Shown piece by piece: positions 1 through 47,356 of a DNA stretch of 47,356 bases. The position numbers and the translations under genes were made by a program. Source of the DNA: a virus. The notes below the pieces were generated by a model. That model saw nothing but the letters and a program-made list of their open reading frames with translations, was not told where the DNA came from and did no database searches. Positions within the stretch are counted from its first letter, which is position 1. Each line of letters opens with the position of its first letter. The DNA lies in IMG/VR virus record IMGVR_UViG_3300042397_000918, positions 1 through 47,356 of that record; one strand, given 5' to 3'.

Positions 1-579
1 GATGCAATAGCAGAACGTATCATGGAAATCTTACCTTACAAGCGTTGGGAAGACGAACATCTTGTTATTACAGGCGGCGAACCGTTACTAGGTTGGCAAC
101 GTGCTTATCCAGATCTGTTGAATCATCCGAGCATGACAGGTCTTAAAGAAATTACGTTTGAAACAAACGGTACTCAGAAACTCACACCAGAGTTTAAAAC
201 ATTCTTACAAGAGTGGAACCAGAATCCTCCATTTGTTTCTAGAGAAGTTACATTTTCAGTCAGTGCCAAACTCAGCTGTTCAGGCGAAGAAAGGCACGAA
301 GCGATAAAGCCAGATGTTGTTTGTGAATATCAAGAAGTTGGTAATACCTATCTTAAGTTAGTTATTGCTACAGAAGAAGATGCTGAAGAAGCTCTAGAAA
401 CTCTAGATATATATCGAGCAGAAGGATTCACCGGACATTGTTATCTCATGCCTGTGGGCGGAGTTGAATCAGTGTACACGCTAAATAACCGTCGTGTAGC
501 AGAATTAGCAATGAAACACGGACTTAGGTACAGTGATAGACTACAAGTGCCGTTATTTAAAAATGAGTGGGGAACATAA
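1..579 (+). CDS. queE: 7-carboxy-7-deazaguanine synthase QueE, 5'-truncated
   Basis: QueE is a radical SAM enzyme that converts 6-carboxytetrahydropterin to 7-carboxy-7-deazaguanine, the branch-point of preQ0/queuosine synthesis; in phages this pathway can feed 7-deazaguanine DNA modification. The frame is open from base 1 (D-A-I-A-E-R-I before the first ATG at 22), so the gene starts outside the window and the N-terminal CxxxCxxC cluster motif is not visible. What is visible is the radical SAM GGEPLL motif (VITGGEPLLGW), a TFETNGT strand and the SAKLSCSGE segment typical of QueE, with a usual C-terminus. The stop overlaps the next ATG (TAATG), implying coupling. Family assignment is strong; whether the product serves DNA or tRNA modification cannot be told here because the partner genes are not in the window. 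Confidence 0.88.
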   Translation, partial: DAIAERIMEILPYKRWEDEHLVITGGEPLLGWQRAYPDLLNHPSMTGLKEITFETNGTQKLTPEFKTFLQEWNQNPPFVSREVTFSVSAKLSCSGEERHEAIKPDVVCEYQEVGNTYLKLVIATEEDAEEALETLDIYRAEGFTGHCYLMPVGGVESVYTLNNRRVAELAMKHGLRYSDRLQVPLFKNEWGT

Positions 580-1019
580 TGAATAAATGGATTGAAAAAT
601 TATTTGGTATTGATAAGATCAGAGCAGAAGCTGAACGATCTGCAATCATCGCAGCCGAGGCTGCTGAAACAGCCAAAGCAGCCACTGCGGCTGCTGAACG
701 TGCCACAGAAGCAGAAGCACAGGCTAAACTATCACCAAAAGAACGTGCAACACGCAAAAAAGAACCGTGGGTAGGTGTACTCGAAACACATGTCAACAAA
801 GATAATGTGCGTAATGGCTTTTTTGAGCTTGACTGGAACGACCTTTTTGTGTTAAAATTAAAGCAAGAGGGATACGGTGAGGACGGGGATAAAGACGAAG
901 AAATTATAGATCGTTGGTTCCGTGAACTGTGTGCCAATGTAGTAGTTGATGGTGATTTTGGCGGTCCTGTAAACACAGGCTTAATTGATATTAAAACAGT
1001 AAAGAAAGACAATCTATGA
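579..1019 (+). CDS. conserved phage protein with alanine-rich coiled coil
   Basis: Function not recognised. The 146-residue product has an Ala/Glu/Lys-rich stretch over about residues 13-55 that should form a long helix or coiled coil, followed by a compact acidic domain with the segments WVGVLETH, GFFELDWND and DEEIIDRWFREL. From memory, similar proteins occur in T4-like marine phages near the replication genes, but no function is known to me. I chose the ATG at 579, which overlaps the queE stop, rather than a GTG at 567; the stop overlaps the next start as ATGA. It sits between a nucleotide-metabolism gene and an exonuclease, so a DNA-related or accessory role is possible but unproven. Confidence 0.75.
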   Translation: MNKWIEKLFGIDKIRAEAERSAIIAAEAAETAKAATAAAERATEAEAQAKLSPKERATRKKEPWVGVLETHVNKDNVRNGFFELDWNDLFVLKLKQEGYGEDGDKDEEIIDRWFRELCANVVVDGDFGGPVNTGLIDIKTVKKDNL

Positions 1020-2023
1020 CATATATCTTAGTTGATACAGCAAACACATTCTTTCGTGCTCGGCACGTTATCAACGGTGACGCTGATATTAAACTAGGCA
1101 TGGCGTTTCATATTACTTTAAACAGCATTCGCAAAGCATGGCAGCAGTTCGAAGGTAGCCATGTTATCTTCTGCTTAGAGGGGCGTAGCTGGCGGAAAGA
1201 TTACTATACTCCTTACAAAGCTCAACGTGCTGCTCAACGTGCTGCTCACACAGAACGTGAAGCAGACGAAGAAAAGATCTTCTGGGAAGCATTTGATACA
1301 TTCAAAGACTTTATCGCAGAAAAGACCAACTGTACTGTGCTACAAAATCCACGCCTCGAAGCAGATGATTTAATTGCTGGTTGGATACAAACGCATCCAA
1401 ATGACAAACATGTGATCATTAGCACAGACACAGACTTTGTTCAATTGATTGCACCCAATGTCACGCAGTACAACGGTGTCATGGAACATGTTATCACTGA
1501 CAAAGGAATATTTGATGACAAAGGTAAAGCAGTCATTGACAAGAAAACACAAGAGCCTAAGCCCGCACCTAATCCAGAATGGCTATTGTTCGAAAAATGC
1601 ATGCGTGGTGATACCAGTGATAATGTCTTCTCAGCGTATCCGGGTGTACGTACTAAAGGCACAAGCAAAAAAGTGGGTCTTACTGAAGCGTTCGAAGATC
1701 GTAACAGCAAAGGATATGCGTGGAACAATCTCATGCTTCAGAGGTGGTCTGACCATAATGGAGTAGAACATCGAGTGCTAGAAGATTATGAACGCAATCG
1801 TCGACTGATTGATCTAACACACCAGCCTGATGACATTAAAGAGGTAATTGCAAATACCATTACCACTGCTACCGCTGAACAAAAGAATGTGAGTCAAGTT
1901 GGTATAAGATTAATCAAGTTCTGTAATCTATGGGATTTGAAAAAGATTGCTGATCAGGCACAGAGTTATGCAGAACCACTTAATGCGAGATACGTCAATG
2001 AAACTCAAACTTTGTCAGTATGA
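1016..2023 (+). CDS. rnh: T4 RNase H-like 5'-3' exonuclease / flap nuclease
   Basis: Predicted 335-residue metal-dependent 5' nuclease of the T4 RNase H / FEN family, which removes RNA primers and 5' flaps from lagging-strand fragments. Metal-ligand motifs are in place: Asp7 in the N-terminal strand (ILVDTANTFF), the Lys/Arg-rich arch (RSWRKDYYTPYKAQR, about 57-71), Glu115-Ala-Asp117-Asp118, Asp138-Thr-Asp140 in STDTDF, and GDTSDN at 198-203, the conserved acidic motif ahead of the helix-hairpin-helix. Length is close to T4 RNase H (about 305). The start overlaps the preceding stop by 4 bases. A Pol I-type 5' nuclease domain is the only close alternative; length and phage context favour the T4 type. 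Confidence 0.9.
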   Translation: MTYILVDTANTFFRARHVINGDADIKLGMAFHITLNSIRKAWQQFEGSHVIFCLEGRSWRKDYYTPYKAQRAAQRAAHTEREADEEKIFWEAFDTFKDFIAEKTNCTVLQNPRLEADDLIAGWIQTHPNDKHVIISTDTDFVQLIAPNVTQYNGVMEHVITDKGIFDDKGKAVIDKKTQEPKPAPNPEWLLFEKCMRGDTSDNVFSAYPGVRTKGTSKKVGLTEAFEDRNSKGYAWNNLMLQRWSDHNGVEHRVLEDYERNRRLIDLTHQPDDIKEVIANTITTATAEQKNVSQVGIRLIKFCNLWDLKKIADQAQSYAEPLNARYVNETQTLSV

Positions 2024-2066
2024 AGACACCTGTGAAATTAAAACAGATACCTGTTGGGAGAACACA

Positions 2067-2543
2067 ATGACAGACATACATGCTAAACCTATCATAGCAA
2101 ATAAATTTTGGATTGTAGAAGCAAATGGCGAGAAGATTGCTACCTTGAGAAAGGATGATGATAACAGATTTTTTATGAGTAATGAGACAGGCGTAACAAT
2201 TTACGAAACCAAAGATAGTTTAACCAAACAGTTTGGTAAAAAGTTTTTCACTGTAAAGATTGTCAAAGAAGCCGACACAGCATTGCCTAATGAAGTTCAT
2301 GGGTATGCCACCAGTGCCGAGCCGCACAATGCCATGTTTGACATTCGCAAGAAACTTCCCTTGTTCACAAAAAGCAGCGATTCAAAAAGTTTATATTGTG
2401 CGGGTTACTACTGTATAAAATTTGATAAAGGCTGGGTCAAAAGTTTTTGTCCCAAAAAGATCACACTGGAACGATATCCATATAAAGGTCCGTTCAAGAC
2501 AGAATTAGAAATGAAACAGGTATTGGCCAATGTCACAAAATAA
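2067..2543 (+). CDS. conserved phage protein, unknown function
   Basis: 158-residue soluble basic protein with no membrane segment or recognised catalytic motif. The frame is open from 1947, but the ATG at 2067 is preceded by GGGAG at 2056-2060 with 6-base spacing, whereas upstream ATGs lie inside the exonuclease gene without a good Shine-Dalgarno, so I start here (MTDIHAKPI). The N-terminal half (KFWIVEANGEKIATL, then VTIYETKDSL and FGKKFFTVKIV) reads like a small beta-rich fold; the C-terminal half holds a YCAGYYCIKF segment and several lysines. I have a memory-level impression of homologues in marine T4-like phages. The last 14 bases overlap the next gene. Confidence 0.7.
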   Translation: MTDIHAKPIIANKFWIVEANGEKIATLRKDDDNRFFMSNETGVTIYETKDSLTKQFGKKFFTVKIVKEADTALPNEVHGYATSAEPHNAMFDIRKKLPLFTKSSDSKSLYCAGYYCIKFDKGWVKSFCPKKITLERYPYKGPFKTELEMKQVLANVTK

Positions 2544-2778
2544 TCTGCCAACTACATTACCTACTATACAGAAACTACTACAGCGAATTCAAGTAGCTGA
2601 ACGTAGCCAGCAAAAAGAAATACGCATAAGTCTACAAGAAGCTAGAGATCTAACTTCAGAATTAGCCCTTATGACTGTGAAGCTAGGACTAACTGTTACT
2701 GAAATACACCAAATGCTGGTGGCAATCAAAGAATCTACCACTCAAATAGACGTTAAATTCGACGGCGGACAGTTCTAA
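2530..2778 (+). CDS. small helical conserved phage protein
   Basis: 82-residue product, function not recognised. It is almost entirely predicted helix with heptad-like spacing (IQKLLQRIQVAERSQQKEI, then ARDLTSELALMTVKL), ending in a short strand-like tail (IDVKFDGGQF). It starts within the last codons of the preceding gene (14-base overlap), behind AGGTATTGGCC, so translation is probably coupled. It is the last gene before the promoter-like motif at 2784. Confidence 0.65.
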   Translation: MSQNNLPTTLPTIQKLLQRIQVAERSQQKEIRISLQEARDLTSELALMTVKLGLTVTEIHQMLVAIKESTTQIDVKFDGGQF

Positions 2779-2783
2779 AAAAA

Positions 2784-2791
2784 CATAAATA
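2784..2791 (+). promoter_or_regulatory. putative T4-type late promoter (CATAAATA)
   Basis: CATAAATA differs from the T4 late consensus TATAAATA only at the first base and lies in the only notable gap of this gene cluster (41 bases). Using the known geometry, transcription would start near 2797, giving a leader of about 23 bases that contains AGGA at 2807-2810 ahead of the ATG at 2820. Spacing and context are right; activity is inferred. Confidence 0.55.
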
Positions 2792-2819
2792 TATACGTGG
2801 TTAATTAGGAAACACGTAT

Positions 2820-3104
2820 ATGAGCAGACCCAAACCTAAAATTCTTTTAGAATATGCTAACAAAGAAACCTACAAGGTTGAGCAGATCCTTGACTCGGAA
2901 GCTATCTGGGCCGTGTTCTATAACGGCCAGCCGTTCAACCTCAAAAGCGGTAGTCTGGTAGCCAGCTATCCTGGACCAAAATATAAAAAAGTCTCATTTT
3001 CAAATCCAGGACATGCACACAATTTGGCAAAGAAATTAAATCGATTATTCAAGACCAAAGACTTTGCTGTGTACAAACTCACAGCAGGTGAAGAGATTAA
3101 GTGA
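2820..3104 (+). CDS. conserved phage protein, unknown function
   Basis: 94-residue basic protein of unrecognised function. Its first half reads as beta strands (KILLEYANKETYKVEQIL, AIWAVFYNGQPFNL) and the second ends in a helical segment (HAHNLAKKLNRLF) followed by a strand (DFAVYKLTAGEEI). The start is well supported by AGGA nine bases upstream and by the late-promoter-like motif at 2784-2791. The stop at 3104 is followed after one base by the next ATG. A small DNA-associated or virion-accessory protein would fit the size and charge, but nothing in the sequence proves it. Confidence 0.7.
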   Translation: MSRPKPKILLEYANKETYKVEQILDSEAIWAVFYNGQPFNLKSGSLVASYPGPKYKKVSFSNPGHAHNLAKKLNRLFKTKDFAVYKLTAGEEIK

Positions 3105-3105
3105 C

Positions 3106-3504
3106 ATGAACAAAGATGCCTATACCAAGGCGTTCTTACAGGCAGCAGAATTACCCGTCAATGAAAAAAATATCAAAGACTATAAAGCTGTGTGGTGGTG
3201 GAGTTTTAGAAAGAAAGATCAAGGCGGATTAAGATTGACTGAACAGGCCTTGGAATTCATCGAAGAACATGCTAAAATAAAAACTTACAAGATAGAATTT
3301 CCCAAAGAATTTGCGTTTACTCCGCAGGTGTTACTTTGGTTAGATAACTACATCGATTCACCATTTTTCGTCAACAAGAAACATATCATTGTCATGAAAG
3401 AAAAAGCCGCTTTTGAACTATATCTGCTTAGTGGTGATGTTCGTAAATTAGGACACAGTAGAGCAATGAGCAAAAGACTTAGCCAAGAATCCACCCCCGA
3501 ATAA
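3106..3504 (+). CDS. conserved phage protein, unknown function
   Basis: 132-residue product from the ATG at 3106, one base after the preceding stop; the frame is open from 3064 but the earlier ATG lies inside the upstream gene. GAAGAG at about 3090-3095 may serve as ribosome binding site. Features include a Trp-rich KAVWWWSFRKKDQGGLRL segment, a helical ALEFIEEHAKI, and a basic C-terminus with LLSGDVRKLGHSRAMSKR. No catalytic motif or transmembrane segment is evident. It resembles small proteins I recall from T4-like marine phages only in general character; function unknown. Confidence 0.7.
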   Translation: MNKDAYTKAFLQAAELPVNEKNIKDYKAVWWWSFRKKDQGGLRLTEQALEFIEEHAKIKTYKIEFPKEFAFTPQVLLWLDNYIDSPFFVNKKHIIVMKEKAAFELYLLSGDVRKLGHSRAMSKRLSQESTPE

Positions 3505-3512
3505 TCCCCCCG

Positions 3513-3520
3513 TATAAATA
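3513..3520 (+). promoter_or_regulatory. T4-type late promoter (perfect TATAAATA)
   Basis: Exact TATAAATA octamer in the 24-base gap between genes ending at 3504 and starting at 3529. By T4 late geometry the transcript would begin near 3526, only about three bases before the ATG at 3529, so either the mRNA is nearly leaderless or translation starts at the in-frame ATG at 3547. Confidence 0.7.
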
Positions 3521-3528
3521 TTTTCACT

Positions 3529-3798
3529 ATGTTTGACCTTAATCCAATGGACGTACTACAACAGCGCAAGCTGAAGACTGTGGCTCCACATTTCGCTGAA
3601 TTGAATATTACAGATTCTGAGATATTTGAAGGTATCGAAGACTGGATTAAAGTCAAGCTCAAGGGCAGGTATTATATCTGCAAAAAACCTGCTCTGGACA
3701 AGAGTGGGAATCTTAGATCTTCACATTTTGTAGGATTTGAAGATCAAAAAGAATTAACTTATTTCATGCTTGCATGCCCACACCTAAGGAGAAATTAA
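3529..3798 (+). CDS. small conserved phage protein, possibly leaderless
   Basis: 89-residue product of unrecognised function. The N-terminal half is helical (MDVLQQRKLKTVAPHFAEL, SEIFEGIEDWIKVKL), and the C-terminal half looks beta-stranded with a KGRYYICKKPALDKSG segment. There is no Shine-Dalgarno before the ATG at 3529, and a perfect late promoter ends only eight bases upstream; the in-frame ATG at 3547 would give 83 residues but also lacks a Shine-Dalgarno. The stop overlaps the next ATG (TAATG). Confidence 0.65.
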   Translation: MFDLNPMDVLQQRKLKTVAPHFAELNITDSEIFEGIEDWIKVKLKGRYYICKKPALDKSGNLRSSHFVGFEDQKELTYFMLACPHLRRN

Positions 3799-4046
3799 TG
3801 TCAGAAGAAGTTAAAGAACAAGTCGCAGCACCAGCTGAAGGTCAGCCAGGAACAACTAATCCTGCTCCAGAAGCACCAGCAGCACAAGGTCCTGATCTTA
3901 ACATCAGCGATCTGTTGGCTGTGAAAAATATCATCGAAGTTGCAACAAGCAGAGGAGCGTTCAAAGCAGCAGAATTGGAAGCAGTTGGTAAAAGTTTTAA
4001 CAAACTAAATTCCTTCCTTGAAGCTGTATCTAAAAAGGAAGCCTAA
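3798..4046 (+). CDS. small conserved T4-like marine phage protein
   Basis: 82-residue product. The first 40 residues are a low-complexity Ala/Pro/Glu-rich tail (EQVAAPAEGQPGTTNPAPE), likely disordered; the second half is a helical pair, ISDLLAVKNIIEVATSRGAF and KAAELEAVGKSFNKLNSFL, a pattern I recall from a conserved but unassigned family in T4-like cyanophages. The start at 3798 is set by AAGGAG about nine bases upstream and by the 1-base overlap with the preceding stop; the frame is open from 3774. A structural, scaffolding or chaperone-like role is possible but unproven. Confidence 0.72.
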   Translation: MSEEVKEQVAAPAEGQPGTTNPAPEAPAAQGPDLNISDLLAVKNIIEVATSRGAFKAAELEAVGKSFNKLNSFLEAVSKKEA

Positions 4047-4697
4047 ATGAAAAGCCTTAAACACATAGGTAGAATTCAAAACACAGGTGCCAAAGTATTG
4101 GTAGTGTTTAGAACGTTGCCCGGAGAGTCAAACATGGCTCTAGTATTACCTGTAGCTCAACTGCCAGATCAATATCATGATTCAATTATGACTTTGGTAG
4201 AAACAGACCAAGCGCAGGATGCATTTGAGTTTGGCGAGATCATGCACATACGCCCATTCCCGGATGGTAGACCTATGTTGCGGGCCATGCAAGCAGACGG
4301 TAGATTAATCAAAGTAGCCACTGATGCTGTAATGATGATGCCTACTACCAACGATACTGTGCTGTTAGCTAATCTCAACACACTGATTGCGGAACAGAAG
4401 AACTGTACTGTGGACGATCTATGCACATTTGTAGCAGGTGCGCCGTCTGCTAAAGCCGAAGTCAAAGATGTAGCTTCAGTAAACGATACAACTCCTGCGG
4501 TTGATACTGATATCCCTGCTCCAGTACGTGCTCAAGCTGCCGCCAACGAAGCATTATCTGACAAAGATATTGCCAAAAGCTATCGAAGTCAGGCAGATGC
4601 TATGTACAAAGAAGCGGCGAGATTACGTAAGGAAGCAGAAGAACTCGATCCTACTGTAAAGAAAACCAAAAAGGTAGAAGAATCTGTTGATGCCTAA
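4047..4697 (+). CDS. conserved phage protein, possible virion-associated protein
   Basis: 216-residue product starting immediately after the preceding stop, with AAGGAAG upstream. It has an N-terminal beta-rich domain of about 110 residues (HIGRIQNTGAKVLVVFRTLP, FEFGEIMHIRPFPDGRPML), a linker rich in Ala/Val/Asp/Thr (about 145-175), and a C-terminal charged helix (AMYKEAARLRKEAEELD) likely to form a coiled coil. The family appears in T4-like marine phages to my recollection; a role in head or tail assembly would fit its co-transcription behind the late promoter at 3513, but this is inference. The 3' end overlaps the next gene by 8 bases. Confidence 0.72.
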   Translation: MKSLKHIGRIQNTGAKVLVVFRTLPGESNMALVLPVAQLPDQYHDSIMTLVETDQAQDAFEFGEIMHIRPFPDGRPMLRAMQADGRLIKVATDAVMMMPTTNDTVLLANLNTLIAEQKNCTVDDLCTFVAGAPSAKAEVKDVASVNDTTPAVDTDIPAPVRAQAAANEALSDKDIAKSYRSQADAMYKEAARLRKEAEELDPTVKKTKKVEESVDA

Positions 4698-4995
4698 TCC
4701 TTTGTTCAAACCTCCTCGACATCTTGTAAAAGAATGGCCAGAGGTTTTTGAAGATCTTTATATGAATACCATGCCTGTGGCCTATCTGGATTCCGTGAGA
4801 TTAGATTTCACAGATGGCCGGGTATGGGAAATCGATGTAAAGAATGAACTCACCAAACAGACTGCTGACGGCATCGCTGATGTGTTGATCAGTACTCTTC
4901 AAGAATACAAAGACGAAATTAAAAAAATAGATTTCAAAGTTGATGTAGAAAGACTTAAAAAAGACATCAGAGATTCGTCAAAAAACATTTTTTAA
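4690..4995 (+). CDS. small conserved phage protein, unknown function
   Basis: 101-residue product. The ATG at 4690 overlaps the end of the preceding gene by eight bases; a TTG three bases earlier is less likely. The sequence begins PNPLFKPPRHLVKEWPEVF, has a central beta pair (SVRLDFTDGRVWEIDV) and ends in a charged helix with alternating Lys/Asp (KIDFKVDVERLKKDI). No enzyme motif. It is the last gene of the plus-strand cluster, and its stop codon overlaps the stop of the convergent minus-strand operon by four bases (4992-4995), so there is no spacer for an ordinary terminator. Confidence 0.7.
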   Translation: MPNPLFKPPRHLVKEWPEVFEDLYMNTMPVAYLDSVRLDFTDGRVWEIDVKNELTKQTADGIADVLISTLQEYKDEIKKIDFKVDVERLKKDIRDSSKNIF

Positions 4996-5789
4996 GTAAT
5001 ATTCTCTGCTATAAGGTCAGCCATTTGTTTGGCTGATCCCTTTCCTGGGTGTATTAAATCTCGAGCTTGATTGTCAATAGACACCCAATCACTTTCTGTA
5101 TAATGTGCTGTGGCTTCAAAAAAACTTGCAGAATAGTATCTACATTTGTTTTTCCAAAACTCTCTACTAGACATACTTGTGTAGGCAGCAGTGAGCATTG
5201 ATTGATATGGATTCATAACTATACTCTCGGAAAAATGTTCGCTGTCCCAAGGACCTATGTGTTCGATATCTTGTTTATTGAATACTGTGAATCTATCGAT
5301 GTTTGTCCATAAATGTATCACAGCATAAGGTGTTGTAAAATTCTTAGCCAGCAACATAGAATTTATAAAAGAGTGTTGCATTGATGACGCACTGACTCCC
5401 ATGTTTATCACCGGTCTGTTTAATATAGTCGACAGCTGGTAAGAAATTGTTTCATCCTCAGCCAGGCCAACGCCAACAGTGCATGAACATCCAAATATAA
5501 CCACTGCATTGGGCCAATCGATTGTGTCCCACTCGTCCGCTCTATATCCATTAGAATTACAATTATATCTAACATCCTTAGTTCTATAGTGCCAATCAGA
5601 TGGCTGCGTTTTGAGATTCTGCTTAAGAAGATCAGGCGAGTCACTTGATGAAAACTTATCAGAAAGCGGCGTCGGAATGTCAAAAGTTTTTAAGACGGTA
5701 TAATCAAGATGTGTTAACAAATTTGCTTTGAGGAAAGGATATTTGAGAAAATATTCAGGATATTTTTCTGCACCGCTCCAGTTATACAT
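4992..5789 (-). CDS. SGNH/GDSL-like hydrolase
   Basis: 265-residue protein with the layout of an SGNH-fold esterase/acetylhydrolase, a family acting on acyl groups of sugars, lipids or polysaccharides. The nucleophile block is VIFGCSCTVGVG with Ser102, the Gly block is NMGVSASSMQHS (129-140), and the catalytic pair appears as Asp244-x-x-His247 in DLIHPGKGS near the C-terminus. No signal peptide is seen. It is the last gene of the 12-gene operon, one base after the previous stop and behind AGGAG with 7-base spacing. In a glycosyltransferase cluster it could remove or add O-acetyl groups on a fibre or surface glycan; substrate unknown. Confidence 0.75.
   Translation of the reverse strand: MYNWSGAEKYPEYFLKYPFLKANLLTHLDYTVLKTFDIPTPLSDKFSSSDSPDLLKQNLKTQPSDWHYRTKDVRYNCNSNGYRADEWDTIDWPNAVVIFGCSCTVGVGLAEDETISYQLSTILNRPVINMGVSASSMQHSFINSMLLAKNFTTPYAVIHLWTNIDRFTVFNKQDIEHIGPWDSEHFSESIVMNPYQSMLTAAYTSMSSREFWKNKCRYYSASFFEATAHYTESDWVSIDNQARDLIHPGKGSAKQMADLIAENIT
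5015..5039. other. imperfect hairpin near the convergent gene ends
   Basis: GGTCAGCCA at 5015-5023 can pair with TGGCTGATCC at 5030-5039 around a six-base loop, giving nine pairs with one bulge. It lies about 20 bases beyond the plus-strand stop at 4995 but inside the minus-strand hydrolase gene, where it encodes SAKQMAD. No strong T-tract follows on either strand, so terminator function is doubtful. Confidence 0.3.
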
Positions 5790-5790
5790 T

Positions 5791-6831
5791 TCAAGCTCCT
5801 ATAATAAACTTATGTAGTTCGTGGGCAAACAAATCATGCCCCTTGGCACTGGGGTGGCAACACACTGTTACCCAATGATTAGGTGTGCCTTTACCGTTGA
5901 AATCCCAGAATCCCACGTTCTTTATTCCTTCTTGGTTAAGGCATAAATCTATAAAGGTTGGGCAGTCTTGAGGCTTAAACATTTTATCCCACGGCCATTG
6001 ATTTACAATAGCGTCAAGAGTTTGTTCTTTGTTTTTATCAAGAATCTGCATGCTGGCTGTGTGTTCAACATGCTTGGTTATTTTTTGATTCTCGTCACGA
6101 ACAATATTCCAACGAATCATATTTTTAAAATCAGTTTGAGTATATGTTCTATCGAAACCAGGAGTAATAATTAATTTTGCGTTTTTTAACTTACACCAGT
6201 TCTCTAATTCAATGACATTAGATATTTGTTCTAACATGCTGGATTTTTCGCTGTGTACTGCGGTACCATATCCTTTCCACAATGTTTTACGCGGACTGTC
6301 TGGTTGATCTTCGTGCCACGGCCACATACAATGAAACTTGGCGATCTCATTACTGTCGTTACCCAACTCATCACTAAGGAAATCAAAACGCTCAGGGCCG
6401 CTTGGCACATAGATTACAACAAGTTCATCAATGTTATGCCAGTCTATCTGAGGATGAAAGTATAGACTCTTAATAGATGCTCTATTACCTTTGCCTTTGA
6501 GTCCAAAATTGATAGCGGTATACTCGGAATTAAAATATTTTTTACAAAGCACATTCACAAATGCATTTTTATGTTGCATAAATGTCCAATCAATGTTACC
6601 CTTGTTATCAATTCTTAATTCTTTGTGTGCTAACAACAGCTTGGATTTTTCTGCGTCTGTTAGAATAGGTTCCATAGGAACGCCTGTCTTTAGCATAGAC
6701 CAATCATGTGTTTCATAGATATCTTGATCTATCGCCCCCTGGCCTTCTACAAATGAACAGCCTAAACTAATTATAGCTTTTCGTGTTCTTTTCAACTCAC
6801 TGTTTATTGCGGCAATCTCGATGTTATGCAT
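5791..6831 (-). CDS. SGNH-hydrolase-like protein with degenerate catalytic block
   Basis: 346-residue protein related in layout to the next gene. It has an N-terminal nucleophile motif (IISLGCSFVEGQG, Ser26) and an NFGLKGKGN block, then a long central region with LVVIYVPSGPERFDFL, and ends with a CCHPSAKGHDLFAHEL block that resembles the SGNH His motif. The usual Asp three residues before that His is Val here (V-C-C-H), so catalysis may be altered or another acid is used. Start chosen at 6831 (GGGAG about 7 bases upstream, 8-base overlap with the previous gene); an in-frame ATG at 6849 with GAGGA is the alternative. Likely modifies or binds an acylated glycan; unproven. Confidence 0.6.
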   Translation of the reverse strand: MHNIEIAAINSELKRTRKAIISLGCSFVEGQGAIDQDIYETHDWSMLKTGVPMEPILTDAEKSKLLLAHKELRIDNKGNIDWTFMQHKNAFVNVLCKKYFNSEYTAINFGLKGKGNRASIKSLYFHPQIDWHNIDELVVIYVPSGPERFDFLSDELGNDSNEIAKFHCMWPWHEDQPDSPRKTLWKGYGTAVHSEKSSMLEQISNVIELENWCKLKNAKLIITPGFDRTYTQTDFKNMIRWNIVRDENQKITKHVEHTASMQILDKNKEQTLDAIVNQWPWDKMFKPQDCPTFIDLCLNQEGIKNVGFWDFNGKGTPNHWVTVCCHPSAKGHDLFAHELHKFIIGA

Positions 6832-8161
6832 GCGCGACTCCCGAAACATAATTCCTCAGCGTTTCAATTGCTTTAGGCATATTAACTGTGGAATTGTCAC
6901 TGAGTACTTTGAAATTGTGATCAAGAATATCTTTCATTGAAATAAACCATTGAATCTTTTTTTCATTTGACATAGCTCTGATATCTTTGAGTATTTGAAT
7001 AATTGCATCTAATCTATCCCACGACTCTAACTCGTCGTATGATTCATCTATAAATCCATGAAACGTTTTATATCCCAACTCTCTGAGATATCGTAGACTG
7101 TGTTTGTTACCGTACATTATAAACGGATGCCTTGTGGCAATAGGTTTAAAAGTTTTTTCACTGATAAAGCAGGTATTCTCAGCAAACGATGCTTCACTGA
7201 CAACACTTACCCATGTGTCTAATGTGGCTTGATGGTTCAAGTCGTGTTCAAATAAATTACCCAGTGGTCCTTCAAACCCATTTTTTTCTGTTTCTTTAAG
7301 ATTACTTCTAGGATACATAGGCAACATATGCTTATAAGAATTGTACACATCCTGATCTAACATCCGTCCATCATAAAATCCTTTGTGGAATGTAAAAGCA
7401 TTCATGCTGTTGATCCCATCATCAAGTAATCCATTTTTATACAGACTATCAAATAGCCAGATACGATGGGGTCTGGATCTTTTTTGAAATGCGTTATACA
7501 ACTTGATATCATTGATATTTTTTGTTTTATAGGCAATTTGTTTTTCCGACGAAGGCAACAGATACCGCTGATTGCTTGCACATTCATGAATGTATTTTTC
7601 AAAATGAATATAGGGAATTACGCACATCTTATCATTGATTTGTCGATTCAAACACCATTCGTCGTATTGTTGAGCCACCGCAAGATTCCCTGTGACATAT
7701 ATAACCCTGCTGGCGCTTATTTCATACTGAGCACATCCAGCATGAAACCAATCAAATAGCCAATCTGTATGATATCCCTCGTGCGATTGATCAAGCAATA
7801 AGTAACAGTGTTTCTTACGCAGAGCCGATAGTTGTTTCGTGTCTAAAAATGCAAACACAGACTTGCGGTGTGATATGTTTGAATCATAATCGTTGTTAAG
7901 ATCGGCCGACCCGCACCAATCCCAGGGAGCATGTGCTACTCCAGTTGGTATTATATAATTCGCATATGATTTTCTATTACTCCATTGATCAAATGTCACT
8001 GTGTCTGCATCTAATTGATCGGCATACAGGCGTTGAGTTTTGATTCGAGACAGCACTGTGGCCAATGGACTGGGTGGGAATTTACGGATGTTGGAAGTAT
8101 TTCTTTCCTCACATGCAGTGATATTCAGTAATTCATCGACGTTTTCAAAAATAAAATTCAT
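6824..8161 (-). CDS. glycosyltransferase-like protein (GT10/exostosin-like C-terminus)
   Basis: 445-residue protein. The C-terminal third carries SVVSEAS at 319-325 and ISEKTFKPIATRHPFIMYG from about 333, then LRYLRELGYKTF: the pattern seen in phage and bacterial proteins related to alpha-1,3-fucosyltransferase/exostosin GT-B C-terminal domains, where the Glu/Lys block binds the nucleotide sugar. The N-terminal part includes a LLLDQSHEGYHTDWLF segment and a VIYVTGN strand compatible with the acceptor half. It overlaps the oxygenase stop as ATGA and is followed with an overlap by an SGNH-like gene. A sugar-transfer role fits its neighbours, but the fold assignment is from motifs only. Confidence 0.6.
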   Translation of the reverse strand: MNFIFENVDELLNITACEERNTSNIRKFPPSPLATVLSRIKTQRLYADQLDADTVTFDQWSNRKSYANYIIPTGVAHAPWDWCGSADLNNDYDSNISHRKSVFAFLDTKQLSALRKKHCYLLLDQSHEGYHTDWLFDWFHAGCAQYEISASRVIYVTGNLAVAQQYDEWCLNRQINDKMCVIPYIHFEKYIHECASNQRYLLPSSEKQIAYKTKNINDIKLYNAFQKRSRPHRIWLFDSLYKNGLLDDGINSMNAFTFHKGFYDGRMLDQDVYNSYKHMLPMYPRSNLKETEKNGFEGPLGNLFEHDLNHQATLDTWVSVVSEASFAENTCFISEKTFKPIATRHPFIMYGNKHSLRYLRELGYKTFHGFIDESYDELESWDRLDAIIQILKDIRAMSNEKKIQWFISMKDILDHNFKVLSDNSTVNMPKAIETLRNYVSGVAHA

Positions 8162-8946
8162 GTCCTATTCCATTGTTCTACATTAGTTCCATTGGCAACA
8201 CTGCGACGAGCAATTAGTTTTTGTATTTCAACGTCATCTTTCTGTTGATCTGTAGGTGCAAATAAAGCTCTACTTCTAGGGTCAACATTAATTGGAGGAT
8301 CTGTCAAATAATACATAGCGATACTGTTTCTTGTGATGCCAGTTGGAGATTTCACGGCAGAAGTTAATCCGTGCCATGTACTTTGTGTAGTATCAAATAT
8401 CACTGCTCTGTTAAACATAGGCGACACTGTTTGAAATATAGTAGTAGGACCACTGCTATCCGAATTCCAGATTCCGAAATCTCCGCCCCATTCTGTTTGC
8501 CATTGAGGAGTAAGATATATTATTAAATTATATTTACGCTGGAGATGAAGCTTGGGATGAATGCTGTAATCCAGATGAGGATTTAATTTTCCTCCTTGCG
8601 GATAACAGTGAAGACCACCGCCATGTAGCCCCGGATCTGTATATAAATTCGCAGTCCCAGTTAACCCAATGAGCATATCTGTAAATTGTTTGGAGTTCAA
8701 ACAATATAACAATTGATATATGCTTTGGGGAAATCTATCCCAGATGTTGCATGTACGTTTAAGTTCAATCTGGTTATTGTATGTACCGTTATACATTCCG
8801 GACTCGTAGGCAGGAAAATCTTCTGCAATTTTAGCTGCAACAGATTCCTGTAAAAAATTATCAATAACACAATGCGAATACGCACTGTGATTGAAACTGC
8901 CAAAGGCAGTTTCTACGTTTTCTAAATTAATTAAATCACTAACCAT
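8158..8946 (-). CDS. 2OG-Fe(II) oxygenase (prolyl-4-hydroxylase-like)
   Basis: 262-residue non-haem iron dioxygenase. The facial triad is visible: His124-x-Asp126 in NPHLDYSIHP and distal His192 in STWHGL, with Arg206 (GITRNSIAMYYL) as the 2-oxoglutarate-binding residue. The double-stranded beta-helix strands YNLIIYLTPQW and AVIFDT lie where expected. Members hydroxylate proteins, sugars or small molecules using O2 and 2-oxoglutarate; many marine T4-like phages carry one of unknown target. It starts 16 bases inside the preceding dehydratase gene and ends in an ATGA overlap, so it is tightly coupled to sugar-nucleotide genes. The substrate might be a fibre protein side chain or a sugar; not determinable here. 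Confidence 0.85.
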   Translation of the reverse strand: MVSDLINLENVETAFGSFNHSAYSHCVIDNFLQESVAAKIAEDFPAYESGMYNGTYNNQIELKRTCNIWDRFPQSIYQLLYCLNSKQFTDMLIGLTGTANLYTDPGLHGGGLHCYPQGGKLNPHLDYSIHPKLHLQRKYNLIIYLTPQWQTEWGGDFGIWNSDSSGPTTIFQTVSPMFNRAVIFDTTQSTWHGLTSAVKSPTGITRNSIAMYYLTDPPINVDPRSRALFAPTDQQKDDVEIQKLIARRSVANGTNVEQWNRT

Positions 8947-9956
8947 CTGTCATTCTTTAAAGTCCAGTGTATAGATTCTTCCAATCGTTGATACACTGGT
9001 TGTGGGACCCATCCCATATCTTTCATTTTACTGCCGTCAAGTGCATACCGTAAATCATGCCCCGGACGCTGACTATGAAAATCTAACATTTCGTAATTCA
9101 AAGATTTACCTTGAACATCAGCAATATATTGTGCAAGTTCTAAATTGTCAATCTCTGTCGATCCTACGATATTAAACTTTTGACATTTTGCACCTCCAGG
9201 ATCTGCTGGTAGTTTAGATAGATCTTGTTTGTATAGAAATAATAATGCATCTGCTACATCCCTGGCATGTATATAATGTCGCGACCCTGCTTTGGTTTTT
9301 TCCGGGTTCGAATGGATGGAAATTTTTTGATTATCTCTTACACGTTTTATACAAAGCGGAATATATTTTTCTGGGTGTTGCCTTTCTCCGAACACATTCA
9401 TAGTGTGTGTAATTATTGCAGGTAATTTATATGTGTTTTCATATGCCACAACAAATTCTTCTGCGGCGGCCTTGCTGGCGCTGTATGGATTAGTTGAGTT
9501 GTATCGGTCATTTTCTTTATAATTAATTCCGTGGGGTGCAGGGCCAAAGACTTCGTCTGTGGAAAAATAAACGAACAAATCTAAACTATCTAAGTTGCGA
9601 GCGTAATCCATTAAATTTACAGTTCCAACTACGTTGTCCTGCACAAATTCCATAGGGTATGTAATTGAACGATCAACATGACTGCCGGCTGCAAGGTGTG
9701 CGATGATATCTACTTTGCCTATCATTGATCTAATTTGTGGATTCAATTCTGCTTTTAAATCATGATGCACCACACGCACTCTCTTGCGTACTGCTTCAGG
9801 ATAACTAGAGACTACTTCATGCAATCTATTCAAATTACCACTGTAATCCAATCTATCTAAAGTTACAATTCTCCAATCAGTTTCAGATAAAAGTTTATCA
9901 ATTAGATGATGAGCAATAAACCCTGCTCCGCCGGTGATTAATATTGTTTTGCTCAT
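8931..9956 (-). CDS. NDP-glucose 4,6-dehydratase (RmlB-like)
   Basis: 341-residue extended short-chain dehydrogenase. It has the NAD-binding GGAGFIA motif at 9-15, a Thr133-Asp134-Glu135 triplet in STDEVFG typical of RmlB/dTDP-glucose 4,6-dehydratases, and the catalytic Tyr158-x-x-x-Lys162 in NPYSASKAAAEEF. Length matches the family (about 330-360). The reaction makes NDP-4-keto-6-deoxyglucose, the precursor of rhamnose, fucose-like and amino-deoxy sugars. The ATG overlaps the preceding stop by one base (TAATG) with AAGGAGA ideally spaced. No rmlA, rmlC or rmlD lies in the window, so the final sugar is unknown; the phage may use host enzymes or intermediates. Confidence 0.9.
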   Translation of the reverse strand: MSKTILITGGAGFIAHHLIDKLLSETDWRIVTLDRLDYSGNLNRLHEVVSSYPEAVRKRVRVVHHDLKAELNPQIRSMIGKVDIIAHLAAGSHVDRSITYPMEFVQDNVVGTVNLMDYARNLDSLDLFVYFSTDEVFGPAPHGINYKENDRYNSTNPYSASKAAAEEFVVAYENTYKLPAIITHTMNVFGERQHPEKYIPLCIKRVRDNQKISIHSNPEKTKAGSRHYIHARDVADALLFLYKQDLSKLPADPGGAKCQKFNIVGSTEIDNLELAQYIADVQGKSLNYEMLDFHSQRPGHDLRYALDGSKMKDMGWVPQPVYQRLEESIHWTLKNDRWLVI

Positions 9957-11326
9957 TATACTGTCTCCTTGCAGTCTTTATAGAAATTAGCCAATTCTGG
10001 AAATGTATTTACAAAATTGGTGCCACGACGTTTGTCATATTCTGTAAACCAATTAAAGAAGTCTCTACGCCCCTCTTTTACTTTATCTGGGGTATAGATA
10101 GCTGATTCCATGTATTTTACCACTCTTTCAAATTTAGCATACTCTAAGTCGTTGAATTTACTACGGTTTTTATCGTCTAAATTGGCTAGAATGAAGTCTA
10201 GGTGTCGGATCATGTAAGGCATAAACTGGTCTTTAGGCAGAATATTCATGTCGTACTGTAAAGGTTCTTTTAAGTAGGGCGTATCAAAGCGTATACGCTG
10301 CCATTTATTTTGATCAACACCATTATATTTCTCACGCCATTCTAAAATCTTTTCTAATAGACTTTGGAAGTTGGTTACTGTTAGAATATTAAAAGTACAC
10401 ATAAATGTAATCGGTAACTGTGTTTGAGTTAGGTACGTATCTAAGTTACGTTCCCATACAGTTAAATCCAATCCTGTACGAATATATTCAGCAGGTGTGC
10501 CCCAAGTGTCCATACTGGTAAAAATTTTAAAATCTTTAATACAGCCTTTGGCAATTAGACTGTTTACCTTTTCTACAAGTCGATCTATAAGGATAGGTTT
10601 AACTCCAAAATTAGTATTGATGTTTAATTCAAGATCAGGTAAAGGATTAACCAATAGATCATCTAACAATTTCCATGTGCTAGATTGTAATAATGGTTCA
10701 CCCCCTGTTATACGCAAGATAGTTAATGTCTTACGAACTTCAGGCCACCAACGCCACCATGCTTCTACATACGGATTGGTTTCTTCTTCGTAAATTTGAA
10801 ACCAGTCAATGTCGTTGCGATGATTCTTAACCATGTCGTACGGGCCATAATCTTTGATCTCTTTGTAGTAAGCACTGCTGTGTTTAGGATGGCAGTATCC
10901 GCATTTAAAATTGCATTCATTACCGAAACTAACTTCGATATATTGCGGATTTATATTTTGATCCCAATCGCCATCTTTGATCTGTTGGAATCTTTTATCT
11001 GTGTAGATAGTCGAGTTGCGTTCTTTGCGATCACTGACATAGTCGTTTCCCATGTCTTCGATATTCCAGCAATAATTACAACCGCTGGGCTTTCCACCGT
11101 TGAGCATTTCTAGTCGTTCGTGTTTCTTTTGGTTTGTGTTATGTAATGCACTTGCATCTATAACAATCTCATCTAAAGGAATTTTATGAGGAGCGGGATG
11201 ATAACAGCTGTGTGTTTCACCCGACTGAAGATATATCGTAGTGTGGTGCCACTTGGCCATGCAAAAAGTTGGCGATATCTCATTCATTATAGGAATAAAT
11301 TTTTTAATTCTTGCTATATCGTCCAT
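9956..11326 (-). CDS. radical SAM protein with twitch/SPASM-type extra cysteines
   Basis: 456-residue radical SAM enzyme. The SAM-cluster motif is Cys138-x3-Cys142-x2-Cys145 (CNFKCGYCHP) and GGEP is at 208-211. Upstream there are further cysteines at 22, 41, 83 and 86 (including GCNYCWNIEDMG), a plausible second iron-sulfur site, here N-terminal rather than in the usual C-terminal SPASM position. Similar twitch-type radical SAM proteins occur in T4-like marine phages next to glycosyltransferases; substrates are unknown. Start set at 11326 by AAGGA with 8-base spacing; the frame is open to 11350. It sits between two glycosyltransferases and the dehydratase, so a sugar or peptide modification is likely. 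Confidence 0.82.
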   Translation of the reverse strand: MDDIARIKKFIPIMNEISPTFCMAKWHHTTIYLQSGETHSCYHPAPHKIPLDEIVIDASALHNTNQKKHERLEMLNGGKPSGCNYCWNIEDMGNDYVSDRKERNSTIYTDKRFQQIKDGDWDQNINPQYIEVSFGNECNFKCGYCHPKHSSAYYKEIKDYGPYDMVKNHRNDIDWFQIYEEETNPYVEAWWRWWPEVRKTLTILRITGGEPLLQSSTWKLLDDLLVNPLPDLELNINTNFGVKPILIDRLVEKVNSLIAKGCIKDFKIFTSMDTWGTPAEYIRTGLDLTVWERNLDTYLTQTQLPITFMCTFNILTVTNFQSLLEKILEWREKYNGVDQNKWQRIRFDTPYLKEPLQYDMNILPKDQFMPYMIRHLDFILANLDDKNRSKFNDLEYAKFERVVKYMESAIYTPDKVKEGRRDFFNWFTEYDKRRGTNFVNTFPELANFYKDCKETV

Positions 11327-12356
11327 CGAACTGTTCCTTGAGCCACACAAAATCGTTTATCATTTTTAGAGCTTGTAAATTTGTTTTGTTTTTTATGCCA
11401 TAGTCTCGACCGCATGTAGATCCGTCAATAGCATATTGATCTTTAGATTCTTCACACCATACTCGTAATCGTTCCTGTGTTTCTGCATCTTGTTGACGAG
11501 CAATTACACGACTGGCTAATTTGGCGCATTCTCTAAATGCTGATTTCCAAGTGTTAAATGGATCAGTATTGAACCCATTTATGTTTGAAACTTCTGGCAT
11601 AGGTTTAAACCATCTGCTGATACTTGTGGTCATATCTGGTTTTGAAAGATCCATATCTATGGTCAGCTGCCTCGGCAAGAGTTTTACGCCACCGTTGCCG
11701 TATTCTAAACCATTTACTGGATTACGGCTTTTCCATACATGCACTGTAGATTTAGCGTTAAAATCATAGTAAGGAATATGATAATTAAAATCAAAGGTAT
11801 CTAAAATAATAGCATCTGCGTCTACCACATAAAACATGTCCGTAGATACTGCTGTTGCTGCTGCTATATGGGCTTGATGTATGCCCTGCACATTCTTAAT
11901 CCAGTGGATTTTATTTCCGTCGAGCCTAGATATCAATGATTGATATCGTTCTTCAGCGAATGGTTCATAATAGGAAATGAATGCCACATCGAGCTTTTTA
12001 GGTCTGCTGGCTATAACATCTATTTGTTTTTTATTAGTAAAAAATCTGTAATCCCATTCACGTTGTAGTATCTTCGCAGACTTCGGAAACAAACAGACTC
12101 CGTCGTAATATTGATTATTTAGAAACACATGAATGTAACTCTCATCCCATTTGGTCACGCAATAATCTAAATGAAAGTCAGAATCTAATTCTACGTAGTC
12201 CCAAACTACCCAGAAAAATTTTGTAAATGCTCGAGACCTTACTTCTTCAAATGTTTGAACATGTTCGAGTTTTTGTGCGTTAGGAAATCTCAGTCGAAAC
12301 TGCTGCCATGCTTGGGTGTCTATTGAGCCTGTACCGACATAGAATATATCATACAT
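11304..12356 (-). CDS. glycosyltransferase-like protein with N-terminal extension
   Basis: 350-residue protein. Residues from about 122 onward match the next gene upstream in the operon: DVAFISYYEPFAEERY, a GT-A-type Asp179-Ala-Asp181 motif (FYVVDADAIIL), and a GLEYGNGGVKLL block. The first 120 residues form an extra domain (MYDIFYVGTGSID onward, FFWVVWDYVELD) absent from the paralogue. DXD motifs bind the metal and nucleotide-sugar phosphate. The ATG at 12356 is preceded by AGGG; the frame extends to a TTG at 12362. It overlaps both neighbours. Donor and acceptor are unknown. Confidence 0.68.
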   Translation of the reverse strand: MYDIFYVGTGSIDTQAWQQFRLRFPNAQKLEHVQTFEEVRSRAFTKFFWVVWDYVELDSDFHLDYCVTKWDESYIHVFLNNQYYDGVCLFPKSAKILQREWDYRFFTNKKQIDVIASRPKKLDVAFISYYEPFAEERYQSLISRLDGNKIHWIKNVQGIHQAHIAAATAVSTDMFYVVDADAIILDTFDFNYHIPYYDFNAKSTVHVWKSRNPVNGLEYGNGGVKLLPRQLTIDMDLSKPDMTTSISRWFKPMPEVSNINGFNTDPFNTWKSAFRECAKLASRVIARQQDAETQERLRVWCEESKDQYAIDGSTCGRDYGIKNKTNLQALKMINDFVWLKEQFDGRYSKN

Positions 12357-13260
12357 TGTCAACCGCCCTGTAATACGTCAAACCTAAATTGATTGTTTCA
12401 TCATATAGATCCAATGTATATTTGCTCTGTGCTGCATCAAGAAACGGCCAATCAAATCCCAACTGTTGTTTGATCTTTTCGCCAAGGTCTCGAATAGCTG
12501 TGTCGAGATCCCGTCCATTGTCTTGCTCATAAGGTCGTCCGTACTGCTCCCATATGCCTCTAAGAATTTCAAAATCTCGTACTTCCACATAATTCCAGTC
12601 TGTGCAATTAGCCAGCCATGTGCCTAATCTAGCACCATAGACTGCATACATACCGTTTTCTTCATGAGCGCCAACTGTGGACCACATACGCAGTCTATGT
12701 ATGTTATGCCACCAAATCTGTTCTCGGATTTCTTGGGGTGGTACACGTACTCCGTCAAGCAGCGTCATCTTAACACCTTCGCGGAATCCTGCTCTCCACG
12801 CCTGGAACGGTGATCCTGTAATAACACTTTCACTGTAAACTCTGGGAAAATTGCGATATCCATCCTCCCAACAAAAATCTACTTGACCTCGATCGCTGTC
12901 GCTGTTCTCATGAGTTTTCATATTAAGGACAAAATCTTTCTTCCAGATTTTTAATCCGCCGTTGCCATAGCGTAAGCCATTGATGCTGTTTCGACCACAC
13001 CATCCATATACCTGGATCTTAGGATCGTCCATGTTGAGATCTAAATTAAAAAATGAAGGATCAACAATGTTATCTGCATCTACTGTGATAAACCAATCTG
13101 TTTCTGATAATTCAGCCGCGGCTTTGTGAGCATGATCGCTGCCCTTTACTCCATGAACACGCTTGGCCCAAGGCACCTTGGCGCAGAGATCAGCGTAGTG
13201 AAGATCTGCATTAGGTTCGTCGTAGCTTAAAAACACTACATCAAATTCTACTGTTTTCAT
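12349..13260 (-). CDS. glycosyltransferase-like protein (GT-A, DAD motif)
   Basis: 303-residue paralogue of the following gene. It begins directly with DVVFLSYDEPNADLHY, has a GT-A DXD motif at Asp61-Ala-Asp63 (WFITVDADNIVD), and the shared block GLRYGNGGLKIW; an SPFQAWRAGFREGVKM segment aligns with DPFNTWKSAFRECAKL in its neighbour. The C-terminal 100 residues are divergent (NCTDWNYVEVRDFEI, then a charged helix). It starts in an ATGA overlap with the preceding gene. Two adjacent, diverged copies suggest that two successive sugars are added, or two acceptor proteins are used; this is inference. Confidence 0.7.
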   Translation of the reverse strand: MKTVEFDVVFLSYDEPNADLHYADLCAKVPWAKRVHGVKGSDHAHKAAAELSETDWFITVDADNIVDPSFFNLDLNMDDPKIQVYGWCGRNSINGLRYGNGGLKIWKKDFVLNMKTHENSDSDRGQVDFCWEDGYRNFPRVYSESVITGSPFQAWRAGFREGVKMTLLDGVRVPPQEIREQIWWHNIHRLRMWSTVGAHEENGMYAVYGARLGTWLANCTDWNYVEVRDFEILRGIWEQYGRPYEQDNGRDLDTAIRDLGEKIKQQLGFDWPFLDAAQSKYTLDLYDETINLGLTYYRAVDNV

Positions 13261-13883
13261 TTATATTCTATCACGTAATTTTTAAACAATCGTCTTGTAT
13301 ATACACTGAACTGGTCAAAGTCAATATTTTTCACCGTCACAGTCTTACCGATAAGATCATTGATCGTGATAACATGATTCTGATACAATATGTTAGGATC
13401 GTTATATGCGGTGATTAAAAAATTCATTTCAGTGCTGCCATCCCAGACAAAGTTTCTTCGTTGGCCTTCAGTCTTTGATTTTTTTGTTCCGCCGAATTCC
13501 TGTGACAATTGTATTTTTAATGTTTTAGTTCGTTTAGTGTATGTTAAGTATACATCCGGTTTTGTGACTGCGGAATATTCTGTTGAAATAATTCTATGCA
13601 GTACATCATCGAGCTTGATTAAAGTTTTCAATTCTGCAATTTCTAAATTTCCTGAGCTGATGTCTATCATGCAGTTTTCTATCTGTATCTCCGCATTGAT
13701 TATAGATTCAGCTAAATGACTATCTACAACGACTTTATTGACTTCGTTGGGAAAAGCATAATCGGGACCAATGCTAATGACCTTGCCAGTAGTGGGGTCA
13801 AACACTGCGGCGTAAACCGTAGGTGCGGGCTTATACTCCGCTATCCATTTTTCAAAATCTTCTATGGTTTCTATAGTTTCCAT
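13257..13883 (-). CDS. conserved phage protein of the fibre/glycosylation region
   Basis: 208-residue protein, function not recognised. It starts with a helical acidic stretch (ETIEDFEKWIAEY), followed by a strand-turn (TVYAAVFDPTTGKVISIGP) and then alternating strands (LAESIINAEIQIENCMID, DVYLTYTKRTKTLKIQL), which suggests a beta-rich fold without enzyme motifs. I recall proteins of this character beside glycosyltransferases and fibre genes of marine T4-like phages. The start is supported by AGAGGA and a 13-base overlap with the upstream glycosyltransferase; the stop overlaps the next ATG. It could be a virion component that is the target of the neighbouring transferases, but there is no direct evidence. 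Confidence 0.65.
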   Translation of the reverse strand: METIETIEDFEKWIAEYKPAPTVYAAVFDPTTGKVISIGPDYAFPNEVNKVVVDSHLAESIINAEIQIENCMIDISSGNLEIAELKTLIKLDDVLHRIISTEYSAVTKPDVYLTYTKRTKTLKIQLSQEFGGTKKSKTEGQRRNFVWDGSTEMNFLITAYNDPNILYQNHVITINDLIGKTVTVKNIDFDQFSVYTRRLFKNYVIEYK

Positions 13884-14710
13884 GCTATTTCCTCTAAGAT
13901 GTTAATTACTTCATCGGTGATTTTATCTTTTTCTACATAATGTACAATGTCATGCTGTTGGTAATTGCCAATTTTTAATTGTGCTTTTTTGTCAAGATAA
14001 AATCCCACGTGGTTACTCCAGGTGTCTGCAGGCCAAGGCCAATTCTGTATCATAGGCTTCATGTGAACAATCCTAGGAAACTCTAATGGATATGCTATTT
14101 GATCTGATATGTCTAGGATTTTTGCTGCTAGAGCAAACGCTTCGTCTGTGCCTACTATCTTGGGTTTATATTCTGACAAAAACACATTGGCAAACTCCAC
14201 AGGATTTTTAATAATGTGTCTGCCCAGGTCAAAAAAGTCTCGAGCCATTTGAGAATCTTTAGCGAAAAATGTCCACATAGAGTATACATCAGGCAGATGA
14301 TTTTTATCAAAGCATTTGCGGTAAGTTCTATCAGTGACTATCTGTGCTCTATATGTATGAACCTTGTTGGCAATATACAGCTGGGAGTTTTCAACATGAT
14401 AATCAATCCAATGACTATAGTCCCGCATAAACAGCATGTCAGCATCCAAACATACAGTATGGTCAAACGGTGTCAGCTGATCCATCCAGCTACGTCCGTC
14501 CCAAAATGTTTCTTGATTCCATTCTATAACATGATCAAACACCCACGGGCTTTTAAGTTTTTGTAATTTCGATTGATCATCTATGACCAATGCTACTTTG
14601 TCGTAGCCTGGCTTTTGAGTGTTCTTGATACTGAGCGCAAGGGCGTAGGCCATACTGAGATAATCAACTGTGTCATGTTCTGCAACTATCAGAAGATATC
14701 CAAAATTCAT
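13871..14710 (-). CDS. GT8-like glycosyltransferase
   Basis: 279-residue nucleotide-diphospho-sugar transferase. It opens with a Rossmann-like strand and helix (NFGYLLIVAEHDTVDYLSMA), has the DXD motif Asp89-Ala-Asp91 (HTVCLDADMLF) as in GT8/glycogenin-like enzymes, and a GTDEAFALAAKI segment that fits the acceptor-side helix of the family. A C-terminal HMKPMIQNWPW segment contains a His often involved in metal binding in GT8 enzymes. The start at 14710 is fixed by GGAG with 6-base spacing and the ATGA overlap with the preceding gene; the longer frame to 14797 would begin with a cysteine run inside the upstream gene and is rejected. Confidence 0.75.
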   Translation of the reverse strand: MNFGYLLIVAEHDTVDYLSMAYALALSIKNTQKPGYDKVALVIDDQSKLQKLKSPWVFDHVIEWNQETFWDGRSWMDQLTPFDHTVCLDADMLFMRDYSHWIDYHVENSQLYIANKVHTYRAQIVTDRTYRKCFDKNHLPDVYSMWTFFAKDSQMARDFFDLGRHIIKNPVEFANVFLSEYKPKIVGTDEAFALAAKILDISDQIAYPLEFPRIVHMKPMIQNWPWPADTWSNHVGFYLDKKAQLKIGNYQQHDIVHYVEKDKITDEVINILEEIAWKL

Positions 14711-15567
14711 ATCATCTCCAATAACTGCTGTTTGTGTCTCACAATACTTTGTTTGTTCATGATATGAATATCTAATCCGCGAACAGCAGCAGCACAATAT
14801 GTATTGTCTAATTTGTAGTCAACTAAAAATTTCAATGTAGGTCCATCAACTTCGTATAGTATGTCTTTGTCTAACGCTGATAATACCGCTGGCAGACGGC
14901 CTAATACAGTTTCTTCAAACCCGTCTAACAGATGTTTGGCAACACTGAAGGCAATGTCGTTTCTAAACTGTCTGTGATCAAATCTAAAAACATCAGCATA
15001 GTACAGATAATTTTGTTTGACATATTCCACTGTGTCAAAAAACAGTTTAGACGCAGAATTTTTAGTAAACATCACTGTGGTGGCCCAATATAGTTTTACT
15101 CCGGTTTCGGAAATGTTGACATCGAGATATCCTAATCTGTGTTGACTGTAAATGTCGTTGATAGATTCTCCTATCATTATGTCTTGATCAATATCCCAAT
15201 AGCTGTTGAGGTTATCGGACAGTATGAAATAATCACTGTCGATCAACAGTGTTCGATCATATGGGGTTAATTCCCAAGCCGAATGTCTGTTGGTATTCGT
15301 GAACGGAACCATCTGTCCATCGATACCATCTCTGAGAAATCGTTGATTTCCGGTCTGTGGTTTTTCAGTTAATATAATCTTGTCAAATACAGTATTGGCC
15401 AAATCAAAGACCAAGCTCTGTTTCATCCAATCAATAGTAGTAGCATCAGTGACCAAACTCACTGGCACATCAAGATGTTTTTTGGCTAAGCCTCCGCTGA
15501 TTATGCTGAGCAAGGCATAATCCACCGTGCGGTTATTATACGCATAGATCAAGATGCCTTTGGTCAT
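14707..15567 (-). CDS. GT8-like glycosyltransferase, divergent paralogue
   Basis: 286-residue protein related to the following gene: a GILIYAYNNRTVDYALLSI start, a DXD-type motif Asp110-Ser-Asp112 (RTLLIDSDYFIL), and a central WATTVMFTKNSASKLFFD segment. It begins and ends with ATGA overlaps, so it is co-translated with its neighbours. Like its paralogue it lacks a signal peptide or membrane anchor and should act in the cytoplasm. Differences from its neighbour around the donor motif (DSD versus DAD) suggest a different sugar donor or acceptor. Confidence 0.7.
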   Translation of the reverse strand: MTKGILIYAYNNRTVDYALLSIISGGLAKKHLDVPVSLVTDATTIDWMKQSLVFDLANTVFDKIILTEKPQTGNQRFLRDGIDGQMVPFTNTNRHSAWELTPYDRTLLIDSDYFILSDNLNSYWDIDQDIMIGESINDIYSQHRLGYLDVNISETGVKLYWATTVMFTKNSASKLFFDTVEYVKQNYLYYADVFRFDHRQFRNDIAFSVAKHLLDGFEETVLGRLPAVLSALDKDILYEVDGPTLKFLVDYKLDNTYCAAAVRGLDIHIMNKQSIVRHKQQLLEMI

Positions 15568-15914
15568 GACTGTATTAATTTTTCCACAGATCTGCTTTTT
15601 TTGATCTGCTGATATTGAGCAAAATATTCATTAGTGACTTCGAAATATCTGCTGAATATTTCATCACAGAATGTCTGTACATCACTGATCAACACGGGAT
15701 TTTGGTTAACGTCAAGCAGTACTATGTCTGTGAGTCTGCCTTTGGCGCACAGCATCTCTACAAAAGTCAGCAGGTCCCTGTCAATGCGGAATATGCCACC
15801 ACTGTGGCCATAGTTGAGTTTGGCTTCAGATCTTTCTTTGAGGACTTTTTTCTGGATAGAAAAAGTCTGTTGATAATTGGCAAAATCCAAAGCTGCTTTC
15901 AGCTGCTGTTGCAT
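15564..15914 (-). CDS. small conserved phage protein leading the sugar operon
   Basis: 116-residue protein, first gene of the 12-gene operon. It starts with a helical segment (LKAALDFANYQQTFSIQKKV), then a Gly-containing turn (YGHSGGIFRIDRDLLTFVEML), a strand with acidic residues (DIVLLDVNQNPVLI) and a C-terminal helix ending RSVEKLIQS. I recall this pattern as a conserved unassigned family in T4-like marine phages near structural genes. The start has AGGAG at six bases and lies behind the late promoter at 15943-15950. Function unknown; a structural or assembly role is possible. Confidence 0.72.
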   Translation of the reverse strand: MQQQLKAALDFANYQQTFSIQKKVLKERSEAKLNYGHSGGIFRIDRDLLTFVEMLCAKGRLTDIVLLDVNQNPVLISDVQTFCDEIFSRYFEVTNEYFAQYQQIKKSRSVEKLIQS

Positions 15915-15927
15915 ACATTCTCCTAAT

Positions 15928-15945
15928 ATAAACTGCGTAGTTTAT
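15928..15945. other. perfect 7-bp palindrome overlapping the late promoter
   Basis: ATAAACT at 15928-15934 and AGTTTAT at 15939-15945 are exact reverse complements around a four-base loop (GCGT). The right arm overlaps the TATAAATA box, and the predicted transcription start falls inside the element, so an RNA hairpin would form only in read-through transcripts from the fibre genes. Possible operator or processing site. Confidence 0.4.
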
Positions 15946-15950
15946 TTATA
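15943..15950 (-). promoter_or_regulatory. T4-type late promoter (perfect TATAAATA)
   Basis: Minus-strand TATAAATA in the 55-base gap between the fibre-region gene ending at 15970 and the sugar-operon gene starting at 15914. The expected start of transcription is near 15937, giving a leader of about 22 bases with AGGAG six bases before the ATG. It is the only clear promoter for the 12 overlapping genes downstream. Confidence 0.72.
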
Positions 15951-15969
15951 GGAGTAGGTATGTGTTGAA

Positions 15970-17886
15970 TTAAAAATAGAAGAACAGTCGCATACGGTTA
16001 GTCAGATTCTGCACTATGGTCTGAAGTTGAGCTGCTGGAATATCAGCAGCGGTGGTGCTTAATAACATTGTCACAGCTAAGACATTTGTGCTGCCACTCA
16101 TTTTCAATTGCGCAGATAATTGTTCACCAGAAGTGGGAGCTGAAAATGTTACTGTGCCGAACACAGAGTTCCATCTAGGGTGCCCTATCAGTAGGAATAG
16201 ATCGCATACGTTTTTGTTGGCTCCACCATAAGTACATCTTCGATATGCGTACACTTGAAATGTGTTGACTGTGGCATTTTCATAGATAAATCCAGCGGAC
16301 ACATCCGTTGTCCCACCTGTGGCACGACCAGTTTTACCCCAACCTACGGTTCTGTTAGATCCCGGACGATAGCCAAATGCTGTAAGCGGGCGACTGGTAG
16401 GATAATTGCCTGCGGGATAGTAGACCGGTTGAGTTGGATCCGGTGCTGGGTCATCATTTAAAACGTATACTCCCGGATTTCGCCGATCGGCTGGAATATC
16501 CTGATCACCATATCCGAAAGTTTTCACATAAAAATCACCGTCATATATCGTGGTGGTTTTAGCAACTTGGTATCGAATACTCGGGCCAGGAGTAGGACCC
16601 AACCCAGCAACAGTATTCACGTATTGAGCAAAAAAATCGGAATCATTGGCTGGGATAGTCCAATTTCCCCCTATTGGGAAATTAAAGAGGGCACCACCAC
16701 CGACACTGCCATTAGACACATATTGATCAAACGCTCTGCCGTCGCTTGTTAAGATTCCATCATCGATTCCATCTAACCTGTACGGAGACATAGAAATAGG
16801 CGATGTGTACTCACTGAGATAGTTGTTGAGATCAAACACCAAGCTGTCGAAAAATATTGATGGTGAGTATGTAGCCAGTCCTGCAGGCGGTGTATAATCA
16901 GCTGATATAGCACCTATACCCAATGTGGGCTGTGTTACTGTAAACACTGCGCTGGAGGGAACCATGATTCCTGTTGCATACCGTAGATTACATGATACTG
17001 TGAGTGTGCCGTCTACTAAATCAGCAGGCGGTACAGGATCTGGTCCAAACGCTCTGCTTGGAGGAATACTCACTACTGGATCAGTATATCCGTCTGTGAA
17101 TACCACACGGATTTCACCGTAGGCAGCTGTGCCTGTGGCGTTGTTAGCTACATCAGTTACACGAGCCTGCAACTGTATATTATTAGAACCATAAGGGCTA
17201 GAAGCTGTACCAGTATAATATGTTTGAAATGTACTGGTACAACGATACCAATTTAGGCCATCGCTGGGTGTTGTACCTGTGCCGGGAGTGTTTGCTCCAA
17301 AAATCTGTGTGCCTACTGCTGTTAACAGATTTGACCATGCTGTGTTCTGGGCGGAGGTAGTGCCACCAGTTCTGGCTGCACTAATTCGTATCTGTCCGCC
17401 GCTGTTGAAAAACCAACGAGCTTCGTTGGCGCTGCCGAAATAAAATCCTATCACACAACTCACAGTTCCGTTCCATGCATTAGTTTTGGTCTGCGATATA
17501 GCAGCAGTAACTACACTTTCTCCTGCTGCCACGGTGAATCTATTTGTGGTGATATTGTTGGCCCAATCATCGTACTGCTTCTGTGGCACATCCAGTGTGC
17601 CAGTGTCTGGTGTAAAGGTTGAAGTATATCGAATGGTGTTACCTTCAGCTACCTGAGCTGTGGTAGGATTTGAACCATTGATATGTTTGTAGGCATTAAT
17701 CACATCGTATCGAAGGTTAGCCCATTCGTTGATAGTGACCTTGTTGCCTTCTGCTACAGCAACACTGTTGATTCGTGCCTGTTGGCCCCAACCAAAATTT
17801 CCGGAACCACTACCTAAAATGGAAACCATCTTGTTTCTGATATCGTTGTAATCTGCTTGGATTATTTTGCTATTAACAGCTGGCAT
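15970..17886 (-). CDS. virion structural protein, long paralogue
   Basis: 638-residue probable tail-associated structural protein. Its first 310 residues parallel the whole of the upstream 311-residue protein: an N-terminal helix followed by ILGSGSGNFGWGQ, a YDVINAYKHING segment, RWFFNSGGQIRISA, and VDGTLTVSCN near the end of the shared part. The remaining 330 residues are unique, Gly/Pro/Tyr-rich and beta-like (YVKTFGYGDQDIPADRR, WGKTGRATGGTTD), ending in a helical LQTIVQNLTNRMRLFFYF tail. The FFNSGGQIR pattern is one I recall from T4-like cyanophage virion proteins. There is no Shine-Dalgarno before the ATG at 17886. Exact virion position unknown. Confidence 0.7.
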   Translation of the reverse strand: MPAVNSKIIQADYNDIRNKMVSILGSGSGNFGWGQQARINSVAVAEGNKVTINEWANLRYDVINAYKHINGSNPTTAQVAEGNTIRYTSTFTPDTGTLDVPQKQYDDWANNITTNRFTVAAGESVVTAAISQTKTNAWNGTVSCVIGFYFGSANEARWFFNSGGQIRISAARTGGTTSAQNTAWSNLLTAVGTQIFGANTPGTGTTPSDGLNWYRCTSTFQTYYTGTASSPYGSNNIQLQARVTDVANNATGTAAYGEIRVVFTDGYTDPVVSIPPSRAFGPDPVPPADLVDGTLTVSCNLRYATGIMVPSSAVFTVTQPTLGIGAISADYTPPAGLATYSPSIFFDSLVFDLNNYLSEYTSPISMSPYRLDGIDDGILTSDGRAFDQYVSNGSVGGGALFNFPIGGNWTIPANDSDFFAQYVNTVAGLGPTPGPSIRYQVAKTTTIYDGDFYVKTFGYGDQDIPADRRNPGVYVLNDDPAPDPTQPVYYPAGNYPTSRPLTAFGYRPGSNRTVGWGKTGRATGGTTDVSAGFIYENATVNTFQVYAYRRCTYGGANKNVCDLFLLIGHPRWNSVFGTVTFSAPTSGEQLSAQLKMSGSTNVLAVTMLLSTTAADIPAAQLQTIVQNLTNRMRLFFYF

Positions 17887-17891
17887 AGGAA

Positions 17892-17899
17892 TATTTACT
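17892..17899 (-). promoter_or_regulatory. weak late-promoter-like motif (AGTAAATA)
   Basis: AGTAAATA matches TATAAATA at six of eight positions in a 16-base intergenic gap. Expected transcription start would coincide with the A of the ATG at 17886, which has no Shine-Dalgarno. A leaderless transcript is conceivable, but the match is weak and chance is a real alternative. Confidence 0.25.
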
Positions 17900-17902
17900 T
17901 AA

Positions 17903-18838
17903 TTAACTGGCGGAGATAGCAGAAAGTGAATATGTTGGACTGGTTACAGTAAACGTTCCGCTCGGCTGTAACTGACCTGACGCTTTTAATTCTTGTACAG
18001 AAATTGTCAATGTTCCGTCTACTGTATCGCCTGGCGGGAATCCCGCAGCTGATGGAACGAACCCAGTCGTAGGTACGGGATCCGGAACCGGATCAACATA
18101 TGAATCTAAAAGAGTGATCCTAATTAAAATCTGTGTTGCTGTTCCGGAAGAATTATCAGATACATTGCAACTGGCTTCTAATCTATAACTGTTAGCAGAA
18201 TAAGGTGTGCTGAGACTGTTGGTATAAAACTGTTGATAGGAATTGGTCAATGTATAAAAATTTACGTTTGGATTAGTATCAGCTCCAAAAGACACTGTGC
18301 CTACACTGGCCAAAAAATTCTTCCAAGCATTTACTTGAGGAGTAGCTGACCCGCCTGTGATCTGAGAAGATGCTCTAATTTTTCCGCCACTGTTAAAAAA
18401 ATATCTTGCAGCGGCAGCAGTTAAAAATGTCACAGTTATCACTGTCTGCGCCTGTGTGCTCCATGCACTGCTATAAGTAACATTGCCCACGGCAGCAACT
18501 GCTGATTGATTCCCGGCTATGTTAAATCTATTTGCTACCGCCTGCTCCATTAGAATGTCATAGTTGGTATTAGGAGAACTCACTCCATACCCTATAGGAT
18601 CTCCTACGTTTACTGTGGCTATCGCTGGCACAACTCCGTCTTGATGCAATCGAATATTGATAATATCGTATCGCAGCGCATCCCACTGTGCTTTAGTTAT
18701 AGTGTTGCCGGTAAACACATCAGCAGATTGCACAGTCTGCCCGTAGCCTCTAGTAGTGGACCCTGTGCCTAATATAGATTGAGCTTTGTCTTGTATGGCG
18801 ACAAACTGGGATGCCAGTATGTTTGTACCTAAAGTCAT
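17903..18838 (-). CDS. virion structural protein, short paralogue
   Basis: 311-residue protein homologous to the N-terminal half of the next gene: SILGTGSTTRGYGQ, a LRYDIINIRLHQDG segment, a DILMEQAVANRFNIAG motif, RYFFNSGGKIRASS, and VDGTLTISVQELKASG close to the C-terminus. It lacks the 330-residue extension of its paralogue. The composition is rich in Thr, Ser, Ala and Asn with few charged residues, as in fibre and tail-surface proteins. The ATG overlaps the preceding fibre stop by one base (TAATG). The pair probably arose by tandem duplication. Role in the virion not known. Confidence 0.7.
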   Translation of the reverse strand: MTLGTNILASQFVAIQDKAQSILGTGSTTRGYGQTVQSADVFTGNTITKAQWDALRYDIINIRLHQDGVVPAIATVNVGDPIGYGVSSPNTNYDILMEQAVANRFNIAGNQSAVAAVGNVTYSSAWSTQAQTVITVTFLTAAAARYFFNSGGKIRASSQITGGSATPQVNAWKNFLASVGTVSFGADTNPNVNFYTLTNSYQQFYTNSLSTPYSANSYRLEASCNVSDNSSGTATQILIRITLLDSYVDPVPDPVPTTGFVPSAAGFPPGDTVDGTLTISVQELKASGQLQPSGTFTVTSPTYSLSAISAS

Positions 18839-20640
18839 TACAGTACCAATGCCTCGATAATTTTTACGCCTTCGTTGTCATTGCTTTCTAATGCTACTGC
18901 AAAAACACCGCTGGAGTGAGGGACTGCGATCATTGCACAACCGCCGTCAGTTGCAATTAGATCATCACCTTTTTTCACCCGACCAATCACTTTAACTGGC
19001 ACACGCCCTTTTAGAGCAATATATGTTCCGCCTTCCAAATCCTTGTTCATCATAAATGCTGGATTTGTACTTACTACACCGATTGCACGTTTACCCCATG
19101 CACATGCTGTAACTTCTTTTTCGCCGCCAATCATAACCACTGTGCCTGCTTCATATTCTGCATCGGCCAAGTATTTCTCTGCTAAGTCAGCATATCGAGC
19201 TGCGGTAGCTGTACCGTTAAAAATGTTAGCAGTGATATTACCACTAACATCTCTGCCTACTATACTGTAAGCAGTGGCTGTGAGTCTAGCAGTTCTATAG
19301 TGAGTGCTGGCGGTGCCATCAAACCATGTAGGATCTGCTCTAGCGTCTGTGCGATCAAGAAATGTTCTATCTACTTTGTCTGCTATACCTACAAATTGAT
19401 TTGCTAATATATTACCACTGCTGTTTCGAACTGCTACTGTGGCCACTGCTGTGCCTGGCACTGTAGCACTACCTTCTAATCCGTTAAGAGTACCGGAGTC
19501 TGCCGCAGTGGTAGCTGAACCTGTAATCGATCCAGTTAATGTCCCTACGATGTTCGCTCCAGCAAAACCTATCTGCTTGGTAGCTGCATTGATCATAACG
19601 TTGTTGTCGTCGGCTAATACATTACCTTTATGACTGCCTGTGGTATTACCTGTGACCGCTCCTACCAATGCGCCTCTAAATGTAGTAGCATATACATCGC
19701 TCCACGCCAACGCAGATGAACCCAAAGTATATGCATTTCCAACTCCAGGAACTACGCCAGTGGGTCTTACAATCGCAATATCTCTTTCGTCTGTGGTTTC
19801 AGTGACTGTGATTCTAAAAGTAATATCGTTGCCGAGACGGTTTTCAACAATAACATCATTGCCGCCTTCTACGCGGATTCTAAGATCATTGCCGTCGCCT
19901 ACTTGAAAGCCAGGATCTTTAAAACTAACTTCTGAATTAAATGAGCTTTCACCTGTCTTAATATATTGATCAGCTGTGAAGCCGCCTAGTTTAGTAGCGT
20001 TTGATGCTGTTCCCCAAAAGGTAAAATCGTCGGTGGAAACACCAGTCTGTGATTTAGCCAGGGTGACACCTTTCTTTATAACTGTGAAATCATCTATGGT
20101 GTTTTTACTGTTGTCAAGGGTAAACGCAGTCTTGCTGACCACTGCTATAGTTTTATTATCTGATATAACTTTTAATATTGTATGTGGGCCTTCTGCGGTA
20201 CTGATAGTACCATAAACCACTGCAGGACTTATTATCGAAGTGCCTAAGTCTGGACTGGCAATTGGTCCAATCAGGGTGAAATCTGTGCCAGTATAAGTGT
20301 ATAGTTGTTTGGCTCCTGTATCCCACCAAAAGTCACCTGCTACCAACCCGCTTGGAGCTGTGGCGCTGGCTTCTGCACCGCCTGCGACTTTGAATCTGGC
20401 ACCATCATAGAATTTCAGTTTCTTGGCAGCTGTATCAAACCAAATTTGTCCGGTTACAGATTTTGGTGGCGCTGTAGTATTGGCGAAATTTTCCAACAGG
20501 TGCACAAAATTCTCATTTTGTACTTCGCCGTAACCTGCGTAATTCTTACCAACTAATCTTAGATCAGTAGTGGTGTCGATTGTGCCGTCAGCTACAGACG
20601 TTAAAAACACACCGTTAAATTTATTGACTTCATATGCCAT
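18838..20640 (-). CDS. tail fibre protein A, peptidase G2-like C-terminus
   Basis: 600-residue tail fibre. Residues 1-125 are the module shared with three other fibres in this window: NKFNGVFLTSVADGTID, LVGKNYAGYGEVQNENF, HLLENFA, GQIWFDTAAKKLKFYDG and YTGTDFTLIGP. The middle has collagen-like Gly/Thr/Ala repeats (GAVTGNTTGSHKGNV, GTLTGSITGSATTA) and a TDERDIAIVRPTG segment. The last 120 residues (ADLAEKYLADAEYEAGTVV, IGVVSTNPAFMMN, GRVPVKVIGRVKKGD) resemble the C-terminal beta domain of the peptidase G2/IMC group found on phage appendages; autocleavage is not demonstrated. Translation is supported by AGGGG nine bases before the ATG and a late-promoter-like box at 20663. Confidence 0.8.
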   Translation of the reverse strand: MAYEVNKFNGVFLTSVADGTIDTTTDLRLVGKNYAGYGEVQNENFVHLLENFANTTAPPKSVTGQIWFDTAAKKLKFYDGARFKVAGGAEASATAPSGLVAGDFWWDTGAKQLYTYTGTDFTLIGPIASPDLGTSIISPAVVYGTISTAEGPHTILKVISDNKTIAVVSKTAFTLDNSKNTIDDFTVIKKGVTLAKSQTGVSTDDFTFWGTASNATKLGGFTADQYIKTGESSFNSEVSFKDPGFQVGDGNDLRIRVEGGNDVIVENRLGNDITFRITVTETTDERDIAIVRPTGVVPGVGNAYTLGSSALAWSDVYATTFRGALVGAVTGNTTGSHKGNVLADDNNVMINAATKQIGFAGANIVGTLTGSITGSATTAADSGTLNGLEGSATVPGTAVATVAVRNSSGNILANQFVGIADKVDRTFLDRTDARADPTWFDGTASTHYRTARLTATAYSIVGRDVSGNITANIFNGTATAARYADLAEKYLADAEYEAGTVVMIGGEKEVTACAWGKRAIGVVSTNPAFMMNKDLEGGTYIALKGRVPVKVIGRVKKGDDLIATDGGCAMIAVPHSSGVFAVALESNDNEGVKIIEALVL

Positions 20641-20662
20641 GCTGTTAGCCCCTAATATCTTG

Positions 20663-20670
20663 TATTTATT
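20663..20670 (-). promoter_or_regulatory. putative late promoter (AATAAATA)
   Basis: Minus-strand AATAAATA, one mismatch from TATAAATA, in the gap between the genes ending at 20675 and starting at 20640. The expected transcript start near 20657 gives a 17-base leader containing AGGGG. The flank (AATAAATACAAGAT) closely matches the box at 28433 (AATAAATACATGAT), suggesting a phage-specific variant. Confidence 0.5.
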
Positions 20671-20674
20671 GCTG

Positions 20675-21031
20675 TCATGCTATACGAGCTGCTGCGGCTT
20701 CGCGCTGCTGCTCGAGTTGTATATACTCTGCATCCGATAGACTGGTGGCAATATTCAGTGCTTTCTGTCTAATATGCCGCAAAATCTTCCAATCCGTGCT
20801 GTTTAAAAATTCTCTTTCTACTGCATTTTTCTGTTGCTGTTCTTTTGCAGACAGACTGTAATCCGGATTTGCTATTACCGTTTGTGTTCCTACATCGAAT
20901 TTATGAGTAGTGGAGCTTATGTTGTCATACTGCTCGTCTGTAATTTCAGCTATTGTTACCGAAGAAGGAACATTCGGCATATAATTTAATACACTTATTA
21001 CATTATTATTTTCAATACACACGTAATACAT
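20675..21031 (-). CDS. tail fibre assembly-like protein
   Basis: 118-residue protein. A short N-terminal beta region (MYYVCIENNNVISVLNYMP) is followed by a helical C-terminal half with REFLNSTDWKILRHIRQKAL and LSDAEYIQLEQQREAA. That C-terminal pattern (D-W, then R-x-x-x-A, then LSD-x-EY) is characteristic of phage tail-fibre assembly proteins and related chaperone-like domains. It starts at 21031 with GGAG seven bases upstream; the frame is open to a TTG at 21043, inside the preceding fibre gene. It lies between fibre B and fibre A, two bases after the fibre B stop. It could chaperone a neighbouring fibre; alternatively it is a small structural protein. Confidence 0.6.
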   Translation of the reverse strand: MYYVCIENNNVISVLNYMPNVPSSVTIAEITDEQYDNISSTTHKFDVGTQTVIANPDYSLSAKEQQQKNAVEREFLNSTDWKILRHIRQKALNIATSLSDAEYIQLEQQREAAAARIA

Positions 21032-21033
21032 TA

Positions 21034-23790
21034 TTATCTCCAAATAGCCAAATAGTTTGCTGCCGGGGTCGAACGTTGTTCAGTGTTTTGCACATATACC
21101 CTAATTCGATTACCTAAATTACTCCACGTGCAACGCATAGAATCGTCACTGTTGACTCCTCCGGCGTAATGAATAACCGCAATCGACGGCATAAATGCTA
21201 CTAAGTTTGCCATTGACTTCCCTGCTGGCGGAAATACATCAAAATAGTTTGCACTGTCATTCCATGAACCTACTTGATTAGTAAATCCTGAAGTACTGTA
21301 AATTGTATTGCCCGATGTTATTGTATAATTTGGAATACTGTTTACATAATTTATTATTGCTGCTGCAGACACTTGATCTGGTTCATCGATTTCACCAAAC
21401 ACTTTAATACATGCTACCAGTGCAACGTTTCTTGGTCTTGTTGCTCCGTATGAAAATCCCGAAGTTCCCAAATTAAGCGGTGTATTTGCACTTACATAGG
21501 ATAGCATTATATTTGGATACGAGTCCGTAGATATCTGATCCATGCCTACTTCCACGTTAAATTGTGGATCTACCGGACCAGAAGTTCCGCCCGGATAATT
21601 ATTTCTGCCGATAATACTAGAAGTATTGAAACTTCCATAATTTGGATCGGTAACATTAATTGTACCCTTTTGGAAAGTGCCAACTCCTCTACCGGAGTCA
21701 ACTCCCCGACCACCATCCCAACTTCTAATAAATTCTCCTCTTAGATCTGGTAGTCTAAACGTGTTTCCAGATCCACCGTAGGTATATCCAATCTTAGAAA
21801 ATAACAACGAGAATGCTGTTGTAGATAACGAAGCCCCGTCACACGTCATCCAACCCACTGGAATAGTGGCAGAGGGATAATACAGTATTGCTCCTACCGG
21901 AGCTCCGGAGTTTGGATCGCTGGCTTCTACTACAATATTTTGTGTGCCATCAAATGCTACACCGTTAATTGTTCTAGGTGTTTGCAATCTAGTTGCTGTT
22001 CCAGCATTACCTGTAATATTGCCAGTAACATTTCCTGTTAGGTTAGCAGAGACTGTTCCCGCTGCAAAATTTCCGCTGGCATCTCTTGCAACAACTTTAG
22101 ATGCAGTGTTTGTCGAGGTAGCATCTACAGATATCGTCACTGGTACTGAAGAATTAAAGAAATTCACACTACCACTGGTAGTGGTATTGGCCATATTAAT
22201 AAAGCTGCCTTTGTTCAGCTGCTCTAAGATCAATGGTTCCCATATTGGACCGCCAGGTCTTGCTCTCAATACTGAATTATCTGCACCTAATCCTAAGAAT
22301 CCTGTGACTCCCACAGATTGTTGAACTGCAATCGCACCCAGACCGCCACCGACAAGATTAGTGGCATTAGTGGACAATGTTGCTGTAGCAGCATTTCCAA
22401 ATAAATTGTTAGCATAGATACCATTGAACTTATAGCCGGCGATACCGAGGTTGGTATTATTATCGCCTATCACTGCCGGAGCATTCGGGCCGCCAAGACT
22501 CAATGATGTTGCAGAATCTATAAAGTTAATATCGGGACCGCTGCCACCCATATCAAAATTCAATCGACCTGTTGTTGATCTAATTGTCGGGGTACTAGAG
22601 TCTACAAATACTCTCAGTTGTGTTCCGCTGCCTACAAATATTCCACTGTCGTTTACGGTTAAAGAACTCAGCGTTCCTACCTGTGTCAACGCACTCAGTG
22701 TCACAGAATTATTGATAGCATTACCAGTTAATGTTTCTGCGCTGGCAGCAACTGTGATGTTTCTAGTACCGTCAAAATTCACACCATTTATACTTCGTTC
22801 TGTGGCCAATCTTGTGGCTGTGGCAGCGTTACCTGTAAGTTGTGATCCCACAAATTGATTAGCCTGTACAGTATTAAATGTACTCACCCCACTGCTGGCA
22901 GTGACATTACCTGTAAGATCGCCTACAAAAGTTGCACTGATAGTACCGGCTGAAAATCCACCTTCTGAATTTCGTGCTACTACCTTGCCTAATAAATTTG
23001 CAGATGAAGCATCTACACTCCATGTACGCTCTACGCTGCCATCAAAATCAGAACCTGCAATATAGGTACCTTTTTTCAACGTATTAGTAGTATTGGCAGT
23101 GACAGTGATATTCGATGAAGCATTAAATGGCACGCCGTTGATTAATCTTGCGGTAGCCAACTGATCTGCTGTGGCAGCATTGCCTGTGATGCTGCCATTT
23201 ATTTTAGCAGTCTCGGATAAATTTATACCTGCCTGTAGAACATTGCTGAATCCAGTTACTGAATTACTAGGATTAATAACAAATGCCGAGGCAGTACAAA
23301 TAGCAAATGCTGTGCCGTTGGTTTCTAAAAAGATCACCGGGCGTGGATCGCCTGCGGTGTTATCCAACGATCCCGATCTAGCTCTTGTTGATCCAAATCC
23401 TTCTACAGCTTCGGGACCTATAAATCTCCATTCTGTGCCAGTATAGACAAACAGTTGGTTAACTGGAGTTTTCAGCCATAACGCACCTTTGTTATTGTTG
23501 GTAGGTGTTGTGGCACTGACTGAAGCTGCTCCGATAGGATTCCACTGTGTGCCATCGTAGGCGTAGGCAGTGGCATCCGTGGTGTTGAACCATATCTGCC
23601 CGACAATCGGTCTAGAAGGCGGAGCCGAGTTGGCAAAATTTTCTAAGAGAAACAGAAAATTTTCATTCTGTGTTTCGCCATAGCCTACATAGTTTCTACC
23701 TACTAAGCCGAGACTGGTGGTGGTATCTAATGTGCCGTCATCCAGCACTATTAGTTCTTCGCCACTAAACTTATTAATTACATAGGCCAT
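21034..23790 (-). CDS. tail fibre protein B with tail-collar domain
   Basis: 918-residue tail fibre. Residues 1-130 are the shared N-terminal module (LVGRNYVGYGETQNENF, LLENFANSAPP, GQIWFNTT, YTGTEWRFIGPE). The shaft carries repeated units with GNAATATRLATERSINGV, FDGTRNITVAA and related copies, as in phage tail-fibre repeat families. A tail-collar domain starts near residue 625 (GAPVGAILYYPSATIPVGWM, then CDGASLSTTAF and TFRLPDLRGEFIRSWD). The last 200 residues form a Ser/Asn/Tyr-rich tip (VACIKVFGEIDEPD onward) that ends ANYLAIWR. AGGAG eight bases upstream supports the start. This and fibre D are the best candidates for the receptor-binding fibre; the host receptor is unknown. Confidence 0.88.
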   Translation of the reverse strand: MAYVINKFSGEELIVLDDGTLDTTTSLGLVGRNYVGYGETQNENFLFLLENFANSAPPSRPIVGQIWFNTTDATAYAYDGTQWNPIGAASVSATTPTNNNKGALWLKTPVNQLFVYTGTEWRFIGPEAVEGFGSTRARSGSLDNTAGDPRPVIFLETNGTAFAICTASAFVINPSNSVTGFSNVLQAGINLSETAKINGSITGNAATADQLATARLINGVPFNASSNITVTANTTNTLKKGTYIAGSDFDGSVERTWSVDASSANLLGKVVARNSEGGFSAGTISATFVGDLTGNVTASSGVSTFNTVQANQFVGSQLTGNAATATRLATERSINGVNFDGTRNITVAASAETLTGNAINNSVTLSALTQVGTLSSLTVNDSGIFVGSGTQLRVFVDSSTPTIRSTTGRLNFDMGGSGPDINFIDSATSLSLGGPNAPAVIGDNNTNLGIAGYKFNGIYANNLFGNAATATLSTNATNLVGGGLGAIAVQQSVGVTGFLGLGADNSVLRARPGGPIWEPLILEQLNKGSFINMANTTTSGSVNFFNSSVPVTISVDATSTNTASKVVARDASGNFAAGTVSANLTGNVTGNITGNAGTATRLQTPRTINGVAFDGTQNIVVEASDPNSGAPVGAILYYPSATIPVGWMTCDGASLSTTAFSLLFSKIGYTYGGSGNTFRLPDLRGEFIRSWDGGRGVDSGRGVGTFQKGTINVTDPNYGSFNTSSIIGRNNYPGGTSGPVDPQFNVEVGMDQISTDSYPNIMLSYVSANTPLNLGTSGFSYGATRPRNVALVACIKVFGEIDEPDQVSAAAIINYVNSIPNYTITSGNTIYSTSGFTNQVGSWNDSANYFDVFPPAGKSMANLVAFMPSIAVIHYAGGVNSDDSMRCTWSNLGNRIRVYVQNTEQRSTPAANYLAIWR

Positions 23791-23808
23791 TTAGCCGCTC
23801 CTAATTCA

Positions 23809-25623
23809 TTATGGAGGAAGCACTGTGTCTGATTGCCATGCCCACACGCCTCCTACTATTTGAAACAATTTAATAATTCTTGTCACAGACACACTGCTTG
23901 CTGCAATAGTAGCTGTTGGAAAACTTATATTAGTAATAGCCAAACTGCTGGCGCCGCCAAGATTAGTCAAGAACGCTGCTGTTGACAGTGCTGGCGGTAA
24001 AGAATTAATCTCTAATGTCTGTGAATTGTTGCTGATCAAACTACACAGTATTCTTGCATATGTGCCTGTACGATATTCAGCCACAGGAGAAAGATTGTTT
24101 AGAATATTATCAATAATGTATGTGTTAGATTTTCCGTCAGATATATCAATTGAGAAAATCAATGGTCTTGATTCTATTCTATTATCAGTGTATTCTTTGG
24201 TTGCAGCATCTTGGGCAGAGGTTGGATTAGCCATGCCTGTGATTCTCGGCGATCCTATCAATACCACATTCCCTGTACCATCCGGTTCTAATTCAATATC
24301 GAAATTAGATGACACTGTGCTGATTCTGTGATTTTCCAGTCTTAGTTGTGTTACTGCTGGAGCGCCAGGACCGATGTTTACCACAGTCTGTGTACCAAAC
24401 GAACTCACACCCGGAATACTTGTGATAGCGGATCCAAGACTGTTACCATCTATAACTTTGGTACCACCTATGTATAGTGCCTTGCCAGCCGCTAAATTCA
24501 CTGTATCTGATACAGCTAACCAATTGCTGGATTCTGAGTAAGCAATAGTTTTGTCTGTGGTGCCTTTGATTGTGATACCTGCGCCGTCGGCTGTGCTATT
24601 ACTAGGACTGGCCACGTTGGCAATCACCACATTTTTATCTTCTACGGTGAAAATGCTGGTGTTCAATGTAGTTGTGGTGCCTTCTACTGTAAGGTCACCA
24701 GTTATTACTAAATTTCCGCCAACATTAACTGTGCTTGAAGGAATAGTAGGATACAATCCTATGGTTCTTGCAGCAGCATTTATTACCACAGCGTTTTCTT
24801 GGGTTGCTGCTTTATTCACACTGAGTGTAATATTCTTATCTGAAGAAGAATTAGCTAACACCAAGTCGCCGCCGTTTACAAACAATAATCCCTGACCTGC
24901 TGAACCTACTATCAGGCCTGAATCTACAGTGATCTGTAGTTGACCGTTGATAGCATTAGAGCTGTCTGTTCGCACATAAGTAGTAGACACTGCTCCGCCG
25001 AGACTGTCGCTGTTGGTACAAGTAGCACGTATTTTAAAATTTGCTAATGTGCCTGCGTTGAATCCTGGTTCGATACTGCCTGTAAATCCTATGATAGCGA
25101 CTTTTGGCGTAAAGCTGTCTTTGGCAAATATACCTAATAAAATACCGTTGTTGTACAAACTTGTAATAACTCTGGTTTGATTCAGTGTGTCAAGAATAGT
25201 GTCGACTCTAATACCACTAAGACTTTGAGAACTGCTGTATGATGGAGCCAACAATACTGCTGCTGTACCATCAAAGAAAAATAATTGTTGTCTTACATTG
25301 TCATACCACAAATCACCTGTGGCCAGTGTTGATGGTTGCGAGCCTGAAATAGTAGCGGAACTTACTGGAACAAAATCTAATCCATTATATACCTTTAACT
25401 TAGATTGACTTGAATCAAACCATATTTGTCCTCTGATAGGATTATCTGGCGGTGTCGAGTCTGCAAAGTTCTCTAATAATTGAATTAGATTTTCATTAAA
25501 TATTTCTCCAAACCCACTGTAGTTTTTTCCGATCAAGGTAATTGCAGTCGATCGGTCATCAATTTGACCGTCTGCAACTGTAGCAACTATAGTTCCGTCT
25601 GTTTTGTTAATCTGATATGCCAT
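23809..25623 (-). CDS. tail fibre protein C
   Basis: 604-residue tail fibre with the shared N-terminal module (LIGKNYSGFGEIFNENL, QLLENFADSTPPDNPI, GQIWFDSSQSKLKVYNG). The shaft includes a segment common in T4-like marine phage fibres: VNVGGNLVITGDLTVEGTTT, followed by TVEDKNVVIANVASP and ADGAGITIKG, plus ITGMANPTSAQDAATKEY. The C-terminal 110 residues are beta-rich (SVTRIIKLFQIVGGVWAW) with no collar or peptidase motif. It starts behind AGGT and lies 13 bases from the preceding stop. It could be a trimeric fibre segment joining the baseplate to another fibre; its position in the array is the only hint of role. Confidence 0.82.
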   Translation of the reverse strand: MAYQINKTDGTIVATVADGQIDDRSTAITLIGKNYSGFGEIFNENLIQLLENFADSTPPDNPIRGQIWFDSSQSKLKVYNGLDFVPVSSATISGSQPSTLATGDLWYDNVRQQLFFFDGTAAVLLAPSYSSSQSLSGIRVDTILDTLNQTRVITSLYNNGILLGIFAKDSFTPKVAIIGFTGSIEPGFNAGTLANFKIRATCTNSDSLGGAVSTTYVRTDSSNAINGQLQITVDSGLIVGSAGQGLLFVNGGDLVLANSSSDKNITLSVNKAATQENAVVINAAARTIGLYPTIPSSTVNVGGNLVITGDLTVEGTTTTLNTSIFTVEDKNVVIANVASPSNSTADGAGITIKGTTDKTIAYSESSNWLAVSDTVNLAAGKALYIGGTKVIDGNSLGSAITSIPGVSSFGTQTVVNIGPGAPAVTQLRLENHRISTVSSNFDIELEPDGTGNVVLIGSPRITGMANPTSAQDAATKEYTDNRIESRPLIFSIDISDGKSNTYIIDNILNNLSPVAEYRTGTYARILCSLISNNSQTLEINSLPPALSTAAFLTNLGGASSLAITNISFPTATIAASSVSVTRIIKLFQIVGGVWAWQSDTVLPP

Positions 25624-25636
25624 GTTATTTTACCTA

Positions 25637-27754
25637 TTAGAATGCCGGTGGGCCGGATCTGATTATATAATTCATTGCCAAAAACGGATTCATCAAGCCC
25701 ACAGCAGTTCCAAGAGTAACTCCTGCTGGTTTTTTAACGTTGCCGCTGTCTTTGAGATACTGAGCCTGACCAGGTGCTGTTGGTCCAAGTCCGGAAGTAG
25801 CCAGCGGATCAAGTGTTGTTGTTAGTGCGACTGCAGAATAGTCTTGTGTAGGAGTTGACAACGAATGACTATGTTCAGGTAAATTGGCCAAGGTCAATGG
25901 AACTGAACTTAGTCCTGCTGACCCTCCAAGAATTGTAGCCTGCACGTCTGGCACACGGCCTGCAAAGCCGCCGCCTGCATCAACATACGGACCTGCACTT
26001 GATGGTACAGTGCCTGCATTGTCCATGTTGTCTCTGCCCAGAGCAAATCTACCTCGTAAATCCGGTAATCTATATGTACCTACTCCTGCCAGAGGAGCAG
26101 TGCCGTTAAAGGTAACACCAATGATGTCAAATAAATCTCCATACTTTGATCTTTCAACTTCACTGCCGTCACACAAAAGATATCCGTCGGGTGTGGTTCC
26201 GCCAGCATAAGGCAATATCGCACCAATTGGCACAGCCAAATCAGCCATGAATCGTTCTCTAGTCTGTTTCAAAAGTCCTGAACTGGCCAATGTACTTTCG
26301 CTGGGTCTGTAGGTCAATAAGAAATCGCCTTTCTTACCTCGATTAGGCGATGGTTCTGCCTTGGCTGCGATAATATTAGCAGTCAACGTAGCGTTGAAAA
26401 CTTTGGTTGCAGAACCCAACTGTCCATCAAATAGTATTGCAGGTGATACAACATCACCTGCTAATTGGAAACTGGTAACTGTGCTTAATGATGTGGCAGT
26501 ATTAGCATTACCGCTGATGTTACCTTCTAGCACGCCTTGTATAGTGTCTGCGGTGATTGTTTTAGCACGGATATTATTAAATCGTTTAAGAGGTGTGCCT
26601 AGATCATAAGTGTTGGTTGTTTTTGGTTGTATGGTATTAGTTTGCAAAAATCCAGTAACATCTATGCCGTCTCCGACTATTAAATTTTTAGTAATCGCCA
26701 CCCCACCTAAAGTTTGTATGCTGCCGTTATTTAAATTGGTGCTGGCGGTGGTGTTTGTAGTTGTTAGTATTCCTGTGAGTTTGATATTACCCAATACATC
26801 TAATGCTTCTTGCGGGTTATCTTGATTGATGCCTACTCGGTTATCAATCACTCTAATTATAGTTGCAGGTATTCCATTTCTGTTAGTTTGCAAATCGATT
26901 GAACTACCAGCAGCAGAATTGTAAATGCTGCTCGATGATTCTGTAGACAATAACTTAAACGTTTCGTCAATACCGATAGAAATACCATTGTTGTTTTTTA
27001 CTTTTATTTCAAAATCAGTGACATTAACAGTGTCCTTTCTGAGGAAGTTTCCCGCAGCTACTTCTACGCCACCAACTGATAATGCTTGAGCATTTTTAGC
27101 TGTACCATTGAGTATAGGTAAAAATCCTCCTACGAAATTTGCTATTTCTCCAGAAGTAGCAGGTGCACTGATGTTTATTCCCGATCTAATTGTGTCAAAA
27201 CCCGTGATAATAGTCTTAGGAGTAAAACTGTCCTTACTGAAGATAATCACAGGGATATCAGCAATAAAAAATACTAATATGAATCTATCTACGTTGTCCG
27301 AGTCTGCAATTTTTTCTATGACTGGGCCGTAGCGCAATCCGCCTACCGAGCTTTCAACTGGTCCAACTAAAATCCATCGTGTACCTGTGAATATACGCAG
27401 TTGTTGATTAGTGGTATCTACCCATAGTTCTCCTACTTTGCTGTCCTCGACTGCAGGTTGACTGACACCTTTTTGTATACCAGATGCTGCTTTCCATGCA
27501 GTGTTATCCCAGATTTTTAAAGTCTGTTGTCCGCTGGTGCTGTCATACCATAACTGTCCTTCTATCGGATTTACGGGCTGATCAGTGGAAGCAAAATTTT
27601 CCAGCAGTGATAAAAAGTTTTCTGCAATTATCTGACCGTACCCAGTGACATTACGACCAGGAAATTTAAGACTGGTATCTGTACTCGAAGTATTGTCAAA
27701 TACCGTAATTGGGCTTTTGTTTTCGTTGTCTGTAAAATTAACTATGTATGGCAT
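25637..27754 (-). CDS. tail fibre protein D with tail-collar domain
   Basis: 705-residue tail fibre and first of the array. The N-terminal module is the most divergent copy (FPGRNVTGYGQIIAENF, SLLENFASTDQPVNPI, GQLWYD, FTGTRWILVGP). The shaft has GLNQDNPQEALDVLGNI-like and NTYDLGTPLKRFNNIRAKTI segments. A tail-collar domain spans roughly 503-630 (VPIGAILPYAGGTTPDGYLL, TYRLPDLRGRFALGRD) and includes NLPEHSHSL; a His-x-His at this place binds metal in some collar/fibre tips. It ends with MNPFLAMNYIIRSGPPAF, a common collar C-terminus. GAGGT six bases upstream supports the start. Likely receptor-binding or short-fibre protein. Confidence 0.87.
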   Translation of the reverse strand: MPYIVNFTDNENKSPITVFDNTSSTDTSLKFPGRNVTGYGQIIAENFLSLLENFASTDQPVNPIEGQLWYDSTSGQQTLKIWDNTAWKAASGIQKGVSQPAVEDSKVGELWVDTTNQQLRIFTGTRWILVGPVESSVGGLRYGPVIEKIADSDNVDRFILVFFIADIPVIIFSKDSFTPKTIITGFDTIRSGINISAPATSGEIANFVGGFLPILNGTAKNAQALSVGGVEVAAGNFLRKDTVNVTDFEIKVKNNNGISIGIDETFKLLSTESSSSIYNSAAGSSIDLQTNRNGIPATIIRVIDNRVGINQDNPQEALDVLGNIKLTGILTTTNTTASTNLNNGSIQTLGGVAITKNLIVGDGIDVTGFLQTNTIQPKTTNTYDLGTPLKRFNNIRAKTITADTIQGVLEGNISGNANTATSLSTVTSFQLAGDVVSPAILFDGQLGSATKVFNATLTANIIAAKAEPSPNRGKKGDFLLTYRPSESTLASSGLLKQTRERFMADLAVPIGAILPYAGGTTPDGYLLCDGSEVERSKYGDLFDIIGVTFNGTAPLAGVGTYRLPDLRGRFALGRDNMDNAGTVPSSAGPYVDAGGGFAGRVPDVQATILGGSAGLSSVPLTLANLPEHSHSLSTPTQDYSAVALTTTLDPLATSGLGPTAPGQAQYLKDSGNVKKPAGVTLGTAVGLMNPFLAMNYIIRSGPPAF

Positions 27755-27756
27755 GA

Positions 27757-28407
27757 TTAGACCTCAGCAAAGCCAGTTAAACTCTGCACACGTATAGTAT
27801 AATCTATCTGCAGTAATCTATTCAAACTTTTTTGCACAGGGTGAAATATCACATGTGTCAACAGCTTTCCGTCCGCTGTGTTTGGTCCTAGGCTTTTTAA
27901 TCCCAGTTCATCAAACACAAACGAGCCGTTCATATCTACACTGTTATCAAAGGCTTCTTGATCCAACGGCTCGCCGTAGTCTAATAAACAGCTGATCAAA
28001 ATATCACTGTAGGTAGCTCCGCTGATATGTCGTATCTGCATTTTATTTCGAATAGGATCTTGATTTTCAATAGCATTTTGATCCACTACTTTTTGATAGG
28101 TTTGATTGTATAATCCAGAATTCACGCCAACTGTGTTAGGTGTAAGGTATGTGATAAGTCCTGTAGGATCTACTGTTGTTCCGCCTGTGCCGAAAATCAT
28201 TTGATATACTGTACCGTACCCTTGATTACTAAGACTGTTAACCATGGCCACGCTCATATTTTCATAGTGAATGGCATTGCGTTTGTCCACAAAAACTTCT
28301 TTGGTTTCGGGATCATGAATTTTAATATGCCCTTCGAAGTGAAATCCACCGGTTTCGTTAGGGCGGGATTGAGAAGTAGTTGCTTGCTGATCTTGATTAT
28401 TTGGCAT
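27757..28407 (-). CDS. conserved virion structural protein
   Basis: 216-residue protein between the giant tail protein and the fibres. It has an N-terminal polar tail (MPNNQDQQATTSQS), then a beta-rich domain with GFHFEGHIKIHDPETKEVF, DKRNAIHYENMSVAMVNSL and GYGTVYQMIFGTGGT, and ends with a strand pattern (LLQIDYTIRVQSLTGF). I recall this family in the structural region of T4-like marine phages. The frame is open to 28467, but I start at 28407: AAGAG lies upstream, and the late-promoter-like box at 28433-28440 would begin transcription after the earlier ATGs. An adaptor between baseplate and fibre is a reasonable guess only. Confidence 0.72.
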   Translation of the reverse strand: MPNNQDQQATTSQSRPNETGGFHFEGHIKIHDPETKEVFVDKRNAIHYENMSVAMVNSLSNQGYGTVYQMIFGTGGTTVDPTGLITYLTPNTVGVNSGLYNQTYQKVVDQNAIENQDPIRNKMQIRHISGATYSDILISCLLDYGEPLDQEAFDNSVDMNGSFVFDELGLKSLGPNTADGKLLTHVIFHPVQKSLNRLLQIDYTIRVQSLTGFAEV

Positions 28408-28432
28408 TTTGATCTCTTTTTGTTCCATCATG

Positions 28433-28440
28433 TATTTATT
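28433..28440 (-). promoter_or_regulatory. putative late promoter overlapping a stop codon (AATAAATA)
   Basis: Minus-strand AATAAATA, one mismatch from the T4 late consensus. The TAA stop of the giant gene (28436-28438) is inside the box. Predicted transcription start is near 28427 with a 20-base leader holding AAGAG before the ATG at 28407. It would drive the downstream structural protein and fibres D, C and B. Confidence 0.5.
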
Positions 28441-31400
28441 CAGGTATAGCTGTGGTCTTTTCCACAATGAATCTAGCTATAGCGGTGTCTGCATCTATTA
28501 GGCTAACACCGTCTGTAGCTGTGGTCTCGCCTCTGCTATGCCATGTTTTACCCTGTCTTCTTAGCACAGTCACTCGTGTACCTGCTGGCAATGCAGCTGT
28601 TAGTCTTATTTGAGCAGTAGCACCGTCTACACTAAATTCTGCTTCTTGTGTCTCGTCTGCTGCCGGACTGGCAGCACCGTTGGCTTCTATGTACACAGCC
28701 TGCGGATCTTTTTTCAATCTTCGACCACCGGCAAACACTTCTATTTGATCGCAAGGTCCGTAAGTAGACGGTACAGTATTTCTATACCATACACCACTTC
28801 TCGATGCTTTTTGAGGCACAAAATCCAACGGGCCTATTAGCAGTGTGCTACCGTCGCTGGTAAAGTCAGTTCTCTGCTGGGTTTCATTATATGGTATAAC
28901 TTCGCTGTATCCTACATCAACCACCGCTGTACCCTGAGCGTGTATTTGTGCTATAGATGTTCCCTGAGCTCCTCTACGCAGTTGACCTAATGTATTACCC
29001 AATTTGGTCATGTACTCAATACGTTCTCCATCTATAAACACAACACCTGGTATATTTCTGCTGGCAATAGGTTGAGACAATTCAGCAGCATTCGTAACTA
29101 ATATGCTGGTATCGAAGTAGTTTAGTGCCTGAGCTAATTTGCATTCAGCTTTTGAGAATCTGTTGTAATGAAACACATTCAACATGTCTTTATGTATTTC
29201 ATATGCCGATGGCAATTTGAAAATATTATTACTGAAATTAACAATTTTAATTTTATCAGTTGGTAAAGAATTTGCTGTGAGGTAAACTACTGCTCTTGGC
29301 AAGCTCACGTAATAATCTTTGTCTTGACGTAGACGATGTCCGTTTTTGTATACCCATACATAACTCATCGCAATCGGTGGGCGTGATAGTTGATATTGAA
29401 GACGTCCGCCACTGTTTTCATCTTGAATAATATTCATAGACGGATATTCACCAAACCAAGTTACTATTATTGGCACATTGTCTGTTTCGTTGACACTGGT
29501 CATTGGATAGCTTGCAGAAATTGCAATAGTATTTCCGTCAATAGAATATTCTGCTCTCAAATCATTAACAATCTTGATGTGATCTCCTATTGACAATTTC
29601 AAAGGATTCAACGTTAATATTTTATTAGGGCCGTCTAGAGTATAATCTACAATAAATGTTCTAAGTTGGTCATTTACCAGAACTTTTAGGTTAGCAGGCA
29701 ATATACTACCGCCAGGTTCAACTGGATCGGTACCAAGTTGAAAGACATTATTAGAACCGTCATAAACAGCATATAAAGTGTCGGGCCCTTTTAATAAGTA
29801 CCCATCAACTTCTACCAATGCAGCAGTCAGTGTCGATCCTCGACTCAATTCACTAAATCCATCGATGTCAAAACTTCTAGTGCTACCTTCATAATAGAAA
29901 GTCTGCGTATTAACTTGCACTAACGATAATCCTGAACTATCTACATCGGCACTGGCTTCTAAACATACTATTTTTACTACATCTCCTGCTTGTGGAATTA
30001 TTCCAAAATCTACCAAAGTTTTTCCTACAGCATCAATTACATTTGTACTGTTACGGTATCCTACATCTACTTGAGTTCCGTTCACACTTACAAATATATT
30101 GCTGGTATTGTCATAGTTGGCATTGGTTAAAAATAAACCAGTAACTCCATCTGCAATATAGCTTTGATAATCTAAAATACCAACGCCGCCGATTCCTACA
30201 CTGAGTATTTCCACTAACTTATCCACTAATGGTGCTGTGATAAAATTCACAGTATTGGTTTGTAGATCAATCGTATAATCAGTGTCTAAGATTCTTGATG
30301 TGTTGTCGACGTATACAAAAACTGATTTGTTTTCTAATACAGTTTGTCCTATAGAAAACTGTGTGGTTGTTCCGTTAGCAATTTTCACATTAGAATGCAG
30401 TGATGCTGCCCCCGATACTGTGTTGTTATATACTTTAATTGACACACTTTCGATAACCTGGCCTGGAACATTTTCTTCAGGTGCTGGCACCACTGTAGGA
30501 TCTATAAACTTGCCACCAGTAATAGCAATTTCTTCTGCAGTGAATCCAGTAGCGGTAACATAGGCTCCACTTATACTTGACAACGATCCGCCGGTGAGTC
30601 TAGTATCTAAAATATTATTATCATTGATAGAAACACTGCCATCGCTTTCTATAGGTCGGAAAATTAATGTATCTTCATTATTCACTAATAGATACTGACC
30701 AATTTGAATTCCATCAGTGATGCCATTGCCTACAAATGTTGGCATTTCTGCAGAAGGATTCACTCCTGTACTTGAATCTAAAATGCTACTGCCGTCTACC
30801 CCATACTGAATATAATTTTCATCATCTACCCGTACAGTGATGTTGGTGTCTTTGCGTTTGATATAAATGTTAATTTTCTGTCCGGCAGCTGGCACATACG
30901 GTAATCTCACTGTGAATATTTCCCAGAATAATTGCCATTCTTGTGAAATAATCGGAATAATAACATTGCCTGCGGTGTCAACACTGTTTTTTAGTGCTTT
31001 GTATAATACGCCGTTAACTTCCACAATTTCATCTTTCAGATATATCGCTGTAGAGTCAACAAAAGATCGTATGCCGTCAACTATAAAATAATAATCTGCA
31101 CTGGTCTCAACTGAGTCCCAGTTGTCAGTAAACCAAGGTAGAGCATCCCATCCGCCAGTGACGTCAAATGTAGTACCCTGTATCTGTACTCCGCCAAAAT
31201 CAATGCCAGTCATTAACTGATTGAGTTCTTTTCCAATCATACCTTCTTTAGGTGCGTATGATTGATTGATCCTGTTCACTGCATCAAACAGCGTGATGTT
31301 TTTACCATAGCTTACTGTGATTGTGTCATTTTTTGTAGGAGCCAAGTTGAATATCAACTTGCCACGCAATAAAGAATAACCATCAGTAGGTTGATAATAC

Positions 31401-34400
31401 AAACTAATAGTGTATTCACTGGCCAACACCACTTGTGTTTTGTTGGTCGCAGCTGATGTACGTGATATAGTAATTTTACTCTTGTCGTTGGTCGGAGCAT
31501 AATTTAACAAGAACACCGCAGAGCTTCCTGTGGCTGTAAATGACTGTGTTTGTGAAAATGTATTGTAAATTCCAGTTTTGGAAATTCTATCAAATTTTAC
31601 CGAGACATCAAATGTTCTAACCTGTGCATCACCTATTATTGCCACAGCTTTAGCCTGCACAGCATTAGTAGGATTCCCTCCCACCAGTGTAACCGTCGGT
31701 GCTGCGGTATACCCAGAACCAGTAGTCAATACTTGTATACTGGAGACTTTACCATTAGAAATAAATGCTTTGGCTGTAGCGCCGGATCCGGTACCGTCAA
31801 TTAGCACTTTAGGAGGAGTACTATATCCCGAACCCTGTTGATATACTTCTATAGCAGTCACTGAATATGAATTATTATCTGCCCACCATTTCCAAGGATA
31901 CTGAGATATTTCTGCAGACGAAGAGTTTACAGGATTTGCACGACCGTCAAATACCGAATACACCGGCGGTAAATCAAAATCTGTTGCGGCAGACGAATAT
32001 GTTTCTGGAGTATCGTAACGACTGATATATTCTCTAACTGTGGTTCTAAAAGGTTTAACTTCATTAATGTATTCTTGATAACTTTGTAAATTATCATTTT
32101 TGTAATTAACTTTCTGTTCAAACGCCCCAATATTATGTGTGGCATTTAAGAAACTGGTTTTGAATATCCAGTCAACATATTGCTGTTCGCTCAGTAGGTG
32201 TCGTATAGAAGCAAAAAATAATTTATTCCATTCTACAGCATAGTCACCAATAAAAATATCTTGCTTGATTGCTGTGAAGATATTTCTCAACTCTTGATCA
32301 TTCTCAATATCATACGTAGTAGTATCAAAGGCCTGTGTGTTATCAAACCCTACTCCAATAGTACCGGTGTCGTATAAGGAAGAACTAAGTTGTATTGTAC
32401 CGTTTTGTCTACTAATTAACGAATATCTATCTAAGAATAGATCAGCAGTGTCTGATACTTTTTCAAACACTGCCCAGCCGCCGGCAGCATACTCTTTGAC
32501 TTTTATGATTTCACCAATTAAAACTTGACTGTCAACAATTTCGTAAATGCTGACAAATTCTTTGATAATTTTAAGATCGGTGTCATATCCGTCTTTATTC
32601 CAATCTGTTTTATTCCAATATTTCGTAGTGTCGAACGCCTGTGATTTACTGCGGAAATAAACTTTTCGTGTGTCGTCCCAAGAATACACACTCCAGAAAT
32701 CGTTCAACGTTGCATCGGCATTTACTAATACAGAAAAATATCTAACCTGAATGTTTATACTGCTGTATTTTTTACCGCGATTAGTTACCACTGCTTGAAT
32801 AACTCGGCCTTGTCCATCTATATGGCACACTGCTGTAGCATTCACACCGTCGCCTGATATAGTTACTGGAGGACCGAGATAGACACCTGGTAGCTCTTGA
32901 CTGAACAGTTCTCTAGGCTTGTATCCGTATCCAGGATCCACAATATCTATAGTGTCTAATTCTCCGTTGATCAAATTAGCTCTTAGAATTGCACGTTTGA
33001 TGTTTGTTGTACCCACTGCTTGCAAATCAATGTCATTGTCTACTGCCACATCATAAAGATTTAACTTGCTGCTAGGCACAGCATCTACACTATTAAGATT
33101 AGTAAAATCTATAGTTTCTGCAAATGTTTCTTTTCGTAAAATATTGTTAATATATTCTATAACAATTTTCAGTGCTAATATTCTGTCAACAAACATAGTC
33201 TGGCGAGGACGGTACTGTATACCATATTTTTGTTTTGCCGGCAATGCTGCATCTGGAATACGATTACCTGCAATGTCTGTTCCGAGAAGACTGTCAATCC
33301 ATTTGTTTTCTAATGGTGCAGAAGGTAAACTGTCTGCTATTCCTTCTGTTAACAATTGGTATTCGTTGTGTACAGGAATTTGTGATTCTAAATTTTTTCT
33401 AATCTGCAGATTTATCAGTGCAGTGTCAGACTGCATTATTGATTTAAAATTATAAGTTAAGAATTTATCTGCCTGCAAAAATGCCACAAACGCAAGACCA
33501 GTTCCGGCAGGGTTAGCAATTAGGTCGGCTACTTCGGCCGCTGATCTTGTGCGATCAGGCATATTTGCCGGGGTCACCGCTTTGCTACGCACCCAATAGT
33601 AATACAGTGTTTCTGAAACTTGCCCGGTAGTAGGGCTGAAGAAAAATTTCACACTGTAAACATCGTTGTTAGGATACAAGGGCTGGCCGCTGATCCCCTG
33701 CGCTAATCCTGCATTAGTGTCTGCCAGCGCAGCCCATTCATTAGGCAACAATACTGTTTCTACCCACTCATACACATCGACGCTGGCGCCTAATACTGTT
33801 TGATTCCAATTTCCCGTTCTGTAAGCAGAGTCTTTTTGTTCTGCGTATTGAAACTTAGCTGTACCGATGTTCCACCATAGTTTTCCTACATTTTTTTCCA
33901 ACCAGTTTATAGTAGTATCTACCACAACTTCTGCTGTGCCTATGGTATAGACTGCTGGATCGTATGGAGTTTTATATTTTATTTCTTGTTCGGCTATGTT
34001 TAATATTTTTCCTCTAGCGGCATCGATGTAATCTACATCTTGTATTTTTACATTCTTAGCATTGTCATAGAGTTCGATTTTCTTTATTTTTCTAAGATCA
34101 ACTAATGGTTGTTGACTTGCCAGCACTGTCCAGCTTGCTCCACTGGTACTTGCTGTGAACAATCTCACTATCCCCTGATAGGTATTTGTTATATTGTTTT
34201 TATGGTAAGGAGATCCTACCAATAATTTTGTACCTACGCAGTCGATACTGTGACCGAATGATTCGTCTACTTGAAGATCGCTGTCAAGTTTTTCTGTTAA
34301 GAAATAGGTCTGATCTTTTTTATCAAATACGTACACACCGCCTGTGAATCCTTGTTCTACATAGAACCGTGTTCTGCTGTTGTCAAATGTTGTGCCTTCT

Positions 34401-37400
34401 AATAGATCAAAATTTACAGGGAATGGAGTTCTGGCATTTCTTGCCCCTATGGCTATCTTCGAACCGTCTGGGCTTACTGATACAGCAAATCCAAAATATT
34501 CGTTGGTGTAGATTTCATAACTCTGTAAACGCTGTTTAACACGGAATTCAGTCACTGGCTGATCTAATTCTAAAACATATACCGCACCTTGATCCTGATA
34601 GTTTACATCTGCCCTAGGACTGGCGACTGCCAGCATTGTGCCATTTGCATCTATGTCCATGCTGAATCCAAATTGATCACCTGTACTGATTACTAATCCG
34701 GAATCGATGTCAGTGAACGATGCCAGTGTTGCTGCGTTGATCATTTGAGTAAATTCATAAGAATCATACGCAGTCTTCTTATAAACAAATATCTTACCGC
34801 TGGAAGTTGTGGTACTGTCGCCCACTTGTTGCCAATTTGCACTGTCAGACGGATCTTCGTTATAGCTGCGATAAGTGCTGTCTGGTCCTAAAAGTCCGTC
34901 GCCTAATTGATAATATTGATATGCATCTCCCGGAGACCCTCGATGGCGTACTACTTCACCTTCGACGTATTCTACATCGCCGCGCCACACTCCTCGATAA
35001 TTTGCAAAATACTGACCATCACTGTCAGGCGCACCAATAACTAATATGCTACCGTCTTTGTTCATGGCCATCGAGAATCCGAACAGATCGCCTTGCTTAA
35101 CTAATTCTGCTTTTTGTGCATTAGTTAAAAGACCTGTAGTTGTAAACTCCATTGTAGAACCGTCGTCTTCCACAGAAATATTAGTCGGCAAAGAGCAGTG
35201 CGTAGATATATTATTGACCTTTAACCAGTTCTGTGACTCTAGGGTTATTGTGCTGCCGTCCGAGGTCGACCCGTCAAGGCTCTGCCATAGATTGCCGCGC
35301 ACTGTTTCTAAAATAGGATCTTGTGCCGCTTGCCATACTATATCGCCTTGTTTGTACGAATCAAATAAGTTGTATATTCCTTTGTACAAAGGATTTTCCA
35401 TGTGTATCCACTCTGTACCTGTATATTTGATAAGGTACACTCGACCTGTGTTATTATACGATCCTATAGCAGATACTGCTAGATAATATTCGTTACCGTT
35501 AACGCCTATTGTAATTTCTGATCCAAACTTTTCGTTGTCTGTGGGTCTTGGCGAAACAAATGCAGTGACACTGACATATCTTCCACTGATAAATTCATAA
35601 ACCGCTACCATACCTTGCTGATAATATCCAGTGTTACGTCCTGATGTTTCAGCAGGTATAACTGTGGTGTGTGCAATCCAGTCGTCAGAGTTAATAGCTA
35701 TCTGAGTGCTGCCATCTCCTAACCCTGCAAAATTTCCGTTGGCATTCAACGCTCTGTAAAGTCTGCCGCCATACAGTACAATATCACCTTGTTCATAGGC
35801 TAATTCAGTCTGCCATTCGCCCATGTATCTATTAATAACACCACTGGCGATCGGTGCTCCCACTACAAGGAATTTACCGTCTGGGCTGACAGCCATCTTT
35901 TCGCCGAACGAGCCTATTGCGATGTCAAAGAATCCGATAGGAGGTGCAATGATCTGTTTTAAGATTAACCCTGTAGGAGTTTCTACATAAACATTCACAA
36001 ATCCCGAGCCCGGTATACTGCTGATTATGTGTTTATTAATATTGTCATAAATGACTTTAGACCCTGCAAGCAGCGGAGACGAGGTACCAAAATCTTCTAT
36101 GGTTTTTGCAGTGTACAATTTATTTTTCTGCACTACTTCCCACAAATCATCGCCATTGTTATCTACGAATACCGTTGACTTATTTTTCAATAATGCTGCT
36201 GGATGCTGATCAACCGCTGCGTAATCTGCAAATCTTGCTAGGGTTAACAACTGAATATTAACCGTGGTGCTGGAATCTAACTCAGGATCATCAACGTCTG
36301 CGCTGACCACAACTGTTATTGTAGTGTTGGTTACTGCACTGACTTTAAAAAATCCGCTAAGGTTAACAATCTCACGGAATCCGATATACTCATCGACTGT
36401 CACTGAATGTGGTCTGTTCAATGTCAAGGTGACCGTAGTGTCATCTATACGTACTGCTTCACTAACAAATAGCAGTGGCGACTCATTGACTCGCAGTACT
36501 TGCCAGCTGTCCTGATTGAAAGTTACCCAAATATGATCGTTTTCATCGACTGTGGTTATATCAAGAGATGTTAACTGATCCAATGAACCGACCACATGTT
36601 GATATTGTCCTGAGCTAACATAACCGGCAGTGAATTCTGGTTCCAGATCCAACGTGGTTGGTAAAATATCTACAGTGTACGGGATCGGTGAAATTGTAAA
36701 ATCATTAGCAGTAAATCTATAATACTGATCTAAGACGTTGGCTGTGTCATTGGCTGTTACCAGATGGAGTTGTGGGTTTAGTTTAAATTTATTCTTTTCA
36801 AGTTGTATTTCAATTTCCGAGAATTGATCAGTGCCGCCAAGTTGACCAAGACGAAATGCCCATTCTTCATTAAGTACGACACTGTCGGACCCCGATCTAC
36901 TTAGTTTATTAAAAATTTTAGTTACACTGTTTGCGGTACCTTTTTCTCTAATAAATCCCTGATATAGCTGAAACTGGCTTACCGGATCTTCCGCAAGATT
37001 TTGTAGATAGTCTCGTTGTTGATAACCTATGGCATGTCTAGCCAATTCTCGTTGACTTTGATCTAGTCCCTGAGACGAAGTTTCAAAATAGTCACTGAAT
37101 TGTTTTATCTTATAATCAAAATTTGACACCAGCTGTTTGACTGGTTTTGAATCTAGTTTTGACCAGTTGGCATCGTTAAATATTTCTGCACCTAATTGAT
37201 TTACAAGGCTGGTCCAGTTGTAAGATTTGTAAGAAACAATATCTCCCAGTTTGTAATCTCGGAACGGTTGCCAAATCTGTATATCAACATTATCGAATAA
37301 AAATCCTGGGCTGGTATAGTCCCCGTCCCAATCCACTGTGCGGAAGGCCTGCATTTTAATACGGCCTTGACGATATCCAGTAGGCTTGTCATAGATTATG

Positions 37401-40400
37401 TCATTGAACACTGTGCGATCATCAAATACAGTAACGTGTTCTTTTATTACATAATGCAGTCTTGCATAATAAATGCCGTCAGTGGTATTTGTGGTTTCTA
37501 TATCTAGGGATTGAAAACTTCTATTAATGTTAAGGAATCTTGGAGCCAGCGGAGTTCCGTCTCCCTTGAGAATCTGATAGTCATAAAAACCGTCAAGCAG
37601 ATTGTCTGGTGTTCCTACAGGTATAGAAATTTTTAATTTTTGTGCAGATGGGCTTAGGGCAATAATAGCACCTAGGTCCCAATTGTGCTTAGACCAAAAC
37701 ATGAATTCTTTAGCAGCACTGAGCCAATCCTGGCTGGTAGCATTTTGAGGATCGTAACTATCAAATACAATACCCTGTGTTTTAAGATAGCTTTCATATC
37801 CTAACAATAGATCTACCACTTCCTGTATACTGGTCAGGAGTGTTCCATAACTGATTTGTTTTACAGTAATGGTGTTGAATATTCGTCTACGTTGCGCTTC
37901 GATTGCACCTATCTTAGGCACATTTCCTAATTTTTGCCATAGACTACGATCAAAGTCTCCGCTGCTGCGGTGAGTTTTTAATGCTCGATAAAAATTACTC
38001 TGATATCTTATCAAAGTACCGTTGTTATAATTCTTATCTTCTATCCAATCGGTAAATGCTTCACTGACTCCACCCACGGAGATTACGGGATCTTTACTGC
38101 TGGCCTGAGCCGGATGATAGTTAAAGTAAGGATGAATATCGTCATACCCTGCTACAATCCAGCCGCCTGATGTTTTTTCTAATCTCACACCACTGTAACT
38201 AACTGTAGATACTGGACTACTAATGTTAAACACAATATCGTAATTTTCTGGAGGGATAAAGATACTGGAAGTAGTTGCCGAAGGATTTTTCGAATCTAAC
38301 AAATATTTTTGCTGTTGTTGATCCACAAACCCGCTCATTCTAAAACTCAAGGCCACATCTAATTTTTCTATTTTAACCTGCAGGCTATCCTTAGATAATC
38401 CTTGAGATGTAGTATAACTGGTTAGATATTTTACCAATCCAACTGCTGTAGAATCTGTCACGAAGGGTGCAATGTCTGCAATAGTCACAAACAACCCTGT
38501 GGTAGAATTTATGTACTGGTCTAATTTGTTTTTTATGATTCTTGATCTATCAAAATTGTCAGGGATATATTCGAATGGTTTCATCAAACACATAGCGGTA
38601 ACAATTGCATATGGCCATTCAGAACTAGATCTCCATGCGTACTCTGCTGGACTTACATCCCCTAATACAAACGGGCCGCGATTGTTGATTAATGAAAAAT
38701 CCTGTGCAAGATTAGAATCCAGCGGACTCAGTAACTTTCCGTCACCGTCTACAGGGATGTGTGAAACAAGGCCGGGCCGCTTGTATCTGTCATATCTACC
38801 AGCTCGAACGCCTTGTCGAATTATTCCAGCTTCAAGGTCTTCCCATAAAACTAAATTGTTACTGGTATACGGTGCTGACCCGTATTCTGCCTGCCACCAA
38901 GAAGGTCGCTGACTAAACCCTAACATCTCCCAAGGGCAGCGATGCGGTCTATCAGTGTCATAGAAATGCTGATACACTCCTCTCCACCAGCCAGGGATAT
39001 TTTTAGTTTTAGTGGGGTCTGACATGTTGGAATACGTATAGGTAAATGAGTTTTCGCTGTCGAAATACTCATTTGTTGTATAATTGATATTGGTATTCTG
39101 AATCCATTTTAAAAAATCTTGTACCACAATCATATCTAACTGATTCTTAGAATATTCGCCTACTCCGTAATAACCAGCTAATATTTGATCTATATCAAAT
39201 ACTGCAGAATTATATTCTTGTTTGATATTATTGTAGATACGTAATTCTAGTTCCAACAATAGATCATCTCTAAAATCACCAAAAGATGCAGTGATACTGC
39301 CGTCGTGTCCTTGTATAACATACCTCGGTTCTTGGTATGTGTCATCAAGAAATTTCATAGGGGTATATTTTTTATACAGCCCCATAGACGTAGGTGTAGG
39401 TGGAATAAAATTAGTAGAAGTGCTGAGATATTCTCTAATTTCAATTGCATCGCCTTCTGCTAACGGCGCTGTAATTGTTATGAAACTGAATGCAGAGTTA
39501 AACACGTAATCTTGAGTGTTTATAAGTTGTAACCCGTTTTTGTAAACATACACAGCTCGGCTGCTGAGAGTTGTCAAATCAAATCTTTCTGACAATGTAA
39601 ATGTAGTAATACCAGTATCTTCTACTACTGTTGTCAAGGCAGTGTAGGCTCCTGCACCGATCATGTCTGAATCTGCAAAAGCGTCTTGCGGTGTTTTTAC
39701 TGAGGTTAAGCTGTTGATTATGTCATCAACAAAATCAATTGTTTGATCATTATAATCAATTTCTGTAGCTCTTTGCAGGAAATTGTTTTTGAAATCTGTA
39801 TATTCTTTTTTTGCATGCTGGATTGCTTTGACGATATTGTGAGTTTTATCACACAATGACATCACAGCCAGCGGTGTATTACCGCTGTGTTTTAAAAATC
39901 GTTTGGCAAACAGTCTATAATCTTCAAGATCTCGTAGGTTACTTACTCCGGGTAATTTTCCTGTAAATTCTTTGTCCCATTCTATTGCGCTGGCTATGTG
40001 ATCAACCGCCTCACCTAAAGTAAACGATTTTATAGGTGCGTTAAACGGATTTTTTTCTAAGCCAACAGGTATTTCATAGTAACCTTGATCTGGGTCAACA
40101 TCTGTGATGAGTTTGATTACTACAACATCGTTAACTGCAAATGTTGTACCAAATACAAACGTTCCTAATTTTCTTGTCCACGAACCTGTATATTTTGTGC
40201 CATTCAAGTAGAAATTTATTTCAGGATCGGTGGTCAAACTTTCCCATCGTATCGTAGTAAATGTTAGAGTATCAGTAGCTGTGCTTACCAGTTGGTTATC
40301 TATTATAGGTTGTAGATATTTAGAATTCAATTGCTGCCAACCATTGGCATAGTTAGATCCTAATTTATAAAACCCGGTGGATATCTTTTTGTCTACTGGT

Positions 40401-42418
40401 AGATTATTAATCGTGTAACGAAATGTGTCAACATCCCAATCATAATCAAACTCAATATCGCCTATGTTATCTATGTTGAGATAACTGATCTGAATTCCTA
40501 ATTCTGTATCAATTCTTGCATTTCCTGGCTTATAACTTAATATGCTCGAACCTATAAATTCCGAGTCTGGATAAGTTGTATGATCGCCAAAACTAATTTC
40601 GTTTCCGTCAAAGACATCAAACCGTGGTGCTTGGTTCACCTCAGTTTTAGGTTGGCTAGATACCCAATCAGTTCCGTTAAAATGGAACATCAGTCCTTTG
40701 TTTACGTTGCCTCGTCTTACTGTGACACACTGGCCAAGAATTGATTCTGTGTCATCACTTTCTCTAAGATGTATTTGTTTAGAATTATTATGGGTGATAA
40801 ACTCTACTGTGTATATTTTATTATTGACTAGATTATCTTGGTCGGCTACAACTAATATCCTTGCACCGTCGAATAGAAATTCACCGTCTATGTTATATCC
40901 TCTAGATCCCTCAACGATAGAAAAAATATCAGTGGTCGCTGTATCTATGTAATCCACACTTTGTTTAGCAATTACTCCATGATTAAACAGTTGCAGGCCG
41001 GCACGAAATTCTATGATCGGTCGTTTAGCTCTTGCTGTTTCGTTAGCTGGAAAATCTTGACCTCTTAACTGATATGCCTTTTCTAAAATAGATCTGTGGA
41101 ACCAACGATTGTATCTGCTCCACGGATTATTATCTGCACTATCTCTTGCGATGGTTATATAATCTTTTGACGCGGCATATTCTGTGGCATCATCAAACGG
41201 CTGTGTATCAAATCCGTCATTGTCAAATAATACTTCAGGGACTGCTGAACTAAGTATCGGTGCTGCTAGATCGCTGAATCTAGTCAATGTAATAGCTGTG
41301 CCTACTCCTTCTACTAACCATGTATCAGTCGCATACGCTTCAGGAGTAACATTGCCTGTAAATTCTACAATCATTCCGTTACTGAATTCAACTCCGTTAC
41401 CGCTGGTGTATGTAGTTTTTCCAATGATATCAATGCCTACATTGACAAAAGTGTTTTCTTCTATGTCTGCAATAATAAATCTGCCGAACGCATCTGGTGT
41501 AATTTTACCTTGGTAATACAAAGTGTCTGGTGCATCGTACGGTACATCAAAAGTCAATATGCCGTTTTCAATTCCGTTATTGATTACTCCTTTGTTGTAA
41601 TCTAACGAATTACCTGCACTGGCTGGTTCGATGTATTGCCAATCTTCACTGTCTATAGTGATTGAACTTGCATCTAGACTGGTAACATCTCGTATAGCCC
41701 GCCATAATTTTGAATCATATACTACCACACTGCCTTGTGGGTAACTTCTAGTGGGCTGAAATAATAAACTGCCTGTATCAAAATTAGTGCGAAGCACTAA
41801 CCCTTCTCCCGGAGCATTTACACGAAATTTGTAAGTTTGTCCTCGATATAGGGTCAGCGTGGGATTATTAGTATATGCATCAGGAGTGAATACAAACGAA
41901 TTTTTAGTAGTTCCTAACACAACTTTATATGTGCTGTTGACTGTTGCACTTTGACCCGCGATGCTAATACTGCGTGGGCCTAGCGGTTCCCAGTAGTATT
42001 CTCTATAGTTAATAAACTTGTCCCAGTCTATTGGGGGGTCCCAAGTGTAGTGGGTTTGTCCAGTAACTTTGTCATCACGTTCGATAGTGTTACCGAAAAA
42101 TTTCAATTGATTTTTAACATCAACATAGTCATAGAAATTTTCTATCTTATCATGATTTTTAAATATTACACCGGGCTCCAGTTGATAACTGCTGCGCAAT
42201 GTAGCGTCAGTGTCAACATAAACATCTTTGCCGTTGAAAGTTTTATCGTATCTGCGACCGATATATCCGACAACTTTGTCTAATACTCCGGGCTGAATTA
42301 ACGGATCAACTACTGCAGATAAAAATTTATCATTAGCGGGAGTTTGAAAGATTACCGGAAGCAGTTCTACTGATCTACGGATAGGTAATTGACTGTTAGG
42401 AAAAAATTTATTGGCCAT
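28436..42418 (-). CDS. giant virion (baseplate/tail) protein, 4660 residues
   Basis: A single intact frame of about 14 kb. The N-terminus (NKFFPNSQLPIRRSVELLPVI, then YIGRRYDKTFNG and THYTWDPPIDWDKFINYREY) resembles large structural proteins I recall beside gp6 in marine T4-like phages; it occupies the slot of T4 gene 7, whose product is only about 1030 residues. Inside are seven chitin-binding-like modules, FG-GAP-like repeats at about residues 2150-2745, two Gly-Tyr-rich repeat segments (about 3155-3230 and 3515-3600), and repeated beta-sandwich units with V-x-V-N-G and DYT motifs (about 925-1005, 3630-3710, 4010-4290). The C-terminus has GGRRLKKDPQ and a TPIARF-like end. It starts one base after the gp6 stop without a Shine-Dalgarno, so coupling is likely. 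Confidence 0.85.
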   Translation of the reverse strand: MANKFFPNSQLPIRRSVELLPVIFQTPANDKFLSAVVDPLIQPGVLDKVVGYIGRRYDKTFNGKDVYVDTDATLRSSYQLEPGVIFKNHDKIENFYDYVDVKNQLKFFGNTIERDDKVTGQTHYTWDPPIDWDKFINYREYYWEPLGPRSISIAGQSATVNSTYKVVLGTTKNSFVFTPDAYTNNPTLTLYRGQTYKFRVNAPGEGLVLRTNFDTGSLLFQPTRSYPQGSVVVYDSKLWRAIRDVTSLDASSITIDSEDWQYIEPASAGNSLDYNKGVINNGIENGILTFDVPYDAPDTLYYQGKITPDAFGRFIIADIEENTFVNVGIDIIGKTTYTSGNGVEFSNGMIVEFTGNVTPEAYATDTWLVEGVGTAITLTRFSDLAAPILSSAVPEVLFDNDGFDTQPFDDATEYAASKDYITIARDSADNNPWSRYNRWFHRSILEKAYQLRGQDFPANETARAKRPIIEFRAGLQLFNHGVIAKQSVDYIDTATTDIFSIVEGSRGYNIDGEFLFDGARILVVADQDNLVNNKIYTVEFITHNNSKQIHLRESDDTESILGQCVTVRRGNVNKGLMFHFNGTDWVSSQPKTEVNQAPRFDVFDGNEISFGDHTTYPDSEFIGSSILSYKPGNARIDTELGIQISYLNIDNIGDIEFDYDWDVDTFRYTINNLPVDKKISTGFYKLGSNYANGWQQLNSKYLQPIIDNQLVSTATDTLTFTTIRWESLTTDPEINFYLNGTKYTGSWTRKLGTFVFGTTFAVNDVVVIKLITDVDPDQGYYEIPVGLEKNPFNAPIKSFTLGEAVDHIASAIEWDKEFTGKLPGVSNLRDLEDYRLFAKRFLKHSGNTPLAVMSLCDKTHNIVKAIQHAKKEYTDFKNNFLQRATEIDYNDQTIDFVDDIINSLTSVKTPQDAFADSDMIGAGAYTALTTVVEDTGITTFTLSERFDLTTLSSRAVYVYKNGLQLINTQDYVFNSAFSFITITAPLAEGDAIEIREYLSTSTNFIPPTPTSMGLYKKYTPMKFLDDTYQEPRYVIQGHDGSITASFGDFRDDLLLELELRIYNNIKQEYNSAVFDIDQILAGYYGVGEYSKNQLDMIVVQDFLKWIQNTNINYTTNEYFDSENSFTYTYSNMSDPTKTKNIPGWWRGVYQHFYDTDRPHRCPWEMLGFSQRPSWWQAEYGSAPYTSNNLVLWEDLEAGIIRQGVRAGRYDRYKRPGLVSHIPVDGDGKLLSPLDSNLAQDFSLINNRGPFVLGDVSPAEYAWRSSSEWPYAIVTAMCLMKPFEYIPDNFDRSRIIKNKLDQYINSTTGLFVTIADIAPFVTDSTAVGLVKYLTSYTTSQGLSKDSLQVKIEKLDVALSFRMSGFVDQQQQKYLLDSKNPSATTSSIFIPPENYDIVFNISSPVSTVSYSGVRLEKTSGGWIVAGYDDIHPYFNYHPAQASSKDPVISVGGVSEAFTDWIEDKNYNNGTLIRYQSNFYRALKTHRSSGDFDRSLWQKLGNVPKIGAIEAQRRRIFNTITVKQISYGTLLTSIQEVVDLLLGYESYLKTQGIVFDSYDPQNATSQDWLSAAKEFMFWSKHNWDLGAIIALSPSAQKLKISIPVGTPDNLLDGFYDYQILKGDGTPLAPRFLNINRSFQSLDIETTNTTDGIYYARLHYVIKEHVTVFDDRTVFNDIIYDKPTGYRQGRIKMQAFRTVDWDGDYTSPGFLFDNVDIQIWQPFRDYKLGDIVSYKSYNWTSLVNQLGAEIFNDANWSKLDSKPVKQLVSNFDYKIKQFSDYFETSSQGLDQSQRELARHAIGYQQRDYLQNLAEDPVSQFQLYQGFIREKGTANSVTKIFNKLSRSGSDSVVLNEEWAFRLGQLGGTDQFSEIEIQLEKNKFKLNPQLHLVTANDTANVLDQYYRFTANDFTISPIPYTVDILPTTLDLEPEFTAGYVSSGQYQHVVGSLDQLTSLDITTVDENDHIWVTFNQDSWQVLRVNESPLLFVSEAVRIDDTTVTLTLNRPHSVTVDEYIGFREIVNLSGFFKVSAVTNTTITVVVSADVDDPELDSSTTVNIQLLTLARFADYAAVDQHPAALLKNKSTVFVDNNGDDLWEVVQKNKLYTAKTIEDFGTSSPLLAGSKVIYDNINKHIISSIPGSGFVNVYVETPTGLILKQIIAPPIGFFDIAIGSFGEKMAVSPDGKFLVVGAPIASGVINRYMGEWQTELAYEQGDIVLYGGRLYRALNANGNFAGLGDGSTQIAINSDDWIAHTTVIPAETSGRNTGYYQQGMVAVYEFISGRYVSVTAFVSPRPTDNEKFGSEITIGVNGNEYYLAVSAIGSYNNTGRVYLIKYTGTEWIHMENPLYKGIYNLFDSYKQGDIVWQAAQDPILETVRGNLWQSLDGSTSDGSTITLESQNWLKVNNISTHCSLPTNISVEDDGSTMEFTTTGLLTNAQKAELVKQGDLFGFSMAMNKDGSILVIGAPDSDGQYFANYRGVWRGDVEYVEGEVVRHRGSPGDAYQYYQLGDGLLGPDSTYRSYNEDPSDSANWQQVGDSTTTSSGKIFVYKKTAYDSYEFTQMINAATLASFTDIDSGLVISTGDQFGFSMDIDANGTMLAVASPRADVNYQDQGAVYVLELDQPVTEFRVKQRLQSYEIYTNEYFGFAVSVSPDGSKIAIGARNARTPFPVNFDLLEGTTFDNSRTRFYVEQGFTGGVYVFDKKDQTYFLTEKLDSDLQVDESFGHSIDCVGTKLLVGSPYHKNNITNTYQGIVRLFTASTSGASWTVLASQQPLVDLRKIKKIELYDNAKNVKIQDVDYIDAARGKILNIAEQEIKYKTPYDPAVYTIGTAEVVVDTTINWLEKNVGKLWWNIGTAKFQYAEQKDSAYRTGNWNQTVLGASVDVYEWVETVLLPNEWAALADTNAGLAQGISGQPLYPNNDVYSVKFFFSPTTGQVSETLYYYWVRSKAVTPANMPDRTRSAAEVADLIANPAGTGLAFVAFLQADKFLTYNFKSIMQSDTALINLQIRKNLESQIPVHNEYQLLTEGIADSLPSAPLENKWIDSLLGTDIAGNRIPDAALPAKQKYGIQYRPRQTMFVDRILALKIVIEYINNILRKETFAETIDFTNLNSVDAVPSSKLNLYDVAVDNDIDLQAVGTTNIKRAILRANLINGELDTIDIVDPGYGYKPRELFSQELPGVYLGPPVTISGDGVNATAVCHIDGQGRVIQAVVTNRGKKYSSINIQVRYFSVLVNADATLNDFWSVYSWDDTRKVYFRSKSQAFDTTKYWNKTDWNKDGYDTDLKIIKEFVSIYEIVDSQVLIGEIIKVKEYAAGGWAVFEKVSDTADLFLDRYSLISRQNGTIQLSSSLYDTGTIGVGFDNTQAFDTTTYDIENDQELRNIFTAIKQDIFIGDYAVEWNKLFFASIRHLLSEQQYVDWIFKTSFLNATHNIGAFEQKVNYKNDNLQSYQEYINEVKPFRTTVREYISRYDTPETYSSAATDFDLPPVYSVFDGRANPVNSSSAEISQYPWKWWADNNSYSVTAIEVYQQGSGYSTPPKVLIDGTGSGATAKAFISNGKVSSIQVLTTGSGYTAAPTVTLVGGNPTNAVQAKAVAIIGDAQVRTFDVSVKFDRISKTGIYNTFSQTQSFTATGSSAVFLLNYAPTNDKSKITISRTSAATNKTQVVLASEYTISLYYQPTDGYSLLRGKLIFNLAPTKNDTITVSYGKNITLFDAVNRINQSYAPKEGMIGKELNQLMTGIDFGGVQIQGTTFDVTGGWDALPWFTDNWDSVETSADYYFIVDGIRSFVDSTAIYLKDEIVEVNGVLYKALKNSVDTAGNVIIPIISQEWQLFWEIFTVRLPYVPAAGQKINIYIKRKDTNITVRVDDENYIQYGVDGSSILDSSTGVNPSAEMPTFVGNGITDGIQIGQYLLVNNEDTLIFRPIESDGSVSINDNNILDTRLTGGSLSSISGAYVTATGFTAEEIAITGGKFIDPTVVPAPEENVPGQVIESVSIKVYNNTVSGAASLHSNVKIANGTTTQFSIGQTVLENKSVFVYVDNTSRILDTDYTIDLQTNTVNFITAPLVDKLVEILSVGIGGVGILDYQSYIADGVTGLFLTNANYDNTSNIFVSVNGTQVDVGYRNSTNVIDAVGKTLVDFGIIPQAGDVVKIVCLEASADVDSSGLSLVQVNTQTFYYEGSTRSFDIDGFSELSRGSTLTAALVEVDGYLLKGPDTLYAVYDGSNNVFQLGTDPVEPGGSILPANLKVLVNDQLRTFIVDYTLDGPNKILTLNPLKLSIGDHIKIVNDLRAEYSIDGNTIAISASYPMTSVNETDNVPIIVTWFGEYPSMNIIQDENSGGRLQYQLSRPPIAMSYVWVYKNGHRLRQDKDYYVSLPRAVVYLTANSLPTDKIKIVNFSNNIFKLPSAYEIHKDMLNVFHYNRFSKAECKLAQALNYFDTSILVTNAAELSQPIASRNIPGVVFIDGERIEYMTKLGNTLGQLRRGAQGTSIAQIHAQGTAVVDVGYSEVIPYNETQQRTDFTSDGSTLLIGPLDFVPQKASRSGVWYRNTVPSTYGPCDQIEVFAGGRRLKKDPQAVYIEANGAASPAADETQEAEFSVDGATAQIRLTAALPAGTRVTVLRRQGKTWHSRGETTATDGVSLIDADTAIARFIVEKTTAIPE
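30918..31057 (-). other. chitin-binding-like module 7 in the giant protein
   Basis: Encodes IYLKDEIVEVNGVLYKALKN followed by a Trp at the module end (SQEWQLFWEIF). The order aromatic - Gly/Lys-Asp/Glu-x-Val - Asn-Gly - Tyr-Lys-Ala - Trp matches the short CBM5/12 type. This copy is far from the other six, near residue 3800. Confidence 0.45.
31630..31865 (-). repeat. Gly-Tyr repeat segment (GSGYxxxPxV) in the giant protein
   Basis: Two adjacent protein repeats: QQGSGYSTPPKVLIDGTGSG and TTGSGYTAAPTVTLVGGNP, separated by TAKAFISNGKVSSIQVL. Each has G-x-G-Y, three residues, Pro-x-Val, and a Gly-rich turn. The unit is common in phage tail proteins and is probably a beta-solenoid or beta-roll. Confidence 0.6.
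32735..32955 (-). repeat. second Gly-Tyr repeat segment in the giant protein
   Basis: Diverged copy of the segment at 31630: DPGYGYKPRELF, PPVTISGDGVNATAVCHI, then GRVIQAVVTNRGKKYSSI. It keeps the G-x-G-Y start, the V-x-I-x-G-x-G turn and the G-R/K-V-x-x-I-x-V strand order, with an insertion in the first loop. Confidence 0.5.
34818..35003 (-). other. chitin-binding-like module 6 in the giant protein
   Basis: Encodes WRGDVEYVEGEVVRHRG, QYYQLGDGLL and a closing NWQQVGD; a longer version of the module, inserted between the third and fourth FG-GAP-like repeats. Confidence 0.45.
35212..35375 (-). other. chitin-binding-like module 5 in the giant protein
   Basis: Encodes LFDSYKQGDIVWQAAQ, GNLWQSLDGS and QNWLKVNN, matching Y-x-x-G-D-x-V, an aromatic-x-S/A-L strand and a final Trp. 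Inserted between the second and third FG-GAP-like repeats. Confidence 0.5.
35664..35822 (-). other. chitin-binding-like module 4 in the giant protein
   Basis: Encodes GEWQTELAYEQGDIVLYGG, RLYRALNANG and SDDWIAH. The best match to CBM5/12 (W-x(5-6)-Y-x-x-G-D-x-V-x-Y-x-G-x-x-Y-x-A-x...W). Inserted between the first and second FG-GAP-like repeats. Confidence 0.6.
37140..37285 (-). other. chitin-binding-like module 3 in the giant protein
   Basis: Encodes IWQPFRDYKLGDIVSYKSYN followed by WTSLVNQLGAE and NDANWSKL; good match to the Trp/Tyr/GD-x-V-x-Y/.../Trp pattern. Near residue 1715. Confidence 0.55.
37913..38052 (-). other. chitin-binding-like module 2 in the giant protein
   Basis: Encodes DWIEDKNYNNGTLIRYQSNF, YRALKTHRSSGDF and SLWQKLG; typical order of aromatic, Gly, strand, Tyr-Arg-Ala and closing Trp. 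Near residue 1460. Confidence 0.55.
41632..41768 (-). other. chitin-binding-like module 1 in the giant protein
   Basis: Encodes FQPTRSYPQGSVVVYDSKLW, RAIRDVTSLD and SEDWQYIEP, close to residue 225. Same module pattern as the six others, with Ser in place of the usual Asp after Gly. Confidence 0.5.
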
Positions 42419-42419
42419 A

Positions 42420-45400
42420 TTAGTAAGTGGTTGATACCATAGAATTGATGCTTGCGCCTACTTCAGATGCTGTGATAGCAGTAACTATTTCTATATCATC
42501 TACTGTAGCTGCGCTGATTAATATTTCATCGGATCGGCTTTGTATTTCAAAAAGACTGCCAAATGATTGAGCAGGTTGTCTTGGCACAATAACTATGTTG
42601 GCAAGATCCGGTGCTACAGTGTTTAAGATATATGTGGTCAATTCGCCCATATAGAACCTATCACCGAAGTCCCAATTGTTAATATCAAAGAAATTGTTAA
42701 TAGCAGTAATTACTCGAACTTTGAGATCGTTGTCGTTGATCGACCGACTTTGATTTTTTACAACTTTAAATACTGCCTGTAACTGCGGCTCTGCTTTAGC
42801 GCCAAATAAAATTTTGTATTTTACAGGATGATATATGATATCATCACTGATACTTTTAATTGATGCTAACGCTGTGCCAAAGGTAGTCCTTAGTGCTTCG
42901 CTGGTGGGTGCTACAGGTTCTATATCTGTTCCACCTGTGAGATATGTTCTATAACTTTCGTCGTAACTTCTAATCAACAAATAGATGTCAATGATATTAC
43001 TGGTCGACGGATCTATTCTTCTGTCTACGCTGGCGTTGTGAATATATTGGAATTTTAAATTTCTTCGACCAATCGTAGCTGTGTACTCGTTAGAGATAAT
43101 CAATGTGTTAGTAGTGCGGTCGACTCGTTTTACTATATCTTCGGCAGAGTCATAAAAATATATCAACTGCTGATCGGGGTAGGTCACAGTGTCATTAAAA
43201 TCAATTCCTGCTTCTTTTGGTCTAATTAGAATTAGATCTGTTGAGTTGTCTATCAAAGTACGAATTTTTGTTCCGTATATGTCGTTTGATGATAGGAAGA
43301 ATAAAAAATTTAAATCCTGATTTAGACCAACAATGTTTTCAAATGCTTCTGGATTATCTATAACCCCGTCGTCGTCCGAATCTCTAAAACTTAATTTAAT
43401 TTCAGTAGTGCTTTCGTAACCATCATCAAATTTTATTGTATCGCTGACTTCAAACGGCACATCTTGTTTTAATTGAGTGATGAAATCTTTTGAAGTGTTG
43501 ATTCCTAACACTTTAATTTGATCCTTAACCACTGCACCTACTTGATCGTTGTAGCGTTTTTCGTTGCTATCGAAATAGAATCGATTTTGGTTCACACTTC
43601 CAAAAATATAAGACTGTTTTCTAATTCTAACTGTGTAACTGTCGGGCTGTTTTACAAACGCCACTATCCACGAACTATCAATATTAGTGTTAGTAGTGTC
43701 TCCGGCTTTGCCTAATGTAAAATCATTTGTGAGATTTAAATTGCTAGACGTTATCAATTTCCATTGAGATTCTGTAATTTCATATCGAAGTGCAAAAGTT
43801 TGATTATCGAATACTTGGTTGACAATTTCAGTCTCTAGGGCTACGGGCAAATCGCTGACAAATCTCGGTACTATACGCTGAGCAATAGCGCCAGTCGGAA
43901 CAGGTTCGTTGAGAGTTATTGGACCTAGACCTTTAACATAACTACCGTCGCCTGTAACTTTGACGATCTTTGTCCAGATATATTCTGTTTGTTCAGCATC
44001 GGCAGCATTGGCTATTACTAATTTGCCTTTTTTAAATCTGTAACCTGTTGGTGGAACAAACTTCACGGCCGCATTAACTAACGCATATTTCAAGTTACTT
44101 GTAGAATAACTGCCCACTCTAAGTTGAGAATTATCTATGATATTTTTAAAATAGCCTGTACTGGTGGCTGTGGTAACTGATTGCCATGTTGTGTTAACAT
44201 CTGTAAACAGTATCTTATCAAAGTTTGTAAAATAAAAATTATAAACTTCAGCTTCGGTGAATACTGGCTCTATTCTGCGCCTTATGAAATTAATAATGTC
44301 TATTCTGCTGGTAAATTTAAATGACAGTATAGATTCATCTTGTTGTTTATAAATGTATCCGTCATCTCCGAACACATTTATACTGCTGTATTTTCCAGTA
44401 GCATCAAGAATATCGAAATTTCTGCTGATGCCGCTGGATGTTCTGTTCACTGCTTTAATTTTTACAATGTTCTGTGATCCCAGTAATGGTGCAAGATTAT
44501 AATCTTCCGCTGTGATCATTCTATTCTGAGTGTAATAAACCGCAGGAGCATTGGCACGAATATTATCAATGTCTTCTGATGCAGCTGAATTTGCCACAGT
44601 GCTCTGTAAAGCTAAACCTATAGTCAGCGTGTGCTCAACATTATTTTTGTTTCTGTACAACACAGAAATATTAATACCTCTTAATTCATTAGGGTATATT
44701 GTGTATGACAACCCATTGCTGGTTCTATAAAATACTCTGAAAGCCCCTTGAGGTAGATTGCCATAGACGCCATCTGCAAACACAAGATCGATATTATCAT
44801 TTTCTTTAGTATTAATAGCATAGATATTACGTATGTCTTGAGTGACACTGTTGTAGGCAATATTGTTACCTACCAGTGATGACACTTTGGTCCATTCTTC
44901 TATTTGGGCACCTAATGAATTTAAAGAAAATAACCATACATCGTCATTGTTGATGTTGCCTGCATCGACAGCAATTTTTTCATTAGTGGTTGGCACATCA
45001 ATTGTGAAGTCTGCTAATTCTAATGTACCTTGTTTAAACTGCACAAAGAATCCTGTGTTAACACTGCCTGGACCGGATCCATCGTTTCTATAGATAAATC
45101 CCATTTGATTGCCGGGCACAGGTGGCTCTTCGTAGATGTTTTCGCTGTTTTTAAAAGCGGTGCTAACTATCTCAAAGCTCACGCCTCTGCTGGCCACAGT
45201 CTTGGTAAAGGAGAACAACGGAACATCAGTGGTCACTGTACGAAATCTATACTGTTCTGTAGGGATGCCCTGAATAGTAGCAGAGCCTTGGCTACGACCA
45301 AATTCTGTGTTGTCTGCCATGGCAGAATTTAATACAGTGAGAAACTGTTCTAACCAGTTGGCATTGGTAGGGTCGTTCCAAGTTATTAACTGTTGTGCAA

Positions 45401-45809
45401 GATTTTTTCCGTTGCTGTCTATAATAGTATCAGTGGTCGATACTGTTGTAAACTTCAATAAACCGCTGGCTGCAACTGTACGTTTAGCATTGTAACTAAG
45501 CATGCGAGCGATACGTAATACGCTTTCTTTAGTCTCGGCTAATTCAATAAAATTTTCGCGGCTGGCAAGATCTATACGGAATGCCAGACTTTGACCTAGA
45601 AATGCCACAGCATCTATCAGTGCCATATACTCTGACGATTCTATATAGTCATTAAAGTCTTCTGGATAGTTTTCACGAAGATATGTGATAATAACTCTTC
45701 GCAGGTTTTCAAAGTCGTAGCTGCGGAAATCAGCGTTTCTAAACGTCTGATAGATCCGAGTCCAATCTTGATTTAGTATGAGATTGTTTTGTCTGCTGGT
45801 TGTGGTCAT
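42420..45809 (-). CDS. baseplate wedge protein, gp6-like
   Basis: 1129-residue homologue of the T4 gp6 / phage baseplate J family, which forms the inner wedge ring of the baseplate. The N-terminal region is highly typical of marine T4-like gp6: DWTRIYQTFRNADFRSYDFE, YIESSEYMALIDAVAFLGQS, RIDLASRENFIELAETKESV and RIARMLSYNAKRT. It is much longer than T4 gp6 (about 660 residues), with extra beta-rich material in the middle. The C-terminal region (VRVITAINNFFDINNWDFGD, then GELTTYILNTVAPDLANIV) matches the baseplate J-like end. It follows gp25 by 29 bases, with AAGGG somewhat far (11 bases) from the ATG, and is followed after one base by the giant gene. Confidence 0.92.
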   Translation of the reverse strand: MTTTSRQNNLILNQDWTRIYQTFRNADFRSYDFENLRRVIITYLRENYPEDFNDYIESSEYMALIDAVAFLGQSLAFRIDLASRENFIELAETKESVLRIARMLSYNAKRTVAASGLLKFTTVSTTDTIIDSNGKNLAQQLITWNDPTNANWLEQFLTVLNSAMADNTEFGRSQGSATIQGIPTEQYRFRTVTTDVPLFSFTKTVASRGVSFEIVSTAFKNSENIYEEPPVPGNQMGFIYRNDGSGPGSVNTGFFVQFKQGTLELADFTIDVPTTNEKIAVDAGNINNDDVWLFSLNSLGAQIEEWTKVSSLVGNNIAYNSVTQDIRNIYAINTKENDNIDLVFADGVYGNLPQGAFRVFYRTSNGLSYTIYPNELRGINISVLYRNKNNVEHTLTIGLALQSTVANSAASEDIDNIRANAPAVYYTQNRMITAEDYNLAPLLGSQNIVKIKAVNRTSSGISRNFDILDATGKYSSINVFGDDGYIYKQQDESILSFKFTSRIDIINFIRRRIEPVFTEAEVYNFYFTNFDKILFTDVNTTWQSVTTATSTGYFKNIIDNSQLRVGSYSTSNLKYALVNAAVKFVPPTGYRFKKGKLVIANAADAEQTEYIWTKIVKVTGDGSYVKGLGPITLNEPVPTGAIAQRIVPRFVSDLPVALETEIVNQVFDNQTFALRYEITESQWKLITSSNLNLTNDFTLGKAGDTTNTNIDSSWIVAFVKQPDSYTVRIRKQSYIFGSVNQNRFYFDSNEKRYNDQVGAVVKDQIKVLGINTSKDFITQLKQDVPFEVSDTIKFDDGYESTTEIKLSFRDSDDDGVIDNPEAFENIVGLNQDLNFLFFLSSNDIYGTKIRTLIDNSTDLILIRPKEAGIDFNDTVTYPDQQLIYFYDSAEDIVKRVDRTTNTLIISNEYTATIGRRNLKFQYIHNASVDRRIDPSTSNIIDIYLLIRSYDESYRTYLTGGTDIEPVAPTSEALRTTFGTALASIKSISDDIIYHPVKYKILFGAKAEPQLQAVFKVVKNQSRSINDNDLKVRVITAINNFFDINNWDFGDRFYMGELTTYILNTVAPDLANIVIVPRQPAQSFGSLFEIQSRSDEILISAATVDDIEIVTAITASEVGASINSMVSTTY

Positions 45810-45814
45810 ACCAA

Positions 45815-45822
45815 TATTTACC
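45815..45822 (-). promoter_or_regulatory. weak late-promoter-like motif (GGTAAATA)
   Basis: GGTAAATA matches TATAAATA at six positions, in the 29-base gap upstream of gp6. As at 17892, five bases separate it from the ATG and TT follows the motif, so the predicted start of transcription would fall on the ATG itself. AAGGG overlapping the motif could instead be a distant ribosome binding site. Confidence 0.25.
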
Positions 45823-45838
45823 CTTAAAAATAAACTGC

Positions 45839-46276
45839 TTAGTTAATTACACTATTGTTTTTGTCAAAGTTCATGGTCATACGTTCTGTAATATTAAACG
45901 GAATATACACTAAGTCTGCCTGTATACGCATGCCCTGGTCTGTGCTGTCTATGTTAATTTCAGTGACTGCAAATCTAGGATCGTAGTTTATGATAGCTTC
46001 TACATCCTTGGCTATAATTTCTTTTACATCGGGTGTAAATGGCTCAAACAACATGTCCCAGATCACTGTGCCAAATTCTGGGTTTTCCAACTTTTCACCT
46101 TTGCGGATATAAAAATGATTGATCAAATCCTGCTTGACAAGGTTAATGTCGTAGAGTTTAAAATTCTTATTAGCTTCTTTAGAGCTAAATCCTTTGTAGG
46201 TGAATTGCCCTTGATTCTGAGTCACTGTAGCAGAACGCTGTGCTGCTGTTTGTTGATTGTATAGTCTTGTGGCCAT
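45839..46276 (-). CDS. baseplate wedge protein gp25
   Basis: 145-residue GPW/gp25-family protein, the small wedge component that links gp6 to the hub and the sheath and helps start sheath polymerisation. The family motif is clear: HFYIRKGEKLENPEFGTVIW, then DMLFEPF, followed by VEAIINYDPRFAV. Length is close to T4 gp25 (132). An N-terminal extension (RLYNQQTAAQRSATVTQNQ) is typical of marine T4-like versions. It starts two bases after the gp5 stop, with TAGGA about ten bases upstream. Confidence 0.93.
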   Translation of the reverse strand: MATRLYNQQTAAQRSATVTQNQGQFTYKGFSSKEANKNFKLYDINLVKQDLINHFYIRKGEKLENPEFGTVIWDMLFEPFTPDVKEIIAKDVEAIINYDPRFAVTEINIDSTDQGMRIQADLVYIPFNITERMTMNFDKNNSVIN

Positions 46277-46278
46277 AA

Positions 46279-47356
46279 TTAAGTATTCCTATCCGTTTTA
46301 TCCGGTGTCAATAAGTCCGGTGCTCTATGCTCATGCAATGCCCAAGGTTCATGCATAGGTATGCGCTTCATGAAGCTTTTCACAATGCCGGCTTGGTACC
46401 GCTTGTCCCAACCGGCTGCTGTGCTGGTAGCTGGATTGTCTCTGAGATCATACGGCTTCACAAAATCAGCGGCCGCAGCAGTTTCTGCATTATTCGGACC
46501 ATTGAAATTGATCTTAGTACCGTTGAGTTTAACTTCAGCACCACTGCCAAGATTTATGTCTGAAGTAGAGCTGATCTTAGTTTCTGCTCCGGACGCAATG
46601 TCTAAATCGTTGTTAGTAGATATCTTGGTCTTGGCTCCTACTAATATGTCAAGATTAGCACCCACTGTGAGTTTGGCATCTGCATTAACTAGAAACTCCA
46701 TGTCAGTGGCTATTTCCACATGCCACTTACCCGATTCGGTTCTCATGTTGATATTTCTGCCTGCTTCTAAATTTATATCTCGAGCAGCACGTATGTTAAG
46801 ATCCTGTTGAGTATGCACACTGATGCTGTCTTCAGCAAATATATCTATTTTGCCGTTACTGGTTAATTCAATCCATGCTGTGCCTCGAGCATTCGCTATG
46901 TAGATCAAGTCTTCTGAATTGTGCATCAGGATCTGGTGACCAGTTCTAGTACGAACTCTAAAATATTCACTGGCTGGAATCGTCGGAGATCCTGTGTCGC
47001 CTTTTCGTTGATTAGCAGGATCTAATAAATCGATATATTTTACCGGTCCTTCAGCAGCAGATTTTTCTCTGTGGAATCTATCATTGCCGTCATCCATAAC
47101 CAACTGTGTGCCACCTAGTCTACTCACTGGCACAGTGGCTACACTGTCTGCCTTGCCTATCTGTTGTTTTTTTGCACTGGCTCTGCGATCAAGAGGACCG
47201 GGTGTACTGATACCAAATACCATGCTAGGAGCTTCTCGCCTTGGCGATGAAGTTGTGAATCCTCTAACATCATCCTCTAACAATCCTTGTTCAAGGAATC
47301 GATCTGCTATGGGGTGTACTACTCTAGGATATTTTTCTGGATCAATTTCTTGTGTT
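46279..47356 (-). CDS. gp5-like baseplate hub/spike protein, 5'-truncated
   Basis: The frame is open to the window edge (residues DPEKYPRVVHPIADRFLEQG precede the TTG at 47283), so the N-terminal part, including any OB-fold, lies outside. The visible part has a linker (TGSPTIPASEYFRVRTRTG), then a series of V/I-rich short strands: IYIANARG, WIELTSNGKIDIFAEDSISV, DLNIRAARDINLEAGRNINM, LDILVGAKTKIS, DINLGSGAEVKLNGTKI. These are the triple-stranded beta-helix repeats of gp5/VgrG-like spikes. It ends with MHEPWALHEHRAPD, a motif common at gp5 C-termini in marine T4-like phages. No lysozyme domain is seen in this part. It forms the puncturing spike of the tail. Confidence 0.88.
   Translation of the reverse strand, partial: TQEIDPEKYPRVVHPIADRFLEQGLLEDDVRGFTTSSPRREAPSMVFGISTPGPLDRRASAKKQQIGKADSVATVPVSRLGGTQLVMDDGNDRFHREKSAAEGPVKYIDLLDPANQRKGDTGSPTIPASEYFRVRTRTGHQILMHNSEDLIYIANARGTAWIELTSNGKIDIFAEDSISVHTQQDLNIRAARDINLEAGRNINMRTESGKWHVEIATDMEFLVNADAKLTVGANLDILVGAKTKISTNNDLDIASGAETKISSTSDINLGSGAEVKLNGTKINFNGPNNAETAAAADFVKPYDLRDNPATSTAAGWDKRYQAGIVKSFMKRIPMHEPWALHEHRAPDLLTPDKTDRNT

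Follow-up and report, generated by a model that had tools for sequence, protein, structure and literature searches.

A giant protein of 4,660 residues, encoded directly downstream of gp6, probably forms the wedge backbone in the baseplate of a jumbo myophage of the RaK2 group, as the functional counterpart of T4 gp7; we put the probability of this reading at roughly 0.7. Its attachment to the baseplate is well supported, its identity with T4 gp7 is likely but unproven, and a role as an adhesin is only a possibility. The gene was found in an IMG/VR virus record of 47,356 bp (the window, to which all coordinates refer unless another locus is named). It joins a known, uncharacterised family of giant virion proteins that follow gene 6 in jumbo phages of the RaK2 type, and is a module-rich addition to the giants already deposited in this slot.

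A constrained giant gene in the baseplate operon

The giant frame opens with ATG, has no internal stop and occupies 13,983 of the 47,356 bases (29.5%), whereas the remaining five frames across the same interval hold 221–447 stops (Table 1). An earlier note, made from the sequence alone, had described one uninterrupted 14-kb frame covering about 30% of the window, and both statements hold. Copies identical over residues 1–4660 occur in further IMG/VR contigs (L092 and L098), and many independent contigs carry identical or similar versions at full length, so chance or an assembly error is ruled out. Compared with the five nearest non-redundant relatives, dN/dS was 0.03–0.12 in each tenth of the protein that allowed an estimate; this is a real, constrained gene under strong purifying selection. 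Stop-to-stop giant frames in the fetched loci had a median of 4,596 codons and a maximum of 6,194 (n = 180, counting only frames with both bounding stops inside a locus, some loci overlapping). A 77%-identical orthologue is carried on a contig of 281,658 bp (L126), and the window is therefore probably a fragment of a jumbo phage. Megablast against phages gave no match, and the sole phmmer match of the giant in the PDB was integrin alpha-E (E 0.75).

The giant is preceded on its strand by gp6, gp25 and a gp5-like gene and followed by a 236-aa protein and four fibre-like genes. The spacing from the end of gp6 to the start of the giant is 1 nt, and gp6 precedes the giant in 81/81 IMG/VR loci showing an upstream ORF, with gaps clustering at −1, 1 and 2 nt, which bears out the placement in the gp7 slot given by the earlier note. 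The order gp53 ... gp5–gp25–gp6–giant recurs in named jumbo phages. Few genes of the cluster are as conserved as that of the 236-aa protein. Farther downstream, a block at 4992..15567 (minus strand) encodes a nucleotide-sugar epimerase, a radical-SAM protein and several unassigned genes, possibly for glycan or cofactor metabolism.

Table 1. Features of the giant protein and its gene neighbourhood in the window (residue numbers refer to the giant).
Feature	Position	Strand	Basis or remark
gp5-like hub protein, cut by window end	46279..47355	-	profile match
gp25-like baseplate wedge protein	45839..46276	-	profile match
gp6-like baseplate wedge protein, 1129 aa	42420..45809	-	PHROG gp6 families, E 5e-283 and 3e-21
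Giant virion protein, 4660 aa, gp7 slot, PHROG 10938 orthologue	28436..42418	-	open frame and orthologues
Scaffold block 1, residues 1-160	41939..42418	-	25-34% to Atu, Cassandra, SCTP-2, Munch, Phosso and other orthologues
CBM5/12-type module, residues 220-262	41633..41761	-	
Scaffold block 2, residues about 330-1890	36749..41431	-	alignment; invariant PWEM-GF and KG motifs
gp10/T7-fibre-like beta module, residues 936-1000	39419..39613	-	weak gp10 similarity
CBM5/12-type module, residues 1457-1497	37928..38050	-	chitin-binding-domain fold in 1130-1960 model
Candidate gp7-core helix 1, residues about 1528-1550 (QEVVDLLLGYESYL)	37769..37837	-	hhalign, core columns 18-42
CBM5/12-type module, residues 1716-1755	37154..37273	-	inserted in core; named orthologues without it there
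Candidate gp7-core KGT helix, residues about 1819-1843	36890..36964	-	hhalign, core columns 92-114 (FY-KGT-S helix)
CBM5/12-type module, residues 2201-2248	35675..35818	-	
CBM5/12-type module, residues 2352-2400	35219..35365	-	
FG-GAP repeat (integrin-type propeller) region, residues about 2442-2730	34229..35095	-	Pfam; ends approximate
Scaffold block 3, residues about 2751-3490	31949..34168	-	20-32% in nearly all named orthologues
Promiscuous beta repeat, residues 3144-3230	32729..32989	-	PHROG 438 match
CBM5/12-type module, residues 3789-3829	30932..31054	-	
gp10/T7-fibre-like beta module, residues 4016-4077	30188..30373	-	Pfam PF03906, sub-threshold
gp10/T7-fibre-like beta module, residues 4221-4284	29567..29758	-	
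gp10/T7-fibre-like beta module, residues 4337-4396	29231..29410	-	region 4322-4407 vs gp10, 29.5% probability
236-aa protein, same operon as giant	27757..28467	-	PHROG 11259 (unknown function); downstream in 83/90 giants
Fibre-like genes, 705, 604, 918 and 600 aa	18838..27754	-	common N-terminal region of about 190 aa
918-aa fibre	21034..23790	-	
Radical-SAM protein	9956..11350	-	
Nucleotide-sugar epimerase	8931..9956	-	
Further gene of the 4992..15567 block	8158..8946	-	weak endonuclease V/2OG-oxygenase family matches

A family of giant virion proteins

The giant matches PHROG 10938 ('virion structural protein') in four stretches (E 0, 1,028 bits), and blastp aligned nine named orthologues over the scaffold: Atu_ph07 AUZ94962 (4,449 aa), Phosso gp294 (4,555 aa), the Cassandra/PA5oct group (3,857 aa), SCTP-2 (3,807 aa), Vibrio 2.275 (3,771 aa), Munch gp262 (3,342 aa), CBB_236 (3,340 aa), RaK2 ORF070 (3,326 aa) and 121Q gp582 (3,323 aa). 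With tblastn, orthologues in named jumbo phages were each located directly after gp6 or the gene in its place, so that scaffold, slot and giant size (3,323–4,555 aa) are common to the family and the window protein. Hundreds of IMG/VR stretches encode relatives, which reach about 5–6 kaa; a search of viral contigs seeded with the Cassandra protein found none. The size that the earlier note singled out is thus the rule in this slot in the RaK2 group, and cyanophages reach 6,395 aa there.

That note had also called the product a virion protein, and two orthologues agree. CBB_236 was detected in CBB virions by mass spectrometry (21 peptides, 7.7% coverage; PMC5259590). Purified phAPEC6 virions likewise yielded gp245 (381.88 kDa, 17 peptides), whose neighbour in the numbering is the baseplate wedge protein gp244 (PMC7247149); to judge from its mass and position, gp245 is apparently a further orthologue.

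A putative scaffold with added modules

On alignment, the giant reads as a conserved scaffold with lineage-specific additions between and after its blocks (Table 1). The additions fit what the earlier note had described as sugar-binding-like modules, a propeller and multiple beta-sandwich repeats. Pfam assigned CBM_5_12 (PF02839) past its cut-off in six copies (E 3.2e-16), and the predicted folds of these modules match chitin-binding domains at 1.2–1.3 Å over about 46 residues. FG-GAP_2 (E 6.5e-13) and FG-GAP were also assigned, which supports the propeller at the sequence level. The four beta modules are of one type with weak likeness to T4 gp10 and the N-domain of the T7 fibre, the latter seen in one copy.

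Named orthologues are plainer. The window giant has six CBM5/12 modules against 0–2 (none detected in RaK2, CBB, 121Q and Munch, one or two in the others) and four gp10/T7-like beta modules against 0–2; Pfam detected no counterpart of its FG-GAP region in RaK2 or Atu_ph07, nor any CBM_5_12 in the RaK2 orthologue. IMG/VR relatives carry two to seven CBM modules per protein. The giant is not the only carrier of such modules, for in Vibrio phage 2.275.O the gene in the gp6 slot (L009 11617–15480) is annotated with a CBM5/12 module too.

A probable gp7 counterpart

In contractile systems the wedge contains a (gp6)2–(gp7)1 heterotrimer or the equivalent (TssF)2–(TssG)1 (PMC6300606), an arrangement that A-1(L) also supports, and T4 gp7 is present in one copy per wedge (PMC3004832). 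A gp7-core profile found gp7 in 6/6 T4-like and cyanophage controls but had no match in 12 RaK2-group genomes or contigs. With gp6 present and no other gp7 recognisable, the missing wedge partner is best sought in the giant. T4 gp7 (PHROG 964, 1,032 aa), the presumed partner of gp6, has the same gene position between gp6 and later wedge and fibre genes, yet is 4.5 times smaller and has no significant sequence or fold similarity that we could find to the window giant.

Giants deposited as gp7 are known from cyanophages (PHROG 2885), where proteins of 4.2–6.4 kaa fill the same slot. These include a 6,395-aa gp7 in S-RIM8 A.HR5 (L355 17946–37133) and a 4,225-aa 'baseplate wedge initiator' in ACG-2014f. 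Like the window giant, they directly follow gp6 and contain the promiscuous beta repeat; unlike it, they retain an N-terminal gp7 core recognisable at a significant level. Their core can be split by insertions, and in S-RIM8 its halves lie about 625 aa apart.

Direct profile comparison of the giant with T4 gp7 gave no significant match, and whole-segment hhalign against gp6–gp12 returned only the weak gp10 similarity of the beta modules. The gp7-core family was then built from T4, Vibrio, Desulfovibrio, Sinorhizobium, Stenotrophomonas, Variovorax and cyanophage members and run along the giant in ~129 overlapping windows of 140 residues. The two highest-scoring independent regions, residues about 1528–1550 (score 21.3, P 0.008) and the KGT helix at about 1820–1843 (score 22.3, P 0.005), are collinear with the gp7 core, each match alone being non-significant (hhalign probability 5–7%), the windows overlapping and the two-helix pattern having been noticed post hoc. 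The next region scored 17.0, and the ranking recurred with a more diverse giant alignment; composite profiles joining both helices scored no higher than the single helices. K1826 and G1827 of the KG motif are invariant in 58 homologues. AlphaFold (AF2) places a helix at residues 1531–1548 (pLDDT >90) and helices of low to moderate pLDDT in the KGT region. Taken together, the two helices are no more than suggestive of a gp7 core.

The earlier note's tail/baseplate-like N-terminus found no support. Against the T4 gp7 and gp8 families, hhalign of residues 1–340 and 320–1900 was negative. AF2 monomer models of residues 1–1200 (pLDDT 79) and 1130–1960 (pLDDT 78) had no Foldseek match in the PDB at E ≤ 0.001, and none to solved gp7, TssG or gpI, with the KGT region modelled at low confidence. 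On these models, residues 1–1960 appear to be without a detected solved relative, and no solved wedge protein was matched. The top fold match of the N-terminal model was CBA120 TSP4 residues 1–250 (E 1.9e-3). The 1–1200 model also gave weak matches to cupredoxin-like sandwiches; these cupredoxin/plastocyanin-like matches probably come from beta-rich residues about 160–320 (41459..41941).

Alternative readings

The earlier note had favoured a baseplate-attached adhesin over a simple wedge component. Baseplate attachment stands, whereas precedence of adhesion over a wedge role was not borne out. That the giant is an added, non-wedge baseplate protein whose main work is reversible binding of cell-surface glycans through its CBM and propeller modules is unlikely, for all its six CBM5/12 modules with folds that match real chitin-binding domains, its FG-GAP repeats and beta modules, and a C-terminal third that evolves faster than the core (67–88% against 81–91% identity among relatives). 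The RaK2, CBB, 121Q and Munch orthologues keep scaffold and slot with no detected CBM, so sugar binding is not the common role of the family, and the constraint along the chain extends to the modules. Tail-fibre genes lie directly downstream, moreover, and the hypervariable part sits in one of them: the distal part of the 918-aa fibre, which close relatives have either replaced or deleted, is the sole clearly replaced segment in the cluster and a candidate receptor-binding region. The other fibres are 78–100% identical in the relatives examined. An apparent divergence of fibres beside an unchanging giant was rejected as an artefact of averaging matches to paralogous fibres, those of L098 being 100% identical; the identities quoted above for the giant itself are untouched by this artefact. 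Contact of the giant's modules with surface glycans is nevertheless plausible, and an enlarged wedge protein with peripheral modules fits better than either a pure adhesin or a simple wedge.

Two further readings seem to us improbable. The giant could be some other tail structure that merely occupies the gp7 slot, such as a whisker or sheath decoration or the hub periphery; CBB and phAPEC6 virions do have unusual tail whiskers (PMC5259590, PMC7247149), and the giant models contain no detected wedge fold. The gene nevertheless sits in a tight operon with gp25–gp6, no alternative gp7 was found, and RaK2, which has the giant, is described with long baseplate fibres rather than whiskers (PMC3622015). 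Slighter still are the chances of a gp7–gp8 fusion that forms the wedge as one chain. PHROG 438, which includes T4 gp8, matches residues 3144–3230, and a separate gp8 was recognised neither in the window nor in 12 RaK2-group genomes or contigs while present in 4/4 controls. The match, however, covers PHROG 438 positions 188–262, outside the best T4 gp8 match (3–86), and the repeat recurs in cyanophage gp7, gp8 and other proteins; hhalign of residues 2740–3520 against gp8 was negative, and gp8 is not universal in contractile tails, being a T4 extra relative to P2 and Mu (PMC3004832). We rejected the fusion, since the PHROG 438 match is a promiscuous repeat and profile comparison of the giant with gp8 found no similarity.

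Implications for jumbo-phage baseplates

With the giant as wedge backbone, each of the six wedges would most likely consist of the giant and two copies of gp6. Its enlarged outer parts would carry the lineage-specific CBM5/12, FG-GAP propeller and gp10/T7-like beta domains and might dock the fibre proteins encoded just downstream, whose common N-terminal region may be a docking domain. More tentatively, one polypeptide may have taken over the whole outer wedge in the RaK2 group: its gp7 core would have been split by a beta-rich insertion of roughly 270 residues and have drifted beyond recognition, separate gp7 and gp8 would have been lost, and some lineages would have gone on to add CBM and propeller modules to this load-bearing wedge, bringing the baseplate itself into contact with glycans of the host or of biofilms.

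What looked like a single oddity belongs to a widespread family in the gp7 slot of jumbo phages, with hundreds of IMG/VR matches, and interest centres on whether the giant of the RaK2 group is gp7. If it is not, the protein is ordinary and already annotated as a 'structural protein'. If it is, it would show how many glycan-binding and beta modules a core baseplate subunit can take on and still assemble, and the two candidate helices are the specific elements to seek in a jumbo-phage baseplate map.
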